Origin: Ottowia thiooxydans DSM 14619
Lineage (GTDB): Bacteria > Pseudomonadota > Gammaproteobacteria > Burkholderiales > Burkholderiaceae_C
Length of the DNA: 64,000 nucleotides
Direction: 5' to 3'
Assembly: GCF_000422885.1 (NCBI RefSeq)
Contig: NZ_AUGX01000010.1
Coordinates: 1 to 64,000 of the forward strand
Shown here: positions 1-64,000 of the stretch, piece after piece
Layout: every line of letters begins with the position of its first letter
How positions within the stretch are numbered: the first letter of the stretch is position 1
Program-made: the position numbers and the translations under genes
Notes under the pieces: generated by a model
The model's database searches: none
What the model saw: only the letters and a program-made list of their open reading frames with translations
Told to the model about the DNA's origin: nothing

Positions 1-558
<558 letters not shown>

Positions 559-804
559 TTAGCGCTTAACCACCGACCATCCCGCATGTAAATTCTGAGT
601 ATCGTTTTCATAATCCCAAACCGTTGCACACCGCTCGCACTGATATCGCGTAATGGTCACCATGCCCGAGGCGCGCTCCTCTTTGCGATTGCGACGCTGG
701 GCGAGCTCCGGGTGGCCGGGGGCGCGGCGCCAATTGCGCTGGATTCCGGCACAGGAATCACACATGGCTGCCTTATCAGGCTCGGGGGAAGTATTGGCGG
801 TCAT
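559..804 (-). CDS. Small hypothetical protein with two Cys pairs
   Basis: This is an 81-residue protein starting at MTANTSPEP. It has a CDSC pair near residue 15 and a CERC pair near residue 61, a spacing that could hold one zinc in a ribbon or rubredoxin-like fold. The end is Trp/Asp-rich (WDYEND). An upstream in-frame ATG at 840 would add 12 residues. Neither start has a strong ribosome binding site; the shorter one was chosen because the extension is unremarkable. No function is recognised. It sits alone between the IS remnant and the DTW gene. Confidence 0.55.
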   Translation of the reverse strand: MTANTSPEPDKAAMCDSCAGIQRNWRRAPGHPELAQRRNRKEERASGMVTITRYQCERCATVWDYENDTQNLHAGWSVVKR

Positions 805-885
805 AGAGTTTGAAAGCGGGAAAGCGGGATAACAGACCATTGTGCCGCATGCGGGCTCGGCCGTAGATTGGAAAACCTGCGTAAT

Positions 886-1665
886 TCAGCTTGCTGGGAG
901 ATGCGTTGACAATGCCCGCCAGCGCTGGCAAGCGGGGCTATCGATGTTCGGAGGCAACTGTTGCTTAGCCTGCAAATAGTGGTGAGTGAATAGATCCAGG
1001 TAGGCTTCGAGCGTCTGCGCAGCCTGAAGATCGCCACTAAGTTCCAGACACATGGCTGCCACTTCGGCAGTACAGAAGTGGTCGTCACGCGTCGAACGGC
1101 GTAATCGATAGCGCGATACCCTCTCCGGATGCAAGCTCAGCACTGGGAATTGATCGAGATAAGGGCTTTTACGAAACATCTTTCGCGCTTCTGACCAAGT
1201 CGCATCGAGCAGCACAAACAACGGTCGCTTCAGCGCAACGCCATCCAGCTCCGGCCCGGCTGGTTCCACCGAATGCAGCACACGTTCTGCCGCCACATAT
1301 TCGCCAGGGAACACGATAAAAGGCTGCCATTGTGGATCAGCGAGCAATGTCAGCAGGTCTGGATCCACTTCAGTGCGTGCCCAGCTGAAAGCAAAGGTGT
1401 CGGCTACCACATCGGCCACTAGCCAGCCAGTGTTGCTGGGCTTGAGCGGCTCGGTGTCTGCGAGCAAAAGACAGACTCCCGCCTGTGTGACCTGGGTCGG
1501 GCGTAGAGCGCAGAGGCAATGGCTGGGGCGCAGCCGGCAACCCGCACAGCGCTCGCCGCGCGGACCGCCACGCGCCATAAACGACGTAGTGCTACGCGCA
1601 CTCCTTCGTGCGCGTAGCCGGGACACGGCATGAGGTGTGACCTCCATGGGGGTGCTTTGCTCCAT
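886..1665 (-). CDS. DTW-domain tRNA-uridine aminocarboxypropyltransferase family protein
   Basis: DTW-domain proteins (E. coli TapT/YfiP, eukaryotic DTWD1/2) transfer the 3-amino-3-carboxypropyl group of SAM to uridine in tRNA, forming acp3U. The 259-residue protein has the Cys cluster C40, C43, C50, C52 and the family D-x-T-W signature at 154-157 (DATW). It also has the EPLKPSNTG segment near 72-80, which matches the family E-x-x-(K/R)-x-x-NTG motif. It starts 3 nt after the stop of the upstream methyltransferase gene, so the two are probably co-transcribed. A second ATG at residue 7 is a possible start. Family assignment is strong; the tRNA position modified is not known. Confidence 0.85.
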   Translation of the reverse strand: MEQSTPMEVTPHAVSRLRARRSARSTTSFMARGGPRGERCAGCRLRPSHCLCALRPTQVTQAGVCLLLADTEPLKPSNTGWLVADVVADTFAFSWARTEVDPDLLTLLADPQWQPFIVFPGEYVAAERVLHSVEPAGPELDGVALKRPLFVLLDATWSEARKMFRKSPYLDQFPVLSLHPERVSRYRLRRSTRDDHFCTAEVAAMCLELSGDLQAAQTLEAYLDLFTHHYLQAKQQLPPNIDSPACQRWRALSTHLPAS

Positions 1666-1668
1666 TTT

Positions 1669-2274
1669 TTAGCGGGCAGCGGCTTCAAGCTCGAAGAGCG
1701 GTACTGGCGCGTCGCGATGCAGCCAGACGCCGCCGCCGAGTTCATTGAAATTCTGTGACAGACCACGTCGGTACAGCTGGGCGCGATGCCGGAACAGTCG
1801 CGGATCGGTCAAGGTCTCATCGAGAGTTTCGCGTTCCCAGTCCTCATGGGAGACCGCTTCGATATACAGCGCGCCCTTGCTGAGAACGCCGAAGTTGCGC
1901 AACGCGAGCTTGAGGTCTTCAGGGCTTAGATAAGGCAGTACGCCCTGGCAGATCACGAAATCAAAAGGCTTGTTCGCGCGGTAATCAATCACAGAACCTC
2001 GCTCCCAGCCAAAGCGTTCGCACAGATACGGGCTGAACTCGACCCCATGAAAAGTGGCTTGCGGGAAATGCCGCGCAATCACTTCACGCCAGAGCCCGAT
2101 GCCACAACCCAGATCCAGTACCCGGTGCACTGGCACCCTCAGATACTTTAAATAACTGCAGACAAAGCTACCCAACCGCTCAATGTGCTGAGGGTCCACT
2201 ACGCTGGTTTTCTTGTCGAAGTAGTAGCGCTGGTAATACGCCTCGTCGAACCAGCTGTCACTTGCAGATTTCAC
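1669..2274 (-). CDS. Class I SAM-dependent methyltransferase
   Basis: This 201-residue protein has a Rossmann-like methyltransferase core. Motif I is VLDLGCGIGLW near residues 51-61, followed by an acidic VEFSP strand that would bind the SAM ribose and FDFVICQGVLPYL as motif IV. The GTG start at 2274 was chosen because AGGAG lies 5 nt upstream; the longer reading begins with TTG. It precedes the DTW gene by 3 nt on the same strand, suggesting an operon of two SAM-dependent enzymes. The substrate cannot be told from the sequence. Confidence 0.8.
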   Translation of the reverse strand: MKSASDSWFDEAYYQRYYFDKKTSVVDPQHIERLGSFVCSYLKYLRVPVHRVLDLGCGIGLWREVIARHFPQATFHGVEFSPYLCERFGWERGSVIDYRANKPFDFVICQGVLPYLSPEDLKLALRNFGVLSKGALYIEAVSHEDWERETLDETLTDPRLFRHRAQLYRRGLSQNFNELGGGVWLHRDAPVPLFELEAAAR

Positions 2275-2454
2275 GCACTCTCCTGTCCAACCCAAAAAGC
2301 AAAAAAAACGCCTATAGCGCGTTCAACAGCGCCGCGAGGAAACGTGGAACACGCTCTTACTCGCTCAAGTATCGTCAATCGACAGAATGAGACTGAGCGC
2401 AGAAGGCATAAGGGGCGTGATTTGCACGCAAGGATGGGCAGCTCAAGGCGTGCG

Positions 2455-3249
2455 TCATGGGTGCCACACGCCAGCGCGGGGCGTTGCATTCGTTTCGATT
2501 GAGCCTGCGAGCGCGTAGGAAATTTCGTTGGCCGTTCTGATGACCGTATGAGCGAAGGCCTCAAGTTTTGTTGGTGACAACCGGGATTCCGGTCCCGATA
2601 TGCACACACTGCCCAGCAGTCGCCAGTTTTTACCGAATACGGGGGCCGATACCGTGGCGACACCTTGCTCGCGTTCGCTGATGGACCAGTGATAGCCCCG
2701 CCTGCGGATCTCTTCGTAAACCTCGCCCGGCTCGCCGGAGAATGCAAGGATGACGCGCCCAGGAGAGCCCTTGTCGAGCGGAAGCCCTTCGCCCATGCGT
2801 GCATGGTGTCGCAGTGCTTGTGGCCCTTCAACACGAACCAGACAGGTGCGTAGCTGGTCTTCCCTCACATAAAACGCGGCGCTTTCGCCAGTGATTTGCG
2901 TGAGCCCACGCAATGCGGGCTCCACCACGTTCTGCAAATCAAAACCCGATTGATAGCGAGCGCCTAGCCACCCGGCTGCAGGCCCCAGGCGCCATTCACC
3001 GTCCTCGCGTTGAACCATGTAGTTTGCGTGTCCCAGGGTACGCGCAAGGCGCAAAACAGTGGTCTTGTGCAAGCCGCATCGGCGGCTGAGTTCAGCCAGA
3101 GACAGCTTCGACTCCCCTAGCGCGAAGGCATCCAATAACTTGAGCGCTCGTGCGACGGCAATCACTCCTGCGTCCGGCGAAACGGAGTTCGCTGCTGCGT
3201 CCGCGGTTAGCGGCGTCTGGGGGGTGGATGGAGTGCGTGAAGGCGCCAT
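2455..3249 (-). CDS. IclR family transcriptional regulator
   Basis: IclR regulators have an N-terminal winged helix and a C-terminal GAF-like effector domain. Here the winged helix covers about residues 28-85 (VARALKLLDAF, LAELSRRCGLHKTTVLRLARTL). The effector domain contains QITGESAAFYVRE and the GSPGRVILAF segment. At 264 residues it has normal length. It is divergent from the Bug/RraA/dehydrogenase/lactonase cluster, separated by 130 bp, and probably controls it in response to the organic acid degraded there. Confidence 0.9.
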   Translation of the reverse strand: MAPSRTPSTPQTPLTADAAANSVSPDAGVIAVARALKLLDAFALGESKLSLAELSRRCGLHKTTVLRLARTLGHANYMVQREDGEWRLGPAAGWLGARYQSGFDLQNVVEPALRGLTQITGESAAFYVREDQLRTCLVRVEGPQALRHHARMGEGLPLDKGSPGRVILAFSGEPGEVYEEIRRRGYHWSISEREQGVATVSAPVFGKNWRLLGSVCISGPESRLSPTKLEAFAHTVIRTANEISYALAGSIETNATPRAGVWHP

Positions 3250-3266
3250 AGTGCGTTTCTTAGTTT

Positions 3267-3278
3267 GGAACGAGTTTC
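3267..3278. promoter_or_regulatory. Possible IclR operator in divergent promoter
   Basis: The 130-bp divergent region contains an imperfect inverted repeat GGAAC-GA-GTTTC about 20 bp from the iclR start. IclR-type regulators often bind palindromes with GGAAA/TTTCC-like arms. This is a weak dyad with one arm mismatch, assigned mainly from position. Confidence 0.3.
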
Positions 3279-3379
3279 ATTGTACGCAACCATGTTGCAC
3301 CAGTCGAATCGTTTTTTTAAAGTTCAGCCCAGCCGATGGCGACGCCAGAGCTGATGAACTAATTCAAACGGAGACATAC

Positions 3380-4384
3380 ATGCCCCTCTTTTCCCTATCA
3401 CGGTCCTGGTCTACACACCTCGTTGGCGCGGCGCTGGCCATTACAGCCAGCGCCTTTCCCATGGCTGCGGCCACGGCTCAGTCAGCCTACCCGGCGAAAC
3501 CCATCCGACTTGTGGTTCCCTTCCCTCCTGGAGGCGGCACAGACATGGTTGCGCGTTCTGTCGTGCAGAAACTGACCGAGCAAACCAAATGGAACGTAAT
3601 CGTGGATAACCGCCCTGGCGCCGGTGGCAATCTGGGCGTAGACGCAGCAGCCAAGGCTGAACCGGACGGGTACACGCTCGTCATGGGGCAGACCAGTAAC
3701 CTGGCTATCAACCCCACGCTGTACAAAAAACTGCCTTACGACCCACTGAAGAACTTGGCACCGGTCGTCCTGGTGTCATCGTCCCCAATCGTGATGGCAG
3801 CACCTGCCAACTCAAAGTTCAATAGCTTTGCCGACGTTGTGGCCGCCGCGAAAGCCAACCCGGATGGCATCACCCTGGGGTATTCAGGTAACGGTACGGT
3901 CGCACATCTATCGAGTGAACTGGCGCAGAACGCTGCCGGGATCAAGCTGCGCCACGTCCCGTACAAAGGCGCGGCACAAGCCATGACAGATCTCGTAGGA
4001 GGACAGATTGATTTGTACATGTCTTCCGTGCCCACACTATTAGGCCAGGTGCGCAATGGCAAGCTCAAGATCATCGCCATTACATCTGCCAAACGCTCTG
4101 CTCAGTTGCCAGACGTCCCCACTTTGGCGGAATCGGGTTACAAAAACTCTGAAGCGGTGACCTGGTTCGGCATCTTGGCGCCAGCCGGTACGCCGGCCCC
4201 TATCGTGGCTCAGCTCAACAAGGCTATCAACCAGGTACTGCAACAACCGGACGTGGCGGAAAAACTGCGTTCGGAGGGGGGTGAAGTCCTGGGGGGCACC
4301 CCCGAGCAGTTCAGCACGCTGCTGCGCACTGAGATTCCTCGTTGGGCCAAGATTGTCAAGGACTCAGGTGCGAGCCTGGACTAA
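3380..4384 (+). CDS. Bug/TctC-family extracytoplasmic solute-binding protein
   Basis: This 334-residue periplasmic protein starts at the ATG at 3380; the reading frame upstream merely runs antisense to iclR. A signal peptide ends near ATAQSAYPAKP. The Bug hallmark follows: PIRLVVPFPPGGGTDMVAR, then GAGGNLG, EPDGYTL and HVPYKGAAQAMTDLVGGQID. Bug proteins bind carboxylates such as tricarboxylates, amino acids or aromatic acids. No TctA or TctB membrane subunit is encoded in the window, which is typical of orphan Bug genes. It heads a plus-strand catabolic cluster and probably binds its substrate. Confidence 0.9.
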   Translation: MPLFSLSRSWSTHLVGAALAITASAFPMAAATAQSAYPAKPIRLVVPFPPGGGTDMVARSVVQKLTEQTKWNVIVDNRPGAGGNLGVDAAAKAEPDGYTLVMGQTSNLAINPTLYKKLPYDPLKNLAPVVLVSSSPIVMAAPANSKFNSFADVVAAAKANPDGITLGYSGNGTVAHLSSELAQNAAGIKLRHVPYKGAAQAMTDLVGGQIDLYMSSVPTLLGQVRNGKLKIIAITSAKRSAQLPDVPTLAESGYKNSEAVTWFGILAPAGTPAPIVAQLNKAINQVLQQPDVAEKLRSEGGEVLGGTPEQFSTLLRTEIPRWAKIVKDSGASLD

Positions 4385-4617
4385 GACCGCTCACTAAGTC
4401 TCCGGCAATTCGCCAGTGAGCGCGATGTTCCGCGAGTGCTTTGCCGCGCCGAGTTTTCTCTCGGTGGGCACCGACACACCCAACGTTGTGCTGCCCTGCC
4501 CTGCCCGGCGCTCAGCCTTGCCTCGTAAGCCGAGGGCAAGCGGGCCCCGGATGTATTCACCGTGCGGGCCGTCCGCGCGCTGCATCTGCTTCCCCAAACC
4601 TACCTGACTGAACCACC

Positions 4618-5304
4618 ATGAGCCAACTTCCTGAAATCATCCGTGACATCGAACGCGTCAGCACTGATGTTGTCAACAAGGCATCTACCTTTCAGGCCGC
4701 CATCCTGGCCGATGTGGCGGGTCGCCGCGGCACCATGCACGGCCGTGTGGCACCCGTGCACCACAGCATGAAGGTAGCTGGTCCGGCCTTCACAGTAGAG
4801 GTTCGTCCGGGGGACAACCTCATGATCCATGCCGCCATTGCGCTTGCCCGGCCTGGTGATGTACTGGTGATTGATGGCAAAGGCGATCAAACCGCCGCGT
4901 TGATGGGTACTCTGATGCTCAGCGCCTGCAAGAAACTCGGCCTGGCTGGTGTGATCGTAGACGCTGCGATCCGAGACAAGCTGGAACTGCTGGAATTGGA
5001 CTTCCCAGTGTTCAGCGCAGGCTTCAACCCCGCCGGCCCCACCAAATACGTACCAGGACGCATCAATCACCCCATCAGCGCGGGGGGTGCAGTGGTAAAC
5101 GCGGGTGACTTGGTGGTGGGTGATGCCGATGGTGTGGTTGTGATCGAGCGCGCCAAGGCCCCCGCCATGTTGGCGCTGGCCGACAAGAAAGTGGCCGACG
5201 AGGCCGCCCGCCTTGATGCCATTGCCCGCGGTGACACTGCATCGAAATGGCTACCCGCTGCACTGCGCGCCGCCGGCGTGTTGAAGGAAGGAGAGTCGCT
5301 GTGA
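4618..5304 (+). CDS. RraA-family protein (HMG-aldolase / oxaloacetate decarboxylase type)
   Basis: The RraA fold includes class II 4-hydroxy-4-methyl-2-oxoglutarate aldolases, oxaloacetate decarboxylases and RNase E inhibitors. This 228-residue protein has the fold's signature segments: AILADVAGRRGTM, the RPGDNLMIHAAIALARPGDVLVIDG strand, the GVIVDAAIRD metal/substrate loop, and the V-x-x-GDLVVGDADGVVVI C-terminal strand. R-D at the end of that loop is the pair expected in active aldolases. Its setting beside a 2-hydroxyacid dehydrogenase and Bug proteins favours an enzyme over an RNase regulator. The 233-bp gap upstream shows no other gene. It overlaps the next gene at GTGA. Confidence 0.85.
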   Translation: MSQLPEIIRDIERVSTDVVNKASTFQAAILADVAGRRGTMHGRVAPVHHSMKVAGPAFTVEVRPGDNLMIHAAIALARPGDVLVIDGKGDQTAALMGTLMLSACKKLGLAGVIVDAAIRDKLELLELDFPVFSAGFNPAGPTKYVPGRINHPISAGGAVVNAGDLVVGDADGVVVIERAKAPAMLALADKKVADEAARLDAIARGDTASKWLPAALRAAGVLKEGESL

Positions 5305-6236
5305 GCACCATCCTAGTGACGGGTGCAGACCTGGCACCGCAAGCGCTGGCCCTGTTGACGGCCTTCGAAATCGTCTACGCTGGCAAGACTCCCTCTGACA
5401 ACGATCTGATCGCCCTGTGCCGTGCGCACAACCCGGTGGCCATCATCGTGCGCTATGGCAAGGTGGGCGCAGCGGTGATGGATGCCGCACCGGCGCTCAG
5501 AGTCATCTCCAAGCACGGCAGTGGCACCGACACGATAGACAAGATCGCTGCAAAAGCCCGTGGGATTGAGGTAGTGGCGGCTCTGGGGGCCAATGCTGCT
5601 GCCGTGGCAGAACAAGCCCTGGCCTTGATGCTCGCGTGCGCCAAATCCGTAGTGACACTAGATACCCGAATGCATGCCGGCCATTGGGACAAACCTACGC
5701 ACAAGAGCTTGGAGTTGGGCGGGCGCACTGTGGGTCTGGTGGGGCTGGGAGCGATTGGCCTGCGTTTCGCCAAGATGGCAGATGCGCTGGGCATGCGCGT
5801 GATTGGCTTTGACCCATTCGCCAAGAATCTGCCCGATTACGTGCAGAGTGTAGATATGGACACGATCTGGCGCGAGTCCGATGTGGTGTCGTTGCACTGT
5901 CCGCTGACTGACGAAAACCGGGGGCTACTCAACGAACGCACGCTGGCGCAATGCAAACGCGGCGTGATCGTCGTAAATACTGCACGCGGTGGGCTGATCG
6001 ACGAGGCTGCGTTGCTCATCGCCGTGAAGTCCGGCCAGGTGAGCGCTGCAGGGTTGGACAGTTTTGCGGTAGAGCCCATGATGGCTGGTCACCCTTTCCA
6101 GGGCGAAAGGAACTTCGTTCTTAGCCCCCATATCGGTGGTGTTTCCAGCGATGCTTACGTGAACATGGGCGTTGGGGCTGCGCGGAACGTGCTTCAGGTG
6201 CTGGCGCTTACGCCAGCAGACATAGGTGCGACTTAA
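5301..6236 (+). CDS. D-isomer-specific 2-hydroxyacid dehydrogenase (SerA-like)
   Basis: NAD-dependent enzymes of this family interconvert 2-hydroxy and 2-oxo acids. The 311-residue protein starts at GTG 5301, overlapping the upstream stop as GTGA and preceded by AAGGAAGGAGAG. Motifs are the NAD loop GLVGLGAIGLRFAK, the SLHCPLTDENRGLLN segment, VNTARGGLIDEAAL with the catalytic Arg region, and a C-terminal LSPHIGG with the catalytic His. It lacks the ACT domain of phosphoglycerate dehydrogenase, so a catabolic role with the RraA-like lyase is more likely than serine synthesis. Confidence 0.88.
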   Translation: MSTILVTGADLAPQALALLTAFEIVYAGKTPSDNDLIALCRAHNPVAIIVRYGKVGAAVMDAAPALRVISKHGSGTDTIDKIAAKARGIEVVAALGANAAAVAEQALALMLACAKSVVTLDTRMHAGHWDKPTHKSLELGGRTVGLVGLGAIGLRFAKMADALGMRVIGFDPFAKNLPDYVQSVDMDTIWRESDVVSLHCPLTDENRGLLNERTLAQCKRGVIVVNTARGGLIDEAALLIAVKSGQVSAAGLDSFAVEPMMAGHPFQGERNFVLSPHIGGVSSDAYVNMGVGAARNVLQVLALTPADIGAT

Positions 6237-6302
6237 AGGCCGATTGAACTACTGGTTGTAGACCCTTTGAGGGTCTGAAAACTTACTTTTTTTGGAGACA
6301 AC

Positions 6303-7259
6303 ATGATTTCTATATTCAAACCTCTTATCGCAGCCTGCGCCCTCGCCGCTACAGTGGCACATGCCGCATTTCCCGAGCGCCCAGTGACCATCGTTGTGCC
6401 TTATTCGCCCGGCGGCGCAGCCGACGCCGTGGCACGGGTTGTGGCTACGCGTCTGGGTGCGAAGTTGGGCACGAGCGTTATCGTGGACAACAAGGCCGGG
6501 GCAAGTGGCACCATTGGCGCCAGCTTTGTGGCCAAGGCGCCGGCTGACGGCTACACCATGCTGTACGACGCCACGCCACACTCCATCAACCCGCACATGT
6601 TCCCCAAGATGCCGTTTGCCAGCAATGCGCTGCAACCGTTGTCACTTGTGCTGTTAGCTCCCAATGTACTCATTGTGAAGGCTGATTCACCGTTCAAGAA
6701 TCTGAACGATCTGATCGCCAAGGCGAAGGCGCAGCCGGGCAAGCTCAACTTCGCATCAGGTGGCAGTGGCACCGTGCAACGCCTGGCAGCAGAGCTGATC
6801 AGCCAGCGTCTCAACCTGGATATGGTTCATGTGCCCTATAAGAGCGGTGGCCCAGCGATTACCGATGTGATTGCGGGGCAAGTCGATTTCATGTTCGGCA
6901 CAGTAGCTGCCACCTATCCGCATATATCGGGCGGCAAATTGCGCGCTCTGGCCGTGTCTGCCCCGGAACGCTCCAAGCGCCTGCCGGATGTGCCGACGGT
7001 CGCTGAAGCGGCTATTCCCGGGTACGAGGCCTATGAATGGAACGGCATGTTCTTGCCTTCCGGTACGCCCGAACCAGTGGTCACCAAACTGCGCCAAGCA
7101 TTGCAGGACGTGATGCAGGAAGATGAAGTGAAGCAGCGCCTGGCTGACATGGGCGCCCAGCCGATAGGCTCAACGCCGGCTGAATTCGCTGCTTTCCTCA
7201 AGAAAGAAGACGCCAAGTGGGGCGAAGTGGTTCGCAAGGGAAACTTCAAACTCGATTGA
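6303..7259 (+). CDS. Bug/TctC-family extracytoplasmic solute-binding protein
   Basis: This is the second Bug protein of the cluster, 318 residues, with GGAG 5 nt before the ATG. A short signal peptide ends near AHAAFPERP. It is followed by the Bug pattern VTIVVPYSPGGAADAVAR, GASGTIG, APADGYTMLYD, and HVPYKSGGPAITDVIAGQVDFMF. It is clearly diverged from the first Bug protein of the cluster, so the two probably bind related but different acids. No cognate TctAB pair is present. Confidence 0.9.
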   Translation: MISIFKPLIAACALAATVAHAAFPERPVTIVVPYSPGGAADAVARVVATRLGAKLGTSVIVDNKAGASGTIGASFVAKAPADGYTMLYDATPHSINPHMFPKMPFASNALQPLSLVLLAPNVLIVKADSPFKNLNDLIAKAKAQPGKLNFASGGSGTVQRLAAELISQRLNLDMVHVPYKSGGPAITDVIAGQVDFMFGTVAATYPHISGGKLRALAVSAPERSKRLPDVPTVAEAAIPGYEAYEWNGMFLPSGTPEPVVTKLRQALQDVMQEDEVKQRLADMGAQPIGSTPAEFAAFLKKEDAKWGEVVRKGNFKLD

Positions 7260-7388
7260 GCTTTTAGCTCTGTCAGCCATGACGACCTCGTCGATCTGTT
7301 GCAGGCCCGGGCAGGAAACGAGGTCGCCGTGAAGCGTATTCTGATGGACAAGCCGGTGCAGCTTGATCGCTTCAACACCGGACTTTGA
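7260..7388 (+). pseudogene. C-terminal gene remnant, unidentified
   Basis: Immediately after the Bug stop codon, and in the same frame, an open stretch encodes a protein-like tail. It has Leu-rich DLVDLLQARAGNEVAV, then KRILMDKPVQLDRFNTGL and a TGA at 7386-7388. It has no plausible start of its own and looks like the end of a lost gene. The parent family was not recognised. Confidence 0.35.
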
Positions 7389-7390
7389 GT

Positions 7391-8323
7391 ATGAAAGGCC
7401 TTTCCATGTTTTTGCTGCAAGCCCCCCAGATTCGGGAACTGGGTGTTTTCACCACCATGCCGGAACACTTTCGCCGCCGGGAACGCAGCGAGTGGGCTGA
7501 TGCCAATCGGGGAGGCACGGTGACGGATGCATTCCTGGAAGGCCCGGTATTCGACGAAGCCGGAAATCTCTACGTGACCGATATTCCTTGGGGGCGGATC
7601 TTCCGCATCGACCGGGAAGGAGCCTGGACGTTGGTCGCTGAGTACGATGGTGAACCCAATGGCATGAAGTTTTTGAATGCCCAAACACTGCTCATCACCG
7701 ACTACAAGAACGGTCTGATGCAGCTAAATGTGGCCAGCGGCCAGGTCACGCCTTATCTGCAGCGGCGCAATAGCGAGCGCTTTAAAGGAGTTAACGACCT
7801 GGTTTTCGACTCCGAAGGCAATCTGTACTTTACCGATCAAGGCCAGAGCGGCCTGCATGACCCCAGTGGTCGCCTATACAGACTTCGTCCAAGTGGGCAG
7901 TTGGATCTACTGCTGAGCAACGTGCCCAGTCCCAATGGAGTGGCGTTGTCGACTGACGGTCGGGTGCTGTATCTGGCTGTGACGCGTGGCAACTGTGTGT
8001 GGCGGGTGCCTCTATTGCCCGACGGAAGTGTTGCAAAGGTCAGTCAGTTCTTTACCTCCTACGGTCCGAGTGGGCCCGATGGCCTGGCTATGGACACACA
8101 GGGCCGCCTGTTAGTTGCAAACCCTGGTTTGGGTTATGTGTGGGTGCTGAATGCGCGCGCTGAGCCGGAAGTGGTTCTGCGTGGCATTGCCGGCAGCTCT
8201 ATCACTAACCTGGCTTTCGGAGGGGAAAACAACAACACGCTGTACGTCACTGATTCGACCCATGGACGGGTGTTGTGTGCGGCGCTGGATGCACCCGGTG
8301 CTCCACTTCACCGCAAAGCCTGA
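7391..8323 (+). CDS. SMP-30/gluconolactonase/LRE family protein
   Basis: SMP-30-fold enzymes are calcium- or zinc-dependent lactonases that open sugar or organic-acid lactones. The roughly 310-residue protein shows the beta-propeller pattern with the expected ligands: Glu in LEGPVFDEAGNLYVTD, Asn in SPNGVALSTDG, and Asp in GPDGLAMDTQGRL. The ATG at 7391 was chosen; an ATG at 7406 is also possible and neither has a good ribosome binding site. As the last gene of the cluster it suggests that the pathway substrate or an intermediate is a lactone or sugar-acid-like compound. Confidence 0.87.
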   Translation: MKGLSMFLLQAPQIRELGVFTTMPEHFRRRERSEWADANRGGTVTDAFLEGPVFDEAGNLYVTDIPWGRIFRIDREGAWTLVAEYDGEPNGMKFLNAQTLLITDYKNGLMQLNVASGQVTPYLQRRNSERFKGVNDLVFDSEGNLYFTDQGQSGLHDPSGRLYRLRPSGQLDLLLSNVPSPNGVALSTDGRVLYLAVTRGNCVWRVPLLPDGSVAKVSQFFTSYGPSGPDGLAMDTQGRLLVANPGLGYVWVLNARAEPEVVLRGIAGSSITNLAFGGENNNTLYVTDSTHGRVLCAALDAPGAPLHRKA

Positions 8324-8432
8324 CTGGGGGCCGAACTCCACAGCGCCGATACCCATCGCGCTAGCTTGGGTCTTTCTCAAACGACTGCGAACAGGTTCTG
8401 GGAAAGCAGGAAATCCAGGAATCCGTTAAACT

Positions 8433-8446
8433 ACCGACCGTTAGGT
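8433..8446 (+). promoter_or_regulatory. Candidate TetR operator upstream of the Bcr/CflA exporter
   Basis: ACCGACCGTTAGGT lies 15 bp before the exporter start. The promoter of the convergent tetR gene carries ACCGAACGGTAGGT on the opposite strand, matching 12 of 14 positions. A shared site ahead of both the efflux gene and the regulator gene is the usual layout for TetR control with autoregulation. Confidence 0.6.
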
Positions 8447-8460
8447 TTGTAGGAACTTTG

Positions 8461-9687
8461 ATGTCTTCGATTTCCAAGGGCGCCGATTTCGGCTGGCCCT
8501 TTATCTTTCTATTGGCGATGATCACCGCGCTAGACGCGATGGCGATCGATATGTATTTGCCGGCGTTTCCTGCGGTCGCTGCGGAGTTTGCGGTGTCGCC
8601 CGGTAGAGTTCAGCAGACCTTGTCTGTCTTTCTCATTGGGTTGGCGCTTGGTCAGGCCGTTTACGGCCCGCTTCTGGACCGCTTTGGACGGCGGAAGCCG
8701 CTGTTGATCGGTCTGCTCATTTTCGTGGTGGGATCGGTTTTGGCTGCCACGGCCAGCAACCTCGAATGGCTTTTAGTTGCGCGTTTTCTGCAGGCGCTGG
8801 GCGCGGCGGCCGGGCTCGTGGCACCGCGAGCCATTGTGTCGGATGTTTACACGGGCAGTGAATCATCACGTGTTTTTTCTGTGCTGATGCAGGTGATGAT
8901 GATCGCGCCCATCCTCGCACCGGTTGCAGGCGGTTTCCTATTGGGTCATGGTGGCTGGCGCATGATCTTCTGGGCTTTGGCGGTCATCGGCGCGCTTGGA
9001 ACGCTATGGGGTTGGCGCGCTATTTCCGAGACCTTGACCACAAAAAACAGGACAAGGCTGAGCGTCTCATCTGTGGCACGAGCCTACTGGACGCAATGCA
9101 TGGACCGCCCTTTCTTTGCCTACGCGCTAGCCGGAGGATTCATACTGGGGTCGTTGTTTGTCTATATCAGCGCGTCGCCCTTTGTCCTGATTCAGCACTT
9201 TGGGCTTTCACCGGTGCAATTCAGCTACTTCTTTGCATCCAATGCGGTAGGTTTTGTTCTGGCCGGACAACTCAGCATCTGGTTGACCAAGCGGCTGTCC
9301 GAACAACGAGTTCTTCTGCTTGGCATTGCCCTCCATGCGCTCGCCGGTGCCGCTTTGGCCCTCGCGGTTACCGCAGGCGTTGCACAACTGTGGCTCTATC
9401 TGGGCTTGCTGGCTATTTCAATCTGGGCACTTGGCTTGACGTTCGGCAACCTGACCTCGGTCACCATGGCTCGGGCCGGAGAGCAGGCAGGTGTGGCGTC
9501 GGCGTTGATGGGAACGATGCAGTATTTGGTGGGTGCATGCGTGGGGCTTTTGGTTAGCCTGGCTGCGCCAGGGCTGATGCCCTTGCCTTTGGCCATCCTG
9601 GTATGTGGCGTTTTGGCGATCATTTGCTGCCGCTGGGCCGCACTTCCTGATGCGTCGTCCATGGATTGGAGTGCCGCTCAGAGGTAA
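8461..9687 (+). CDS. Bcr/CflA-family multidrug efflux MFS transporter
   Basis: This is a 408-residue inner-membrane drug:proton antiporter with about 12 hydrophobic segments. The first helix carries TALDAMAIDMYLPAFP, the Bcr/CflA signature. The cytoplasmic loop has GPLLDRFGRRKPLLIG (MFS motif A), and helix 5 has MMIAPILAPVAGGFLL (motif C of exporters). The ATG at 8461 was taken over an adjacent TTG. It is convergent with the tetR gene, whose candidate operator lies in front of this gene. Confidence 0.9.
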   Translation: MSSISKGADFGWPFIFLLAMITALDAMAIDMYLPAFPAVAAEFAVSPGRVQQTLSVFLIGLALGQAVYGPLLDRFGRRKPLLIGLLIFVVGSVLAATASNLEWLLVARFLQALGAAAGLVAPRAIVSDVYTGSESSRVFSVLMQVMMIAPILAPVAGGFLLGHGGWRMIFWALAVIGALGTLWGWRAISETLTTKNRTRLSVSSVARAYWTQCMDRPFFAYALAGGFILGSLFVYISASPFVLIQHFGLSPVQFSYFFASNAVGFVLAGQLSIWLTKRLSEQRVLLLGIALHALAGAALALAVTAGVAQLWLYLGLLAISIWALGLTFGNLTSVTMARAGEQAGVASALMGTMQYLVGACVGLLVSLAAPGLMPLPLAILVCGVLAIICCRWAALPDASSMDWSAAQR

Positions 9688-9700
9688 GACTGACAACTGG

Positions 9701-10288
9701 CTATGGAGCAGATGTTGGTCGTTGGACTGTGGCAGCTTCAAACACGGCCCATAGAGCCTTGAGGCGCCGCTTGAATTTCTCTGTGCCGCCGTAGGTGAGT
9801 TCCACTTGCAGGCTGTCGATCATGCTCATGCATGTCATAACGAGCGTGTCGGCACTCAGCTTGTGCGCATTCGGCACCAAGTCAGAGCGCTGGATGGCGC
9901 GCTTCAGGATGACTTCAAGGTCATCCATGAACACATGCATTAATGCCATGACCTGTTCGTACAGATGCAGTGGTGGTGTGTACAGCGCACGCATCCAGAA
10001 CTGAACCCGGGGCGATTCCTCGTAACGCGTCTGGATGCTTTGAAGGTAAGCAAGGATCTGTTTGTTCACGGGTTTTGAGCCGTCGAACGCTGCTCTCGCA
10101 TAGTCAAGTTCAGCTGTGATCATGAGCGGGATCAGGCTCATATAGAGCGCATCTTTGCTTCGGAAGTGCGCATAGATCGACGGCTTTTTGATGCCAACAT
10201 CCGTGGCGATCTCTTCCAAGGACGCCGCATCGAAGCCTTGCGTGGCGAAACGGACCAGGGCGGCTTCTTGCAATCTGGCTGCGGTCAA
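9701..10288 (-). CDS. TetR/AcrR family transcriptional regulator
   Basis: The 195-residue protein has the TetR helix-turn-helix near residues 8-50: LVRFATQGFDAASLEEIATDVGIKKPSIYAHFRSKDAL. The rest is a helical ligand-binding domain with no recognised ligand signature. The start is TTG at 10288, supported by GGAG 8 nt upstream; the nearby ATG is out of frame. It lies tail-to-tail with the Bcr/CflA exporter and shares an operator-like 14-mer with it, so it probably represses that pump and itself. Confidence 0.87.
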   Translation of the reverse strand: MTAARLQEAALVRFATQGFDAASLEEIATDVGIKKPSIYAHFRSKDALYMSLIPLMITAELDYARAAFDGSKPVNKQILAYLQSIQTRYEESPRVQFWMRALYTPPLHLYEQVMALMHVFMDDLEVILKRAIQRSDLVPNAHKLSADTLVMTCMSMIDSLQVELTYGGTEKFKRRLKALWAVFEAATVQRPTSAP

Positions 10289-10338
10289 GTGGGTTGCTCC
10301 AACATATCCGCAGGATTTTAGGCCATGGTCCCTGAATG

Positions 10339-10352
10339 ACCTACCGTTCGGT
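10339..10352 (-). promoter_or_regulatory. Candidate TetR operator in the tetR promoter
   Basis: The minus strand reads ACCGAACGGTAGGT, the partner of the site at 8433-8446. It lies about 50 bp upstream of the tetR TTG start and is flanked by GACC/GGTC-like arms that make it partly palindromic. Confidence 0.6.
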
Positions 10353-10475
10353 CGTTCATCTTCGGCGCGCAGTCAGGTGGAAAAAAAGTGCATGGCTGGC
10401 CGATAGAACCGATGGCTAGCAAAATCGACCACAGCGGCTTTGTAGCCCTGGGTCGTCCCACGATGAACTGCCGCA

Positions 10476-10500
10476 CAAGGAATTCGTTTTGAATTCCTTG
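10476..10500. repeat. Perfect 10-bp inverted repeat
   Basis: CAAGGAATTC and GAATTCCTTG are separated by five bases (GTTTT). No T-tract follows the stem on either strand, so it is not a standard terminator. It may be an operator or the body of a small RNA transcribed from the adjacent Fur box. Confidence 0.6.
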
Positions 10501-10520
10501 TCGATGGCTGAATCATACAT

Positions 10521-10543
10521 CAAATGAGAATGCTTATCATTTG
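10521..10543. promoter_or_regulatory. Fur box without an adjacent iron gene
   Basis: The 23-bp palindrome has arms CAAATGA and TCATTTG around GAATGCTTA, close to the Fur consensus of ATGATAAT-like inverted hexamers. The flanking genes are tetR and a NUDIX hydrolase, neither an obvious iron gene. Confidence 0.6.
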
Positions 10544-10574
10544 ATGCCCTTGAATTCTGTGCTGACTTTGCTGC

Positions 10575-10598
10575 GATGCAGATGCAGATGCAGATGCA
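10575..10598. repeat. Four tandem GATGCA repeats
   Basis: Four exact copies of GATGCA lie just after the 3' end of the NUDIX gene. Non-coding; it may be a simple slippage product. Confidence 0.8.
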
Positions 10599-10618
10599 AG
10601 CCTTAGCTTCTCATGTCC

Positions 10619-11053
10619 TCAGGCGAGTGCGATTGGTGTGCCATGGTCCAGTGGTTTAGCACACAAGGGCAAGATCAGATCGCGGGTCAGTGGCGCCAAG
10701 ACCAGGTTTCCAGGGGCCTGCGGATTCACCCATACGATTTCCTCAATCTCAGCTTCGGGAAAGACGTTAGATGTCACGAGGAGATGAAACACTTCAGCTA
10801 TGACTACATGGTCAGGCTCATTGGCTGCAGCGGCTGAATACTGCCCAAGATACCGAAGCTCTTCTGGTTTTACGGTGAGTGCCAGCTCTTCATGAAGCTC
10901 GCGGCATAGGGCATCACCTGGCGCCTCCGCTGGTTCCATCTTGCCGCCCGGTTGCATGAAGGCGGAAGTTCCAGCCTTCCTCACCAACAGTGTCTGACCG
11001 TCTGGGCGGGTGATCAAAGCAGCGGCAATGCGTATTTCTCGGTTCTGGGTCAT
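10619..11053 (-). CDS. NUDIX hydrolase
   Basis: NUDIX enzymes cleave nucleoside diphosphates linked to another group. The 144-residue protein carries the Nudix box at about residues 37-59: GGKMEPAEAPGDALCRELHEEL. This satisfies G-x5-E-x7-R-E-U-x-E-E, with Ala in place of the final Gly. The N-terminal strand (IRIAAALITRPDGQTLLVRK) is typical of ADP-ribose or MutT-like members. Substrate is unknown. It stands alone on the minus strand. Confidence 0.88.
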   Translation of the reverse strand: MTQNREIRIAAALITRPDGQTLLVRKAGTSAFMQPGGKMEPAEAPGDALCRELHEELALTVKPEELRYLGQYSAAAANEPDHVVIAEVFHLLVTSNVFPEAEIEEIVWVNPQAPGNLVLAPLTRDLILPLCAKPLDHGTPIALA

Positions 11054-11165
11054 GGCTTTTGTAACTGGCGCTGTATCGTTTTAGCAGGATGCTACCCGCG
11101 TTGCGTCGCTCATTTGGAAAACGCCCTACCCTTTGTTGGCAGTACGAAATACCGCGAACCGCGTC

Positions 11166-11636
11166 TTAGGAGCGTAGGCTTGGCGAAGCAGCCGCTGCGC
11201 AATCGAACTCTACACACACTTGTCCCCTGTCCAGTGCAAGGCCTGAGTCGGTAATGGCTGTCAGCAGCAAGCGGTGTAATTTGTCGCAAGCCGGCAGACG
11301 CACCCGCTCGCCACTTACGAGGTTGACCGCCCATAGCGCGGCAGCGCTGTCTGTGCGCGTTCCAGCAGCCGGTGCGACCCGGTATAGCCGTTTGGGCCCG
11401 GGTCCGCGTGGGGGAAGCAGCAGCCCGTGAGCGAGCAGTTGTCTGGTGGCCCGATAGGTGGTGCCGAGGCTAATCTTTATTCCCCGCAAACACAGGCGCC
11501 GGAAGATGTCCTCTGATGATAGTGATTCGCCCCCTGCATCCTCGAAGACCTGCAGGACAGCGATGCGTGCGATGGTCGGGCGCAAACCTGCAGCGCGCAA
11601 ACGCTGTAAATGGTTCGGCGTATACCGGTTGGTCAT
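11166..11636 (-). CDS. Fur-fold transcriptional regulator lacking the usual metal-site histidines
   Basis: This 156-residue protein has a good Fur-family winged helix (about residues 5-82): LRAAGLRPTIARIAVLQVF, LSSEDIFRRLCLRGIKISLGTTYRATRQL. In the C-terminal dimerisation half the expected His-rich HHH-D-H segment and the Cys-x2-Cys pairs are absent; only isolated Cys and one His are seen. The ATG at 11636 (MTNRYTP) was preferred to a TTG far upstream. It is the last gene on the strand of the iron-uptake locus, 91 bp after the DUF4198-like gene. It may be a metal-independent or heterodimerising regulator of that locus. Confidence 0.75.
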   Translation of the reverse strand: MTNRYTPNHLQRLRAAGLRPTIARIAVLQVFEDAGGESLSSEDIFRRLCLRGIKISLGTTYRATRQLLAHGLLLPPRGPGPKRLYRVAPAAGTRTDSAAALWAVNLVSGERVRLPACDKLHRLLLTAITDSGLALDRGQVCVEFDCAAAASPSLRS

Positions 11637-11727
11637 CGCGTGGTGGCCCTTGGATGGCTTGGCTGGAGGCTCAGCCCATGCCACACGTCGCCGATCCGAA
11701 AACAGGGGCGCGAAGAATGTGTGACCA

Positions 11728-12396
11728 TTAACGCGGAACCTCAAAGCTCAGTGTAGCGGTGTGGCGAACGTCATCGTACTTGCGACCTCCCAGTGTCACA
11801 CTGCCACTGTTCACACGGGCGGTGACTTCGAGCACATACAGACCCGGAAACGATGGCGTGAAACTGACTGTGCCATCCTTGGCGGGTGTGAGTATGCGGC
11901 GCCATCCTTCGCTGGTGTCTACGTTCACCTGGCTGGCGGCGACTGGGCGCCCCTTGAACATCAGGCGAAATGTGTTGCCACCTGATTGAGTAGGTACTAA
12001 TTCCAGTTCGTTGACTGCCTTGATTTCGCTTCGGCCAAGGCGAGCTTGATAGTAGGTAAGCACGCCGTCCGCCCCAGCGTGCGTTGCGATGAAACGTATA
12101 TCGCCCGCACTCCCCTCGCCCACTGCACCCCTGGCGAGCCTGAAGTGATCAGACGCTTGTTCATACGCGGGTGCCTGCTTGCCCTCAGGCACCACAGTCT
12201 GTGCATCCGTCAGTGCGGGTAACTTCTCCAGCGGCTTCAGCAGTTCACCCGCATAGACTTGGGCACCGCCGGCTTGAGGTTGTAGCCAAAGATAGTCTGC
12301 ATGGCTAAGCGCAGTGGCGAACAGGCTGCTGACCGTGAATACTCCTGCTGCCAGTTGGCGAAGGATATGGTGCCGGGAAAATCGCAGATACGGCAT
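11728..12396 (-). CDS. Exported DUF4198-like metal-uptake accessory protein
   Basis: This 222-residue protein has an N-terminal signal peptide ending near ATALSHADYLWLQP. The mature part begins with an immunoglobulin-like pattern (YLWLQP, VYAGELLKPLEKLP, LTYYQARLGRSE). A second beta domain follows, with NTFRLMFKGRPVAASQVNV, DGTVSFTPSFPGLYVLEV and DDVRHTATLSFEVPR. This two-domain layout matches DUF4198 proteins, which often accompany metal importers and TonB receptors. It is the eighth gene of the fecI locus and probably works in the periplasm on the imported iron compound. Exact function is unknown. Confidence 0.7.
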   Translation of the reverse strand: MPYLRFSRHHILRQLAAGVFTVSSLFATALSHADYLWLQPQAGGAQVYAGELLKPLEKLPALTDAQTVVPEGKQAPAYEQASDHFRLARGAVGEGSAGDIRFIATHAGADGVLTYYQARLGRSEIKAVNELELVPTQSGGNTFRLMFKGRPVAASQVNVDTSEGWRRILTPAKDGTVSFTPSFPGLYVLEVTARVNSGSVTLGGRKYDDVRHTATLSFEVPR

Positions 12397-12449
12397 GGAT
12401 TTTCTTGTTTTCTATTAGAGTGAACACGCCCTAGCGGGGTTGACGGGGT

Positions 12450-12818
12450 TTACGGTGTTTGCATCCATCGCGGTATGCGTCCGCGTGGCGGTGTGGTGAT
12501 CTCGTCTTGTTCCACTGTGACCTGAAGGCCTGGGCCGGTATTGAACAGCACGTAGAAAGCTTGAGTGGGCTTTTTGAACGTCCATGTGGAGTTCGCCTGG
12601 AGCTTGCCTTCAAGCAGCGTGGCACCGTCCAAAGCAATGACCTGCATGCGTGAGCCCGGCATCTCGTCGCCGTCGTTGCTCGCACCCCGGCAACGAACGG
12701 TGGACTGATCCATCAGGAAGCAACGCGCCACAGGTTCGTGGGCACCCGCCCACGTGGCACACAGCGTCAGACTCAGCGCCAACATCTTCCGGGCCGCCAT
12801 CCGTTCAGTTAGCCGCAT
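12450..12818 (-). CDS. Small exported hypothetical protein of the TonB/iron locus
   Basis: The 122-residue protein starts at MRLTERMAARK, preceded by AGGAGG 5 nt before the ATG; it overlaps the upstream gene by 14 bases. A signal peptide ends near TWAGAHEPVAR. The short mature domain has a Cys pair (CFLMDQSTVRC) that could form a disulfide, and a beta-rich TTLLEGKLQANSTWTF section. No domain is recognised. Its fixed place between the DUF3325-like membrane protein and the DUF4198-like protein suggests a periplasmic accessory of the same uptake system. Confidence 0.6.
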   Translation of the reverse strand: MRLTERMAARKMLALSLTLCATWAGAHEPVARCFLMDQSTVRCRGASNDGDEMPGSRMQVIALDGATLLEGKLQANSTWTFKKPTQAFYVLFNTGPGLQVTVEQDEITTPPRGRIPRWMQTP

Positions 12819-13665
12819 GGGCCCTCCTCTGTTCATCGAACCACGCGACTGTGGCCGGCGAGACTTGGTCCATACGCCAGGCGCTCTGGTGAATGTGGCC
12901 GTCTTTACCCACCACGGTGAGCCATAGTTCGCTGTCTGCCCTGGTGGTGCTGGGCAGTGGAATCTCCACTCGCCGCTCCCAGCGCTGGCCTGAAAATCCC
13001 ATACCGGTGGCTTGGGCAGAGCGAGGCTTGTGTACCTTCAAGTAGGCCTTGCGTATCTCGTTGTCGCAGGTTGCACAAAAGCGCAGGCGGTATTCCTTCA
13101 TGGGCACATCCATCTCCATGACTTCGGGCGGGCTTTGGTGCGCTTCAGCGAAGGTAAATTGCCAAGGGCCTACCGTTCCCCGCAGGGCACCTGAGCTCTT
13201 AAGCGGTTGAGACTCCATCCGCGCAAGGCCCACGGAGTACACGGCAATGGTGGCCATCAGCAAGCCCAGAGCGATCCAGCGGCGAGCATGAGATTCGCCG
13301 GTCGGCGCGATCGTTGGTTTCTGGGCGGGCTTCGGATCGCGCTCGGCTCTGGCGGCTCTATGCCGCGCCGGTGGTTGCCAGGGCCATTTTGGGAAGATGA
13401 AGACCCAAATCAGCGCCGCAATGCTCAGCCAGCCCAGCCACAGAGTGATACCCACGCCAACTTCAAGCTCTGCAATGGCCCATGCCAGCGATATGAGCAG
13501 CATCAGCCAACCGGATATGCGCGCGAGCTGCCGCCAGCGCGGCGCAGGCAGACGGCCCAAAATGTGTACCCCGTAGCGTTCGGTGGCCAGGGCGAGCGCG
13601 AAGAAGCCAGCAAGACTTATGGCCAAAATGCCGAGGTGGGCGCCAGTAAGCACGGGGGTACTCAT
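12805..13665 (-). CDS. DUF3325-like membrane protein with extra C-terminal periplasmic domain
   Basis: The first ~105 residues give about three membrane helices (ILAISLAGFFALALATERYGVHIL, WLMLLISLAWAIAEL, LWLGWLSIAALIWVFIFP). They resemble DUF3325, a small inner-membrane family found beside TonB receptors. A basic linker and a fourth helix (WIALGLLMATIAVYSVGLA) then lead to a ~130-residue domain containing CATCDNEIRKAYLKVHKP. The total of 286 residues is far longer than stand-alone DUF3325, so this looks like a fusion. ATG 13665 overlaps the DUF3649 stop and follows GGAGG. Probably a membrane partner of the PepSY protein. Confidence 0.65.
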   Translation of the reverse strand: MSTPVLTGAHLGILAISLAGFFALALATERYGVHILGRLPAPRWRQLARISGWLMLLISLAWAIAELEVGVGITLWLGWLSIAALIWVFIFPKWPWQPPARHRAARAERDPKPAQKPTIAPTGESHARRWIALGLLMATIAVYSVGLARMESQPLKSSGALRGTVGPWQFTFAEAHQSPPEVMEMDVPMKEYRLRFCATCDNEIRKAYLKVHKPRSAQATGMGFSGQRWERRVEIPLPSTTRADSELWLTVVGKDGHIHQSAWRMDQVSPATVAWFDEQRRAHAAN

Positions 13666-13964
13666 GCGCCTCCTCCGCGCATCAGAATCCAGGCCAGCCC
13701 GGTGCACACCGCAGTGCCGAGCACCATGCCCAACCAGGCTCGGGTGGCGCTGCGGGTGTAGAACACCCAGATCACCGCGACCGTGTAGACCACGAAGCTC
13801 AACATGGTGGCCCAGAGCACACTCTGGGCTTTGGGAGCAGGCCAGAAGAGCGCTAATAGCACGGTGGCGGCGGAAGCCAACGCATAGCCGCCTAAGGTAG
13901 CCGCGGCTACTCGCGAAGCGACGGACCAGCGGTAAGCGGCTGAGAGTGCGCCGGGTTTGCTCAT
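13662..13964 (-). CDS. DUF3649 inner-membrane protein
   Basis: This is a 100-residue protein with three membrane segments: ASRVAAATLGGYALASAATVLL, LWATMLSFVVYTVAVIWVF and WLGMVLGTAVCTGLAWIL. Sequence pattern and size match DUF3649, which is regularly found between PepSY and DUF3325 genes in siderophore-receptor operons. It overlaps both neighbours by 4 bases, indicating translational coupling. The biochemical role is not established. Confidence 0.8.
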   Translation of the reverse strand: MSKPGALSAAYRWSVASRVAAATLGGYALASAATVLLALFWPAPKAQSVLWATMLSFVVYTVAVIWVFYTRSATRAWLGMVLGTAVCTGLAWILMRGGGA

Positions 13965-15607
13965 GCGAGACCTTTCGCCGGCGTAAGTGCAGTTGGCTCA
14001 GCGGTCAACGCCGGCTGCTTGGGCATCAGGCGGCGTCGTACCTTTATCGCCATTACCGCGAACAGGCTTGCGAGTGCCAGCATGGTGAGGTCAAAGCCTG
14101 CGAACTCCCAGTCTCTCGCGGGCAGACTGCGCCCGAGGTGGCGATGGGTAGTGAGAGCATTGATGAATGGCACCAGCGCGTAGGCCAGGCAGCACCCCCA
14201 CAGCAGTTCGATCCATGCGCGCCTGAGTGGCCGGGCCAGCGCGTAGAACAAGGTGCCAAGCCACACCGTGAAAAGGCTGTGGAACTCCCAGGCGGCACGG
14301 TCGGCCAAGTCCACGGGCAGCAGTCGGTTGGCACAGAAGTACGCGGCCACAGCCAGCGGCAAGCCGGCGATGCTGGCCACGTTCAGATTCTCCACCAGTC
14401 GCACGCCAAACTGATCAACGCTCTCGCGGCCACTCGAAAGATGGTGTCTGCGACGTTTGACGGTCCACAGCACCAGACCGGTGCCGATCATGGCGCACCC
14501 CAGGAGGCTCGCTACAAAGTACAGCCAACGACCCCAGATGCCGGCGAACCGGCCCACGTGCAGATTGAGCGTCACGCTTTGAGTCAGGACGGAGCTACCA
14601 CCAATGGATGGCTCGTCGGGCAGTGCCTGGCCAGTGATGGCATTGAAACGGAGCGTGGGTGGGTTCCAGAAATCCAGGCTGCCGCCGTGCGCTCTGCTCA
14701 GTACGATTTGAGGAGGCCCGCCTTCATGGCGCTCAATGGTCATGGAGGCCAACTGACCACTGCCCCAGTCTGCTTCGGCCTGGGCAAGAAGCGGAGTGAG
14801 AGAAGCAACAGGCCGACCAATGGGCAGGTGCTTGTGTTTTTCACGCTCCTGCAACTCATCGAAGAACTCATTGCGCGCCGCTACGCCGCTGCCGTAAATC
14901 ACATCGCGTCCGGCGGGCATGTAGCTGTACATGAAAAATATCAACCCGCTGTAGGTGATCATCAGAAAAAACGGCAACGCCATCACGCTGATGGCGTTGT
15001 GCGCGTCCAGCCAACTTCTTTGGCCTTTACCCGGACGGAAGGTGAAGAATTCCTTGAAGATCTTTTTGTGCGTGATGATCCCGGTGACGATGGCGATCAA
15101 CATGAGCATGGTGCAGACGCCAACGATGCGAATGGCCCACTCATACGGCATGTAATGCAGTTCGTAGTGCAGGCGGTAAAGGCCGGTTCCACCGGCTGTA
15201 GCACGCGGCTCAGCCTCAGGAGGCAGCACGGCACCCGTGATCGAATCCAGCTTTTCCACCGCGCTGGTGCCAAACTGATGGCCCGGCTCCGGCATTTCTT
15301 CCCACTGGATAGCGAGTTCCTGCCAACCACGTGGGTTCAACGACTCATGCGGCAGCGTGACACGCCAGCTAGCAGCTGCCGGGGCCATTCGTTCCAGGCG
15401 TTCAAGTGCGGCACGGAGCATGGGCTCCACTGGAGCAGGCTGGGCCAGGCGCGGTACGAGAGGCCGCTCTGGCTGCATCCAGCGTGTGATTTCGTTCTGA
15501 AAGTAGCCGGCAGTGCCGGTTACGAAGACAAAGAACAGAACCCAACCGACCACGAGGCCGGACCAGGTGTGCAGCCAGGCTGCACATTGGCGAAATCCTT
15601 CCTTCAT
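13961..15607 (-). CDS. PepSY-associated membrane protein, putative siderophore/ferric reductase
   Basis: The 548-residue inner-membrane protein begins with the family signature LHTWSGLVVGWVLFFVFVTGTAGYFQNEI. A PepSY-type periplasmic domain follows (residues ~40-200). Further helices include VCTMLMLIAIVTGIITHKKIFKEFFTFRPGKGQRSWLDAHN with the conserved His, and PFFLMITYSGLIFFMY. Relatives such as FpvG and FoxB take part in periplasmic reduction or release of iron from siderophores. It lies 24 bp after the receptor gene in the same operon. The C-terminal ~150 residues add more helices, making it larger than the second PepSY protein of this window. Confidence 0.87.
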   Translation of the reverse strand: MKEGFRQCAAWLHTWSGLVVGWVLFFVFVTGTAGYFQNEITRWMQPERPLVPRLAQPAPVEPMLRAALERLERMAPAAASWRVTLPHESLNPRGWQELAIQWEEMPEPGHQFGTSAVEKLDSITGAVLPPEAEPRATAGGTGLYRLHYELHYMPYEWAIRIVGVCTMLMLIAIVTGIITHKKIFKEFFTFRPGKGQRSWLDAHNAISVMALPFFLMITYSGLIFFMYSYMPAGRDVIYGSGVAARNEFFDELQEREKHKHLPIGRPVASLTPLLAQAEADWGSGQLASMTIERHEGGPPQIVLSRAHGGSLDFWNPPTLRFNAITGQALPDEPSIGGSSVLTQSVTLNLHVGRFAGIWGRWLYFVASLLGCAMIGTGLVLWTVKRRRHHLSSGRESVDQFGVRLVENLNVASIAGLPLAVAAYFCANRLLPVDLADRAAWEFHSLFTVWLGTLFYALARPLRRAWIELLWGCCLAYALVPFINALTTHRHLGRSLPARDWEFAGFDLTMLALASLFAVMAIKVRRRLMPKQPALTAEPTALTPAKGLA

Positions 15608-15630
15608 GACATCACCTTCAGGGCACGCAA

Positions 15631-18045
15631 TTACAGGCGTGGTGTGTACTTCAAGGTGAACATCACGTTGCGGGGATCGCCGTAGGTGCCGCCGGTGTAG
15701 CCGATGAATCCGGGAAGCAGGTAGCGCTTGTCGAACACGTTGTTCACGTTCATCGCCAAGCTGACCTCAGGTGTGAACTGGTAGCCCACGCGTAAGCCTA
15801 CGACAGTGAAGCCGGGTACCTCGAACGTGCGGTTGTAGTCCAGGGTGTGGCTTTGTCTGGTGACGCCAGCGCCCACTGTGAGCTTGCTCCAATCGCCAGG
15901 AAAACGATAGGAGAGCCATGCACGAAGCATGTGCTTGGGTGTCCAGGTGCTGAATACCTCGCCTTGATTGGTGGGGTCGCTCAGGAATTTGCTGGTGTTA
16001 TAGGTGTAGCCCACCATCACCTGCAGGTTACGGAGAACTTCACCGCTGACCTCGGCGTCAACCCCTTGGCTGCGCACCTTGCCTGAGGGGAGTGAGCAGT
16101 ACCAGCCATCGCATGCAAAGCCTGCTGCGACATCATTCACAGCGCGGTTCTTGTGGTCGTAGCGGAACACCGCGAGCGAGGTATTCACACGACCGTCAAG
16201 CAACTCGCCTTTGACGCCTATTTCATAGTTCCTTCCTTCAACTGCCGGGAGAACATTGCCCGCTACAGTTCTGGCGGACTGCGCCTCAAACACACCGGTA
16301 TAGCTGCCATAAACTGACCATTGCGGCGTGACCGCGTACACAAGACCAGCATAGGGCGTGATCTTTCCAGATGTGGATTCAACGGTGCTTGAGCCGCTCT
16401 TAAGATCGTTATAGATGTTGTCGTACCAGCTTGCTCGGGCACCCACGATGGCGGTTAGCGGCTCGGTGAGTCGGACTCGCCAAGTTCCGAAGATCCCTTT
16501 CTGCTGAACGTCATACGCCGCTCGTGATTGCCTTCCTCCTGCAGCCAGTAGGCTATCAACTGTGGGCTCCGGGCGGTTGTGGTCTATGTTGAAGATGTTG
16601 GCGCCGTCGGTGAAAGACCGGGCGAACATGTCGTTGGACTTGTACTTCGAATAACTGGCACCGAAAGTGACGTCGTTGGGAAAGCCCAATGCCTCAAAAC
16701 GGCCATTCACATAGGCGTCGAGGCCCATTTTGGTTGAGTTGAGGTCCGTGATCCAATCGTCATAGGATGGGCCGCTGCCGTCAGGCGCTACCTCGCCACT
16801 CATGCGCTGGTGCGTAGATGTGTTTTTCTCGGTCATGCGCAGGGCTGAAACCTTGAGCTTCCAATCTGCGTTAAAACGATGGTTCAGATCAGCAAAAAGC
16901 GTGGTCTGCTCTACGTTGGCGCGGTTCCACCCCGAACCTGTGAAGGTAGAGCGAGGCAAACCCACCTCTTTTCCTCCTGCAAACAGGGGTACGCCCAGGA
17001 TAAATGGTCGGCCTTTGCTATCTAGGTGGCTCACACCCACACCTAGCGTGGTGTCGGGGCTAATGTCGTAATCAAGGGCTCCGTAGAGCGAACGAGTGCG
17101 GTCGTTCACGTAGTCGACAAAGGAGTTGCTGCGTGCTTCATCCAGCACCACGCGGCCACGCAAGCTGCCGTTCTCATTGAGTGGGCCACCGGCGTCCAGC
17201 TGCCCGCCGTAACGCCCCCAAGAGCCTGCACGAGCGGTCACTGAGACTGTTTTCTCTGACTGCCCGCGTTTTCGAACCAGGTTCACGGCCCCACCAGGGC
17301 TACCTGTTCCTTGCAAGAGTCCTGATGCGCCCCGCAGCACTTCCAGGCGGTCATAGAACACCATGCCTTCAGTGCCCCAATTTCCAAGCGAGTAATGATT
17401 GCGAGGAATGGCGATGCCATCGTACTGCCAGGCATCGATCTGGAACCCACGTGCCGAGAGCACCATCCCTTGCCCAACCCCTGAAATCCCGACAGTGCCT
17501 GTGACATTATTGGCCGCGTCTTTGAGGTCTGTGATGCCTCTTTCGTCCATCTGCTTGCGGGTAAGCACGCTGATGGACTGAGGAATATCCTTCAGCGCCT
17601 GATCGCCCTTGTTGATGCTCACTTCGCGGGCGGCGAGTGAATCCGTGCCTTCAGTGGTGGCGCTGCGCTCAGCCCGCGCGGTAACCGTCACACCCGGCAG
17701 CGTCACGGCATCTCCCACAGGTGGAGCCACCTTGATGACAACGGCGTTGCTCTCCCGAGTGGCCATCAATCCGCTACCGGCGAGCAGACGATCCAACGCC
17801 TGGTTCGGCGTGAGTGAACCTGACACGGCCTGAGCGTTCTTGCCGGCAACCAATGCAGGCTGCACAATCAGTTGAACGCCCGTTTGCAGAGCCCAGTTGC
17901 TTAGGGCCTGGCTAAGCGGCTGCGCACCCATATTGAAGGGGACCGGTGCGCCCGCAGCTACTTGAGCCAGCAATGGCCCGGAAGCGAAGGCCAGCGCAAC
18001 AGCAAGGGCAAGCGGCGCCGGGCGACGCAAGGTTGAAAATGGCAT
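15631..18045 (-). CDS. TonB-dependent siderophore receptor with N-terminal signalling (STN) domain
   Basis: This is an outer-membrane receptor of 804 residues, starting at MPFSTLRRP with GGAGG 6 nt upstream. After the signal peptide comes an STN domain (QPLSQALSNWALQTGVQLIVQPALVAGKNAQAVSG), used to signal through FecR. A plug follows (DIPQSISVLTRKQMDERGITDLKDAANNVTG, RLEVLRGASGLLQGTGSPGGAVNLVRKR), then a 22-strand-type barrel ending in FTLKYTPRL with a C-terminal Leu. The plug pattern is that of FpvA/FhuE-like receptors for hydroxamate or mixed siderophores. It has its own ECF-type promoter at 18087-18113. Confidence 0.93.
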   Translation of the reverse strand: MPFSTLRRPAPLALAVALAFASGPLLAQVAAGAPVPFNMGAQPLSQALSNWALQTGVQLIVQPALVAGKNAQAVSGSLTPNQALDRLLAGSGLMATRESNAVVIKVAPPVGDAVTLPGVTVTARAERSATTEGTDSLAAREVSINKGDQALKDIPQSISVLTRKQMDERGITDLKDAANNVTGTVGISGVGQGMVLSARGFQIDAWQYDGIAIPRNHYSLGNWGTEGMVFYDRLEVLRGASGLLQGTGSPGGAVNLVRKRGQSEKTVSVTARAGSWGRYGGQLDAGGPLNENGSLRGRVVLDEARSNSFVDYVNDRTRSLYGALDYDISPDTTLGVGVSHLDSKGRPFILGVPLFAGGKEVGLPRSTFTGSGWNRANVEQTTLFADLNHRFNADWKLKVSALRMTEKNTSTHQRMSGEVAPDGSGPSYDDWITDLNSTKMGLDAYVNGRFEALGFPNDVTFGASYSKYKSNDMFARSFTDGANIFNIDHNRPEPTVDSLLAAGGRQSRAAYDVQQKGIFGTWRVRLTEPLTAIVGARASWYDNIYNDLKSGSSTVESTSGKITPYAGLVYAVTPQWSVYGSYTGVFEAQSARTVAGNVLPAVEGRNYEIGVKGELLDGRVNTSLAVFRYDHKNRAVNDVAAGFACDGWYCSLPSGKVRSQGVDAEVSGEVLRNLQVMVGYTYNTSKFLSDPTNQGEVFSTWTPKHMLRAWLSYRFPGDWSKLTVGAGVTRQSHTLDYNRTFEVPGFTVVGLRVGYQFTPEVSLAMNVNNVFDKRYLLPGFIGYTGGTYGDPRNVMFTLKYTPRL

Positions 18046-18086
18046 GCAATCCTCCAAATGTAAAAGCGAATAGTTCTTACTTAGGA

Positions 18087-18113
18087 AGACGAATGGCGTT
18101 ACCGATACCCTAG
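18087..18113 (-). promoter_or_regulatory. ECF-sigma (FecI-type) promoter of the TonB receptor
   Basis: The minus strand reads CTAGGGTAT, a 13-nt spacer, CGTCT, then a TAAGTAAGAA stretch before the receptor start. The same two blocks at the same spacing precede fecR. CGTCT fits the CGT-type -10 seen with iron-starvation sigma factors. Confidence 0.7.
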
Positions 18114-18194
18114 TCCCGCAGAGAAAAATTCTTCAACCGTAGCGACTGCTGACTGAACACGCCCTGCTGCGCAAGGCTGGCCGGGTGTCGCTAT

Positions 18195-19328
18195 CTATCG
18201 AGTGAGCACAACTTCCGCTACCCCACCGCTGATCGCTTTAAGCTGAACAGGCAGGGAAGCCGGCAATACCCGTCGGAATGTGGCCATATCCCGTGGGTCA
18301 AAAACGCCGGTGATGGGCATGGCGGCAACCACTGGGTCGCGGATCAGGAGCTCAGGATCACCATAGCGGGCCAATTCGGCCAGTGCGTGGTCCAGGCGCT
18401 GGTTATCGAAGCTGACGCGATTCGATCGCCACGGAGCAATCCCTGCAGCCGGAACGCGAGATATGGCTGACAGCTCACCCACCTTGTCGCTGGAAACTTG
18501 TTGTCCAGCCGTCAGGAGGATGCCCTCCCTTGTCAGACTTTCCACATTCGGGGAGTCGCCAGCATGAGACATGAGCCGCTCAACGCGCACCCTGCCCTCC
18601 TCTACCGCCACGTGTACCCCAGAGCTGCCTGGCACTTGAGGTGTATGCCGCACCGCAAAGCGCGTGCCCACAACGGTCACGCGAACCGGCCCGGCTAACA
18701 CCTGGAAAGGACGCTCGGCGTCGCTTCGCACAGCAAACACCGCTTGCCCATCCAGCAGTTTGACTTCGCGACGTTGACGATAGTAGGCCACCTCCACTCG
18801 CGTAGCGGAGTCAAGTCGCAGGCGGGTTCCATCTGGCAATGGCACCTCATCCTGCATGCCACGGGGCGTGCTGAAGGCCTGCTCGAACAGCGGCTGGGAT
18901 TGCCAATGGTTCCAGGCAAGGAGTCCGGTGCCACCTGTAACGGCCGCTATCCCGGCGATGGCCATCGCGGGGGCGAAGATGCGCCGGCGCGAGGGCATGG
19001 GCAACTGAGGCGTCCGCTGACGATTGGGGACCAATGGCTGCGCACCAGCTTGCGGGGAGCTGCTGTCGCGGGCAAAGCCCGAGGCCTGATCGAAAGCAAG
19101 GTTGTGCTGCAGTAGGCTGCGCAAGTCCTGAGGGATAGCGTCCACTGCTTTCCATTCGCCGTGCCAATGATCGAAGGCTTTCTGGTGCGTAGGGCTCTGC
19201 GCCAGCCAAGACTGGAAGGACTGCTCATCCTCGGATCCGAACCGCTCGCTGCAGCGCCGGACAAACCAGTCCAATGCCTCATCGCGGGTGCGCGAAGCGT
19301 CGGAGGCCTGGAAGGTGGGCTTGCTCAT
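18195..19328 (-). CDS. FecR-family anti-sigma/sigma-regulator
   Basis: FecR spans the inner membrane and passes the receptor signal to its sigma factor. This 377-residue protein has an N-terminal cytoplasmic DUF4880-type region (EALDWFVRRCSERFG...SWLAQSPTHQKAFDHW). One membrane helix follows near residues 125-145 (IFAPAMAIAGIAAVTGGTGLLAW), then the FecR domain (GTRLRLDSATRVEVAYYRQRREVKLLDGQAVF, VVGTRFAVRH) and a C-terminal STN-like tail. A miniature element separates it from fecI, but its own ECF-type promoter is preserved. Confidence 0.92.
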   Translation of the reverse strand: MSKPTFQASDASRTRDEALDWFVRRCSERFGSEDEQSFQSWLAQSPTHQKAFDHWHGEWKAVDAIPQDLRSLLQHNLAFDQASGFARDSSSPQAGAQPLVPNRQRTPQLPMPSRRRIFAPAMAIAGIAAVTGGTGLLAWNHWQSQPLFEQAFSTPRGMQDEVPLPDGTRLRLDSATRVEVAYYRQRREVKLLDGQAVFAVRSDAERPFQVLAGPVRVTVVGTRFAVRHTPQVPGSSGVHVAVEEGRVRVERLMSHAGDSPNVESLTREGILLTAGQQVSSDKVGELSAISRVPAAGIAPWRSNRVSFDNQRLDHALAELARYGDPELLIRDPVVAAMPITGVFDPRDMATFRRVLPASLPVQLKAISGGVAEVVLTR

Positions 19329-19351
19329 GGGATTTTGATTCTTATTTAAGT

Positions 19352-19378
19352 AGACGTACGAGCCGTCAAATACCCTAG
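19352..19378 (-). promoter_or_regulatory. ECF-sigma (FecI-type) promoter of fecR
   Basis: The minus strand reads CTAGGGTAT, 13 nt, CGTCT, then TAAATAAGAAT, matching the receptor promoter at every base of both blocks and in spacing. The CTAG at its upstream edge is also one copy of the target duplication of the miniature element next to it. Confidence 0.7.
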
Positions 19379-19543
19379 GGAGCCTCTGCGATACCCTTCA
19401 CGGCGCCACAGCACTGCCCCCGGGCGGTCTGCGGCGTTGATTTTTTTTCCAATAGCACGAGCTATTGGCTGCAAAACCCGCCTTGCAGCCCATCCCGCGG
19501 GCAGCGCCTGGCATCCATGACGGGTTTTGCAGAGGCTCCCTAG
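19375..19543. mobile_element. Miniature inverted-repeat element (IS5-like MITE), 161 bp plus CTAG duplication
   Basis: The element proper spans 19379-19539. Its ends are inverted repeats GGAGCCTCTGCGATACCC and, on the other strand, GGAGCCTCTGCAAAACCC. It is flanked by direct CTAG copies at 19375-19378 and 19540-19543. GAGCCTCTGC-type ends with 4-bp CTAG targets are typical of IS5-family elements. It has no transposase gene. It sits between the fecI stop and the fecR promoter. Confidence 0.75.
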
Positions 19544-19550
19544 CGATTCC

Positions 19551-20099
19551 TTAATCATGACGTGAGCGATTCAGTTTTTTCCGTACGGCGCCAATTGTTT
19601 CACTTGCGCCTGCTGAATGGGCACGGCTGCGTTCGCAAGCATCCAGCGCATGCTTGATGTGCTGCTCTACCGCCTTGACTGAGATCTCCATGCGTTGCGC
19701 GACTTGCGAGTAAGTGAGCCCTTCGAAGCGGTTCAGCATGAAAGCCTCCCTGCAGCGTGGTGGCAAATTGTCTATGACCGTGACCAATGCCAAAACCCCC
19801 TGCTGGGAAGCTACTGCGGTTTCAGGCTCCCAGTTGCGAGAGCCGTGCGCCTCGTCGGCCTCGGCCCGTGCATCAGTTGCTTCCACGCTGGCGCGGACAG
19901 AGCCGTGCCGCTGGTGGTCGATCACCAGATTGCGGGCGGTCTGATACAGGAGCGCACGCGGATTGTCCAAGTGTTGACCACCTTGCTGCGCCGCGAGCAC
20001 GCGGGCGTAGCTCTCCTGCGTTAGATCGGCCGCGGTGTCGCGGTCTTTCAAAGCGCGGGATAGAAAGCTCAGCAGTTCTCGATAGTAGTGCTCAAGCAC
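19551..20099 (-). CDS. FecI-like ECF sigma factor
   Basis: This is a 182-residue iron-responsive extracytoplasmic-function sigma factor. Region 2 covers about residues 5-75 (YRELLSFLSRALKDRDTAADLTQESYARVL, NPRALLYQTARNLVIDHQR). Region 4 covers about 110-165 (LPPRCREAFMLNRFEGLTYSQVAQRMEISVKAVEQHI). The start is a GTG at 20099 with a weak ribosome site. A Fur-box-like sequence lies about 90 bp upstream. It should direct RNA polymerase to the two CTAGGGTAT/CGTCT promoters of fecR and the receptor. Confidence 0.9.
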   Translation of the reverse strand: MLEHYYRELLSFLSRALKDRDTAADLTQESYARVLAAQQGGQHLDNPRALLYQTARNLVIDHQRHGSVRASVEATDARAEADEAHGSRNWEPETAVASQQGVLALVTVIDNLPPRCREAFMLNRFEGLTYSQVAQRMEISVKAVEQHIKHALDACERSRAHSAGASETIGAVRKKLNRSRHD

Positions 20100-20190
20100 G
20101 GGCTAGCCATTGCCAAATAGGAACGAAGGGATTCCCTGGAAGTTGGCGTCGAGATGTGGCGGTGTGGCTAACCTGGTGCGCCTAGAAAAT

Positions 20191-20209
20191 AGGAATAGGT
20201 CTCATTATC
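20191..20209 (-). promoter_or_regulatory. Fur box upstream of fecI
   Basis: The minus strand reads GATAATGAGACCTATTCCT, matching 12 of 19 positions of the Fur consensus with a perfect first half GATAATGA. Its position in front of a FecI-type sigma gene supports iron repression of the locus. Confidence 0.5.
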
Positions 20210-20294
20210 ACTTATGTGACGAAGATGAAGTAATACCCGGCAATTACCGGCACAACACAACTCTCCGCCCTACCCTTGGGGGCGGTGGCAGTCA

Positions 20295-21137
20295 TCATGG
20301 GGTCAGGGTTTTCTGAACGGAGGATGCCGGCGCAGTCAGTCGGATCAGCCGTTCGGACAAGGTGGCTTGGGAGACCTCGCCGGTGCGCACATCGACCAGC
20401 ACGCCTCGTACATCGAAAAACAGCGTGGTCGGCAACGAGCGGTGGCCGAAATGGCTGGCGACCTCGCCACGCACATCGAGTAGCACGTTGCGCAAAGCCA
20501 GGCGGTCGGCGGCTAGCAAGGCATTCACTTTCTGCGCCGACTCGCCCTGGTTGGCGAACACGAAGTGCACGTCCGGGTGACGCTGCTGGGCGGCGGCCAG
20601 CACCGGCATCTCGCGGCGACAAGGCGGACACCACGTGGCCCAGAGGTTCAGCACTACCGGCTTGCCCTGGAACTTCTGGAGCACGACAGGCTGGCCATCG
20701 AGGCTAGTGAGGGTGAGCCCTGGCAGGAGCTGGTTTGTGGGCGCGGAAAGAGCAAGTGCCATGGTGCCGGCAGCGTATAGCGCTGCCCCGCTGCCATAGG
20801 CCACCCACAGCGGCTTGCGCAGCGGGCGTCGCCTTATGCCGACATGCAGTGCATACAGCCCGGCAGCCAGCAGGCCGGCCATTGGCATCCAGCCGCCATC
20901 GCGGATGTCGATGATGCCCAGCCAGTCGTCCAGATAGGCATCGCGGTAAACAAACACGAAGGCCAACCGGGCGGTCACCACGGCCACTACCAGCATGCGC
21001 AGCAGTTGCGGCTCCGCGTCGAGCCCGGCGCGTCTCGCCAACTGCTGACCGACCGCCTGGGCGAGGCCAATGGCAGCGAACACCAATAGCAACGTCCAGG
21101 GTAGGCTCAGTGGCCCGATTTGCAGCGCGCCGCTCAT
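20295..21137 (-). CDS. TlpA-family thioredoxin-like protein with N-terminal multi-helix membrane domain
   Basis: The 280-residue protein starts at MSGALQIG (GAGGTG upstream). The first ~125 residues hold about four hydrophobic helices with VTARLAFVFVYRDAY and IIDIRDGGWMPMAGLLAA, a layout like the Lgt-type membrane region seen in some thiol-disulfide proteins. The C-terminal thioredoxin domain has the active site WATWCPPCRREMPVL and the cis-Pro loop SLPTTLFFD. It probably works as a membrane-anchored periplasmic thiol reductase or oxidase. It stands alone, followed upstream by an AT-rich repeat region. Confidence 0.85.
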   Translation of the reverse strand: MSGALQIGPLSLPWTLLLVFAAIGLAQAVGQQLARRAGLDAEPQLLRMLVVAVVTARLAFVFVYRDAYLDDWLGIIDIRDGGWMPMAGLLAAGLYALHVGIRRRPLRKPLWVAYGSGAALYAAGTMALALSAPTNQLLPGLTLTSLDGQPVVLQKFQGKPVVLNLWATWCPPCRREMPVLAAAQQRHPDVHFVFANQGESAQKVNALLAADRLALRNVLLDVRGEVASHFGHRSLPTTLFFDVRGVLVDVRTGEVSQATLSERLIRLTAPASSVQKTLTP

Positions 21138-21209
21138 AGCGCACCTCGGGTGGCACATGGGCAGGAGCAGACGGAGGAGGAAAGGAGCATCGGCTTGGTG
21201 AGAGAGCGA

Positions 21210-21320
21210 AGGTTCTTAGTTAATCGTTTCAACAAACGTTTCATTGAAATTCCAGTTTATGAAATTTTCAGCTAGGAAAATTTCAATTTAATCTACTTTG
21301 GAATCGTTTCATGGGGACTT
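21210..21320. promoter_or_regulatory. AT-rich region with inverted repeats and CGTTTCA copies
   Basis: The gap between the TlpA-like gene and the lysR stop is much more AT-rich than its surroundings. It has a perfect inverted repeat (TGAAATTTTC / GAAAATTTCA at 21260-21285), a TTTCATTGAAA dyad and three copies of CGTTTCA. It lies upstream of the TlpA-like gene and is probably its promoter and operator region. Confidence 0.45.
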
Positions 21321-21411
21321 CCGTGCGCTTACTCAGAACACTACGAAATTGACACAAGCTGCCCCCCAAGCACTTGCATGAGCGGCCTGGCAGCATTCGA
21401 GCGAGCTGACC

Positions 21412-22359
21412 TCAAGCGCGCACTCCCGTAGCTAGGAGCACGCGTTCCTGCATTAACTCCACGAACGCCCTTACCTTTGCCGATCGAAACCGCGCTGCTG
21501 GAAACACCGCGTGGATTCCTCCGGACGGCAACGCCCATTTGGGTAAGACGTGTATGAGCCGACCGGACTCCAGATCCTCCGCAACGGCGAAGTCTGGCAA
21601 CACCGATAGGCCTGCGCCATAGCGCACTGCTTCGCGCACGGCAAGCGTCGCATCCAATGAAATCACCGGGTGCACCGCCACACTCTGGCGCTCCACCTCA
21701 CTGCGGGAGAAGCTCCAGTGGATGGGATCACGCAACGCCGTGTTGGCAATGAATGGCAGCGTGCCAATTTCTTGCGGCTCTTTAAGCCGGGCAAGTTGTT
21801 TCTGCATGCCCGGAGCCGCCACCAGCAATTGTCTGAATCCCCCGATTTGGCGTGCCTGCACGTTCAGCTGAGTCACCCAACCCACACGGATTGCCAGCTC
21901 GACCTGCCCTGACATGAGATCAAGCGACTGATCGCTGAGTACCGCATCCACCTTGCATTGCGGGTACCGGCGTGTGAATTCCGTGATAACAGGCACCACC
22001 GCGCTGATTCCGTAGTCAAGCGGCGCAGTAAGGCGCAAGGTTCCTGAAGGCTCTTCGGCCACCTCCCCTAATTCGTCAAAGGCATCACCAGCCTCCTTGA
22101 GGATCAAGGCACAGCGCTGATAGAAGCTTCGACCCGCATCGGTGGGAGTCACCTTTCGTGTGGTTCGGGTCAGCAGTGTCGTCCGGAACTCCCGCTCAAG
22201 GCGCGCCACCTGCTGGCTCACCACCGCTTTGGTGATGCCTAAACGATTGGCAGCTGCCGTGAAGCTGCCCGTTTCCACCACTGCCGCGAAATAGGCGAGG
22301 CGCTTGAGGTTGGCAAAGTTGCCCGGGCTCGCCTCCTCTTTATTGTTTGCTTTTGACAT
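21412..22359 (-). CDS. LysR family transcriptional regulator
   Basis: The 315-residue protein has an N-terminal LysR winged helix: NLKRLAYFAAVVETGSFTAAANRLGITKAVVSQQVARLERE (about residues 17-57). A substrate-binding-protein-like effector domain follows. It is divergent from the FrnE-like gene with 77 bp between starts, and probably controls it together with the exported metallo-beta-lactamase-fold gene. The C-terminal sequence is of the CrgA-like subgroup. The effector is unknown. Confidence 0.92.
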   Translation of the reverse strand: MSKANNKEEASPGNFANLKRLAYFAAVVETGSFTAAANRLGITKAVVSQQVARLEREFRTTLLTRTTRKVTPTDAGRSFYQRCALILKEAGDAFDELGEVAEEPSGTLRLTAPLDYGISAVVPVITEFTRRYPQCKVDAVLSDQSLDLMSGQVELAIRVGWVTQLNVQARQIGGFRQLLVAAPGMQKQLARLKEPQEIGTLPFIANTALRDPIHWSFSRSEVERQSVAVHPVISLDATLAVREAVRYGAGLSVLPDFAVAEDLESGRLIHVLPKWALPSGGIHAVFPAARFRSAKVRAFVELMQERVLLATGVRA

Positions 22360-22392
22360 ACGGTCTATTTATTACATCGGGCTTTATCTGTC

Positions 22393-22436
22393 AATGCCAT
22401 GCTCCTACCATCACGGCATTGAATGAACGAAATGCC
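22393..22436. promoter_or_regulatory. Repeated AATGCC/GGCATT sites in lysR-frnE promoter
   Basis: AATGCC occurs at 22393-22398 and 22431-22436 and its inverse GGCATT at 22415-22420. They form two interlocking dyads directly upstream of the FrnE-like start. Placement in the divergent promoter of a LysR gene suggests an operator array. Confidence 0.4.
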
Positions 22437-23075
22437 ATGAACAAGACCTTGTATTACGTCTTTGACCCCCTCTGCGGCTGGTGCTACGGCGCTGGCGGCA
22501 TGGTGACGAATCTGCACAACATCCCGGGTGTGCAACTCCGTCTGCTGCCCAGCGGACTATTCTCAGGGGAAGGCGCACGCCCTATGGACGACGACTTTGC
22601 CAACTACGCCTGGAGCAACGACCAGCGCATAGAGCGCCTGACGGGCCAGCGATTCACAGAGCGCTACCGTAGCGACGTTCTGGCCGACCGCCGCCAGATG
22701 TTTGACAGCGGCCCCGCCTCCGTGGCGCTGACCGCCGTCGCCCTCACCTCGCCCGAATCTGAACTGGAAGCCCTCAAAGCCATTCAGTTGGCCCGCTATG
22801 TAGAGGGTCAGGACATCACCCAACTGAGCACACTGGCCAACGTTCTGCGCTCACTCGGTCTGGAGCAGGCAGCAACAAGACTCAGCGTGCCCGATGACGA
22901 GCTGTTGACAGCCAACCGTGCTCGCATCGCCGAAGCGCAAGCCCTGATGAGCCAGTTTGGAGCGCGGGGCGTGCCCGCCTTTGTTCTGGAGACCGGGCCT
23001 CAGCTCCAACTGCTGAATTCCAGCGCTGCCTTCTCCAGCCCACAGGTTTTTCTAGCGCAATTCGCCAGTGCCTGA
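22437..23075 (+). CDS. DsbA-family (FrnE-like) thiol oxidoreductase
   Basis: This 212-residue cytoplasmic-type protein starts at MNKTLYYVFDPLCGWCYGAGG, giving a thioredoxin-fold active site CGWC at about residues 13-16. The helical insertion and the RGVPAFVLE cis-Pro loop are those of the DsbA/2-hydroxychromene isomerase/FrnE group. No signal peptide is seen. It is divergent from the lysR gene and followed by the exported MBL-fold gene after 67 bp. Confidence 0.87.
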   Translation: MNKTLYYVFDPLCGWCYGAGGMVTNLHNIPGVQLRLLPSGLFSGEGARPMDDDFANYAWSNDQRIERLTGQRFTERYRSDVLADRRQMFDSGPASVALTAVALTSPESELEALKAIQLARYVEGQDITQLSTLANVLRSLGLEQAATRLSVPDDELLTANRARIAEAQALMSQFGARGVPAFVLETGPQLQLLNSSAAFSSPQVFLAQFASA

Positions 23076-23142
23076 GGAGCTCGCGCGGTCGTTCTCATTC
23101 CTTTTTTCCATCTGCGTTTTCAACCATTACCCGTAAAACATC

Positions 23143-24042
23143 ATGTTCACTCGCCGAAACTTCGTTCAAACCGCTGCCGCCACTGGCGTGGTCGCCGCTC
23201 TTGCTGCCACCGGAGCCAGCGCGATCGCTGCCACACCGCTGCAATGGAGGCACTTCCCCACCAACGACAAAGGCTTCTTCCGCGCTCCTGTGCTACTTTC
23301 CGGCGAAAAAGAAGCCATTCTTATTGATGGCGGTTTCTCATTGCCTGATGGCCGTGCAGTCGCGGAGGCTATCAAGGCCTCAGGCAAGACATTGACCACC
23401 ATCTACATCAGCCAGAGTGATCCAGACTACTACTTCAGCCTGGCCCCGATCAAAGCGGCCTTCCCCGGTGCCAAGGTCATCGCCGCGTCTGAGACCATTG
23501 CAGCTATCCGCGCTAACGTACAGAAAAAAATCGACACCTGGGCACCACAGCTCAAGGAAAATGGACCACAGAAACTGGACGACATCGTCTTCGCGGAAGC
23601 TTTCGATGGCCCCTCACTGGTGCTGGAAGGCAACGTCATCGAAATCGTGAAGGCGCAGGGTTTGGACAACCGCCGCTACCTGTGGGTGCCCTCGCTAAAG
23701 GCCGTGTTCGGCGGTGTGTTGATTTTCTCTGGGCTTCATGTGTGGACAGCCGACTCTCCCACGCCAGCATCGCGTGCAGCCTGGATCAAGAACCTGGAAG
23801 CCATTGCCGCGCGTAAGCCGGCAGTGGTGGTGCCGGGGCATCTGGCCGCAGGAGGCTCGCTCGACCTTGCCGCCGTGAATTACACCCGAGCGTATCTGCT
23901 GGCGTTCGAGGAAGAACTGGCTAAAGCAGCGAACGCTGATGCCTTGGTCGCCGCTATGAACAAGCGTTACCCAGACGCTGGTCTGGCGCCTGCGCTGCAA
24001 ATTGGTGCCAAGGTTGCGAAGGGCGAGATGAAGTGGGGGTGA
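23143..24042 (+). CDS. Tat-exported MBL-fold protein with degenerate metal motif
   Basis: This is a 299-residue metallo-beta-lactamase-fold protein with an RRNF twin-arginine signal peptide (MFTRRNFVQTAAATG, cleaved near ASA). The fold is recognised from EAILIDGGFSLPDGRAVAEAI and the C-terminal AVVVPGHLAAGG. The T-H-x-H-P-D-H motif is replaced by SQSDPDYYF at residues 90-98, so the three histidines are Gln, Asp and Tyr while one Asp remains. It may bind no metal or a different one. It probably shares LysR control with the FrnE-like gene. Confidence 0.82.
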   Translation: MFTRRNFVQTAAATGVVAALAATGASAIAATPLQWRHFPTNDKGFFRAPVLLSGEKEAILIDGGFSLPDGRAVAEAIKASGKTLTTIYISQSDPDYYFSLAPIKAAFPGAKVIAASETIAAIRANVQKKIDTWAPQLKENGPQKLDDIVFAEAFDGPSLVLEGNVIEIVKAQGLDNRRYLWVPSLKAVFGGVLIFSGLHVWTADSPTPASRAAWIKNLEAIAARKPAVVVPGHLAAGGSLDLAAVNYTRAYLLAFEEELAKAANADALVAAMNKRYPDAGLAPALQIGAKVAKGEMKWG

Positions 24043-24084
24043 ATCGCTGGAGCTGAGAATCTTGGTCCAACCCGCGAGGTTGAC

Positions 24085-24651
24085 TCAAGGGTTCTTGGTG
24101 GCACGTGCGGGGATTTGATAGCGTAACTCCACGAAGCCGGTTCCAATTTGCCGAGCGGACAGCAGCGACAGCGGCGTAGGGGTGAACCTGGGAAACAGAG
24201 GCTTCCCCTTGCCTAAAGTGACCGACCCCACTTGGAGGATTAGCTCATCTAGAAGCCCTGCGTCATAGAACTGCCCTGCCAAATCGCCGCCTCCGACAAT
24301 CCAGATGTTCTTGTCTGCCGCGGCCGACCGCATTTCGGCGTGAACCGCTCTAACATCACCCTGCGCAAATGTTAGATCAGCTCCGGGCACTGCTGGCAGA
24401 ACACGGGAGGAAAACACCCAGGTCGGTTGAGCGTACGGCCAGGATGCGCCCGTTTCCTCAGCAATTTTCTGAGAGTTGCGCAACATCCATTCATATGTGG
24501 CCGAGCCCATGGCCAGGGCTCCGACCTTGGATATGAACTCCGGGTAACCTGTGTCATTGACATCACCCAGCGGGAATAGCCATTCGAGGGAGTCATCTTC
24601 GGTGGCGATGAATCCATCCAGGCTAGTCGCGGTGAAGTACTGGGTTTTCAT
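24085..24651 (-). CDS. Dihydrofolate reductase / RibD C-terminal-fold protein
   Basis: The 188-residue protein starts at MKTQYFTATSLDGFIATEDDSLEWLF, the typical opening of the DHFR-like RibD_C family. NADPH-binding parts are seen in ALAMGSATYEWML and NIWIVGGGDLAGQFYDAGLLDEL. These proteins are usually NADPH-dependent reductases of unknown substrate or resistance determinants. No partner is evident nearby. The frame is open further upstream, but the ATG at 24651 gives the family length. Confidence 0.87.
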   Translation of the reverse strand: MKTQYFTATSLDGFIATEDDSLEWLFPLGDVNDTGYPEFISKVGALAMGSATYEWMLRNSQKIAEETGASWPYAQPTWVFSSRVLPAVPGADLTFAQGDVRAVHAEMRSAAADKNIWIVGGGDLAGQFYDAGLLDELILQVGSVTLGKGKPLFPRFTPTPLSLLSARQIGTGFVELRYQIPARATKNP

Positions 24652-24935
24652 TGGATATGCCTCGTGTCTGTGTTGGTAACCTGTTGGCCTTAGATCGTAA
24701 ATGAGAGCGCTTGAGCGTAGGCGAGATCCAGGTTTCAATAGTGAGCCTGCACCCAACACCGGGCCTTTTCACCTCCGCACGCTACGGTGGCCGTGTGCTC
24801 ACAGACCGAGCCTATGATGTATGAGTTGTCATGTGGGGGGAGTTAGGGCGACATCGGCTGACGGCCCGCATCTCTAAGGGCACGCCAACTCCACCCTCCT
24901 CCATTTGAAACTACTACCTCTATAAAAAGCACAGT

Positions 24936-25325
24936 ATGAAATACCTGGTTTCAGCCATGTTGATTGTTGTTGGCGCTATTCACCTGCTGCCGTTGACTGG
25001 TGTTCTAGGGCACGAACAATTAGCAGTTCTCTACGGGATTGCGTTCAATGAGCCAAACCTCGAAATACTTATGCGCCATCGAGCCGTACTTTTTGGTCTG
25101 CTTGGCGCTTTTATGGTCTACGCTGCGTTCAAGCGCGCGTACCAAACCATGGCCTTTGTCGGTGGATTTATCAGTGTGGTGTCGTTCCTCTACTTGGCGT
25201 GGTCGGTAGGTGGCTATAACGGCCAAGTGGCTCGGGTTTTTCTCGCCGACGCTGTCGCGCTTGCCTGCCTCATCGTTGGGAGCTTGGCACATACATTTCT
25301 CAAGCGAGGCACGTCTGTCACTTAG
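24936..25325 (+). CDS. Small four-helix membrane protein
   Basis: This is a 129-residue inner-membrane protein with four hydrophobic segments: VSAMLIVVGAIHLLPLTGVLG, AVLFGLLGAFMVYAAF, MAFVGGFISVVSFLYLAWSVG and VFLADAVALACLIVGSLAHTF. Between helices 1 and 2 is a polar loop GIAFNEPNLEILMRHRAV that recurs in uncharacterised membrane proteins. No function is recognised. The upstream 175 bp shows no other gene or clear regulatory site. Confidence 0.65.
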   Translation: MKYLVSAMLIVVGAIHLLPLTGVLGHEQLAVLYGIAFNEPNLEILMRHRAVLFGLLGAFMVYAAFKRAYQTMAFVGGFISVVSFLYLAWSVGGYNGQVARVFLADAVALACLIVGSLAHTFLKRGTSVT

Positions 25326-25390
25326 TTTGTGTGGGCTCGTCGTCAGTCGTCGGCACGAAAATTAAGCCGCAGTGCCAGCACTTCTTCTGT

Positions 25391-26146
25391 TTACGGCGCG
25401 TCGTGGAACGACAATTCCAGCCCAATGCGTTCGCCCTTGGTCACGCGGCTGATGGCGTGCTTGATGTTGACGCGGTAGTAGCCTTTAGCGCCTCTGAAGG
25501 GACGTTCTGCCGTGGCGATGATGGCTACGTCTCCGAGCTTGAGCGGCAACACCATGGGGCGCGACTGCATGCGCGGGCGTTGTTCGGTCATCACGAACTC
25601 GCCTCCCTGGAAGTCGACACCCGGCTCGGACAGCACTGCGACCACCTGCATGGGAAACACCTGCTCGCCATGATTGCGCTGGTGCAATGACATATAGCCT
25701 TCGACCCCAAGCCGGTTCATATGGGATTGCGCCCTTGTCTGGCCTGCTTCCCGGTTGAGCCATAGAAAGTCCTCCAGCTCTGCGGGGAATCGATGATGGC
25801 CCCCCATAGGTTCTTTCCAATCATTAGCGATGCTGACCAAACGGCGGTAGAGCGCCGCGCGCCACTGCGCCAGCGGGGCCGGCATGCCAGCAGAAAAGTA
25901 ATGCAAATCGCCCTGCCCCAGATCGCAGGACTCCAGCGCTACGCGGCTGGTGCCAGACCCGGTGGTTTGCAGCGGCAAATTGCGCGCCACATCCACGCCC
26001 AACACTCCAGACAAGATTGCATAGCCTTCCATATCGAGCTGCAGGCGGATATGGGCCCAATTCAGGTCATCGAGCGTTGCGTCAACCGGTGTCATTGGGC
26101 GCTCGGCGAAAAGTTCGGTTGGCAGGTTGTCGCCCAAGATCAACAT
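25391..26146 (-). CDS. 2OG-Fe(II) oxygenase paralog lacking the HxD aspartate
   Basis: This 251-residue protein has the double-stranded beta-helix pattern of 2-oxoglutarate/Fe(II) dioxygenases: LHQRNHGEQVFPMQVVAVLSEPGVDFQGGEF, then RVNIKHAISRVTKGERIGLELSFHDA. The distal His (H230) and the 2OG-anchoring Arg (R240) are present. The H-x-D motif, however, is H155-Q156-R157, so the iron-binding Asp is missing. The paralog at 26920 keeps H-Q-D. The start codon overlaps the ogt stop by 7 bases (ATGTTGA), so it is translated together with ogt. A role in alkylation damage, or a halogenase-like or inactive regulator role, is possible. Confidence 0.82.
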   Translation of the reverse strand: MLILGDNLPTELFAERPMTPVDATLDDLNWAHIRLQLDMEGYAILSGVLGVDVARNLPLQTTGSGTSRVALESCDLGQGDLHYFSAGMPAPLAQWRAALYRRLVSIANDWKEPMGGHHRFPAELEDFLWLNREAGQTRAQSHMNRLGVEGYMSLHQRNHGEQVFPMQVVAVLSEPGVDFQGGEFVMTEQRPRMQSRPMVLPLKLGDVAIIATAERPFRGAKGYYRVNIKHAISRVTKGERIGLELSFHDAP

Positions 26147-26697
26147 CCCGGTAGCATGGCGGTCTGTGGCGCCGACAATTTCTCTTTGACCACCATCGCA
26201 TTTTCATGCTCCAGCAGCCAGCGTTTTCGGTGCAGACCCCAGGCATAGCCCTTGAGATCGCCATCGCTGGCAATGACCCGGTGGCACGGCACGACGATCG
26301 CGATAGGGTTGGCGCCATTGGCAGCACCGATGGCAATGGCAGCGCGGTGGTCCCCGAATCCCAGCTCTTTGGCCAACGCGCCATAGGTGGTCGTCGTACC
26401 CACCGGGATGCGGCGCAGCGCTGCCCAGACCCGGCGTTGCAACTCGGATCCAGCGGTTGCTGTACGCAGCACATTCAGCGCCTCCAACTCGCCGCCGAAG
26501 TAGCAAGACAGCGCCTCTGCAACCTCCTCCGGGGCCGGAGCCTGGAGCAACTCCACTTCCCCATAGTGCCTGCGCAAACCAAAATGCAGCCGCTCCACCT
26601 GGTCCGCGAAATCGAGCGCGCGCACGTTCTGCTCCGCATCAGTGACGAGCAGCATGGTACCCAGTGGCGAATCCAATTGGCTAAGAAACATCATCAT
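26140..26697 (-). CDS. ogt: Methylated-DNA-[protein]-cysteine S-methyltransferase (Ogt type)
   Basis: This suicide enzyme moves O6-alkyl groups from guanine to its own cysteine. The 185-residue protein has the C-terminal DNA-binding and active-site domain: FQRRVW-like LQRRVWAALRRIPVGTTTTYGALAKELG, the Asn hinge GAANGANPIAIVVPCHRVI with acceptor Cys138, and GYAWGLHRKRWLLEHE. The N-terminal ~80 residues form the Ogt-type cap; no Ada-type regulatory domain is present. AAAGGGG precedes the first of three consecutive ATG codons. It sits between two 2OG-Fe(II) oxygenase genes on the same strand. Confidence 0.93.
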   Translation of the reverse strand: MMMFLSQLDSPLGTMLLVTDAEQNVRALDFADQVERLHFGLRRHYGEVELLQAPAPEEVAEALSCYFGGELEALNVLRTATAGSELQRRVWAALRRIPVGTTTTYGALAKELGFGDHRAAIAIGAANGANPIAIVVPCHRVIASDGDLKGYAWGLHRKRWLLEHENAMVVKEKLSAPQTAMLPGC

Positions 26698-26919
26698 GAT
26701 TTGCCCCTTTTTATGACGATTGCGGACACTAGCTTGCTCGCTTCAGCCATACCATGCTTATTGATATGCCTTTATGAGGTTTGAATTTCGTTCGGTCTGA
26801 TATGGAGTCAAGTCCTTCGACACGCTCAGGACGAATGGTTAATACACCCTTGTGTCGGATCAGTAGGAGCGTGTGAAGCAGACGGAGCGCCGGCTGAGAA
26901 AGGTCTAGTGTTTCCACAT

Positions 26920-27684
26920 TCACCTCGCGTCGTGAAAGATCAGGCCCACCGTGTGGCGCTGTCCACTGCGTATGCGGCTGACCCCGTGCCGCATGGCGAC
27001 TTTTCGGACACCGCGCCGCCCCATGGCGGGCCGTTGATTGACGGTGAACACGACCGCATCGCCTCGGCGCAGGGCGACTACGTTCGCACTCTGGCTCTTG
27101 GAAGACTGCTCCGTCATGATGAACTCCCCGCCTTCGAAATCCTTGCCAGGCTCGGACAACAATATAGCCACTTGCAACGGAAAGACGTGTTCCCCGTAAA
27201 GGTCTTGGTGAAGGCAGTTGTAGTCGCCTTCGCCGTATTGAAGAATCAGCGGCGTAGGTCGTCTCTGACCGGCCTGGTGACACCTTAGTAAAAACCGGTC
27301 CAGCTCGTCTGGGTACTGCACGCCGATCTTCATATGCAGGTTCCAGCGGTTGGCGATGGGTGCCAGACAGTGATAAAGAGCGTGGCGCAACTGTTCGAGC
27401 AGCGCCGGCAACGGGTATGAAAAATACTTGTACTCACCGCGCCCGAATCCGTGGCGAGCCATGACGATCCGTGAGCGATAGCCTTCATCCCGATGGTAAA
27501 GCGCCGCTAGTTCCTGACATTGCTGCGCTGTGAGGAGACCCGGCAGAACAGCATTTCCATGTTCATCGAGCGAATACTCGATCCTCGTCCAATCGTAGCT
27601 CTCCACGGTGCTGCCGGAGCTCATCACTGCGTTCATGTAATGAGCTCTGCCATCTTCCCGAGGGACGCGGCGCAATAGTGGCAT
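26920..27684 (-). CDS. 2OG-Fe(II) oxygenase with intact HxD...H site
   Basis: This 254-residue paralog of the 25391 protein has H159-x-D161 in CLHQDLYGEHVFPLQVAILLSEPG, the distal H233 and R243 in MRHGVSRIRSGQRHTVGLIFHDA, so iron and 2-oxoglutarate binding look complete. The start at 27684 has no strong ribosome site; an ATG at 27636 (MNAVMSSG) is an alternative. It lies 222 bp upstream of ogt on the same strand. That gap holds only a short CTTCGACACGCTCAGG-type dispersed repeat. A link with alkylated base repair is an inference from the neighbourhood. Confidence 0.85.
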   Translation of the reverse strand: MPLLRRVPREDGRAHYMNAVMSSGSTVESYDWTRIEYSLDEHGNAVLPGLLTAQQCQELAALYHRDEGYRSRIVMARHGFGRGEYKYFSYPLPALLEQLRHALYHCLAPIANRWNLHMKIGVQYPDELDRFLLRCHQAGQRRPTPLILQYGEGDYNCLHQDLYGEHVFPLQVAILLSEPGKDFEGGEFIMTEQSSKSQSANVVALRRGDAVVFTVNQRPAMGRRGVRKVAMRHGVSRIRSGQRHTVGLIFHDAR

Positions 27685-28016
27685 TTGAAGGTGGAAACGG
27701 AACGGGGTTTCATAACGGTGTCCCTCAGTGAGTGCGAGATGAGATCAGTTTAGTAATCCACTTCCTTCTCGAAACTCCGATCCTTGCGGTTGAATTCCTT
27801 TTTTCTGCGGTATATCAACCAAACCTTGTGACGGCACTCTTTGACGTGAGCTTTGGGGATGACACGCGCACCTTGGACAAAAAAAAGCCCGCAGTGACGC
27901 GGGCCTGGGTGCTCTTTCGAGCCACGATGTGCAGCCTGAATTGGCTCATTGCTGGTTGTTCAGGGTCACTTTTCCTCGTAACCTAACCCGCGAGCTAAGC
28001 CAAGTTCGGACGCGAT
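27685..28016. other. Intergenic stretch, no gene supported
   Basis: Between the 2OG-oxygenase start and the Bug gene stop no coding gene is supported. An 84-codon open frame on the plus strand runs straight across the terminator stem at 27887-27904 and has no recognisable features. The stretch contains the terminator of the long minus-strand operon and, at its left, the promoter of the oxygenase gene. Confidence 0.5.
27879..27904 (-). terminator. Rho-independent terminator of the HyuAB/HcnABC operon
   Basis: On the minus strand a GCCCGC/GCGGGC stem with a 6-nt loop is followed by eight T. It lies 113 bp after the stop of the last operon gene (Bug protein). Confidence 0.85.
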
Positions 28017-29009
28017 TTACTGCTTCTCCACACCTGCGACCTCGATAGAGTGCTTCCAACGGGCATTGTCACTCGCCATGAAACCTGCAATGTCTTTTCT
28101 TGGCGTGTGGGGATAGGGCCTGAATCCCTGCTCACGGGCCACTTTTTTGACGCTGTCTTTGGCCATCGTGAGTTTGATTTCTTCATTCATGAAATCCAGA
28201 ATGTCTGTGGGCGTTCCGGCAGGCGCAAACAATCCGTGCCACGTGGACATGTCGTAATCTTGGCCGAGGACACTGGTCATCGTTGGAACATCTGGCACCC
28301 AGGGCATGCGCTCACGACCCAGCGTGGCGAGAACGACCAGTTTGCCGGAAGTCACCATGGGCAAAGGTGGGTTCCAGGCGTCCGTCTGGAAGGTATTGCG
28401 TCCTGCTACAAGGTCAGCCAGCGAGCGTACATCGTTGTAAGGCACATGCAGTACGCCGTTCGCGCCGATGGTCTTCACAAAGAGTGCGCCTGCAAGATGG
28501 CTTGAACTTCCCTTACCGTAGGAGCTGTAGCTGCTTTTGTTTGGGTTCTGCCGCAAATACGTAATCAACTCATCAATGGTCTTGAACCCGGATTCCTTGC
28601 TGGTGTAGAGAAAGGTCGGGAGGTTGATCGTTAGCGCAATAGGGGCGAAGCTTTTCAGCGGATCATACGGAACCGATTGATAGACATACGGGCTGATAGA
28701 GAAAGGCGTAGCGGTGCTGTAGAAAAGCGTTTTGCCATCAGGCGCCGCGTTCGCCACTGTGCGCGCACCTATGGTGGCGCCTGCACCGGCACGGTTTTCA
28801 ATAATGAACTTTCCCGGGTGCCTGGTGTTGATGTCGGCAATCACAATCCGGGCGAAGGCGTCTGTGCTCGAACCTGCACCGAACGGCACGATAACGGTCA
28901 CCGTACCGCTGGTGTAGATCTGATTTTGAGCCCTCACCACGGGCGACATAACGCTCGCCGCGCAGAAAGAGGTGGCTAGCTTGATTACGCTTCTACGCTG
29001 ATGGTTCAT
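28017..29009 (-). CDS. Bug/TctC-family extracytoplasmic solute-binding protein
   Basis: This 330-residue protein starts at MNHQRRSVIKLATSF and has a signal peptide ending near VVRAQNQ; RR at residues 5-6 hints at Tat export. The Bug core is VTVIVPFGAGSSTDAFAR, GAGATIGAR, APDGKTLFYS and HVPYNDVRSLADLVAGR. It is the last gene of the minus-strand catabolic operon, 68 bp after the M20 gene, and probably captures the substrate of the pathway. No TctAB is nearby. Confidence 0.9.
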   Translation of the reverse strand: MNHQRRSVIKLATSFCAASVMSPVVRAQNQIYTSGTVTVIVPFGAGSSTDAFARIVIADINTRHPGKFIIENRAGAGATIGARTVANAAPDGKTLFYSTATPFSISPYVYQSVPYDPLKSFAPIALTINLPTFLYTSKESGFKTIDELITYLRQNPNKSSYSSYGKGSSSHLAGALFVKTIGANGVLHVPYNDVRSLADLVAGRNTFQTDAWNPPLPMVTSGKLVVLATLGRERMPWVPDVPTMTSVLGQDYDMSTWHGLFAPAGTPTDILDFMNEEIKLTMAKDSVKKVAREQGFRPYPHTPRKDIAGFMASDNARWKHSIEVAGVEKQ

Positions 29010-29077
29010 GGTGGCCTGTGGTACTGGGTTAGGTTGATGAAAAGGGAAAGGGAAAGTGAGAAAAGTCCGATCGGTTT

Positions 29078-30253
29078 CTATCGATGCAGGGCGAGCCTGG
29101 CTACGGCGCACAGCCAAGACACCCCACGGCCGAGCACGTCGTCGTTGAAGTCGTAGTGGGGGCTGTGTAGCGGCTGGGCTGCACTGCCATGGGTCCGGCC
29201 CTGGCCCAGCCAGAGATAGGCGCCAGGCTTTTTTTGCAACATGAAGGCGAAGTCTTCGGAGGTGAAGGCGCCCTGAGGCGCCTCACTCGCTTTCAAACCG
29301 GCTAGCTCGGCCGCATGCAGGGCGATGGCCGCCTCTTCGGGTGTGTTGACCGTGGCGGGGTAATAGCGGTCGTACTGCACCTCGGTGGAGACGCCGAAGG
29401 AGATCGCAATGCCTTGAACCATATCCCGGATGGCCGTTTCAATCGCGTCCTGTATGGCAGGGTCGAAGGTGCGAACGGTGCCCGTGATGAGGACCTCTGC
29501 CGGCAAGACGTTGTGGCTATGACCTCCGCTAACGCGGGTCACTGATAGCACGGCAGACTCCACAGGGTCAACACGTCGGGAGATGATGGTGTGGAGCTGG
29601 CCGATGAGCTGGCTGGCAGCGAGGATGGCGTCGGAAGTGCGCTGTGGCTGCGCCGCGTGCCCACCTTGGCTGCGAATGGTGATGTCGAAGCGGTCGGCTG
29701 CCGCCATGATGGCGCCAGGCCGGGTCTGTGCGGAGCCTTCGGGCAGCTCAGGCCAGTTGTGCAGGGCAAAGACCCGGTCACAGGGAAAACGCTCGAACAG
29801 GCCGTCTTCTATCATTTTTCTGGCACCGCCCTTGCCCTCCTCCGCGGGTTGGAAGATGAAGTTCACCGTGCCATCGAAGTCACGCCGGCGCGCCAGCTCA
29901 CGTGCGGCGCCGATCAACATGGCCACATGCCCATCGTGGCCGCAGCCGTGGTGAACACCGGGGTGACGGCTCTGGTAGGGCATGCGGCCGAGCTCGACCA
30001 TGGGCAAGGCGTCCATGTCTGCGCGCAGGCCTACCGTCTTGGTGCTGCTGCCCAGGCAAAGACGGCCCACGACACCCGTGCCGCCTATGCCCTCCTCCAC
30101 TTCGAGCCCCAGTAGCCGAAGGCTGGCGCCCACGATGCCGGCGGTGCGCTCTTCTGCATAAGCCAACTCTGGGTGGGCATGCAGATCGCGCCGAAGAGTG
30201 ATCAGATCGGGGAGCAGATCGGCGATGGGGTCGGCGTCAATCATCGTGCTCAT
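29078..30253 (-). CDS. M20-family amidohydrolase (hippurate/carbamoyl-amino-acid hydrolase type)
   Basis: M20D enzymes cleave N-acyl or N-carbamoyl amino acids with a metal pair. The 391-residue protein starts at MSTMIDADP (GGGGAAG upstream) and overlaps the upstream oxidoreductase gene by 17 bases. Metal-ligand motifs are HGCGHDGHVAMLIG, FQPAEEGKGGARKMIEDG, VFALHNWPELP and the C-terminal LHSPHYDFNDD. In the setting of HyuAB and amine dehydrogenase subunits it could open or deacylate the product of the cyclic-amide hydrolase. Confidence 0.9.
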   Translation of the reverse strand: MSTMIDADPIADLLPDLITLRRDLHAHPELAYAEERTAGIVGASLRLLGLEVEEGIGGTGVVGRLCLGSSTKTVGLRADMDALPMVELGRMPYQSRHPGVHHGCGHDGHVAMLIGAARELARRRDFDGTVNFIFQPAEEGKGGARKMIEDGLFERFPCDRVFALHNWPELPEGSAQTRPGAIMAAADRFDITIRSQGGHAAQPQRTSDAILAASQLIGQLHTIISRRVDPVESAVLSVTRVSGGHSHNVLPAEVLITGTVRTFDPAIQDAIETAIRDMVQGIAISFGVSTEVQYDRYYPATVNTPEEAAIALHAAELAGLKASEAPQGAFTSEDFAFMLQKKPGAYLWLGQGRTHGSAAQPLHSPHYDFNDDVLGRGVSWLCAVARLALHR

Positions 30254-31397
30254 GGACTTCCCCGGCATTGGCCGGTGTCTCCGAAAAACGAGTGATGGAA
30301 AACGGCTCAATGGGCGTTTCGCTCTGCCCGTTGGCGAGGTATTCGGCCGCCACAGCGCCTACTGCGGGGCCCAGTTGGAACCCATGTCCACAAAATCCAT
30401 AGGCATGGAATAAACCGGGTGTAGTGGCGCTGGGGCCCATGACAGGAATGCCGTCTGCCACATAGCCCTCTACACCGCTCCAAGTGCGAATGACTTGCGC
30501 GCCGCGCAGCGCGGGTACCAGGCGAACTATGTCTTCAAATTGTCGGGTCAGGTGCTCCGGATCAGCTTGTGCGCGCGGCGGATCAAGCTGCGGCTGGCTC
30601 CAACGGCCCCCTCCCCAGACCACGTTGCCGCGCTGTACTTGGCGAAGATAACAAGGCCCATTGCCACTGCCGAGCGCCGGCCCTAGAAAATAGGGAAGCG
30701 GCTCGGTTACCGCCATGAGCGGCCCCTTGATTTCTAGAGGTGCGGCCTCACCGAACCACGCGGCGATGCGGTTTCCCCAGGCACCAGCCGTATTGAGCAG
30801 ACGCGGAGCCAGGTAAGTTTCTCCGCCGGCCGTTTGCACACGAAAGCCCGCGGGATCGTGGTCAATAGACAGTACTTCGCAGGATTCGCGCACTACGGCG
30901 CCTAGGGCCTGCGCAGTTCGTCCGAACGCTGGCGTGACGAGTCGGGGATTGGCATGGCCATCTTCGCTGACCCGTGTGCCACCCAGCACATCGGGATTGA
31001 GCCAAGGATATTCCGCACGGAGCGCATCGGCTCCAAGGACTTCTATCTCCAGACCCCAGTGTTTGGCCTCGCGGGCATACGCTAGCAGCTTGTCCATTTC
31101 GTCTTCCGCAAAGGCCAGCTTCAGACTACCCGATGGGATGAACTCACAGTGATGGCCTACCAATTCAGGCAGAGCACTCCATAAACGGCGCGAGCGGTGC
31201 GCCAGCGGTAATTGCGGCAGAAACCGGCCTTGGCGCCTGACGTGGCCAAAGTTGACGCCACTGGCTTGCGCGCCTATATACCCACGCTCCAGAACCGCGA
31301 CCGACATTCCATGAAATTTGCGCAGGTGTAGCGCGGCTGACGCGCCCATCAGGCCGCCGCCGACGATGATGGCGTCGAAACGTTCTGTGCGGCTCAT
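30237..31397 (-). CDS. FAD-dependent oxidoreductase, HcnC/DadA-like catalytic subunit
   Basis: This 386-residue DadA-family flavoprotein oxidises amines or amino acids. It has the dinucleotide fold FDAIIVGGGLMGASAALHLRKF at the N terminus and the C-terminal FAD segment GVEGYVADGIPVMGP, FHAYGFCGHGFQLGPAVG. It overlaps the HcnB-like gene by ATGA. Together with the two upstream genes it forms the HcnABC/opine-dehydrogenase/D-hydroxyproline-dehydrogenase layout, where this subunit removes hydride from the substrate. A sarcosine-oxidase-beta-like substrate range is possible. Confidence 0.87.
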   Translation of the reverse strand: MSRTERFDAIIVGGGLMGASAALHLRKFHGMSVAVLERGYIGAQASGVNFGHVRRQGRFLPQLPLAHRSRRLWSALPELVGHHCEFIPSGSLKLAFAEDEMDKLLAYAREAKHWGLEIEVLGADALRAEYPWLNPDVLGGTRVSEDGHANPRLVTPAFGRTAQALGAVVRESCEVLSIDHDPAGFRVQTAGGETYLAPRLLNTAGAWGNRIAAWFGEAAPLEIKGPLMAVTEPLPYFLGPALGSGNGPCYLRQVQRGNVVWGGGRWSQPQLDPPRAQADPEHLTRQFEDIVRLVPALRGAQVIRTWSGVEGYVADGIPVMGPSATTPGLFHAYGFCGHGFQLGPAVGAVAAEYLANGQSETPIEPFSITRFSETPANAGEVHEHDD

Positions 31398-32800
31398 GGT
31401 GCTTTCGCTCCAGAAGGCGCGACCGGCAGAGGCTTGACCGGGGCCTGTCCCCTTATGCGCCCAATGCTCTCCAGGCGCTGCGCTAGAGAAGGTAGAGGCA
31501 GCGACGACTCTTGCCGCTGCGCCATGGCGCTAGCGGCTGAAAGCCCGCAAACCCGCCCTTGGCACCGGCCCATGCCAACTCGCACCAGCGCTTTGGTGCG
31601 GTTGACGTCATTGTTCTGTGGGCCATGCGGCGCCTGACAGACACCATCGAGGGTGATGTTTTCACAGCGGCAAACCACCGTGTCACCGGGTAGCGTGGAC
31701 AGCAGATGGTGCGGCACGGGGAACACGCGCTGCAAGGCAGTCGCAAAGCGCAGACCACGCTGTAGCTTGCTGCGCAAGGGTTGCAAGGCTTGTTCGTTGA
31801 TCGGCCGACCCTGCCGCTGCAACCAGGATAGCGCAGCCAACGCGCCCGCAGCCTCCGCGTAGTCAGCACCACGAACGCGGGCGCCATCTCCGCACAAATA
31901 CACATTGGATACCGAAGACAGGCCATCGCCGTCAGTTTGCGGAAGCCACTGACGCGAAAGTGAGTCTGGAGCGAATGTGCAGCCGGCCAGGTCGGCCAAC
32001 TGGGTCTCTGACTGCAGGCCATAACCCAGCCCCACCGCCGAGCATTCGATGGTGCGCTCGCGCCCTCCGCTATCGCTAAAACGCACGGCTCGCACGGTTG
32101 CCTGGCCCTGCACTTCCAGCGGCAAGACACCTTTGTGGATAGGTACCCCAGCGGCCTTCAAGGCGGCTACGTAGTAGAGTCCTTTCGCCATGGCAGCAGG
32201 TGCGTTCAACAAGCCAGCACCATGGCGCATGGCGCTGGCCCAGCCGGAGGTGTCGAGCACGGCAGCGACTTCTGCACCCGCCTTGTGGTATTGGTACGCC
32301 ACCAGATAGAGCAAAGGGCCTGTGCCCATGAACACACAGCGCTGACCAATAGCACAGCCCTGGTACTTCAGCGCCACCTGCGCAGCGCCCAGGGTGTATA
32401 CGCCTGGCAGCGTCCAGCCGGGAACCGGAATGATGCGGTCCATGGCGCCTGTGGCCAGGAACAGAACGTCGTAGTTCACGGTGGCGGTGACACCATCCTC
32501 GTGCCGAGCGGTGTGAACCTGACCTTCCGTGATGGCCCAAGCCAGGGTGCCGGGGCGGTGGTCAATGGCGCTGTCAAAGCGGTCAAAAACGCGGTGCAGG
32601 CGCTCAGCCCGGCTGGCCTCAAAACCATAGAGTTGGGTGTGGCTGCGTCTGAATGAAGCAGGCTGGCGCCGGTAGATCTGGCCCCCGCTGCGCGGAGATT
32701 CATCGAGCACAATGGGGCGCAGCCCATGCGCGACCAGTACCTCAGCGGCACGGGTGCCGGCAGGCCCGGCGCCCACAATTACAGCGACGGGATTTGCCAT
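31394..32800 (-). CDS. NAD(P)/FAD-dependent oxidoreductase with BFD-type [2Fe-2S] domain (HcnB-like)
   Basis: The 468-residue subunit starts at MANPVAVIVGAGPAGTRAAEVLVAHG, a dinucleotide-binding fold. It has a second Rossmann motif around VFMGTGPLLYLVAYQYHKAG and the VYLCGDGARVRGADYAEAAG C-terminal FAD loop. The last ~100 residues hold a bacterioferritin-ferredoxin-type Cys set (TVVCRCENITLDG, GMGRCQGRVCG). It overlaps its neighbours by 22 and 4 bases. In HcnABC-like enzymes this subunit relays electrons from the DadA-like subunit to the chain. Confidence 0.88.
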   Translation of the reverse strand: MANPVAVIVGAGPAGTRAAEVLVAHGLRPIVLDESPRSGGQIYRRQPASFRRSHTQLYGFEASRAERLHRVFDRFDSAIDHRPGTLAWAITEGQVHTARHEDGVTATVNYDVLFLATGAMDRIIPVPGWTLPGVYTLGAAQVALKYQGCAIGQRCVFMGTGPLLYLVAYQYHKAGAEVAAVLDTSGWASAMRHGAGLLNAPAAMAKGLYYVAALKAAGVPIHKGVLPLEVQGQATVRAVRFSDSGGRERTIECSAVGLGYGLQSETQLADLAGCTFAPDSLSRQWLPQTDGDGLSSVSNVYLCGDGARVRGADYAEAAGALAALSWLQRQGRPINEQALQPLRSKLQRGLRFATALQRVFPVPHHLLSTLPGDTVVCRCENITLDGVCQAPHGPQNNDVNRTKALVRVGMGRCQGRVCGLSAASAMAQRQESSLPLPSLAQRLESIGRIRGQAPVKPLPVAPSGAKAP

Positions 32801-33135
32801 GGCGTCAAGGGTGAACGTGTGAGTACGACCAAGCCTTCGCTGACCAGGGCACTGCAGGCACGAAGTCTGCTGCCATCTGGCCGCCAGACCCAACATTCCT
32901 GACATGCGCCCATCAAGCAAAAACCAGCTCGAGGGCCACCGCCAAACTCGTTGTCGCGCAGGCGCGCCTGTTGGGTGAGGATGGCGGTGAGTACGGTGTC
33001 ATCTACCAGCGCCTGAACAGGCTGACCATCAATCGTGATGCCAACTGGCATGCGGCCGGTTTCGGCCACGCGCACGAGTTGCGCTCCGGTGCCATGGGCG
33101 TCGGACGTGGTGTCTGGTGAGGCGGATATAGCCAT
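32779..33135 (-). CDS. (2Fe-2S)-binding subunit, HcnA-like
   Basis: The 118-residue protein is a small plant-type ferredoxin domain: VGITIDGQPVQALVDDTVLTAIL, then GFCLMGACQECWVWRPDG and LRACSALVSEGL. This gives the C-x4-C-x2-C plus distal C cluster. Its size and place upstream of the HcnB- and HcnC-like genes define the third subunit of the membrane-linked dehydrogenase. It starts 44 bp after the aldehyde dehydrogenase stop. Confidence 0.88.
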   Translation of the reverse strand: MAISASPDTTSDAHGTGAQLVRVAETGRMPVGITIDGQPVQALVDDTVLTAILTQQARLRDNEFGGGPRAGFCLMGACQECWVWRPDGSRLRACSALVSEGLVVLTRSPLTPWQIPSL

Positions 33136-33179
33136 GGTCGCAATTTCCGTGGGATGAGCGGTGTTGATGCTTTTATTCG

Positions 33180-34703
33180 TCAGAAATCGAGCAGCACGCT
33201 CTTGTGGCGCAAGTTGGCTTCAAAGGCTTGGCGGCCCAGGTCTTTACCAATACCTGATCCGTTGAAGCCGCCCGTCGGCACGATGAAGTCTGTGGTGCGG
33301 CCGTAACGGTTAATCCAGACGGTGCCCGCCGCTATACGGCGAGTAGCCCGCATAGCCTGGCCGATATCCATGGTGTGCACGCCGGCTGCCAGGCCATAAA
33401 CAGAGTGGCTGGCCAGGGCAATGCCCTCCTCTTCGTCATCGAAGATTTGCACCGTGAGCACGGGGCCAAAAACCTCTTCCTCTAGCGCGGTCATGCCAGC
33501 TTGCAAGCCGATCAGCACCGTGGGCTGGTAGAAGAACCCACCACCGAATCCGTCGAAGAAACTGCCCCCACAAAGTACCTCGGCCCCTGCAGCCACGGTG
33601 TTGCTTACCGCCGCGCTCACCTTCTCGGCCTGGCGCTGACTGATCAGCGGCGCAAAGCGCGAGTTGGCCTTCCAGGTCACGCCGGGCACCACCACGCGGG
33701 CGTGGCGCACCACTGCGGCGATGAGTGCTTCTGCAATGCCGCGTTGAACAATCAACCGGGTGCCGGCTACGCAGGCTTGTCCGGCATTGGCCATGAACCC
33801 GCGGGTGATGCGCTGGGCGACCGTGTCGACGTCGCCAGCATCATTGAACACGAGCTGCGGGCTTTTACCGCCCAACTCCAGGGTGACCGGTTTCATGCCG
33901 TGGTGCGCGGCATCGGTCATCACGCTCTTGCCCGTTTGGGTAGACCCTGTGAAGGACACCTTGCGCACCAACGGATGGCGTACCAGCGCTGCGCCGGTAA
34001 CCTGGCCTGAACCCTGTACGACGTTGAATATGCCGGGAGGCAAGCCTGCTTCCAGAGCCAATTCAGCCAGGCGTACTGTAGAAAACGGCGTCAGCTCCGA
34101 TGGCTTGAGCACAATGGCGTTGCCCGCGGCCAGCGCGGGGCCACACTTCCACGAGGCCATGGACAGAGGGAAATTCCAAGGCGCTATGGCACCGACCACG
34201 CCATAAGGCTCCGGCATCAGCATGCCCAGGCTGCGACTGCGGGTGGGCAACACGTCGCCGGAATACTTGTCTGCGCATTCGGCGAAGAAGCGAATGGCTT
34301 CGGCTGTGAAAGGCACTTCGCCTGTATAGGCCTCGGAAATACAGCGGGTGGACCCCAGCGCCTCCAGTTGTGCCAACTCAAGGCGATTTTCCATGATGAG
34401 ATCAGCCCAGCGGCGCAGCACCGCGCCTCGCTCACGGGGTGGGCACTCTCCCCAGCCGCTTTGCTGCTGGGCTGTGCTGGCGTCACACACGGCAACATCC
34501 ACACCGGTTTCGCCAGCCTCGGGAAGGTCTGCATACGCCTGGCCATCAGAGGGCCGGCGCACTTCGATGGCCGGACCATCTCCGGGGACCAGGCGGCCGC
34601 TAATGTAGTGGCCGGAGGGAATATTGACGGCCGCCGGATCGAAGTCTTGAACCGCCTCGACTACAGGTCGGCTTACGGATTTGGGCAAAAGGGTGTCCAG
34701 CAT
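33180..34703 (-). CDS. NAD(P)-dependent aldehyde dehydrogenase
   Basis: The 507-residue enzyme oxidises an aldehyde to an acid. Start at MLDTLLPKS, 11 bp after the hyuB stop. Family motifs: APWNFPLSM with Asn177, KPSELTPFS, FTGSTQTGK, catalytic Glu276 in VTLELGGKSPQ and nucleophile Cys311 in NAGQACVAGTRL. In an operon with an amine dehydrogenase it could oxidise the aldehyde or semialdehyde released from the substrate. Confidence 0.92.
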   Translation of the reverse strand: MLDTLLPKSVSRPVVEAVQDFDPAAVNIPSGHYISGRLVPGDGPAIEVRRPSDGQAYADLPEAGETGVDVAVCDASTAQQQSGWGECPPRERGAVLRRWADLIMENRLELAQLEALGSTRCISEAYTGEVPFTAEAIRFFAECADKYSGDVLPTRSRSLGMLMPEPYGVVGAIAPWNFPLSMASWKCGPALAAGNAIVLKPSELTPFSTVRLAELALEAGLPPGIFNVVQGSGQVTGAALVRHPLVRKVSFTGSTQTGKSVMTDAAHHGMKPVTLELGGKSPQLVFNDAGDVDTVAQRITRGFMANAGQACVAGTRLIVQRGIAEALIAAVVRHARVVVPGVTWKANSRFAPLISQRQAEKVSAAVSNTVAAGAEVLCGGSFFDGFGGGFFYQPTVLIGLQAGMTALEEEVFGPVLTVQIFDDEEEGIALASHSVYGLAAGVHTMDIGQAMRATRRIAAGTVWINRYGRTTDFIVPTGGFNGSGIGKDLGRQAFEANLRHKSVLLDF

Positions 34704-34714
34704 TTGGGCCGCTC

Positions 34715-36706
34715 TCAGGCCGCGACCTGCGTGAGCGCGGCAAACCGGGCTCGTTGCGCGGCGAAGATTTGATCCATCTCCGCGCGCATTTCGGCATCGC
34801 TCGCGGCTTCCTGAGAGACCGCAGCGAAGATCTTGTGCTTGAGGAAGTGGCGCCACAGCACCGGCATCTGCGAAAGGAATTCGGTCAGTAGCGCATAGCG
34901 TGCGGGCGTCCAGATGCGCTCGTAGGCGGTGCGGTTCGGACCGAAGTCAAACATGGCAACTTCGCCGGCATCTTTCGACCGTGTCGCCCGCCCCTGGTTG
35001 GTGGCGGCTTCGTCGACTTGACCTTCTGTGATCACCACACCGTACTGAGTCAGGGCTTTCTCTACCGATAGAAAGCCGCGCTGCACATCGCGAAGCACGG
35101 CCTGTGGCTGGCGCTCGAACGGGTTGCCCCATCCACCTGCTCCAGGGCCGATGACCAGGATGACATCGCCGGGCTCGCAGGCCACGACGTCAATATTGCC
35201 CAACTCGACTGCAAGCTCGGTACCGGGGTTTTTGGTGAAGCTGGACAAAGTGCCCACTCCCCCACCCTGCGCGCCCCAGGAATTGAAACGCGAGCGGTTG
35301 CGGTTACGTGCAGTGACGACCGTATTGGGCGAGGAGACCTCAAAACTCATCACGGTGGCCATGCCACCCCTGTAGCGGCCCGGGCCAGCGGTATCGGGCT
35401 GCAGGCCATAGCGCAGGAAGCGGATAGGCACTTCCACCTCGTTGACTTCAACTGGCGTGTTTTTCAGGAAGGCAGATGAGCCACCCATCCCATCAGGGCC
35501 GTCAGCAAAAGGCGTGCCGCCCCCGCCACCGCCCACTGGGCCGATAGACGCCATCACCGGCCGGTCATTCCGGTCGTTGGTCTTCACGTTCATGATGGCA
35601 TTGCCACCGGGCGCAGATACGGGCATCTTCTCTGGCATGGCTTGCGCGAAGGCGCCAAAGGTGACGATCTGGGTCAGCATGCAGGTCAGTGACCGCATGC
35701 CCACGGCAGCAGGTTCCACGCAGTTAACCACCGTACCGCGCGGCAGCACTGCGCGTGCCACCCGCAACGTGCCGGCGTTCAGCAGAATGCCGGGATACAA
35801 GGTGTAGAGCACATAGGTCAGGCCGACCAGCGCCAGTGGATGCCGCTCACGCCCGCCAGTGGGCATGTTGAGGGACGACGCCAGTTGCGGATCGCTGCCG
35901 GTGTAATCCAGCTCCACCTCACCACCGCGCACCCGCAAGGTCAGCGCTACCCGGCACGGATACCGGCTATCGCCGTCTTCGTCTGCGAAATCGGCAAAGA
36001 AATACTCGCCATCGGGCACGCTTTCGATCACGCTGCGCGCTTGCTGCTCAGCGTAGTCGAGGATGGCGTAGGCGCCTTCCTTGAACTGATCCACGCCGAA
36101 GCGCTCAATGATCTCCAGGACCTTGCGCTCGCCCACGTTGACAGAGGCGATCTGAGCATTGAAATCACCCCAATTTTGGCGCGGCGCACGAACGTTAAGC
36201 CGCATGATGGCCGCCACGTCTTCATTGAGCTTGCCGGCGCGCATGATCTTGAGCGGTGGAACGCGGATGCCCTCTTGCACGATCTCGGTGAGTGAGCGCG
36301 AGAGCGAGGCCGGAACCGCACCGCCTACATCGGTGTTGTGGATATGGCCCACCACAAAGCAGACGATCTCACCCTGGTAGAACACCGGCTTCCAGATGTG
36401 GATGTCCGGGCTGTGAGTAGCTACGCCGCCGCTGTAGGAATCATTGGTGATGCAGATATCACCGGGCTCGTAGGACTCGATCATGTCGAGCACCGGCGAG
36501 TAGTCGATACCGCTGTACCAGGGAGCACCAAAGCTGCGCGGGGAGGCAAATGCCAGGCCGTCGCGGGTGACAATGGTGCAGGAAAAGTCTTCGGTTTCCT
36601 TGACGAACGCCGAGTACGCCGTGCGCAGCAACGTATAAGCCATGGCGTCGGCGGCTGCCGCGCAGTAATTGGCCAGAACTTGCAGATTGCGTTTATCGAA
36701 TGCCAT
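34715..36706 (-). CDS. Hydantoinase B / oxoprolinase family protein
   Basis: HyuB is one subunit of ATP-dependent hydantoinases and 5-oxoprolinases, which open cyclic amides. The 663-residue protein begins ANYCAAAADAMAYTLLRTAYSAFVKETEDFSCTI. It contains GDICITNDSYSGGVATHSPDIHIWKPVFY and the HIHNTDVGGAVP signature, then APGGNAIMN and a glycine-rich GPVGGGGGGTPF and GAGGWGNPFERQP end. Adjacent to hyuA with an 18-bp gap. The true substrate could be hydantoin, N-methylhydantoin, 5-oxoproline or another lactam. Confidence 0.92.
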   Translation of the reverse strand: MAFDKRNLQVLANYCAAAADAMAYTLLRTAYSAFVKETEDFSCTIVTRDGLAFASPRSFGAPWYSGIDYSPVLDMIESYEPGDICITNDSYSGGVATHSPDIHIWKPVFYQGEIVCFVVGHIHNTDVGGAVPASLSRSLTEIVQEGIRVPPLKIMRAGKLNEDVAAIMRLNVRAPRQNWGDFNAQIASVNVGERKVLEIIERFGVDQFKEGAYAILDYAEQQARSVIESVPDGEYFFADFADEDGDSRYPCRVALTLRVRGGEVELDYTGSDPQLASSLNMPTGGRERHPLALVGLTYVLYTLYPGILLNAGTLRVARAVLPRGTVVNCVEPAAVGMRSLTCMLTQIVTFGAFAQAMPEKMPVSAPGGNAIMNVKTNDRNDRPVMASIGPVGGGGGGTPFADGPDGMGGSSAFLKNTPVEVNEVEVPIRFLRYGLQPDTAGPGRYRGGMATVMSFEVSSPNTVVTARNRNRSRFNSWGAQGGGVGTLSSFTKNPGTELAVELGNIDVVACEPGDVILVIGPGAGGWGNPFERQPQAVLRDVQRGFLSVEKALTQYGVVITEGQVDEAATNQGRATRSKDAGEVAMFDFGPNRTAYERIWTPARYALLTEFLSQMPVLWRHFLKHKIFAAVSQEAASDAEMRAEMDQIFAAQRARFAALTQVAA

Positions 36707-36724
36707 GATGATTGCGCCCTCTGC

Positions 36725-38770
36725 TCAAGACGGAATGAAGGAAATGATGAGGTTGCCCCAGCGGTCTACCTCTACGGTCATGCCCGGCAGCACGCAGGTC
36801 GTGCAGTCGTCTTGCATGACAACGGCGGGGCCGTCAAAGCGGTGACCCGCGCAGAGCGCTGTGCGGTGGTAGACCGGCATGGGGCGCATGGCCCCATCTA
36901 CATAAGCCTCAATTTGCCCCACCGGCTCAGCCGCTCCGGTGGCGAGAGGAAGCTCGCGTAGTACGGGCTTGGGCGTGGCGCCAGCAATCACCAGGCGCAG
37001 ATTGATGAGCTGCACGGTGGCCGTGGCATCGCTATGACCGAACAAGCGTTCATGCTCGCGATGAAAGGCCGAGACCACGGCCTGCACGTCGCCTTGCGCG
37101 ATCCAGTCAGGTTCAAGGCGGGTTTCTATCTCGAACGACTGCCCTAGATAGCGCAGATCGGCGGTGAAGCTCAAGCTGTGTTCGCCGTCGAAGGCCTGCT
37201 CACCGTGCAACCAGTGCAGTGCACGCTCTTTCAATTCAGAAAAGGCTTCACGCAACACTGGTGCGACAGACGCATCCACTTCGCGGTAGACGGTATGAAT
37301 GAAATCGTTCTTCAGGTCTGCAATCAAACCACCCAGTGCGCTGAGCACACCTGGCGTGGGCGGGATCACCACGCCCTGCATATTGAGCTCGCGGGCCAGG
37401 TAACAGGCCATCATGGGGCCAGCACCGCCGAAGGCAAGGAACTGGAATTCACGTGGGTCAATACCGAAGCGGGAAAGCAGCGCGCTCACATCGGCGTACA
37501 TCTCCGAGTTGGCGATACGCATGATGTTCTCGGCCGTCTCGAACACCGACATACCCACGCGCTCGGCCAATTTGCCGATGGCGGCGGTAGCCTTGTCGCG
37601 ATCAACGTGAATGCTGTTGTAGCCGAGCTGGCCATGGCCAATGAGACCTACAGCGGCATACGCATCGGTAATGGTGGCGTTTTGGCCGCCACGGCCATAG
37701 CACGCCGGTCCGGGGTTGGAACCCGCGCTGTCTGGGCCGACCTTGAGCACGCCATGATGGTCCACCCAGGCGATAGAGCCCCCACCCTGGCCAATCGATG
37801 TGACTGAGACCGAGGGAATGTGAATCTGGAACTCACCCACCACCTCGCCAGTGCCGTACTGAGGCTGGCCTTCCATGATGACCGCCACATCCGCGCTGGT
37901 GCCACCAATATCAAGGCTGAGCACGCGGGGCATGCCACAGCGCGCTGCAACATAACTGGCGCCGATCACACCAGAAGCCGTGCCAGACAACACCATCTGA
38001 ACGCATTCAGCGCGCGCCTGAGCTACCCCCATGACGCCGCCGTTGGATTTGGTGATGCGCGGCGCAGCAGGCACCCCCATTTCGGCCAAAGCTTTTTCAA
38101 ACGATGTGAGGTAGTGATCCACCCGTGGCTGAACATAGCCACTGATGACGGCCGTGATGGTGCGTTCGTATTCGCGGATGATGGGCCAGATCTCGCTGGA
38201 ACAGAACACCGGCAAGCCTGGTGCCAACTCTGCCAGCAGCGCTTTGACAGCGCGCTCATTGGCGCCGTTGCGGTAACTGTGCAAGAAGGAAATCACCACA
38301 GCATCGCATCCGTGCCGGCGCACTTCCGCCAACGCGGCAGCTACGCTCTCCGCTTCAACAGGGCGAGCCACCTGGCCATCGCGGTCCATGCGTTCATCAA
38401 TGGCGAAGACGCGGTCACGCGGGATCAGTGGCTCCGGCCTGCGGCCATAAAGGTTGTGGATGGGAGTGATCTTGAGTCGTGCGACTTCCAGCACATCTTC
38501 AAAGCCGCGCGTGGCCAGCAGTGCGAGCTTCACGCCCTTTCGCTGGATCACCGCGTTGATGCCCACCGTGGTGCCGTGGGTGAAGTAGCCGATATCAGCA
38601 GGGTTGATACCGTCTCGCTTGGCGAGAATCGATAGCCCCTCTGTCACCTCCGCACCCGGCTTATCCGGACGGGAGAGCACCTTGAGAGTGCGCACACTGT
38701 TGTCCTTCTCGTCGAGCACCGCAAAGTCGGTGAACGAGCCGCCAATATCAACGCCAACCCTGAGTCCCAT
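36725..38770 (-). CDS. Hydantoinase A / oxoprolinase family protein
   Basis: This 681-residue partner of HyuB has an actin/HSP70-like ATP-binding fold. Landmarks are GLRVGVDIGGSFTDFAVL, GYFTHGTTVGINAVIQRKG, VLSLDIGGTSADVAVIMEG, GQGGGSIAWVDHHGVLKVGPDSAGSNPGPACYGRGG and FLAFGGAGPMMA. These are the conserved phosphate loops of the family. It is the first structural gene of the operon, 182 bp after the XRE-cupin gene; an AT-rich palindrome lies in that gap. Confidence 0.93.
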   Translation of the reverse strand: MGLRVGVDIGGSFTDFAVLDEKDNSVRTLKVLSRPDKPGAEVTEGLSILAKRDGINPADIGYFTHGTTVGINAVIQRKGVKLALLATRGFEDVLEVARLKITPIHNLYGRRPEPLIPRDRVFAIDERMDRDGQVARPVEAESVAAALAEVRRHGCDAVVISFLHSYRNGANERAVKALLAELAPGLPVFCSSEIWPIIREYERTITAVISGYVQPRVDHYLTSFEKALAEMGVPAAPRITKSNGGVMGVAQARAECVQMVLSGTASGVIGASYVAARCGMPRVLSLDIGGTSADVAVIMEGQPQYGTGEVVGEFQIHIPSVSVTSIGQGGGSIAWVDHHGVLKVGPDSAGSNPGPACYGRGGQNATITDAYAAVGLIGHGQLGYNSIHVDRDKATAAIGKLAERVGMSVFETAENIMRIANSEMYADVSALLSRFGIDPREFQFLAFGGAGPMMACYLARELNMQGVVIPPTPGVLSALGGLIADLKNDFIHTVYREVDASVAPVLREAFSELKERALHWLHGEQAFDGEHSLSFTADLRYLGQSFEIETRLEPDWIAQGDVQAVVSAFHREHERLFGHSDATATVQLINLRLVIAGATPKPVLRELPLATGAAEPVGQIEAYVDGAMRPMPVYHRTALCAGHRFDGPAVVMQDDCTTCVLPGMTVEVDRWGNLIISFIPS

Positions 38771-38866
38771 ATACCGTCCAGTCCTGATGGAGTTTCGCTT
38801 TCAACTCTTCGGGACTCTCATGTAGCCCCGACATGAATTCATTATCCTGAAGAAAAAACACCAAGT

Positions 38867-38890
38867 CAAACAATATATTGAATATTTGAA
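38867..38890. promoter_or_regulatory. AT-rich palindrome upstream of hyuA
   Basis: CAATATATTG at 38871-38880 is a perfect 10-bp palindrome inside a wider CAAA...TTTG dyad, 100 bp before hyuA. It is a candidate operator of the XRE-cupin regulator encoded just upstream. Confidence 0.35.
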
Positions 38891-38952
38891 AGAAGTCTTG
38901 GCCCAACATAGGAGCGACACACGGCGGCCCTAGGCTGCTCTAAAGAGGTGCA

Positions 38953-39591
38953 CTAGAAGTGGATAACGGGCGGCCGCGTGTTCATGATCCACAGCACACG
39001 AGCGGGTTCGTCGAAGGGGTTGTCTACGCCGTGCGGAATGCTGCTGTCGAACTGAAAGCTATCACCCAGATCCAGGGTCTCACGCCGGTCGCCTACGGCC
39101 AAACTGATGCGGCCTTCCAGAATCAGGCCAGCTTTTTCACCGGGGCCCACCAGGATTTCTTTGGAGCGTGAATGGGGCGGGATATGAATGATCATGAACT
39201 GGAGATCGTGCTGCCCGTGGGGAGACAACAGCTCTTTATTCAGGCCACCCGCGGTCACCTTGAAGTGCGGCCTCTGAGCAGCCCGCCGCACAAAGTCTGC
39301 GACCGGGCCTGGAACCCCCCGACTTTCGTCGGCATCGCCTTCGAGCAGCGTGGTCAGCGGGACATCCAACGCAATCCGCAGGCGTTCCAGAATGCGCACA
39401 GAGGGGTTGGCCAGGCCGCGCTCGACCTGGCTGATCATGCCCACTGACACCTCGGAACGCTGCGCCAGCTCCTTCACAGAAAGTCCCGCTTGGCGGCGCA
39501 ACTGCCGCAAGCGGGTACTGAGCTGCTCGGAGCCTTCGCCCGGCGCCGGTGTGGCCAGCGGACGGACGACGTCGCCTTGCTTGTTCTTCAT
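38953..39591 (-). CDS. XRE-family regulator with C-terminal cupin domain
   Basis: This 212-residue PuuR-type regulator has a lambda-repressor helix-turn-helix at about residues 25-80 (LRQLRRQAGLSVKELAQRSEVSVGMISQVERGLANPSVRILERL). A cupin effector domain follows (GEKAGLILEGRISLAVGDRRETLDLGDSFQFDSSIPHGVDN). Such proteins often control amine and amino-acid catabolism. The ATG at 39591 was chosen though no clear ribosome site is seen. It precedes hyuA on the same strand and is the natural controller of that operon. Confidence 0.9.
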   Translation of the reverse strand: MKNKQGDVVRPLATPAPGEGSEQLSTRLRQLRRQAGLSVKELAQRSEVSVGMISQVERGLANPSVRILERLRIALDVPLTTLLEGDADESRGVPGPVADFVRRAAQRPHFKVTAGGLNKELLSPHGQHDLQFMIIHIPPHSRSKEILVGPGEKAGLILEGRISLAVGDRRETLDLGDSFQFDSSIPHGVDNPFDEPARVLWIMNTRPPVIHF

Positions 39592-39777
39592 AAGTAAGAT
39601 GCCGCGCAAAAAATTTCATTATATTGCTACTTATCACGGCAATTACTATGTGCGGGCCATCGCGTTTACATGCACGCATTTGGAACACGATCTGTGTTTG
39701 GTGAAGATAGTGCAGCACGGACCGTGCCAAGTTGGGTTGTGGGCCGCCCCTCCTCTGGACTCACACAGAGCCCGGAT

Positions 39778-41034
39778 TCAACTCACTCGGCGGTATTCCC
39801 GAGCACGCCACCTCCGCCACCAGATCACAACGCCAGTGACACTGAGCAACGCCACGGCGACGCCAGAAATACCCACCAGCAACCGGCCATAGAAACCAAA
39901 AATCTCGCCCGAATGCAGGGGATACTGCCAGGCAAGAAATTTGTCAGCAGCGGTCCCTTCGTCGTAACTTGCCCGCGCAAGTGGGCGCCCGGTCCGGGCA
40001 TCCAGGTAAACCTGCTCCTCACGAATTTTGAATATCCCTTTGCGCCAGCCCGGCTCCTGAAAGCCCACACGGTATACCCCCTGCCTGCGCATGTAGGTGA
40101 CGAACCTGGGTTCAAAATCCTGTGCGACCAACGGCAACGCCGCACCGGCCATGTGTACGGCGCGTTCAAATCCCATCGCAGGCGCCGCATTCGCCGCAGC
40201 GGTCTTCGGCAACTGGCTTGCTGGTGGCTTCGTTACCTGAGCTAGCGTAGATACCACGGGCAAAAAGACTTCGCTGCGCAGGTTCAGATACACGCCACTC
40301 ATGGCAACCGGCAGCAAAACTATCCATAGCCATAGGCCCGCCGCACGGTGCAGATCGAAATGGAGCCGATGTGAACTGGCCCACCAGTTCACTTGCCACG
40401 CGGGCTTCCAGCGCTTCATGAATACCGATGGCTTACGTAATACCGAGCTTTGCCCGGCAAGGAGCTCCGCCGATTTGTTGCGCGCTCTCTTCGGCAAGGT
40501 CAGGTAGAAACCGACAAAACAGTCCAGCGTCCAAAGCAGCGATACAGCCCCCATCAGCCAGACGCCCCATTTGCCGGGCAGATGCAAGGCATAGTGAAGT
40601 CGAAAGAGGAAGGGAATCAGGTTCGCGCGGTCCAACCGAAATGCCTGCCACTGGCGATCACCCAAAATGCGCCCATCGTACGGATCGACATATAGATCGC
40701 TGAATGCGAGTGGTTTTGTCGCTGAATCTCCGCGTCCTGGACGAGGGCTGACGGAGATGCGCACACTGTGACCTGGCTCGCGCTTGAGAAACACGCGGTT
40801 GACCTGTACCTGCGGTTCGGCCGCCTCCACGGCCCGGGCGAGTGCGTCCGGGCCGAGCACCGGCTCGGCACGAACCGGCACACGCAAGAGCGAGGCGTTA
40901 AGCGCTGCATCAATCTCATCAGCGAACGCGATCACGGCGCCGGTTACCCCGGCGATGAACAGAAAGACCGCTGTGGCTAGCCCGACGTAGCGATGCACCC
41001 GCACCCAGAAGGCACGCGAAAACAGAATCACCAA
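39778..41034 (-). CDS. PepSY-associated membrane protein of the second TonB system
   Basis: The 418-residue inner-membrane protein begins ILFSRAFWVRVHRYVGLATAVFLFIAGVTGAVIAFADEID, the PepSY_TM opening. It has further helices (LWLMGAVSLLWTLDCFVGFYLTL-type and LWLWIVLLPVAMSGVYLNL) with conserved His in SSHRLHFDLHRAAG, and a last helix LVGISGVAVALLSVTGVVIWWRRW. It is expected to reduce or release iron from the complex taken up by the receptor encoded just upstream. The start is TTG 41034 or GTG 41031; no ATG is suitably placed. Confidence 0.87.
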   Translation of the reverse strand: MVILFSRAFWVRVHRYVGLATAVFLFIAGVTGAVIAFADEIDAALNASLLRVPVRAEPVLGPDALARAVEAAEPQVQVNRVFLKREPGHSVRISVSPRPGRGDSATKPLAFSDLYVDPYDGRILGDRQWQAFRLDRANLIPFLFRLHYALHLPGKWGVWLMGAVSLLWTLDCFVGFYLTLPKRARNKSAELLAGQSSVLRKPSVFMKRWKPAWQVNWWASSHRLHFDLHRAAGLWLWIVLLPVAMSGVYLNLRSEVFLPVVSTLAQVTKPPASQLPKTAAANAAPAMGFERAVHMAGAALPLVAQDFEPRFVTYMRRQGVYRVGFQEPGWRKGIFKIREEQVYLDARTGRPLARASYDEGTAADKFLAWQYPLHSGEIFGFYGRLLVGISGVAVALLSVTGVVIWWRRWRAREYRRVS

Positions 41035-41041
41035 CCCGCTT

Positions 41042-43549
41042 TCAGAACTTCGCGTTGAGCGAGAACGAAATCAGGCGCGGGCTGCCCAGGTACATCTGCG
41101 TGCGGTCTATCGCTGCCCAGTAGTTCTTGTCTGCCACGTTTTCGACGTTCAGGCGCAAGGTTACCGGCACCTGTGCCCACCTGGTGGTGTAGCGCACACC
41201 AAGATCAAATCGTGTCCAACCAGGAATGCTTTGCGTGTTGGCGGCATTCGCGTACTGGCCGGATAAGTGTTCGACCCCACCCGTGAAGGTCAAGCCTGGC
41301 AGATAGGATTGATCCCATTCGACATACGCCTTGGCCTGCAGCTTCGGAACACCCACGGGGCGCAGTCCGTCGTACTGGCCGTTTGCCGTTCTGTCGGCCT
41401 TGGGGTTCAGCAACTGCAGACTGCTCAGCACGCGCACACCACGCGTCGGCTCGCCGAATACACCTAGTTCCAACCCTCGGTGGGTCTGCCGGCCATCCTG
41501 TACATAGCGGTTGGCCTCCAGATACTGCAAGCCCTTGCGGATCTCGAATACGGCCGCAGTCACGGCGAACTTGCCGAAATCCACTTTGGCACCAATCTCA
41601 ACCTGCTTCGAGCGCAGTGGCCCAAGGACCTCGTTCGCATTGATAGCCGTGCTGGGCGCCGTAGCTCCCTGCTCCAAGGCCTGCGCGTAGTTTCCGTATA
41701 CAGAGACATTCTCAACCGGTTTGTAAACCAAACCCACGCTAGGCGTCGTGCCTGATGCACCGTAGCTGGTGGTGATCGCTCCGGTATTGCGGTCAAGATT
41801 GCGTGCATCAATCTTGACCCCTCGCAAACCGAGCAACACTCGCAAGTCGCCCTTGAGCGCAACCAGTTCATAGCCCAAGCCTGCACTGGAGAAAGTGCTC
41901 GCCGAGGTTTTCCCCACCACAGGCATGGCAGGAGTGACCGGCTGAGACGCCAGAACTGGCGCGTAGATGCTGCCAGCGTAGTTGGCGAACGTCACCGGAT
42001 TGGCGGTGCCCACGCTGTTGTCTGCATCGGTCATGCTGAACGACATCAGGTGTTCCACCTCACCCGTACGAATGCGGCCACGCAGGTTGATCTCGCCGGT
42101 GGAGGCCTTGCCGCTGGAGCCCGCCACGTTGCAACTCTGCGTGTAGCCACCGGCGGAACTGGTGAGGTTGGTGCGGCACTCCAAGTTGGGGTTATCAACT
42201 TTGTTCTGTCCATACGCACCGCCCAGGAACCAGCCATCTGCCAGTTCGTACTGCGCACGCAGCACCGCGCGGTCTGACGTCAAGTTATTGAAGTTCCACG
42301 GCTGAGCGATAAGGCGATCGGCTCTTGGCGCCGATGGAATCTGAATGCCCGAAGCAAAGGTAATGCCGGAGCTGAAGCCGTGGATGCGTGTCTTGCCATG
42401 GTCCAGATCGAGCGACGCCGTCAACCGTTCGGAGCGGTAATCCAGGGCGGCAGAGAGGTTGCTCTGGCGGTTGCGTGCGGGCACCACTGCAGAGCCACCT
42501 TCATCATGCGAGGCATTGATACGCAGGCCCCAGGCCCCCTGGCCTCCGAAGCGGCGCCCAATGTCGGCGTGCACGCCCGAAATGCTCTTGCTCACATGCC
42601 GAAAACTCACGCTGTTCAGGGGCTCCTCGCCAGCCCGCTTAGGCACCAGGTTGATCGTGCCGCCCACGGAGTTGCCAACGCGGCCGTTGAGAAACGCTGA
42701 AGGGCCTTTGAGGATTTCCACGTACTCCATCTGGTCTGTAGCTATCCCTCGGCTGTTGAGGCCGAACAGGCCGTCGAACGCCATGTCACCCGTGGAGCCA
42801 AAAAATCCGCGGATGTAATACACGCTGTCGAAGCTGGAGCTCTGCCCTGTCCGCCCGAGTCGTACAGAGCCGTCATTGCGTATAGCTTCCGACACATTCC
42901 GTACCTGCTGGTTCTGCAGCAACTCACTTGTCAGGGACACCGTGGCATGCGGCGTATCGAACATGTCGCGGTTCCCAAGCATGCCGGCACGCCCGCCGCG
43001 CGCCACTTGGCCGCCGGCGTAGGACGGCAAGGGAATGTCAGGCGCGGTGCTTGCGCTCGCAGTGACGGTAACTACCGGCAGTGTGGCACTCCCCTGTGCG
43101 GCGCGTGCGCTAGTGGCTGCGGATGGAGCCCTGCGGAGCGTGTAGCGGCCGGCGGCAGTGGCGATGGCCTCCAACCCGCTTCCTTCAAGCAGCATGGAGA
43201 AAGCTTCTGCTACGGTATGGCTACCGCGTACCGCGCGGCCTTGCTTGCCATCCGCCAGCACTGGATCGAACGAAAGGACCACGCCGGCTGCGCGTGCCAG
43301 GTCGTTCACTCGCACTGCCAATGGTCCGGCTGGCACTTCATAACGCCTAAGTTGCGCGGAAGTGGCAGACTTCTCCTCGGCGGCGAAGCTTGCCGCCGGT
43401 GACATCAGGCTCGCCGCGGCAACCAACACGCTTGCACTCGACAGCCCGAGCCATCTTGCGCGCATCGCGGTCTCTTGGGTTATTTCCTTGGCAAAACCTC
43501 GTCCTGCCCAGCGCTTGTGCCCTGCTGGCCCCTTATTCTCCAACTGCAT
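41042..43549 (-). CDS. TonB-dependent siderophore receptor with STN domain (second system)
   Basis: This is an outer-membrane receptor of up to 835 residues. An STN domain lies after the signal peptide (LRRYEVPAGPLAVRVNDLARAAGVVLSFDPVLADGKQGRAVRG), then the plug (DTPHATVSLTSELLQNQQVRNVSEAIRNDGSVRLG, VEILKGPSAFLNGRVGNSVGGTINLVPKRA) and a barrel ending ISFSLNAKF with terminal Phe. ATG 43549 has a good GAGG site but adds 28 residues before MRARWLGLSSASVLV, a normal signal peptide start at 43465; either is possible. It follows fecR by ~100 bp. Confidence 0.92.
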   Translation of the reverse strand: MQLENKGPAGHKRWAGRGFAKEITQETAMRARWLGLSSASVLVAAASLMSPAASFAAEEKSATSAQLRRYEVPAGPLAVRVNDLARAAGVVLSFDPVLADGKQGRAVRGSHTVAEAFSMLLEGSGLEAIATAAGRYTLRRAPSAATSARAAQGSATLPVVTVTASASTAPDIPLPSYAGGQVARGGRAGMLGNRDMFDTPHATVSLTSELLQNQQVRNVSEAIRNDGSVRLGRTGQSSSFDSVYYIRGFFGSTGDMAFDGLFGLNSRGIATDQMEYVEILKGPSAFLNGRVGNSVGGTINLVPKRAGEEPLNSVSFRHVSKSISGVHADIGRRFGGQGAWGLRINASHDEGGSAVVPARNRQSNLSAALDYRSERLTASLDLDHGKTRIHGFSSGITFASGIQIPSAPRADRLIAQPWNFNNLTSDRAVLRAQYELADGWFLGGAYGQNKVDNPNLECRTNLTSSAGGYTQSCNVAGSSGKASTGEINLRGRIRTGEVEHLMSFSMTDADNSVGTANPVTFANYAGSIYAPVLASQPVTPAMPVVGKTSASTFSSAGLGYELVALKGDLRVLLGLRGVKIDARNLDRNTGAITTSYGASGTTPSVGLVYKPVENVSVYGNYAQALEQGATAPSTAINANEVLGPLRSKQVEIGAKVDFGKFAVTAAVFEIRKGLQYLEANRYVQDGRQTHRGLELGVFGEPTRGVRVLSSLQLLNPKADRTANGQYDGLRPVGVPKLQAKAYVEWDQSYLPGLTFTGGVEHLSGQYANAANTQSIPGWTRFDLGVRYTTRWAQVPVTLRLNVENVADKNYWAAIDRTQMYLGSPRLISFSLNAKF

Positions 43550-43651
43550 GCTTTACCTCTTTCAAGTGTTCCTATGGATGGCTCTCAAGAGGTAGGCCAC
43601 TTGAAACTGAAAAAGGTATAGCGAGATGAAGAAAAATAGAAACCAGTTGCC

Positions 43652-44644
43652 CTAGGCACCAGGTACAACGGTCACCCAATAACGGGTTCGATAGTGAATA
43701 CGAACAGGCAACGCATCGGTCAACGCCGCCAGCACCTGGTCTGTGTCGTCCAGCTTGAAAACCCCCGAAACGCGCAAGTGCGCAATGGCTTCGTCGCACG
43801 CGAGTCTGCCGGGGCGGTAGCGAGCTAACTCGGCAATGAACTCTGAAAGAACGCGGTCCTGGGCAACTATCAGCCCGTCAGTCCAGGCCACGGTTCGCTC
43901 GTCCGCAAAGGAAATGTCGGAAACCAAAGCTTTGCCAAAGCTCGCGCGCTGACCTGCGCGAACCACCTGCGCTTTGGCGAGTGGGGCAGAGGGTCTGATT
44001 TCCACCCCACCCTCGAATACAGAGACCGCGCTGCGCCCGCCTTCCTGTCGCACAGAAAACCGTGTACCCAAAGCACGGACCCGCCCTTCATGGGTTTCAA
44101 CCACCAGAGGGCGCAAGTCTGTTCCGCCGTTTGGCAAGCTGCGATGGCCGCTGGTGATGAGGGCTTCCCCTGCCCGCAAACGGATCAGACGCCAATCGCC
44201 GTCATAGATCACATCCACTGCAGTGTTCGTGTTCAGTGCAAGCTGTGTACCGTCATCCAGCGTCAGAGTGCGCCGCTCGCCCGTGCTCGTTCGGTAGTCT
44301 GCCACCCATTCCTGCCAGGGGGTCGCCCGGTAGGTCATCCAGCCTGCCCCGCCGGTAACGAACAACACGCTCAGCAACTTGAGCGCATCACGGCGGCGCG
44401 CCGAAGACGGTGCACTCAGCGCAGCCAAACCAACGCCGGAGGGCAAACCTCTCAGCCTGCGGTTGACAGCCTCTATGTGCTCCCATGCGCGTACATGGGC
44501 TTCATCGGCTTCCAACCAACGGTGCCAGCGCTGTTTATCGGCATCCGACGCTGTACCCGACGCCAACACGACCAGCCACTCAGTGGCCTCGCGCGCCACG
44601 GCAGCATCAAATGGGCGCGTTTCCAGAGGTAAGGCCTGGCTCAT
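43652..44644 (-). CDS. FecR-family sigma regulator (second system)
   Basis: This 330-residue protein starts at MSQALPLETRP, overlapping the fecI stop as ATGA. The DUF4880-type N terminus is EATEWLVVLASGTASDADKQRWHRWLEADEAHVRAWEHIEAV, followed by a helix near LKLLSVLFVTGGAGWM. The FecR domain follows (TLDDGTQLALNTNTAVDVIYDGDWRLIRLRAGEALI, VRALGTRFSVRQ). Tight coupling to its sigma gene contrasts with the first system, where a transposable element separates the pair. Confidence 0.92.
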   Translation of the reverse strand: MSQALPLETRPFDAAVAREATEWLVVLASGTASDADKQRWHRWLEADEAHVRAWEHIEAVNRRLRGLPSGVGLAALSAPSSARRRDALKLLSVLFVTGGAGWMTYRATPWQEWVADYRTSTGERRTLTLDDGTQLALNTNTAVDVIYDGDWRLIRLRAGEALITSGHRSLPNGGTDLRPLVVETHEGRVRALGTRFSVRQEGGRSAVSVFEGGVEIRPSAPLAKAQVVRAGQRASFGKALVSDISFADERTVAWTDGLIVAQDRVLSEFIAELARYRPGRLACDEAIAHLRVSGVFKLDDTDQVLAALTDALPVRIHYRTRYWVTVVPGA

Positions 44645-45144
44645 ACCGTCAGCGAAAAATAGCACTGCTGCGTCGCCCGCCGCATGTACTGCTTCACCAT
44701 GCTCACTGAGACGCCAATCTGCTCAGCGATTTCGACATAGGTGAGCCCTTCCAGTTGCGAGAGCAGGAATGCCCGCCTTGCCTTCGGCGGCAAGCCATCC
44801 AGCATGCGATCAATTTCCAAAAGAGTTTCCATCACGATGGCGCGATGCTCTGGAGAAGGGACTTGGGGTTCCGGCAAACACGAGATGGCATCCAGATAGG
44901 CCTGCTCAATCGCCCGCCTCCGGTAGTGGTTGGCTACCAGACCACCCGCGACCGTGGCCAGAAATGTGCGCGGCTCGCGAATACTCGTCACATCCCGTGA
45001 AGTCAGGATTCGAAGGAATGTGTCGTGGCTCAGGTCCGCCGCCTGGTGGGTATCGCCCAATTTACGACGCAACCACCCCTGCAGCCACCCGTGGTGGTCG
45101 CTATACAGGGACTCGACAGTGTGTATGGACACATGGTCTGGCAC
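44641..45144 (-). CDS. FecI-like ECF sigma factor (second system)
   Basis: The 167-residue sigma factor has region 2 at about residues 10-75 (YSDHHGWLQGWLRRKLGDTHQAADLSHDTFLRIL, REPRTFLATVAGGLVANHYRR) and region 4 at about 110-160 (LPPKARRAFLLSQLEGLTYVEIAEQIGVSVSMVKQYM). The start is a GTG at 45144 with AGGA upstream. It is the first gene of a four-gene iron-uptake operon and has a weak Fur-like site about 40 bp upstream. Confidence 0.9.
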   Translation of the reverse strand: MPDHVSIHTVESLYSDHHGWLQGWLRRKLGDTHQAADLSHDTFLRILTSRDVTSIREPRTFLATVAGGLVANHYRRRAIEQAYLDAISCLPEPQVPSPEHRAIVMETLLEIDRMLDGLPPKARRAFLLSQLEGLTYVEIAEQIGVSVSMVKQYMRRATQQCYFSLTV

Positions 45145-45182
45145 GGCAATCCTGTGGCAATCTGTGAGCAGTCGGTTAATCT

Positions 45183-45206
45183 AAATAAGAACCAATCGCA
45201 ATTATT
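45183..45206 (-). promoter_or_regulatory. Weak Fur-like box upstream of second fecI
   Basis: AAATAAGAA followed by a degenerate partner ending AATTATT lies ~40 bp before the GTG start. Only one arm matches the Fur consensus well, so this rests largely on context. Confidence 0.35.
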
Positions 45207-45288
45207 GCCGAAAAATCAGGATTTCACTCCTTGTCGTAGTTGACCAAGGTGCCTTCACAATCGCGCCGCTGGCTCTGACAGGTGGACT

Positions 45289-45489
45289 AAAAGCCATCGC
45301 CAGTTTGATTTCGTAGGGAGACCACTGGTTGAGCGGCAAACACAGCGACAGTGAACGGCCGATGTCGGCGTTGGCCCAATCCGCGTCGTAGTGCAGCTAT
45401 ATTTCTCCGCGAACAGGAGGTGTCCAACGACCTACGCGAACACCGGTGGTCCAGATAGATAGGCAGCGGCCGTGCGATCAACGCCCCAT
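45289..45489 (-). pseudogene. hipA: Decayed hipA (N-terminal fragment)
   Basis: One base after the HipB-like stop, an ATG opens a frame that reads like HipA kinase N termini: SIWTTGVRVGRW and, after a further stretch, DIGRSLSLCLPL (HipA has R-x-LSLSLPL). Two in-frame stops (TGA at codon 4 and a TAG near codon 32) break it, and homology fades after about 60 codons. The toxin kinase domain is gone. Confidence 0.7.
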
Positions 45490-45490
45490 G

Positions 45491-45754
45491 TCACCAATCC
45501 GTTTTCAAGTTTGCGGACACCGCCGCGCTGCCTCGGATCCCAACGGCCAACTCCAAGCCTACCGCTTCGCACCATGCTAGAAGTTGCTCCACACTCAACT
45601 CCTGCGCGTGAAGTTCCAGGTGCGAGATTCGCGACTGGCTCAACCCAATACGAGCGGCCAGCGCCGCTTGGGTCAGCCCCTTTGCTTTGCGCGCAGCTTG
45701 GAGCATTAACCCAAGTTGGCCAGGAGTCACCAGCGCATGCGAGGTCTGGGGCAT
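45491..45754 (-). CDS. HipB-like XRE antitoxin/regulator (orphan)
   Basis: This 87-residue protein carries a helix-turn-helix: LGLMLQAARKAKGLTQAALAARIGLSQSRISHLELHAQELSVEQLLAWCEAVGLELAV, the full HipB-type XRE domain. The ATG at 45754 (MPQTSHALV) was chosen with AGGTAC upstream. The gene that should follow, hipA, is a broken remnant starting one base after this stop, so this is an antitoxin left without its toxin. It may survive as an autoregulator. Confidence 0.82.
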   Translation of the reverse strand: MPQTSHALVTPGQLGLMLQAARKAKGLTQAALAARIGLSQSRISHLELHAQELSVEQLLAWCEAVGLELAVGIRGSAAVSANLKTDW

Positions 45755-45892
45755 GACAAGTACCTGAAATTCAGATAAATGCAATATAGCTGAATAACAG
45801 GTACGAGTAATCGAACACACCAAACCCGTGCGAACGATGAATTGGTTGGCGCAGCTACACCAGGGCTGGATTCGCGGGCGGAGGTTAACGCG

Positions 45893-45920
45893 GGCATTTC
45901 GGCCGAAAGGCCGAAATGCC
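45893..45920. terminator. Strong hairpin after the indolepyruvate oxidoreductase gene
   Basis: A perfect 12-bp stem (GGCATTTCGGCC / GGCCGAAATGCC) with a GAAA tetraloop lies 29 bp after the stop at 45949. No T-tract follows on either strand, so it may stabilise mRNA ends or aid termination without being a classical terminator. Confidence 0.55.
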
Positions 45921-45948
45921 GGGCTGCTCGCTTACTCCCGACCAACGT

Positions 45949-48900
45949 TTAAGCAGCTTTTTTCAAGGGAATCACCCTGCGCTGCAGGGCAGCTAGCAGG
46001 TCAGCCTCTCGCTTTCTGGCGGCATCAATGCCCTTCTCGCGCACGTGCCCGTAGCCCCGGATCTGCTCCGGTAGACTGGCCAGTTCAATGGCCACCTGAT
46101 GGTGCCCACTGTCGCGCGTGATCTGCAGGGTATCAATGGCCTTTTCAATATTTGCCTCGTATTCACCAATGAGGGCGCGCTCGGTGCGCCGTTCCTGGGT
46201 GTAGCCGAAGACGTCGAATGCGGTGCCACGCAAGCCGCGCATGCGGGCCAGGACTTTGAACACCGGAACGATCCAGGCGCCGAACTCCATCTTCTTTGGC
46301 TCACCCGTAGTCGGGTTACGGCGCGCAAGCAACGGCGGAGCCAGATTGAAAACCAGCTTGTAGTCGCCCTCAAACTGGCGATCGATGTTCTGCAAGAAGC
46401 CACTTTGCACATGCAGGCGGGCCACCTCGTACTCGTCTTTCATCGCCATGAGCTTGAATTGGTAGGTCGCCACGGCGCGCGTCAGTTCTGTTCGGCCCGG
46501 GAAAGCAGCCCTTTCCGCTGATCGAACCTTGTCGACCACCGCCATGTAGCGCTGCGCGTACGCTTCGTTCTGGTAGTCAACAAGGTACTTGCGCCGAAAC
46601 GCAATGGCTTGCTCCAGGTCTTGCACAGGCGCGGGTGAAATCCCGGCGTTGCCTACGGCCTGGCGCGAGGCGATCAGGTTCTCTACCGCTCTGGCGTCTA
46701 CCGCGGTGCGGCGTCCCCACATGAACGCGTCGCGGTTCATCTGTTGTGCGGTGCCATTGAGTTCAATGGCTTTGTCGATGGCTTCGGCCGTCAAGGGAAT
46801 GAGCCCGTGCTGGAAGGCGAAGCCCATCATGAACATGTTGGCCGAGATGCTGTCGCCCATCAGGGCCACGGCGATACGGCTTGCCGCTACGAAGACTGCG
46901 CCATCGGCGCCCACGGCATCGGTGATGTTCTTGCGCAGACCGCTGCTGGGGAACTGCATGTCAGCATCGCGCGCAAAATGGCCTGGCATGGTCTCTTCAG
47001 TGTTCACTACCATCCGGGTGTGGCCCTTGCGCGTGAGGGCAAGCGTCTTGGAGTTGCCAGCTACGATCACGTCGCAGCCGAGCACCAGATCGGCACCGCC
47101 GGCTGCAATTCGAATGGTCTTGATGGCTTCGGGCGAGCGGCCAAAGCGCAGGTGGCTCCAGACTGACCCACCCTTTTGCGCCAAGCCCGCCATATCCAGA
47201 ATGCCGCAGCCCACACCCTGCAGGTGTGCCGCCATGCCAAGGATGGCACCGATGGTCACCACGCCGGTGCCGCCCATGCCAGTCACCACAATGCTGTAAA
47301 CGCCCTTTTCCAGCGATGGCAGCACAGGCTCGGGCAGCGGCGGGAACACTGCGTTGTTGTTTACACGCTCGGGCTTGCGAAGCTTGCCACCCAACACCGT
47401 CACGAAGCTGGGGCAAAAACCCTTGGCGCAGGAGTAGTCCTTATTACAAGAGGACTGATCAATCCGGCGCTTGCGGCCTAGCTCGGTTTCCAGCGGCTGG
47501 ACCGACACACAGTTCGACTTCACACCGCAGTCGCCGCAGCCCTCGCAGACCAAATCGTTGATGACCAGGCGTTTGGCCGGATCGGGAAATTCTCCGCGCT
47601 TGCGCCGGCGCCGCTTTTCCGCTGCACAGGTCTGGTCGTAGATGAAGACGGTGGTGCCTTCGATCTCGCGCAGTTGCTTCTGCACTTCGTTGATGTCGTC
47701 GCGGTGGTGCACGGTCAGGCCGACGGGCCACTGAATGCCTGCCGGGTACTTGCCGGGCTCATCTGTCACCACAACGATGCGTTTCACGCCTTCGGCGTGT
47801 ACCTGGTGGGCAATGGTCGGTACATCGAGTGGCCCATCGTGCTTTTGCCCGCCCGTCATGGCCACCGCGTCGTTGAAGAGGATCTTGAACGTGATGTTGG
47901 TTTTGGCCGCAACGGCGGCGCGAACAGCCAGCAACCCGGAGTGAAAGTACGTGCCATCGCCCATGTTCTGGAACATGTGATCGCGTTTGGAAAACGGCGC
48001 CTCACCTACCCAAGACATGCCCTCCGCACCCATCTGGGTATAACCCTGGGTGGAGCGATCCATGGACTGAGCCATCCAGCTGCAGCCAATGCCTGCGTAG
48101 CCCTTGCTCCCTTCCGGAAGCACGGTGGACGAACTGTGCGGGCAGCCACTGCAGAAGTAAAAACTGCGCGAGAGAATGTCGATCACGCCCTTGGGCGCCC
48201 GGTATCCGCGAAGCTCGTCCACGCGTTGGCGCAACACCTCCAGGTTGCCTTCATTGAGCTCCAACAGACGCTCGCCGATGGCAATGGCGATCTGGTTGGA
48301 ATCCAGCGCCATCTCGGATTGCAACAGCGTCAGGCCGGTCTCGTCCTTCTTACCGACGATGGTAGGTGCGTTGGCCATGCCGTACAGCTGCTCCTTGAGC
48401 TGAAACTCCAGCAGGCTTCGTTTTTCTTCTACTACCAGGATCTTCTTCAAGCCGACCGCGAACTCTTTGGCACCTTCCGGTTCCAGCGGCCAAGTCATGC
48501 CGATCTTGTAGATGCGCAATCCGAGCTCGGCTGCTGCTTCCTCCGAGAGATTGAGCTCGTCCAGCGCTTGCAGCACATCCAGGTAGCTCTTGCCGTGGCT
48601 AGCGATGCCCAGCTTGGGCGTGGTTGAATCCAGCACCACCCGGTCGATTGCATTGGCGCGGGCGAATGCGGACACCGCCACCAGCTTATGGCGATGCAGA
48701 CGAGCCTCCTGAGCGTGCGGAGTGTCTGGCTGGCGCAGGTTCAGGCCATCGGCGGGCATTTCCACCCCTTCGGGCAAGCGTATCTGCACGCGGTTGAGGT
48801 CGACATCGATGGATGCTGTGGCCTCCACAGTGTCCTTCACGCACTTCATGCCAACCCAGCAGCCGCTGTAGCGTGAGAGCGCCCAGCCAATCACGCCGTA

Positions 48901-49443
48901 GTCCAGTACTTCCTGCACACCCGAGGGGCTGAGCACCGGAATCATGGCGTCGACCATGGCGAACTCGCTCTGGTGGCAGGTGGTGGACGACTCACAAGTG
49001 TGGTCGTCGCCCATGAGCACCAGCACGCCGCCATTCTTTGACGAGCCTGCCAGGTTGCCGTGGCGAAACGCATCACCCGTGCGGTCCACGCCAGGGCCTT
49101 TGCCGTACCACATGGCAAAGACACCGTCGTACTTGCCCTCCCCCGTGGCTTCCGCCTGCTGTGTGCCCCATACCGCGGTGGCGGCCAGGTCTTCGTTGAC
49201 GCCGGGCACAAAGAGCACGTTGTGTGCGGATAGGTGCTTTTTCGCCTTGCCGAGTTGGTCGTCAAAAGTACCTAGCGGAGATCCACGGTAGCCGGAGATG
49301 TATCCAGCAGTGGTCTTGCCGTCCTGCCGGTCGCGAAGGTGCTGGGTCATGGGCAGGCGCACCAGCGCCTGCGTGCCGGTGATGAAGATCCGGCCTTTTT
49401 CCAAGGTGTATTTGTCGTCCAGGCTGACGGTTTTGAGACTCAT
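45949..49443 (-). CDS. Indolepyruvate ferredoxin oxidoreductase family protein (fused subunits)
   Basis: Enzymes of this family oxidatively decarboxylate aryl- or branched 2-oxo acids to acyl-CoA with thiamine diphosphate. The 1,164-residue chain fuses an IorA-like part (GYISGYRGSPLGTFDDQLGKA, TPP motif GDGTYFHSGLLAVRAA with NDAVAMTGGQ), a ferredoxin-type Cys cluster (CEGCGDCGVKSNC, CNKDYSCAKGFCP) and an IorB-like part (VTGMGGTGVVTIGAILGMAAHLQG). Start MSLKTVSLDDKY has AAGGAAAT upstream. It is divergent from the RidA-DadA-Liv operon and shares TGTCGACA sites with it, suggesting it consumes the 2-oxo acid made by DadA. Confidence 0.92.
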   Translation of the reverse strand: MSLKTVSLDDKYTLEKGRIFITGTQALVRLPMTQHLRDRQDGKTTAGYISGYRGSPLGTFDDQLGKAKKHLSAHNVLFVPGVNEDLAATAVWGTQQAEATGEGKYDGVFAMWYGKGPGVDRTGDAFRHGNLAGSSKNGGVLVLMGDDHTCESSTTCHQSEFAMVDAMIPVLSPSGVQEVLDYGVIGWALSRYSGCWVGMKCVKDTVEATASIDVDLNRVQIRLPEGVEMPADGLNLRQPDTPHAQEARLHRHKLVAVSAFARANAIDRVVLDSTTPKLGIASHGKSYLDVLQALDELNLSEEAAAELGLRIYKIGMTWPLEPEGAKEFAVGLKKILVVEEKRSLLEFQLKEQLYGMANAPTIVGKKDETGLTLLQSEMALDSNQIAIAIGERLLELNEGNLEVLRQRVDELRGYRAPKGVIDILSRSFYFCSGCPHSSSTVLPEGSKGYAGIGCSWMAQSMDRSTQGYTQMGAEGMSWVGEAPFSKRDHMFQNMGDGTYFHSGLLAVRAAVAAKTNITFKILFNDAVAMTGGQKHDGPLDVPTIAHQVHAEGVKRIVVVTDEPGKYPAGIQWPVGLTVHHRDDINEVQKQLREIEGTTVFIYDQTCAAEKRRRRKRGEFPDPAKRLVINDLVCEGCGDCGVKSNCVSVQPLETELGRKRRIDQSSCNKDYSCAKGFCPSFVTVLGGKLRKPERVNNNAVFPPLPEPVLPSLEKGVYSIVVTGMGGTGVVTIGAILGMAAHLQGVGCGILDMAGLAQKGGSVWSHLRFGRSPEAIKTIRIAAGGADLVLGCDVIVAGNSKTLALTRKGHTRMVVNTEETMPGHFARDADMQFPSSGLRKNITDAVGADGAVFVAASRIAVALMGDSISANMFMMGFAFQHGLIPLTAEAIDKAIELNGTAQQMNRDAFMWGRRTAVDARAVENLIASRQAVGNAGISPAPVQDLEQAIAFRRKYLVDYQNEAYAQRYMAVVDKVRSAERAAFPGRTELTRAVATYQFKLMAMKDEYEVARLHVQSGFLQNIDRQFEGDYKLVFNLAPPLLARRNPTTGEPKKMEFGAWIVPVFKVLARMRGLRGTAFDVFGYTQERRTERALIGEYEANIEKAIDTLQITRDSGHHQVAIELASLPEQIRGYGHVREKGIDAARKREADLLAALQRRVIPLKKAA

Positions 49444-49497
49444 GGATTTCCTTCTTGACTGAACCAAGGCAACGTAATTTTTGATGTCGCCGCAAAG

Positions 49498-49505
49498 TGT
49501 CGACA
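49498..49505. promoter_or_regulatory. TGTCGACA operator site 1
   Basis: GTGTCGACAG lies 55 bp upstream of the IOR start, in a position to block its promoter. TTGTCGACAA-like palindromes are typical of GntR/FCD regulators, and a GntR/FCD gene ends the divergent operon. Confidence 0.55.
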
Positions 49506-49688
49506 GGTGTTTAATCACAAGTAAATCATGCCCGGAATACGCTTGTCAACTGTTTAGGGAAAGTCCGGATGAGAGTGCATCAGGAACGTCTTGTTTTTCG
49601 CCAGACATCCCCGCACAAGTCCAGTGCACCATGCACCGCAATGATCGTTCTACGCCCCGGGAATGCGCTGAATCGGTGCGAAAAGTCA

Positions 49689-49702
49689 ATGTGTCGACAC
49701 AT
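49689..49702. promoter_or_regulatory. TGTCGACA operator site 2 (perfect 14-bp palindrome)
   Basis: ATGTGTCGACACAT is a perfect palindrome centrally placed in the divergent region. Confidence 0.6.
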
Positions 49703-49794
49703 CTGTAGTCACATATCGCTAATGGCATAGATATTGCAGTTGATCGACTAGGGAAAACACTATCTCACATATCGCCGATTGACCTCTATAAACA

Positions 49795-49816
49795 CTGTCT
49801 CGACAAGTGTCGACAC
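49795..49816. promoter_or_regulatory. TGTCGACA operator site 3 (double)
   Basis: A variant CTGTCTCGACAAG is followed at once by GTGTCGACAC (49807-49816), about 52 bp before the ridA start. The tandem arrangement suggests cooperative binding. Confidence 0.6.
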
Positions 49817-49867
49817 ACCGAATGGCATTTTCATTCAAGCTTTTTCAACACCCCAAGGAGTAATCAC

Positions 49868-50215
49868 ATGAACATCCAACGCATCCAACCCAATGCCCGC
49901 ATGAGCGCCGCCGTCGTCTGCAATGGCTTCGTCTTCCTCTCTGGCCAGGTGGCTGACGACACCACAGCCGATGTCGCAGGTCAGACGCGCCAGATCCTCG
50001 ACAAGATCGACCGCATCCTGGCTGAGGCTGGCAGCAGCAAGGAGCGCGTGCTCAGCGCCAACATCTGGATTGCAGAGGCTTCAACTTTCAACGAGATGAA
50101 CAGCGTATGGGACGCCTGGGTGCCAGCCGGCAACACCCCTGCACGTGCATGCGTGGAGTCCAAGCTCGCGTTCCCGCAGTACACGGTCGAAATCGGTGTG
50201 ATCGCCGCCGTCTGA
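49868..50215 (+). CDS. RidA-family 2-iminoacid deaminase
   Basis: RidA proteins hydrolyse reactive 2-imino acids to 2-oxo acids and ammonia. The 115-residue protein shows RMSAAVVCNGFVFLSGQVADD, DILAEAGSSKERVLSANIWIA-type mid section, and TPARACVESKLAFPQYTVEIGVIAAV with the conserved Arg and Glu of active members. AAGGAG lies 9 nt upstream. It is 11 bp before dadA, so it probably clears the imine formed by that enzyme. Confidence 0.92.
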   Translation: MNIQRIQPNARMSAAVVCNGFVFLSGQVADDTTADVAGQTRQILDKIDRILAEAGSSKERVLSANIWIAEASTFNEMNSVWDAWVPAGNTPARACVESKLAFPQYTVEIGVIAAV

Positions 50216-50226
50216 GCGCCCACGCG

Positions 50227-51468
50227 ATGAAAACGGTCATTCTCGGAGGGGGCATCGTCGGAGTGACGACCGCCTACTACCTGGCCCGCGAGGGACATGA
50301 GGTGGTGGTCGTAGACCGGCAGCCCGAAGTCGCCAGAGAAACCAGTTTCGCCAACGCGGGCCTGGTGGCGCCCGGCCACGCCTACACCTGGGCGTCGCCC
50401 CGGGCGCCCAAGATTCTGCTCAAGTCTCTTTTCCTCAAAGGTCAGGCGTTGCGACTCAAGCTGCGTTTTGACCCGCGCATGTGGGCCTGGGGGCTGCAGT
50501 TCCTGGCCCAGTGCACAGCGGAGCGTTCGCGTGAGAACACCGCGCGCAAGTTGCGGCTATGCCTGTATTCGCAAGACCTCTTGCAGGAACTCACAGACCA
50601 GGAGCAGCTGCAATACGACCTCATCTCCGGAGGATGCCTTTACGTCTACCGCGATCCCGTCGCCTTCGAGCGTGGCGTGGCCGCCACCAGCGTACTCTCC
50701 GATGGCGGACTGACGCTGCAGAGGCTCACGCCGGATGAAGTAGTGCAACGAGAGCCGTCCCTGGCTGCTGCACGCTCGCAACTGGCTGGGGCGATCTTCT
50801 GTCCGTCCGACGCGAGCGGCGACGCTCATCTGTTTGCCCGGCAGCTGGCCGAACGCTGCAAGCAACTGGGCGTTCAGTTCCTGATGGACCGCCAGATCAC
50901 CGGCTGGGACAACAGCGCTGACCGCATCAACGCCGTACGCACAGACAAAGGCCCCATCACGGGGGACCGGTTTGTGCTGGCGCTGGGCAGCTATTCGCCA
51001 TTGCTGGCCTCCAAGGTGGGATACAGCCTGCCGGTGTATCCCGTCAAGGGCTATTCGATGACGCTGCCCATCCGCCCAGGAGATGAGGCACCCACGCTCG
51101 GGGGTGTCGATGAACACAACCTGGTGGCCTGGGCGCGCTTTGGCAACCGCCTGCGTTTTACGGCCACCGCCGAGTTCGCAGGCTATGACACCGCACACAC
51201 ACCGCGTGATTTCGAGGACATGCTGGGCGTGGCACGCCAGCTGTTTCCGCGTGGAGCTGACTACGACTCACCGTCGTATTGGTCGTGCCTGCGTCCCATG
51301 ACGCCTGCGGGCGCTCCCATCCTTGGCGCCACGCGCCACCGCAACCTATTCCTCAACACGGGCCATGGACACATGGGCTGGACGATGGCCTGCGGCACTG
51401 GCCGCATCGTTGCCGACCTGCTTTGCGACCGCAAACCACACCACAGCCTGGAAGGCCTGACCCTATGA
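50227..51468 (+). CDS. D-amino acid dehydrogenase (DadA-like)
   Basis: This FAD enzyme oxidises D-amino acids to imino acids. The 413-residue protein starts at MKTVILGGGIVGVTTAYYLAREGHEVVVVDRQPEVARETSFANAG, the full DadA-type FAD fold and motif. It ends in GHGHMGWTMACGTGRIVADLL, the DadA C-terminal FAD loop. It lies between ridA and the racemase-family gene, overlapping the latter by ATGA. The side-chain preference is not readable from sequence; divergence from the IOR gene hints at aromatic or branched D-amino acids. Confidence 0.92.
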   Translation: MKTVILGGGIVGVTTAYYLAREGHEVVVVDRQPEVARETSFANAGLVAPGHAYTWASPRAPKILLKSLFLKGQALRLKLRFDPRMWAWGLQFLAQCTAERSRENTARKLRLCLYSQDLLQELTDQEQLQYDLISGGCLYVYRDPVAFERGVAATSVLSDGGLTLQRLTPDEVVQREPSLAAARSQLAGAIFCPSDASGDAHLFARQLAERCKQLGVQFLMDRQITGWDNSADRINAVRTDKGPITGDRFVLALGSYSPLLASKVGYSLPVYPVKGYSMTLPIRPGDEAPTLGGVDEHNLVAWARFGNRLRFTATAEFAGYDTAHTPRDFEDMLGVARQLFPRGADYDSPSYWSCLRPMTPAGAPILGATRHRNLFLNTGHGHMGWTMACGTGRIVADLLCDRKPHHSLEGLTL

Positions 51469-52241
51469 ACACCCTGACCGCGCCCACCCGCACTTATCAG
51501 AAGCACCCGTTCAAACTCGGCACCGGCCCGGCGTCTCGTGCCGCCATAGGCTTGATCGTGCTGGCTACAGACCACACCATAGAGCACGAATGGCACCGCA
51601 TCATGCAGCTAGATGGTGTGGCGCTCTATCAGTCCCGCCTCTACAACTCTGCGGACATCAATCCCCAGACTCTGGCGGCCATGGAGAAAGATATCGCTCC
51701 TGCGGTGTCCCTGATCCTGCCGGGCCAGCGCATGGATGTGGTGGCGTTCGGTTGCACTTCAGGTGCGATGGTCATCGGCGAAGAGGCTGTATTCGAACGT
51801 ATTCGTGAGGTGCGACCCGGTGTAGCCTGTACGAGCCCCATCACCGCCGCACAGGTCGCGCTCAAGACGCTAGGTGCGCGCCGGGTGGGTCTGCTGACGC
51901 CGTACGTGAAATCAGTCAGCGACTGGATGGCCGACTACATCGCAGACCGTGGCTTTGATGTCACGGCGAGCGTCTCCTACGAGCATGCTGACGATAACGA
52001 GGTTGCCCGTATCGACGAGGCATCTATCCGCGCCTCAGTGCTGGAATTGGGCAAGTCCCCAGATGTCGACGCTGTATTCGTCTCGTGCACCAGCATGCGG
52101 CTGGCCAGCCAGGTGACCGCGCTTGAACAGGCCATAGGTAAGCCCGTGATTTCCAGCAACCACGCCATGGCATGGCACGCCCTGCGTCTTGCAGGCATCC
52201 ACGACGCCTTGCCTCAGTGGGGCCGGCTTTACAGCCTCTAA
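51465..52241 (+). CDS. Asp/Glu racemase-family protein (EutA/maleate isomerase-like)
   Basis: The 258-residue protein has the two Cys-centred loops of cofactor-independent racemases and isomerases: VAFGCTSGAMVIG (Cys97) and VFVSCTSMRL (Cys208). Its start, GTGPASRAAIGLIVLATDHTIEHE, is close in pattern to ectoine-utilisation EutA and maleate isomerases. It overlaps dadA by ATGA. In this operon it could interconvert L- and D-forms so that DadA can act, or isomerise a dicarboxylate intermediate; the sequence does not decide. Confidence 0.82.
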   Translation: MNTLTAPTRTYQKHPFKLGTGPASRAAIGLIVLATDHTIEHEWHRIMQLDGVALYQSRLYNSADINPQTLAAMEKDIAPAVSLILPGQRMDVVAFGCTSGAMVIGEEAVFERIREVRPGVACTSPITAAQVALKTLGARRVGLLTPYVKSVSDWMADYIADRGFDVTASVSYEHADDNEVARIDEASIRASVLELGKSPDVDAVFVSCTSMRLASQVTALEQAIGKPVISSNHAMAWHALRLAGIHDALPQWGRLYSL

Positions 52242-52273
52242 CCCGTTTCGCAGCTCAGCTGCATTTCCGCGCC

Positions 52274-52295
52274 GCCGGCACTGCCGGCTTGTTTT
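52274..52295 (+). terminator. Terminator-like hairpin between racemase and livK-type genes
   Basis: GCCGGC-ACT-GCCGGC forms a 6-bp stem followed by TTGTTTT. It may terminate part of the transcripts inside the operon or separate enzyme from transporter expression. Confidence 0.45.
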
Positions 52296-52320
52296 CCACC
52301 GATCCCCATAGGAGTGAAGC

Positions 52321-53415
52321 ATGAAGTTGATTGCAACGAAATTCTTGGCAGCGGGCTTGCTCGCCGCCTCCGCAGCCGCACAGGCACAAGACGTCACGAT
52401 TGGTGTCGTTCTGCCACTGACCGGCGCCAGCGCCAGCATCGGCGAAGACCAACGCAGAGGCGTCGAGCTTGCCACCGAGCGCGTCAACGCCGCTGGCGGG
52501 GTACTGGGCCGCAAGCTGCGCGTGATCATTGAAGATTCTGGCGGCCGTGCGCCCACGGCGCTTGATGGCGCCAAGAAACTGGTAACGGTGGACAAGGTGC
52601 CGGTAGTGCTGGGTGAATACTCCTCTGGCATCACGATTCCAACGGCCCAGTACGTCATCAAGGAAGGCGCCTCACACCTGAATATTGGCAGCTCCAGCCC
52701 GCGCGTGCGCGAAATCGGCGTTGGCTCTTTCAGCGTGATCGGCCTGGACAACGTTTCCGCCAAGTTCGGCGCCACCGACGTGTTCGAGCAGAAGTTCCGC
52801 AAGGCCGCCTTCATCGCGCCCAACAACGCTTACGGCCAGGGCGTAGCGGAGGAATTCAAGAAGAACTTTGAGGCCCTGGGTGGCAAAGTGGTGACATCCA
52901 TCCTCTACACCGCCGGCCAGTCTACCTACCGCCGCGAGCTGCAGCAGATCGAACGCTCAGCGCCTGATGTATACGTTTACAGCGCGTACGGCCAGGAAGC
53001 GGCCATCATCAACCGCGAAGCCTTCGACCTTGGCCTCAACAAGACCCAGTGGTACGCCATCTACCAAACGATGTGCACTACGGACACGCCAGCCCAGATC
53101 GCCAATGGCCAGATTGGCATGGAAGTGAGCTCGATCGGCCCCAATGGCCGTTCTTATGAAGAGGCTTACACCAAGAAGTACAACGAGAAGCTGAAGTCGG
53201 CCTACGGCAGCTACGCCTATGACGGCGTCATGCTCGCTGCAGCCGCCATCAAGCAGGCTGGTTCCACCGACAACGCCAAAGTCCGCGTGGCCCTGGCCGA
53301 AGTGGGCCGTAAGTTCGAAGGCGTGACGGGCGAAATCTCCTTTGACCAGGATCGCCAGCGTGCAGTGCAGCCATACCTGCGCACGCGTTATCAGAACGGC
53401 GTGCAGCCACGTTGA
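52321..53415 (+). CDS. Branched-chain-type amino acid ABC transporter binding protein
   Basis: The 364-residue periplasmic protein of the LivK/Peripla_BP_6 family has a signal peptide ending at AAQAQD and AGGAG upstream. It contains VTIGVVLPLTGASASIGEDQRRGVELATERVNAAGGVLGRKLRVIIEDSGG and EFKKNFEALGGKVV, the usual two-domain pattern. It supplies the Liv permease encoded downstream. Members of this family bind amino acids, amides or aromatic compounds. A strong hairpin after it may keep its mRNA more abundant than that of the permease. Confidence 0.9.
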   Translation: MKLIATKFLAAGLLAASAAAQAQDVTIGVVLPLTGASASIGEDQRRGVELATERVNAAGGVLGRKLRVIIEDSGGRAPTALDGAKKLVTVDKVPVVLGEYSSGITIPTAQYVIKEGASHLNIGSSSPRVREIGVGSFSVIGLDNVSAKFGATDVFEQKFRKAAFIAPNNAYGQGVAEEFKKNFEALGGKVVTSILYTAGQSTYRRELQQIERSAPDVYVYSAYGQEAAIINREAFDLGLNKTQWYAIYQTMCTTDTPAQIANGQIGMEVSSIGPNGRSYEEAYTKKYNEKLKSAYGSYAYDGVMLAAAAIKQAGSTDNAKVRVALAEVGRKFEGVTGEISFDQDRQRAVQPYLRTRYQNGVQPR

Positions 53416-53425
53416 TGCCTCTGGT

Positions 53426-53457
53426 GCGGGTTGGGGCGTCAACACGCCCTGACCCGC
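53426..53457 (+). other. mRNA-stabilising hairpin between binding protein and permease genes
   Basis: A 14-bp stem (GCGGGT-tg-GGGCGT and ACGCCC-tg-ACCCGC, with two G-U wobbles) closes on a CAAC loop. No T-tract follows. Such hairpins often protect the upstream binding-protein mRNA in ABC operons. Confidence 0.6.
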
Positions 53458-53496
53458 CCGACCGCGCCCTCCTCTCTTCCTTCATGAGACCCGCCC

Positions 53497-54390
53497 ATGC
53501 TTCAGTTCTTCCTGGATGTGCTCATACGCACGGCTGACCTCGCCCTGGTCGCCGTAGGTCTGAGTGCCGTTTACGCCCTGGTCAAGTTTCCCAACGTGGC
53601 CCACGTCCAATACGCCGTCGTGGGCGCATTCCTGACACTAAGCGGCCAGCGCATGGGTTTGCCATTTCCCGTGGCTATGGTTGTCTCATGTTTGTTGACT
53701 GGCGTGTTGGCCGTGCTGCTCAACACGTTGGTGTTTCGCCGGTTGCTGCGATCCGGGCCAGCCATCGCCATGATCGGTTCTCTGGCGGTGTCTATGGTGA
53801 TCGTGGCACTCATCCTGGGTATTGCCGGTTCGCGCCCACAGCGCTTCCAATTTGACATCGTTGCGCCGCTGGTGATCGCGGGCGCCCGGGTTTCCCATGC
53901 GCAGGTGTATTCGATCGTGGTGGCCATCGCGGTGTTGTCTGTCTTTACCTTCGTCCTCTATCGAACATCCGTCGGCCGCTCGATGCGCGCGCTGGCCTCC
54001 AACCGTTCGCTGGCCGAGGCCACCGGCATCAACGCAGCAGCCATTACCAACCAGATCAGTTTCGTCAGCGGCGCGCTGGCCGCGGTGGGTGGAACCATGC
54101 TCGCCATGACGGGCGACGTCCACATGAATCTGGGCACCGACCTATTACTGCCGGTGTTTGCCGCCGCCATTCTTGGGGGGCTAGGCAGTCCGCTGGGCGC
54201 AGTCGCTGGGGCCTTGCTCATCGCTATCGCCGAGACACTGGTGACCAATCTGAACCTCGGCTGGCTGGTTGGGCAACCGCTCGCCTTCTTGCCCGTGACC
54301 TACATCGGTGCAGCGTCATTCATCTTTCTGCTGGTGGCGCTGCTGTTCAAACCCTATGGCCTGTTCGACCGGGAGGTGCGCCGTGTTTGA
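53497..54390 (+). CDS. Branched-chain amino acid ABC transporter permease, LivH-type
   Basis: This is a 297-residue inner-membrane permease with about eight helices, beginning FLDVLIRTADLALVAVGLSAVYALVKFPNVAHVQYAVVGAFLTL. The LivH EAA-like region is visible around RSMRALASNRSLAEATGINAAAITNQISFVSGALAAVGGTML. It overlaps the livM-type gene by 8 bases. It carries the substrate across the membrane with LivM. Confidence 0.92.
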   Translation: MLQFFLDVLIRTADLALVAVGLSAVYALVKFPNVAHVQYAVVGAFLTLSGQRMGLPFPVAMVVSCLLTGVLAVLLNTLVFRRLLRSGPAIAMIGSLAVSMVIVALILGIAGSRPQRFQFDIVAPLVIAGARVSHAQVYSIVVAIAVLSVFTFVLYRTSVGRSMRALASNRSLAEATGINAAAITNQISFVSGALAAVGGTMLAMTGDVHMNLGTDLLLPVFAAAILGGLGSPLGAVAGALLIAIAETLVTNLNLGWLVGQPLAFLPVTYIGAASFIFLLVALLFKPYGLFDREVRRV

Positions 54391-55267
54391 TTTTCTGCTT
54401 CACGCCGTCACGGTGACGGCCATCTACGCCCTCATCTCCGTCTCCCTGAACATCCAGGCAGGTTATGCGGGCCTGCTCAACCTCGGCCACATCGCCTTTG
54501 TGGGCGTGGGCGCTTACGCAGTGGGCATCGCCCATCAAATGCATTGGAACCCCGCCATCGGGTGGATGCTGGGGTTGGCGGTGGCTGCCATTCTGGGTTT
54601 CTTCGTCTCCCGACTCGGCCGCAACCTTGGCGCTGACTACTGGGGTATTGCCACCCTGGCGGTGGCGGAGATCGTACGTACGATTGCGCTGAACGAAGAC
54701 TGGCTGACCGGCGGCGCCCAAGGCATCAGCGGAATCACGCCGATGTGGAGTTCGCTGAGCTCTTCCGGCTCTCGCTGGGCATTTCTCGCGACGGTTCTGG
54801 TCACCTTGTTCGCTGCTGCAGCCCTGACGAGTCGACTAGGCGCGGGACGCTTTGGCAGATCCCTTCGGCTCATGCGCGAGGAGCCTTCACTGGCGACCAG
54901 CATGGGCTACGACTTGGTGGGCCTGAAATCGCGTGCCACAGTGGCCTCGGCCATGATGGCCGCAGTGGCAGGGGCGTTTCTCGGCCATTACGTGAGCTAC
55001 GTGGGTCCTGACTTCATGCTCGCCTCCGAGACCTTCATGATCTGGACGATGGTCATGATCGGCGGCCTGGGCAACGTAGCCGGTGTCGTGCTCGGCGCTC
55101 TGCTGGTGCAGAGCATCTACATCTCGGTCCCCTTTGCCCGCGATTTTCTGGGCATAGGCTCCGATGTAGCGGGTGCCGTCAGGCTGGGCCTGATCGGATG
55201 TCTGTTGCTGGCCTGCCTGCTGTGGCGCAAGGACGGCCTTCTGCCTGAAACCCTGAGGAAGCTGTGA
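54383..55267 (+). CDS. Branched-chain amino acid ABC transporter permease, LivM-type
   Basis: This is a 294-residue permease starting at GTG 54383 (VFDFLLHAVTVTAIYALISVSLNIQAGYAGLLNLGHIAFVGVGAY), with GGGAGG 6 nt upstream. It has the FGRSLRLMREEPSLATSMGYDLVGLKSRATVASAMMAAVAGAF EAA-type region. It overlaps both neighbours, so the permease and ATPase genes are translationally coupled. Confidence 0.92.
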   Translation: MFDFLLHAVTVTAIYALISVSLNIQAGYAGLLNLGHIAFVGVGAYAVGIAHQMHWNPAIGWMLGLAVAAILGFFVSRLGRNLGADYWGIATLAVAEIVRTIALNEDWLTGGAQGISGITPMWSSLSSSGSRWAFLATVLVTLFAAAALTSRLGAGRFGRSLRLMREEPSLATSMGYDLVGLKSRATVASAMMAAVAGAFLGHYVSYVGPDFMLASETFMIWTMVMIGGLGNVAGVVLGALLVQSIYISVPFARDFLGIGSDVAGAVRLGLIGCLLLACLLWRKDGLLPETLRKL

Positions 55268-56052
55268 TGCCCGCGCTGCTCGATATCCAAAACATCCACA
55301 AGGCCTTTGGTGGCAATGTGGTCCTTCAAGGTGCGTCGCTGAATGTGATGCCAGGCGAGATCGTTGGCCTGCTGGGCCCGAACGGATCCGGCAAGAGCAC
55401 ATTGCTTAACGTGGCCTCCGGCTTTGCCAGGGCAGACTCGGGCGAGGTGCTGTTCGAAGGCCAGGACATTTCCCGACTTCCAGCCCACCGCATCGTTCAC
55501 CACGGCATGGCCAGAACGTTTCAACTGCCCTCCATGCCGAGCCGCATGAGTGTGCTGGAAGTTACTTTGGCTGCCGACACGCGTCTGCACGGCGTGTGGT
55601 CTACCCTGCTCAAACCCCGCGCCGTGCGCGAAGCTGAAGCCGAGGCGCTGCAACAAGCCAACCAGCTGCTGGACTCTCTGTTGCTGACTCCGGTGAAACA
55701 ACTGGCAGCATCAGCGATTTCAGGCGGACAAAAGAAGCTCCTGAGCATTGCATGCGCCTTGATGGCACGACCCAAACTGCTGATGCTCGACGAGCCCACC
55801 GCGGGCGTACACCCCAATCTGCGTCGCGACATTGTGCAGACGCTGCAGAGTCTGCGTGCCCAGGGGATCTCGCAGCTCATTGTGGAGCACGACATGCACT
55901 TCGTACGCGAGGTGTGCACGCGTTGCATCGTCCTGGACAGGGGCCAGATCGTGGCTGATTGCAAACCGGAAGAACTTTCTTCTCACCCCCAGGTCATTGA
56001 GGCCTACCTCGGGCGCGCGGCTGCGGAAGCCGCGCAGATGAAAGCCGCATGA
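55267..56052 (+). CDS. Branched-chain amino acid ABC transporter ATPase, LivG-type
   Basis: The 261-residue ATPase has Walker A GPNGSGKSTLLNVASGF, a Q-loop region, signature SGGQKKLLSIACALMARPKLLMLDEPTAGVHPN (signature plus Walker B) and the H-loop VEHDMHFVREVC. The LivG-type insertion follows the Q-loop. ATG 55267 shares one base with the livM stop. Confidence 0.93.
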   Translation: MPALLDIQNIHKAFGGNVVLQGASLNVMPGEIVGLLGPNGSGKSTLLNVASGFARADSGEVLFEGQDISRLPAHRIVHHGMARTFQLPSMPSRMSVLEVTLAADTRLHGVWSTLLKPRAVREAEAEALQQANQLLDSLLLTPVKQLAASAISGGQKKLLSIACALMARPKLLMLDEPTAGVHPNLRRDIVQTLQSLRAQGISQLIVEHDMHFVREVCTRCIVLDRGQIVADCKPEELSSHPQVIEAYLGRAAAEAAQMKAA

Positions 56053-56858
56053 TGACGCCCCAACAAGACGCATCCCACCTCACCGATCGCCAACCACGCA
56101 GCGCAAGGTTACTCAACATGAACATAAAAGCCGAGAAGGAAGTCGATGTTCGCGATGTGGTCGCTGGTTACAGCGCCGAAGTAGATATCTTGCGTGGCAT
56201 TTCGCTCAACGTCACGTCCCGCGAGATCGTTTGCATTCTTGGCCCCAACGGTTGCGGAAAGTCCACGCTGCTCAAGACCGTGGCCGGGTTCCTGCGGCCT
56301 CGAAGCGGCAGCATTCACATACGCGATGAAGATGTCAGCCAGATCCCGGTGCACCGTAAGGTACGAAGCGGCACCATCGGATTCGTGCCCCAGACCGACA
56401 ATGTCTTTGGCTCATTAACCACCTGGGAGAACCTGGCCCTGGGCGGCCAGTTCATGCCGAAGACCGAATGCGCGCAACGCATTGAGGAACTGTGCACTAC
56501 CTATCCCGTGCTGGCGCGCAAGCTGAGCTCGTCCGCAGCGTCGCTATCCGGGGGAGAACGCCAGGTCCTTTCGCTGGCCCGGGCGCTGATGCCACGCCCG
56601 CGCGTGCTGCTGCTCGATGAACCTTCCGCCGGCTTATCGCCCAAAACTCTGGCGGAAGTCTTCGAAGCAATCTCCGCCACTCGGGACAAGGAAGGCATTT
56701 CCGTGTTGATGGTTGAGCAAAACGCCATGGAAGCCTTGCGCATCTCAGACCGAGCCTACGTGCTTTCTGTAGGCACCGTCGCCCTCGAAAACAAGGCCAG
56801 TGTGCTCATGAACAGCCCTGAAATGCGCGAGCTGTACCTGGGTGGCCGCCCTCATTGA
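56049..56858 (+). CDS. Branched-chain amino acid ABC transporter ATPase, LivF-type
   Basis: This ATPase has up to 269 residues, with Walker A GPNGCGKSTLLKTVAGFLRPRSG, signature LSGGERQVLSLARALMPRPRVLLLDEPSAGLSPK and H-loop VEQNAMEAL. ATG 56049 overlaps the LivG stop as ATGA but adds 23 residues before MNIKAEKEVDV (56118), which gives the usual LivF length; either start is possible. It completes the importer that serves the RidA/DadA/DapA pathway. Confidence 0.93.
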   Translation: MMTPQQDASHLTDRQPRSARLLNMNIKAEKEVDVRDVVAGYSAEVDILRGISLNVTSREIVCILGPNGCGKSTLLKTVAGFLRPRSGSIHIRDEDVSQIPVHRKVRSGTIGFVPQTDNVFGSLTTWENLALGGQFMPKTECAQRIEELCTTYPVLARKLSSSAASLSGGERQVLSLARALMPRPRVLLLDEPSAGLSPKTLAEVFEAISATRDKEGISVLMVEQNAMEALRISDRAYVLSVGTVALENKASVLMNSPEMRELYLGGRPH

Positions 56859-56869
56859 TATCACCATTC

Positions 56870-57817
56870 ATGCCCACAACTTCCATTCAAACGCTGCCCT
56901 ACGGCAGCTTGGTCGCCATCATCACTCCGTTTGACGCCACTGGCGCCATAGACTGGCACGCGCTCGAAAACCTCATCGACTGGCATGTGCGAAGCGGCAC
57001 ACGCGGTCTTGTGGTGGCCGGCACCACTGGAGAATCTTCCACCCTCAGCATGGACGAGCACGCCGAACTGCTGACCCGTTCAGTGGCCCACGCCAGAGGG
57101 CGTATTCACGTAATGGCCGGCGTAGGAGCCAACTCAACAGCCGAAGCGGTTCACCTCGCGCGCATGGCGCACAAGGCGGGTGCGCACTCACTGCTCAGCG
57201 TGGTGCCGTACTACAACAAGCCCGTCCAAGAAGGCCTCTATCGCCACTTTGTGGAACAGGCCGACGCCACACCGCTGCCTCTGGTGGTCTACAGCGTCGC
57301 CGGCCGCACCGTAGTTGATTTCTCCATACCCACCCTGCAGCGTTTGGCGCAACACCCGAACATCAAGGGCATTAAAGATGCGTCGGGCGATCTGGTGCGC
57401 GCCCAGCAGCTGGCCGCCGCCTTGCCCGATGATTTCATGCGTTACAGCGGCGACGACCTGACCGCCGCCGCCGCGCTCGCCCTGGGGGCACACGGCATCA
57501 TCTCCGTCACCGGCAACGTAGTCCCGGCGGCGGTCCAGGCGCAATGCATGGCCATTACGGAGGGAAAGCTCGCGCAATCGCTAACACTGGTCGCCGACCT
57601 CTTCGAGCTGTCCCAAGCGCTGTTTACCGAGAGCAACCCCATTCCGGTGAAGTACCTGGCCAGTCTCATGGGCCTTTGCCAGAACATCTTGCGCGAACCG
57701 CTGGTCCCCGCCAGTTCCGCGTGCTCCAAAGACTTGGACAGGCTCCATGTGCAGTCGCCACTCATTGTCGATGCGGCTCAGGCCTTCGCCGATGATCGGG
57801 CCTTGTCTGTGGCGTGA
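56870..57817 (+). CDS. DapA-family Schiff-base lyase (4-hydroxy-tetrahydrodipicolinate synthase-like)
   Basis: This is a 315-residue TIM-barrel class I lyase. Motifs are GSLVAIITPFDATGAIDW, VVAGTTGESSTLS (Thr-Thr substrate site), PYYNKPVQEGLYRHF, the Tyr loop VYSVAGRTVVDF (true DapA has YNVPGRT) and the Schiff-base lysine in IKGIKDASGD. The C-terminal FTESNPIPVKYL is typical of DapA. In a catabolic operon it may act as a DapA relative such as a pyrroline-hydroxycarboxylate deaminase or a 2-oxo-acid aldolase rather than in lysine synthesis. The start is ATG 56870. Confidence 0.87.
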   Translation: MPTTSIQTLPYGSLVAIITPFDATGAIDWHALENLIDWHVRSGTRGLVVAGTTGESSTLSMDEHAELLTRSVAHARGRIHVMAGVGANSTAEAVHLARMAHKAGAHSLLSVVPYYNKPVQEGLYRHFVEQADATPLPLVVYSVAGRTVVDFSIPTLQRLAQHPNIKGIKDASGDLVRAQQLAAALPDDFMRYSGDDLTAAAALALGAHGIISVTGNVVPAAVQAQCMAITEGKLAQSLTLVADLFELSQALFTESNPIPVKYLASLMGLCQNILREPLVPASSACSKDLDRLHVQSPLIVDAAQAFADDRALSVA

Positions 57818-57893
57818 ACTAGAGGGCCCCCGAGCACGGTTAGGCTGGGGCAATGAGCGGTAGTACAAGGTGTAAAATCACGGCAAACGAAAC

Positions 57894-57914
57894 TGTCTAC
57901 ACTTGTTGCAACAA
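57894..57914. promoter_or_regulatory. Operator-like sites before the GntR gene
   Basis: TGTCTACA (57894-57901) resembles the TGTCGACA sites of the divergent promoter, and TTGTTGCAACAA (57903-57914) is a perfect 12-bp palindrome. Both lie 64-84 bp upstream of the GntR start and suggest autoregulation. Confidence 0.45.
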
Positions 57915-57977
57915 AGTCGGTGGGATCACGAAAACCTGTCACGGCCTCCTTGAAGCCAGCCTCCCTCTCCCTTAAAT

Positions 57978-58739
57978 ATGGCCACCACCCCTGCTCGCCG
58001 ACGCGCTGTCCCCCGACACATACCTCAACCGCGGGACGAAAGCTCTGTGGAGCGCCTGTATCTCCACCTCCGGGACCGCGCGATGCGCTACGAATTCCGT
58101 CCGGGCACCCGTATCAACGAGCAAGCGTTAGGCCGTGAGTTCGGAGTGAGCCGCGCCCCTCTGCGAGAGGCCTTGAACCGGTTGGTGGCAGAAGGCCTGC
58201 TGGATTTCGTCATGAACAAGGGGTTCTTTCGCAAGAACATCAGCGTCGACGAGGTGTTCGACCTCTACCAGGTACGCATTGCTCTGGAACGCCGTGCAGT
58301 TTACCTGGCCCTGCAACGCGCCACCGACGCCGAAATCGAAGCGGTTCGGCAATACTGGAGCGAGGTGATGTCGCGCGCAGCTGAGATGACTTCTGACGAT
58401 TTCCTGCTGGCAGACGAAGAGTTCCACCGCCGCATGGTCGCGCTGGCCAGGAACAAAGAGCTGAACGCCTTCATGGAAGTGGTCACCCGGCGCATCCACA
58501 TTGCGCGCCACATCGACATCCAGCAATCGGCTTGGAACACCAAGGCTTTCGATGCCCACTTCGAGATCCTGCAACTGATGCAGGATCGCAAGAAGGAAGT
58601 TGCATTGGAGTGCATCACCGAGCACATCGACATGAGCATGAAGCGGGCGGTTGAGATCACCAAGGAGATGGTGGCCAAGTTCTTTTTGGTGAACTCATCG
58701 ATGCCCGAGACTTCGCCTACCCCAGCACAGGACCACTGA
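57978..58739 (+). CDS. GntR-family regulator with FCD domain
   Basis: The 253-residue regulator has an N-terminal GntR winged helix (about residues 22-85: SSVERLYLHLRDRAMRYEFRPGTRINEQALGREFGVSRAPLREALNRLVAEGLLDFVMNKGFF). The C-terminal FCD helical domain contains ADEEFHRRMVALARNKEL and ITEHIDMS, with Asp/His residues placed for metal and carboxylate binding. It closes the RidA-Liv-DapA operon and is the best candidate to bind the TGTCGACA palindromes. Confidence 0.92.
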   Translation: MATTPARRRAVPRHIPQPRDESSVERLYLHLRDRAMRYEFRPGTRINEQALGREFGVSRAPLREALNRLVAEGLLDFVMNKGFFRKNISVDEVFDLYQVRIALERRAVYLALQRATDAEIEAVRQYWSEVMSRAAEMTSDDFLLADEEFHRRMVALARNKELNAFMEVVTRRIHIARHIDIQQSAWNTKAFDAHFEILQLMQDRKKEVALECITEHIDMSMKRAVEITKEMVAKFFLVNSSMPETSPTPAQDH

Positions 58740-58782
58740 CCCGGGCAAGAGAACAGGCATCTGACGCCGCACTGGCAGAGCA

Positions 58783-59085
58783 TCAGCTCTGCGGTAATAA
58801 CCGTATCTCTACCGTGCCGCCTGCCTCGTAGACCGGGTTGCCCGGCAGGAATACTTTCGCGTCTTCAAGGCTGGCAGCGCGTACACGAATAAATCCACCC
58901 AGATCGTTGCGCGACGGTGCAGCAGAGCTGTTTTTTCGAAACCGCTCTCCGTCCCCAATAGAGCTGCCACCATCGAACTGCCCAGATTTCCGGAGCGTGG
59001 CCAGATACTCCCCCCATAGAACCAGGTCATTAGCGACGTCCTGGTTCAATGAGTCCTGGTGCATTAGCAGGATGTATTCGTTCAT
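58783..59085 (-). CDS. YciI-family protein
   Basis: This 100-residue dimeric ferredoxin-like alpha/beta protein of the YCII-related type starts at MNEYILLMHQDSLN, with GAGG upstream. It shows the family order of a first strand, LWGEYLATLRKSGQFDGGSSIGDGERF, then FIRVRAASLEDAKVFLPGNPVYEAGGTVEIRLL. Members sit beside sigma factors or act in unknown small-molecule steps. It lies alone between gntR and the large membrane-protein gene, on the opposite strand to gntR. Confidence 0.85.
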   Translation of the reverse strand: MNEYILLMHQDSLNQDVANDLVLWGEYLATLRKSGQFDGGSSIGDGERFRKNSSAAPSRNDLGGFIRVRAASLEDAKVFLPGNPVYEAGGTVEIRLLPQS

Positions 59086-59151
59086 GGATTTTTTCCTCAC
59101 TCAGTGAAGTCTGCGTATCCAACTAAATGACGGTAACGCCCGCCATAGGCT

Positions 59152-62100
59152 CTACCAGGCCGGCGCTGTCGGCACCGTGGTTCCAATGACTCGATAGATG
59201 CGGTCGTCAGCCCCCTGGAACGCCACCTCAAGCTCGCCGGCGGCGACCAAGCGTTCGAATTTCGCCAGCCCCGCAACTGGGTAGACGGTACGCTCAAGCC
59301 CACCCACAACGATGTAGCGAACGCCATAGCGGCGTAGCGTTTCAATTGTGGCGCCCTCTTCTACTCCGGCGTAAAGAGCGGCCACGTTGCGGCGCCGCAA
59401 TTCGATCGCTTCATGCAGGGCCGGCAGCGGACGTTGCTGGGCCTCATGGTAGCGATAGCCCAGCAGCGTAGGCAGGCCGGTGTGCACGGAAATGCGGCTA
59501 CCCCAACGGTGTTCTGGAAGCTGGGCTTCAAGGATGATCGAGTCCATGGCCGCATGCGCGCGCAGCCATTCGATGAGGCGTTTATCGTCCGTTAGCGGAA
59601 GTTTATGGCCTTCGTAATCGTAGACGGCGTGCGTGAGGAAGGCTTCCCCATCCAGTGTTGGGGCAGCGCCGGGGTCGAAACGGGTCATTGCCCGCCCTAC
59701 CGTGCCCGCAGGCAGGTAGAGCAGCCCTATGAGCGTAGCTAAGGTGAAAACACAGGCCCATGTCCCAAGCAGTCCGCGCTGCAATCCTCCAGCGCGAGCA
59801 CGCCATCGGGGGCGAAACACGATGGAAAGCCGCGCCAATGCGATGCCAGAGGCGATCGAGAGCAGCACCCAGGCTTGCATGTGCAGCTTGAAGTAGGTGT
59901 TCATGCGTCCCATGTCTCGGCCGATGACGAAAAACTCAACGAACAGGGTCAATGCGAGACCGGCGAGCGTCAGTACCAGCGCGGCGCGTGTGGCATTGTC
60001 GGTACGTGTGCGTAGCAGCGTCTCGCCCGCCCAGGCTAGCAGCGCAAACTGAAGACCTAGCGCTGGCACGCTAGGGGTCGCACCGACAAGATACGCTCCG
60101 GCAGCGATCAACGTAAACAACACGCCGAGCTTGCGCAGGCGTTGCAGCGCCGTCGCGGCAAAACTAACCGTCGTTGCCGCCCATGGTGGAGCCGGTGGAG
60201 CAAGAGGCGTGGTCGGTCTGATCAGCCATAACCAGCCAGCGATGACTACGATAAACCATCCTTGTATGGTGACCCAGTCGACAAGCGACGTGAAACGACC
60301 GGTATATAGGTGCAGCGACACCGCTCCGGTCGCAAAGCTTGCGAACGGCCAGCGCAACACGTGCTCAAGGAACACGAACAGCAGGAGCCCCAACCCGGCC
60401 TGGGTTACGCGCACACGTAAATCACCTGTTTTTTCATGACCCAGTGGCCATGGCCAGGCAAATAGCACCGTGGCCATGCAGGCGAACACCATATAGAAAG
60501 GCCAGTCCCACGCGTTGGTGGCGCGTAGCAGCGCCACGGGAACAGCGAGAAAAGCAACGGTTGTATAGACCCGCCAGAGCTCAATCCCGCGTTGCGCACC
60601 TCCTGCGGATGGCTGTCGGGAAAGCCTGCTGATGGCCATGGCGGAAATGGCGAACAGTGCCATCAGCTGCAGAGGAAGCGCCAGCAAATGCGGGTGCAGA
60701 TCCCCAAGCAGGAAAGAGAACGCTGGGAACTCATTCACCTCGAAACTGGCGCCGGGCTGCCGCCCTATCGTGCGCGAAGGCGCCCAGAACCAATCTACGG
60801 GGCGCAACTCCGCCATTGCCCCGGTCAGTCCGCTTACTGTTGCAAATAAGCCCGGCCCGGCGATACGCGCAAGATCCATGTTACCGAGCAATGCCGCCGA
60901 GACCAACGCAAACCCACCAGCTATCCAAGCGACGTACCGCCGCCTCTGTTGAAGTCCAAGAGCCGCCCACAAATTGCATGCGATGCCTCCTACACCGATG
61001 CCGAGCATGGCGTACCAGGTCGCGAGCGCAAAATTGAACGCCATGGCCGAAGGCGTTTGGGTCAGCTTGGCCAGCACGCCAACCAGTACATAGCCAAAGT
61101 AATAATAATTAAGACGCCCTCCCGCAAACCAGGGGTCATCCGGTGGGAAGCTGCTCGAATCCAGTACCCGGTTGAAGATGGCGAACTCCATCGGTTTCTC
61201 GCCTCCGAGGCCTGGCGACCACAGATCAGGATGGAGCAACCGCAGGAGCAAACCCAATGCGAAAAGAGCCGCGAATACAGCTTCAATGATCAGAGCACGC
61301 CGTAACACCGGCGCAGGAAGGATGGATTGCAAGCCACCGAAGCTTTTCGAAGCGATGAGGGTCAGCACCGTCATGCCGCCAGAGATCGCAAGCAAACCAC
61401 CGAGCGACCACGCCGGGATATTCAGGCCTGCCAGCCACCACGCCGGTAGCGCACACGCGACCAGCCCGGTGATGCGCGCAACCGCATAGCCGCGATCCGG
61501 CACTTGGGGCCACAGCCGTGCAAGCCAAACCCAGGCCACCAGCCCTAGCCAAACAGTAGCCCCATACCAGAGCAGAACAAACCAAAGCTGCAGGTGCCAT
61601 GGCACGGGATACGCCGGGTGCCGCTCACTGGCGTCCCGCACCGCGATGGTGCTTCCCTTGCCGTTAAGTGGGATGGCCAGCATGCCGTCTGGTGCCTGAT
61701 CGGCTTCGCGTGTAGACCAGGTCAACCTGCCGGCAACACGTGGAACTGAGCTCTCCTTCGCCTCCTCCAACGTGGTCAGGTTGATGTCTGACAACAGCGC
61801 CCGGACGCGGCCACCGGCTTCACCATCTGCCTTGCGAAAAATCATCACCGCAGGGTGGTCGTAAACGCTGAATGCTTCCTCCGCTGCCAGTGCCTCAGGA
61901 ACCTCAATGGAGCACTGAGGATCTTTAACAGGGACTTTATGGTCGCAAATCGAAAGCGGTCCAAGCCGTGGCCATGAGGTGGAGGTCAACGCAAGCTCGT
62001 ACCCAAGCGTGCCGTCAAAAAGCCCTTGGTAGAACGCTACGGTCATCGGGAAGCGCAAAGGGTTGCGCCTCATCGGCGTATAGAGACGCTCGTTAGGCAC

Positions 62101-64000
62101 CACCAGCCAGTCCATCTCGCCTGCCGCCGCGATCAATCGTTCACGCTTGCGGGCATCATCTGGCTCGACCATGGCAAAGTCGAGGGCTCGGTAGTAGCCG
62201 TGCGCAAACGGGTCAATATTCGGGTTGCGCCAGTGCGTCGTGCCCGAGGGGCTGCCCGCCTCAACGCTCGCGCCAAAGGGCTGCCTCGATATCCGCATGG
62301 GAATCTGGTCTGTCCAGCCGCCCTCAGTTCCGATGGTGGCGGCTTCAAGCGTAGCCAGCCCCCCTGTCACACTGACCTGCACTCGGTAAGCTTGGCCTTC
62401 CACGAGCGTCACCGCCCGGCTGAGCGGCAGGCGAACGTTCTCAAGCACATCCGATGCGCCGAACTCTAGCGCGGCCGGCAAACTGCGGGCGATGAGCTTG
62501 TCCTGCTCGTCGTATATTTGCACAGAGACTGCAGGCTCCCCCTCCTCGCGTCGGATTCTGAATAGCGAAGCCGTCTCTATATCCCCGCTCGCCATCGCCA
62601 CTGAGCGAACCCCATCGCCCGGGGCCTGAGTGTCGCCATAACGCCCGGCAAGACCCCAACCAATCGCGATGGATCCGCTCTCAGCAGTTCGCGCATAGAC
62701 CGGCGCAGGCACATTGCGCAGCATCCAGTGGGTCGCCGCGACGTAGGGGTGCAATGAGCGGTGTACTTGGTGAAACGCAAAAGCCCACAGTAACGATGCC
62801 GTGATGACCACGAGGGCCGCGACAGGGTACGGACGATGGGTAAACCGAGCTGTGCCATTTGTACGCCTCGGATGCGCGAGGCGCCGCTTTCGCCAGCGGG
62901 TGACAAGCCAAGCGCCCGCGAACACGCACAGCACGGGGTAGATCGGCAAGAAGTAGCGCATGCTGGAAACCCACTGCTGCCCCATCCAGACGAAATAGCC
63001 CACTGCCCATAGCCAGGCGAGCGCACGCGCTCGGTTCATGGGGGAAACGCTGGCGAAACGGGGAATTTGCAGCACCAGCGCAATCGCCGCCGCAAACCCA
63101 AGCGCTGGCCCCAGACCCCACACGACCAGATTCATGCCTGGCCAGACCCAGGGCGTGCGGCCTAGCCATTGCCAATTGGGAGGAATATCAACGAATCCCA
63201 GGGAAATTTGACGTGTACGCTCGGTTTGCTCGATGAACGACTGCGCTGGCCACAAGTCAATCCACCCCGCCCCGCCAAAGGCAGCCGGCGAGGCCAGGCG
63301 GAAAGTGAGCCAGACGGCGGCTAGTCCGACGATGACCGGCGGCAGGCGTACCAAAATTCTGGTGAAGAGATCTGGGCGTTTGGCGAAGGCCAATCGAATC
63401 GGTGCCCACGCCGCTGCCAGAGCAAGCATCACGATCAGCGGTGCGATGCTGATCTTGCAAGCAAGCCCTAGTCCGAACGCAATACCGAACGCAACCGCGT
63501 CGCCAAGTTGCCCGAAACGCTGCAACCGGATCAGGAACAACAGCGCAAGCGTTGCAAACAGCGTCGCGCTGGTATCGACCGTGAAGAAATGTGCCAACTG
63601 GATTGGCAGAACGGCAAAGCCATACAGCGCCGCAGCCAGCACCCCAACGCCACGCCCCCACAACTGGCGGCCAAGCAGAAAGACGACCAGCACAGTAAGT
63701 AGATCGCAAACGGCCGAAAAGGCGCGGCCAATCTCAACGATACCGCCAAGTTCTGTCCAATCAGCGCGTCCGGTGGCCTGTGCAATTCCCACAGCGGCCT
63801 GGCGCACGACCAACAACGGCAGTTGGCCATAGGCGAAATCCTTGAAGCCCGCATTCAGAGGATTCAGGTCGCTGCAGGCGCCATCCAGCCAACTGCCAAC
63901 GCCTTCAGGGCCATGCCGCCGCCGGCACTCTTGAAGCGCGGCTTCACTCAGGCCGATGAGCCGCCCCGATCCGAGGCCACTCGCGACCATCGCCATATGC
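59152..64000 (-). CDS. Giant GT39-like/DUF2298 membrane glycosyltransferase-type protein (partial)
   Basis: About 1,616 codons are visible and the N terminus lies beyond the right edge. The visible front half resembles GT39/PMT-type transferases: AAVGIAQATGRADWTELGGIVEIGRAFSAVCDLLTVLVVFLLGRQLWG and PIQLAHFFTVDTSATLFATLALLFLIR, followed by a periplasmic beta-rich part. The second half has the DUF2298 (YYY) signature AGGRLNYYYFGYVLVGVLAKLTQTPSAMAFN and MEFAIFNRVLDSSSFPPDDPWF, with many helices and DMGRMNTYFKLHMQAWVLLS near the end. Both halves look like polyprenyl-phosphate-sugar transferases. Substrate is unknown. No partner gene is visible here. Confidence 0.82.
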   Translation of the reverse strand, partial: HMAMVASGLGSGRLIGLSEAALQECRRRHGPEGVGSWLDGACSDLNPLNAGFKDFAYGQLPLLVVRQAAVGIAQATGRADWTELGGIVEIGRAFSAVCDLLTVLVVFLLGRQLWGRGVGVLAAALYGFAVLPIQLAHFFTVDTSATLFATLALLFLIRLQRFGQLGDAVAFGIAFGLGLACKISIAPLIVMLALAAAWAPIRLAFAKRPDLFTRILVRLPPVIVGLAAVWLTFRLASPAAFGGAGWIDLWPAQSFIEQTERTRQISLGFVDIPPNWQWLGRTPWVWPGMNLVVWGLGPALGFAAAIALVLQIPRFASVSPMNRARALAWLWAVGYFVWMGQQWVSSMRYFLPIYPVLCVFAGAWLVTRWRKRRLAHPRRTNGTARFTHRPYPVAALVVITASLLWAFAFHQVHRSLHPYVAATHWMLRNVPAPVYARTAESGSIAIGWGLAGRYGDTQAPGDGVRSVAMASGDIETASLFRIRREEGEPAVSVQIYDEQDKLIARSLPAALEFGASDVLENVRLPLSRAVTLVEGQAYRVQVSVTGGLATLEAATIGTEGGWTDQIPMRISRQPFGASVEAGSPSGTTHWRNPNIDPFAHGYYRALDFAMVEPDDARKRERLIAAAGEMDWLVVPNERLYTPMRRNPLRFPMTVAFYQGLFDGTLGYELALTSTSWPRLGPLSICDHKVPVKDPQCSIEVPEALAAEEAFSVYDHPAVMIFRKADGEAGGRVRALLSDINLTTLEEAKESSVPRVAGRLTWSTREADQAPDGMLAIPLNGKGSTIAVRDASERHPAYPVPWHLQLWFVLLWYGATVWLGLVAWVWLARLWPQVPDRGYAVARITGLVACALPAWWLAGLNIPAWSLGGLLAISGGMTVLTLIASKSFGGLQSILPAPVLRRALIIEAVFAALFALGLLLRLLHPDLWSPGLGGEKPMEFAIFNRVLDSSSFPPDDPWFAGGRLNYYYFGYVLVGVLAKLTQTPSAMAFNFALATWYAMLGIGVGGIACNLWAALGLQQRRRYVAWIAGGFALVSAALLGNMDLARIAGPGLFATVSGLTGAMAELRPVDWFWAPSRTIGRQPGASFEVNEFPAFSFLLGDLHPHLLALPLQLMALFAISAMAISRLSRQPSAGGAQRGIELWRVYTTVAFLAVPVALLRATNAWDWPFYMVFACMATVLFAWPWPLGHEKTGDLRVRVTQAGLGLLLFVFLEHVLRWPFASFATGAVSLHLYTGRFTSLVDWVTIQGWFIVVIAGWLWLIRPTTPLAPPAPPWAATTVSFAATALQRLRKLGVLFTLIAAGAYLVGATPSVPALGLQFALLAWAGETLLRTRTDNATRAALVLTLAGLALTLFVEFFVIGRDMGRMNTYFKLHMQAWVLLSIASGIALARLSIVFRPRWRARAGGLQRGLLGTWACVFTLATLIGLLYLPAGTVGRAMTRFDPGAAPTLDGEAFLTHAVYDYEGHKLPLTDDKRLIEWLRAHAAMDSIILEAQLPEHRWGSRISVHTGLPTLLGYRYHEAQQRPLPALHEAIELRRRNVAALYAGVEEGATIETLRRYGVRYIVVGGLERTVYPVAGLAKFERLVAAGELEVAFQGADDRIYRVIGTTVPTAPAW

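Follow-up and report, generated by a model that had tools for sequence, protein, structure and literature searches.

Atu1419 of Agrobacterium fabrum is a VanR/FCD-type GntR regulator that binds ATGTATACAT through Arg45 and touches DNA with Glu34, Arg45 and Arg49; a pair of palindromes separated by 190 bp lies in the atu1418-1419 region (PMC7797058). RidA proteins of the PSPTO_0102/PA5083 type belong to the Rid2 subfamily, whose members hydrolyse the imines of Leu, Gln, Phe, Met, His and Arg (PMC5619798). Among the products of the levulinate genes lvaABCDE of Pseudomonas, LvaA/LvaB and LvaC have been proposed to shift the hydroxyl of an acyl-CoA from C4 to C3 (PMC6692424). The fused indolepyruvate ferredoxin oxidoreductases (IOR; PRK13029/13030) are matched over their full length by one enzyme of the locus described here. 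The D-glutamate locus dguRABC of Pseudomonas aeruginosa includes PA5083, a Rid2-type imine hydrolase; with the present locus it has in common such a hydrolase, a D-amino acid dehydrogenase and a binding protein. It is not known to include an IOR, racemase or Liv system, its regulator is of another type, and the comparison is made here through the RidA match alone. In hydroxyproline catabolism, too, a DAO-family dehydrogenase works together with an enzyme of the DapA family.

Searches of a limited collection of papers found no publication joining an IOR with DadA and GntR, an IOR with D-amino acids in Burkholderia, TGTCGACA with GntR, IOR fitness with phenylacetyl-CoA, or Rid with DadA and D-glutamate in Pseudomonas, and no such cluster is apparent in titles and abstract beginnings among the matches listed. 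As judged from sequence, the locus is probably a local regulon for an uncommon amino acid, in which a Liv transporter, a racemase, DadA, a Rid2 protein and an IOR would stand under one GntR repressor.

Organization of the Locus

The window, which is the whole 64-kb stretch of DNA that was analysed, carries the genes and operator-like sites listed in Table 1. The gene families named in the initial annotation (IOR, ridA, dadA, racemase-family, liv, DapA-family and gntR) are confirmed by profile matches and by matches to relatives, with LivH, LivM, LivG and LivF identified solely by match to relatives' annotated genes. A motif count over the window likewise recovered the three copies of TGTCGACA and the TGTCTCGACA variant that had been placed in the divergent gap, and the TGTCTACA ahead of gntR. 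The 1614-aa neighbour at 59152-63996 was considered as a glutamate dehydrogenase, and this identity was rejected.

Table 1. Cluster genes and operator-like sites in window coordinates.
Feature	Position	Strand	Basis or remark
IOR, fused indolepyruvate (2-oxo acid):ferredoxin oxidoreductase, 1164 aa	45949..49443	-	ATG at 49443; NF009588 1651.6 bits (cut-off 952), NF009589, POR, DUF6537
Operator-like TGTCGACA	49498..49505	.	55 bp upstream of IOR start; third half-site TTT, not TGT
Operator-like TGTCGACA-N4-TGT	49692..49706	+	176 bp upstream of ridA
Variant TGTCTCGACA	49796..49805	.	sequence match
Operator-like TGTCGACA	49808..49815	.	60 bp upstream of ridA
RidA	49868..50215	+	closest solved structures PSPTO_0102 and PA5083 (Rid2 subfamily)
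DadA, FAD D-amino acid dehydrogenase	50227..51468	+	NF001933 447.3 bits (cut-off 383); likeliest start after refinement
rac, Asp/Glu-racemase/EutA/maleate-isomerase-family protein	51465..52241	+	Cys pair C97, C208; likeliest start after refinement
LivK-type substrate-binding protein	52321..53415	+	family match
LivH-type permease	53497..54390	+	via annotated permeases of L021 and other relatives
LivM-type permease	54383..55267	+	start uncertain; via relatives
LivG-type ATPase	55264..56052	+	via relatives
LivF-type ATPase	56118..56858	+	start inferred, ORF from 56049; via relatives
DapA/DHDPS-family protein	56870..57817	+	TIGR00674 309.1 bits (cut-off 206)
Operator-like TGTCTACA	57894..57901	.	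84 bp upstream of gntR ATG
GntR/FCD regulator	57978..58739	+	PF00392 and PF07729

The window contains exactly three copies of TGTCGACA, all within the 424 bp that separate the start codons of IOR and ridA. When the whole window is shuffled with its dinucleotides preserved, it contains 0.94 copies on average, and at least three anywhere in the 64 kb in 5 of 100 shuffles. At the shuffle rate 0.006 copies are expected in the gap, and the Poisson chance of three there, about 4e-8, serves as a guide only, the motif having been chosen after looking at the sequence. A sigma-70 scan of 49380-49900 gave one promoter-like match, no more than in shuffles.

The Regulator and Its Probable Operator

The window GntR has a winged helix-turn-helix and an FCD domain, and residues E48, R59, R63, D146, H150, H194 and H216 are invariant among nine aligned GntR sequences. 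The last four are taken here to be metal ligands. By match offset, assuming no preceding gap, E48, R59 and R63 correspond to Glu34, Arg45 and Arg49 of Atu1419, and the DNA-contacting residues would be kept. The putative operator is also similar: both are FCD regulators with a TGTNNACA core, and two window TGTCGACA sites are 194 bp apart, close to the spacing in the atu1418-1419 region. The similar operator and the solved relatives suggest that the window regulator is of the VanR type. The cluster site differs from the Atu1419 operator by a centre of CG instead of AT and, in relatives' cluster sites, by an additional TGT that follows after four bases as a third half-site, and the target genes of Atu1419 differ from those of the cluster (PMC7797058).

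Reciprocal searches, which covered the genomes of 7 of the 13 IOR-bearing loci, returned the cluster GntR as the best match of the window GntR in all seven (154-160 bits, others at most 83), and a relative's cluster GntR found the window GntR best in the window genome (155 bits, the next 84). The window protein is 37-41% identical to the regulators of eight relatives and sits on a very long branch of the gntR tree, which, as the ridA tree, was built entirely from loci of the gntR-bearing classes.

Conservation among Relatives

Typing was done on 84 loci (L021, L024, L026, L027 and L030-L109), with L022, L023, L025 (same as L055), L028 and L029 left out. Within the stretches seen, gntR is present in 13 of 13 IOR-bearing loci, in all 16 of an IOR-less class that is partly defined by its presence, and in none of the 55 loci of two further classes. 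The IOR-less class includes L036 and L042, which are cut by contig ends and have accessory genes of IOR-bearing clusters. One of the 41 loci in one gntR-less class and three of the 14 in the other were untestable, and 80 loci remain for the motif comparison. A copy of TGTCGACA within 350 bp of ridA or dadA is a feature of 12 of the 13 loci with IOR (0.15 expected from shuffles), 5 of 16 IOR-less gntR loci (0.06), and 1 of 40 (0.16) and 0 of 11 (0.04) gntR-less loci; the Fisher p on these counts is 7.5e-9, kinship between loci being ignored. The initial annotation had named relatives lacking both the pairing and the motif as evidence that would count against it. The comparison came out in its favour: where the cluster GntR is encoded, an operon head mostly carries the motif, rearranged and IOR-less loci included, and the dadA-racemase loci without gntR nearly all lack TGTCGACA.

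In 12 of the 13 IOR-bearing loci the site, TGTCGACA or in Azospirillum TGTATACA, is 64-79 bp upstream of the ridA match, and in L027, L031 and L033 it sits at a different operon head (dadA or livK). The palindrome precedes operon heads in several genera with shuffled gene orders, being found upstream of livK (L029, L033, L140, L142-L145), dapA (L029, L036) and IOR (L046, L048). Since the operator also stands before IOR, livK or dapA in some relatives, the linkage of the two arms is no accident of one genome, and these conserved sites support the earlier proposal that a shared operator would tie both arms to GntR. Pseudomonas IOR-less relatives L049 and L085 have no such site upstream of ridA. 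The ORFs that follow a site and precede livK in L140 and L144 are probably spurious frames; they have no Pfam match at 1e-10 and none to a Cupriavidus porin.

The site of relatives is longer than 8 bp, with TGTCGACA-N4-TGT at 41 of 54 cluster sites vs 1 of 30 other TGTCGACA copies in the 84 loci; of the four window sites, only the one at 49692 has the exact third half-site TGT. In eight genomes with IOR-type clusters, TGTCGACANNNNTGT matched 46 times, 26 at the cluster and 20 elsewhere, and the backwards control pattern 4 times; of the 19 extended-pattern matches in seven IOR-less genomes, only 5 are at the cluster. Fixed-spacing DNA looping was considered and rejected, because the spacing is not constant: two sites stand 191-205 bp from each other upstream of ridA in seven IOR-less loci and 194 bp in the window, but 88-145 bp in IOR-bearing loci.

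The search for a conserved arrangement, as the initial annotation had envisaged it, bore out the gene set and the motif; the IOR arm is optional and gene orders are shuffled. Besides Burkholderiaceae, some alphaproteobacteria have the set, Azospirillum including the IOR and Shinella lacking it. IOR and dapA are both optional members, and L034 is an IOR-bearing locus showing neither ridA nor liv.

Enzymes and Proposed Pathway

Sequence comparison places the cluster IOR in an orthologous group of its own. In searches of the genomes of 7 of the 13 IOR-bearing and 9 of the 16 IOR-less loci, it was found at 63-65% identity in seven of seven IOR-bearing genomes and in none of the nine IOR-less ones, whereas the other copies in these 16 genomes are at most 55% identical to it. 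DadA does not reach the equivalog model NF009074 (256.9 bits, cut-off 494). The best PDB matches of RidA are 9bk1 and 9bjv, and an arginine of its ARACVES stretch may, as judged by eye, be the equivalent of RidA Arg105. In the racemase-family protein C97 and C208 are invariant among seven aligned sequences, which fits both a racemase and a maleate isomerase. Arylmalonate decarboxylase has a single catalytic cysteine; this identity was rejected on the two cysteines and 72 bits to NF052327 (cut-off 225), as was EutA of ectoine use at 233.6 bits to TIGR02990 (cut-off 318). From the commonest gntR-less class, one locus in four entered the dadA and racemase trees. The DapA-family protein, which is not always present in relatives and is hard to place in the route, passes the DHDPS model and has a second, 47% identical copy elsewhere in the window genome; a part in lysine synthesis would be putative. 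Hydroxyproline catabolism is not favoured, because the scanned cluster proteins include no proline-racemase-type epimerase and DapA scores as DHDPS.

We infer the following about the succession of steps, the part played by the racemase, and the binding, repression and ligand of GntR. The Liv ABC transporter would import an uncommon amino acid, which the two-cysteine racemase-family enzyme would convert to the D form. DadA would oxidise this to a 2-imino acid, hydrolysis of the imine would fall to the Rid2 protein, and the cluster-specific IOR would decarboxylate the 2-oxo acid to an acyl-CoA. A VanR/FCD-type GntR dimer would bind the TGTCGACA palindromes near the starts of both divergent arms and of gntR, and repress them until it is released by a carboxylate, either the amino acid itself or the oxo acid derived from it.

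Alternative Readings

The nature of the substrate may be approached through the fuller relatives, which carry a trio of a phosphotransferase-type kinase (APH), DUF6285 and an acyl-CoA dehydrogenase (together in L036, L142 and L143) resembling LvaA/B/C; this likeness gives a hint, by analogy, that their substrate is a hydroxylated amino acid rather than the D-Phe, D-Trp or D-Leu put forward in the initial annotation. In L143 of P. unamae, dapA, APH, DUF6285, acyl-CoA dehydrogenase, IOR and SDR form a single run, portions of which also occur in P. ribeironis, in Trinickia and, together with BktB, in Cupriavidus. As in lvaABCDE, the largest relatives thus have a phosphotransferase, a small partner, an acyl-CoA dehydrogenase and an SDR in one run; unlike it, their trio stands behind amino acid oxidation and an IOR in place of an acyl-CoA synthetase. 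A tentative and rather unlikely reading is built on this run and on the proposed hydroxyl move from C4 to C3 (PMC6692424): a 5-hydroxy-2-amino acid would be racemised and oxidised by DadA and Rid2 to the 5-hydroxy-2-oxo acid, which ferredoxin-linked IOR decarboxylation would turn into a 4-hydroxyacyl-CoA, isomerised in relatives through a phosphate ester that carries the hydroxyl to C3, with oxidation and thiolysis to follow. It is similarly doubtful that the full clusters represent an undescribed aerobic route of this kind under one GntR and the three-half-site operator, of which the window would be a trimmed version. Against it, the window genome has no DUF6285 match and its closest APH is only 26% identical, the trio is absent from the seen stretches of Caballeronia, Azospirillum, L140, L141, L144 and L145, and the proposed equation of DUF6285 with LvaB comes from protein size and the arrangement of the genes.

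It is also unlikely that the regulon, though real, serves an acidic or cyclic amino acid, either one resembling the D-glutamate of dguRABC or an imino acid, the IOR acting on a side substrate or merely sharing the operator. In favour of this, RidA is closest to PSPTO_0102 and PA5083, the racemase family includes Asp/Glu racemases and maleate isomerases, operator and GntR are kept in IOR-less versions, and L035, L036, L037 and L045 have an L-pipecolate-oxidase-like FAD protein in the cluster, although the three that were scored reach 273-275 bits, under the model cut-off of 600. A dedicated IOR would nevertheless be needless for 2-oxoglutarate, the orthologous IOR is inside the cluster in the seven IOR-bearing genomes searched, and it has its own upstream TGTCGACA in L046, L048 and the window. 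It is very unlikely that a different TGTNNACA-reading regulator occupies the palindromes, with gntR a mere neighbour. In favour of this, another FCD GntR reads this frame (PMC7797058), the window genome holds 30 matches to the cluster GntR, its own included, and the wider TGTNNACA pattern, picked after sites had been seen, matched in 8 of 40 gntR-less loci, seven with TGTATACA/TGTAGACA 24-25 bp upstream of dadA. Against it, gntR, which partly defined the IOR-less class, and the motif follow the same split of loci.

Significance

If the preferred reading of a GntR-controlled regulon for an uncommon amino acid is true, one controlled pathway would bring together the oxidation of D-amino acids, the imine chemistry of Rid proteins and a large ferredoxin-dependent 2-oxo acid oxidoreductase. 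A clade of fused IORs would gain a physiological setting and a GntR group an operator code open to testing, and the extra half-site of relatives would aid in tracking the regulon across whole genomes. The accessory kinase trio would likewise offer a handle on the substrate of the cluster.

The Cluster and Its Operator-Like Sites

The gene families named in the initial annotation are correct: the cluster encodes a fused indolepyruvate (2-oxo acid):ferredoxin oxidoreductase (IOR), RidA, DadA, a racemase-family protein, a LivK-type binding protein, a DapA-family protein and a GntR regulator with an FCD domain. The remaining Liv genes were recognised via annotated relatives. The three copies of TGTCGACA claimed for the divergent promoter are the only ones in the window, all inside the 424-bp gap between IOR and ridA, and shuffles of the whole window average 0.94. 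The claimed variant and the motif before gntR are likewise present. An exact 11-nt direct repeat between two operators, its copies 56 bp apart, could be the site of a second regulator. The cluster is flanked by genes for a FecI-type sigma factor, a FecR-type regulator and a TonB receptor and, adjoining gntR, for a very large membrane protein.

Positions of features in and beside the window cluster
Feature	Position	Strand	Remark
FecI-type sigma factor, FecR-type regulator, TonB receptor	41042-45144	minus	flank
Fused IOR	45949-49443	minus	
Direct repeat TCACATATCGC	49709-49719 and 49765-49775		
Variant motif TGTCTCGACA	49796		
ridA	start 49868	plus	
Motif TGTCTACA	57894		84 bp before gntR
DUF2298 and PMT_2 protein	59152-63996	minus	1614 aa

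Distribution in Relatives

A search of plasmids at E 1e-5 with the racemase-family protein gave 609 matching records, of which eight neighbourhoods were examined, two of these more widely; a racemase alignment search of genome contigs gave 501 confirmed stretches, the best 80 being kept. Mapping the window proteins onto the relatives' loci divides 84 loci into four classes: 13 with IOR, 16 with ridA and gntR and without such an IOR in the stretch, 41 that lack gntR and have dadA and the racemase gene paired beside an unrelated Liv system, and 14 with the racemase, usually dadA and little else. Members of the first class come from Caballeronia, Burkholderia, Paraburkholderia, Cupriavidus and the alphaproteobacterium Azospirillum, whose minimal version holds only liv, gntR, IOR, ridA, dadA and the racemase gene; ridA and liv were not found in the stretch of one member (L034). 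Gene order varies widely, from which we infer that the set has been kept together through selection or joint transfer. The cluster looks rare close to the window organism: no racemase match at E 1e-40 was found in 398 other genomes of the order, and seven of 59 relatives have distant matches only (at most 33% identity). In Trinickia (L036, 9231-10892) and Burkholderia IMCC1007 (L141, 11492-13111) a variant of the cluster has another Liv system and an FAD protein resembling ketosteroid dehydrogenase, and a class-III aminotransferase gene adjoins dadA in Burkholderia sp. Bp8963 (L045, 6395-7777).

TGTCGACA lies within 350 bp of ridA or dadA in 12 of 13 IOR-bearing loci and 5 of 16 IOR-less loci with gntR, against 1 of 40 and 0 of 11 testable loci in the two gntR-less classes. 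Azospirillum, the sole IOR-bearing exception, carries TGTATACA twice instead. If six further centres are allowed, the IOR-less gntR class reaches 11 of 16; three of the remaining five have the motif at another operon head, and the other two, both from Pseudomonas, gave no such site before ridA. The palindrome also stands upstream of livK (L029, L033, L140, L142-L145), dapA (L029, L036) and IOR (L046, L048). The wider pattern also matches 8 of 40 gntR-less dadA-racemase loci, seven of them with TGTATACA (TGTAGACA in L096) 24-25 bp 5' of dadA (L079, L084, L086, L087, L089, L096, L099); this is likely a separate site, belonging to another regulator.

A third half-site, an extra TGT four bases past the palindrome to one side or the other, accompanies 41 of 54 cluster sites (48 different, from 29 gntR loci) and 1 of 30 TGTCGACA copies elsewhere in the 84 loci; it is exact at only one of the four window sites. 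Across eight genomes that carry IOR-type clusters (one of them cut by contig ends), 26 of the 46 genome-wide TGTCGACANNNNTGT matches fall at the cluster, and the backwards control gives four matches; in seven IOR-less genomes the figure is 5 of 19.

The GntR Regulator

In all seven IOR-bearing genomes searched, the protein most similar to the window GntR is the GntR of the cluster (154-160 bits; others at most 83). Conversely, the GntR of locus L046 has 30 matches in the window genome, led by the window GntR at 155 bits, with the runner-up at 84. E48, R59 and R63 are invariant across nine aligned regulators; judged from the alignment offset of the 6z74 match, they are equivalent to Glu34, Arg45 and Arg49 of Atu1419, a VanR-type GntR of Agrobacterium fabrum. 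The solved Atu1419 complex reads ATGTATACAT, in the same TGTNNACA frame as the window sites (PMC7797058). AlkR, another VanR-type regulator, is described as a repressor released by acyl-CoA (PMC12042122). Given these precedents and candidate sites 55, 60 and 84 bp ahead of start codons, the window GntR would probably be a repressor.

Enzymes and Substrate

The nearest solved structures to the window RidA are PSPTO_0102 and PA5083, Rid2 proteins reported to hydrolyse imines broadly, including the D-arginine dehydrogenase product (PMC5619798). The racemase-family protein retains both cysteines; as EutA or as arylmalonate decarboxylase it did not reach the family cut-off. The window IOR belongs to an orthologous group with one copy, 63-65% identical and located in the cluster, in each of seven IOR-bearing genomes; other IOR copies in these and in nine genomes of the IOR-less type are at most 55% identical, and one of the nine yielded no IOR copy. 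Three more full-length fused homologues lie in the window genome (C9:136189-139716, C24:541-4047 and C7:42875-46339; 51, 47 and 44% identical). In the DadA tree (support 91/98, not starred) the window protein groups with the gntR-only and gntR-less classes, apart from IOR-bearing loci of Burkholderiaceae, and the window cluster may therefore be a mosaic.

The fullest cluster, in Paraburkholderia unamae (L143), has liv-dapA-APH-DUF6285-acyl-CoA dehydrogenase-IOR-SDR, then gntR, and dadA paired with a pipecolate-oxidase-like gene, divergent from ridA-racemase; the Cupriavidus cluster lacks the acyl-CoA dehydrogenase and adds a BktB thiolase. The kinase, small partner and dehydrogenase of these relatives appear similar to LvaA, LvaB and LvaC of Pseudomonas, proposed to convert 4-hydroxyvaleryl-CoA to 3-hydroxyvaleryl-CoA (PMC6692424), DUF6285 being the putative LvaB. 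This suggests a 4-hydroxyacyl-CoA after IOR, and hence a 5-hydroxy-2-amino acid as substrate. The window genome gave no match to DUF6285 and only a distant one to APH, which would mean a different substrate or another way of completing the route. The finding holds in that the gene set is conserved, as are the operator-like sites, next to an orthologous GntR; the proposed pathway steps would be the natural reading of known families.
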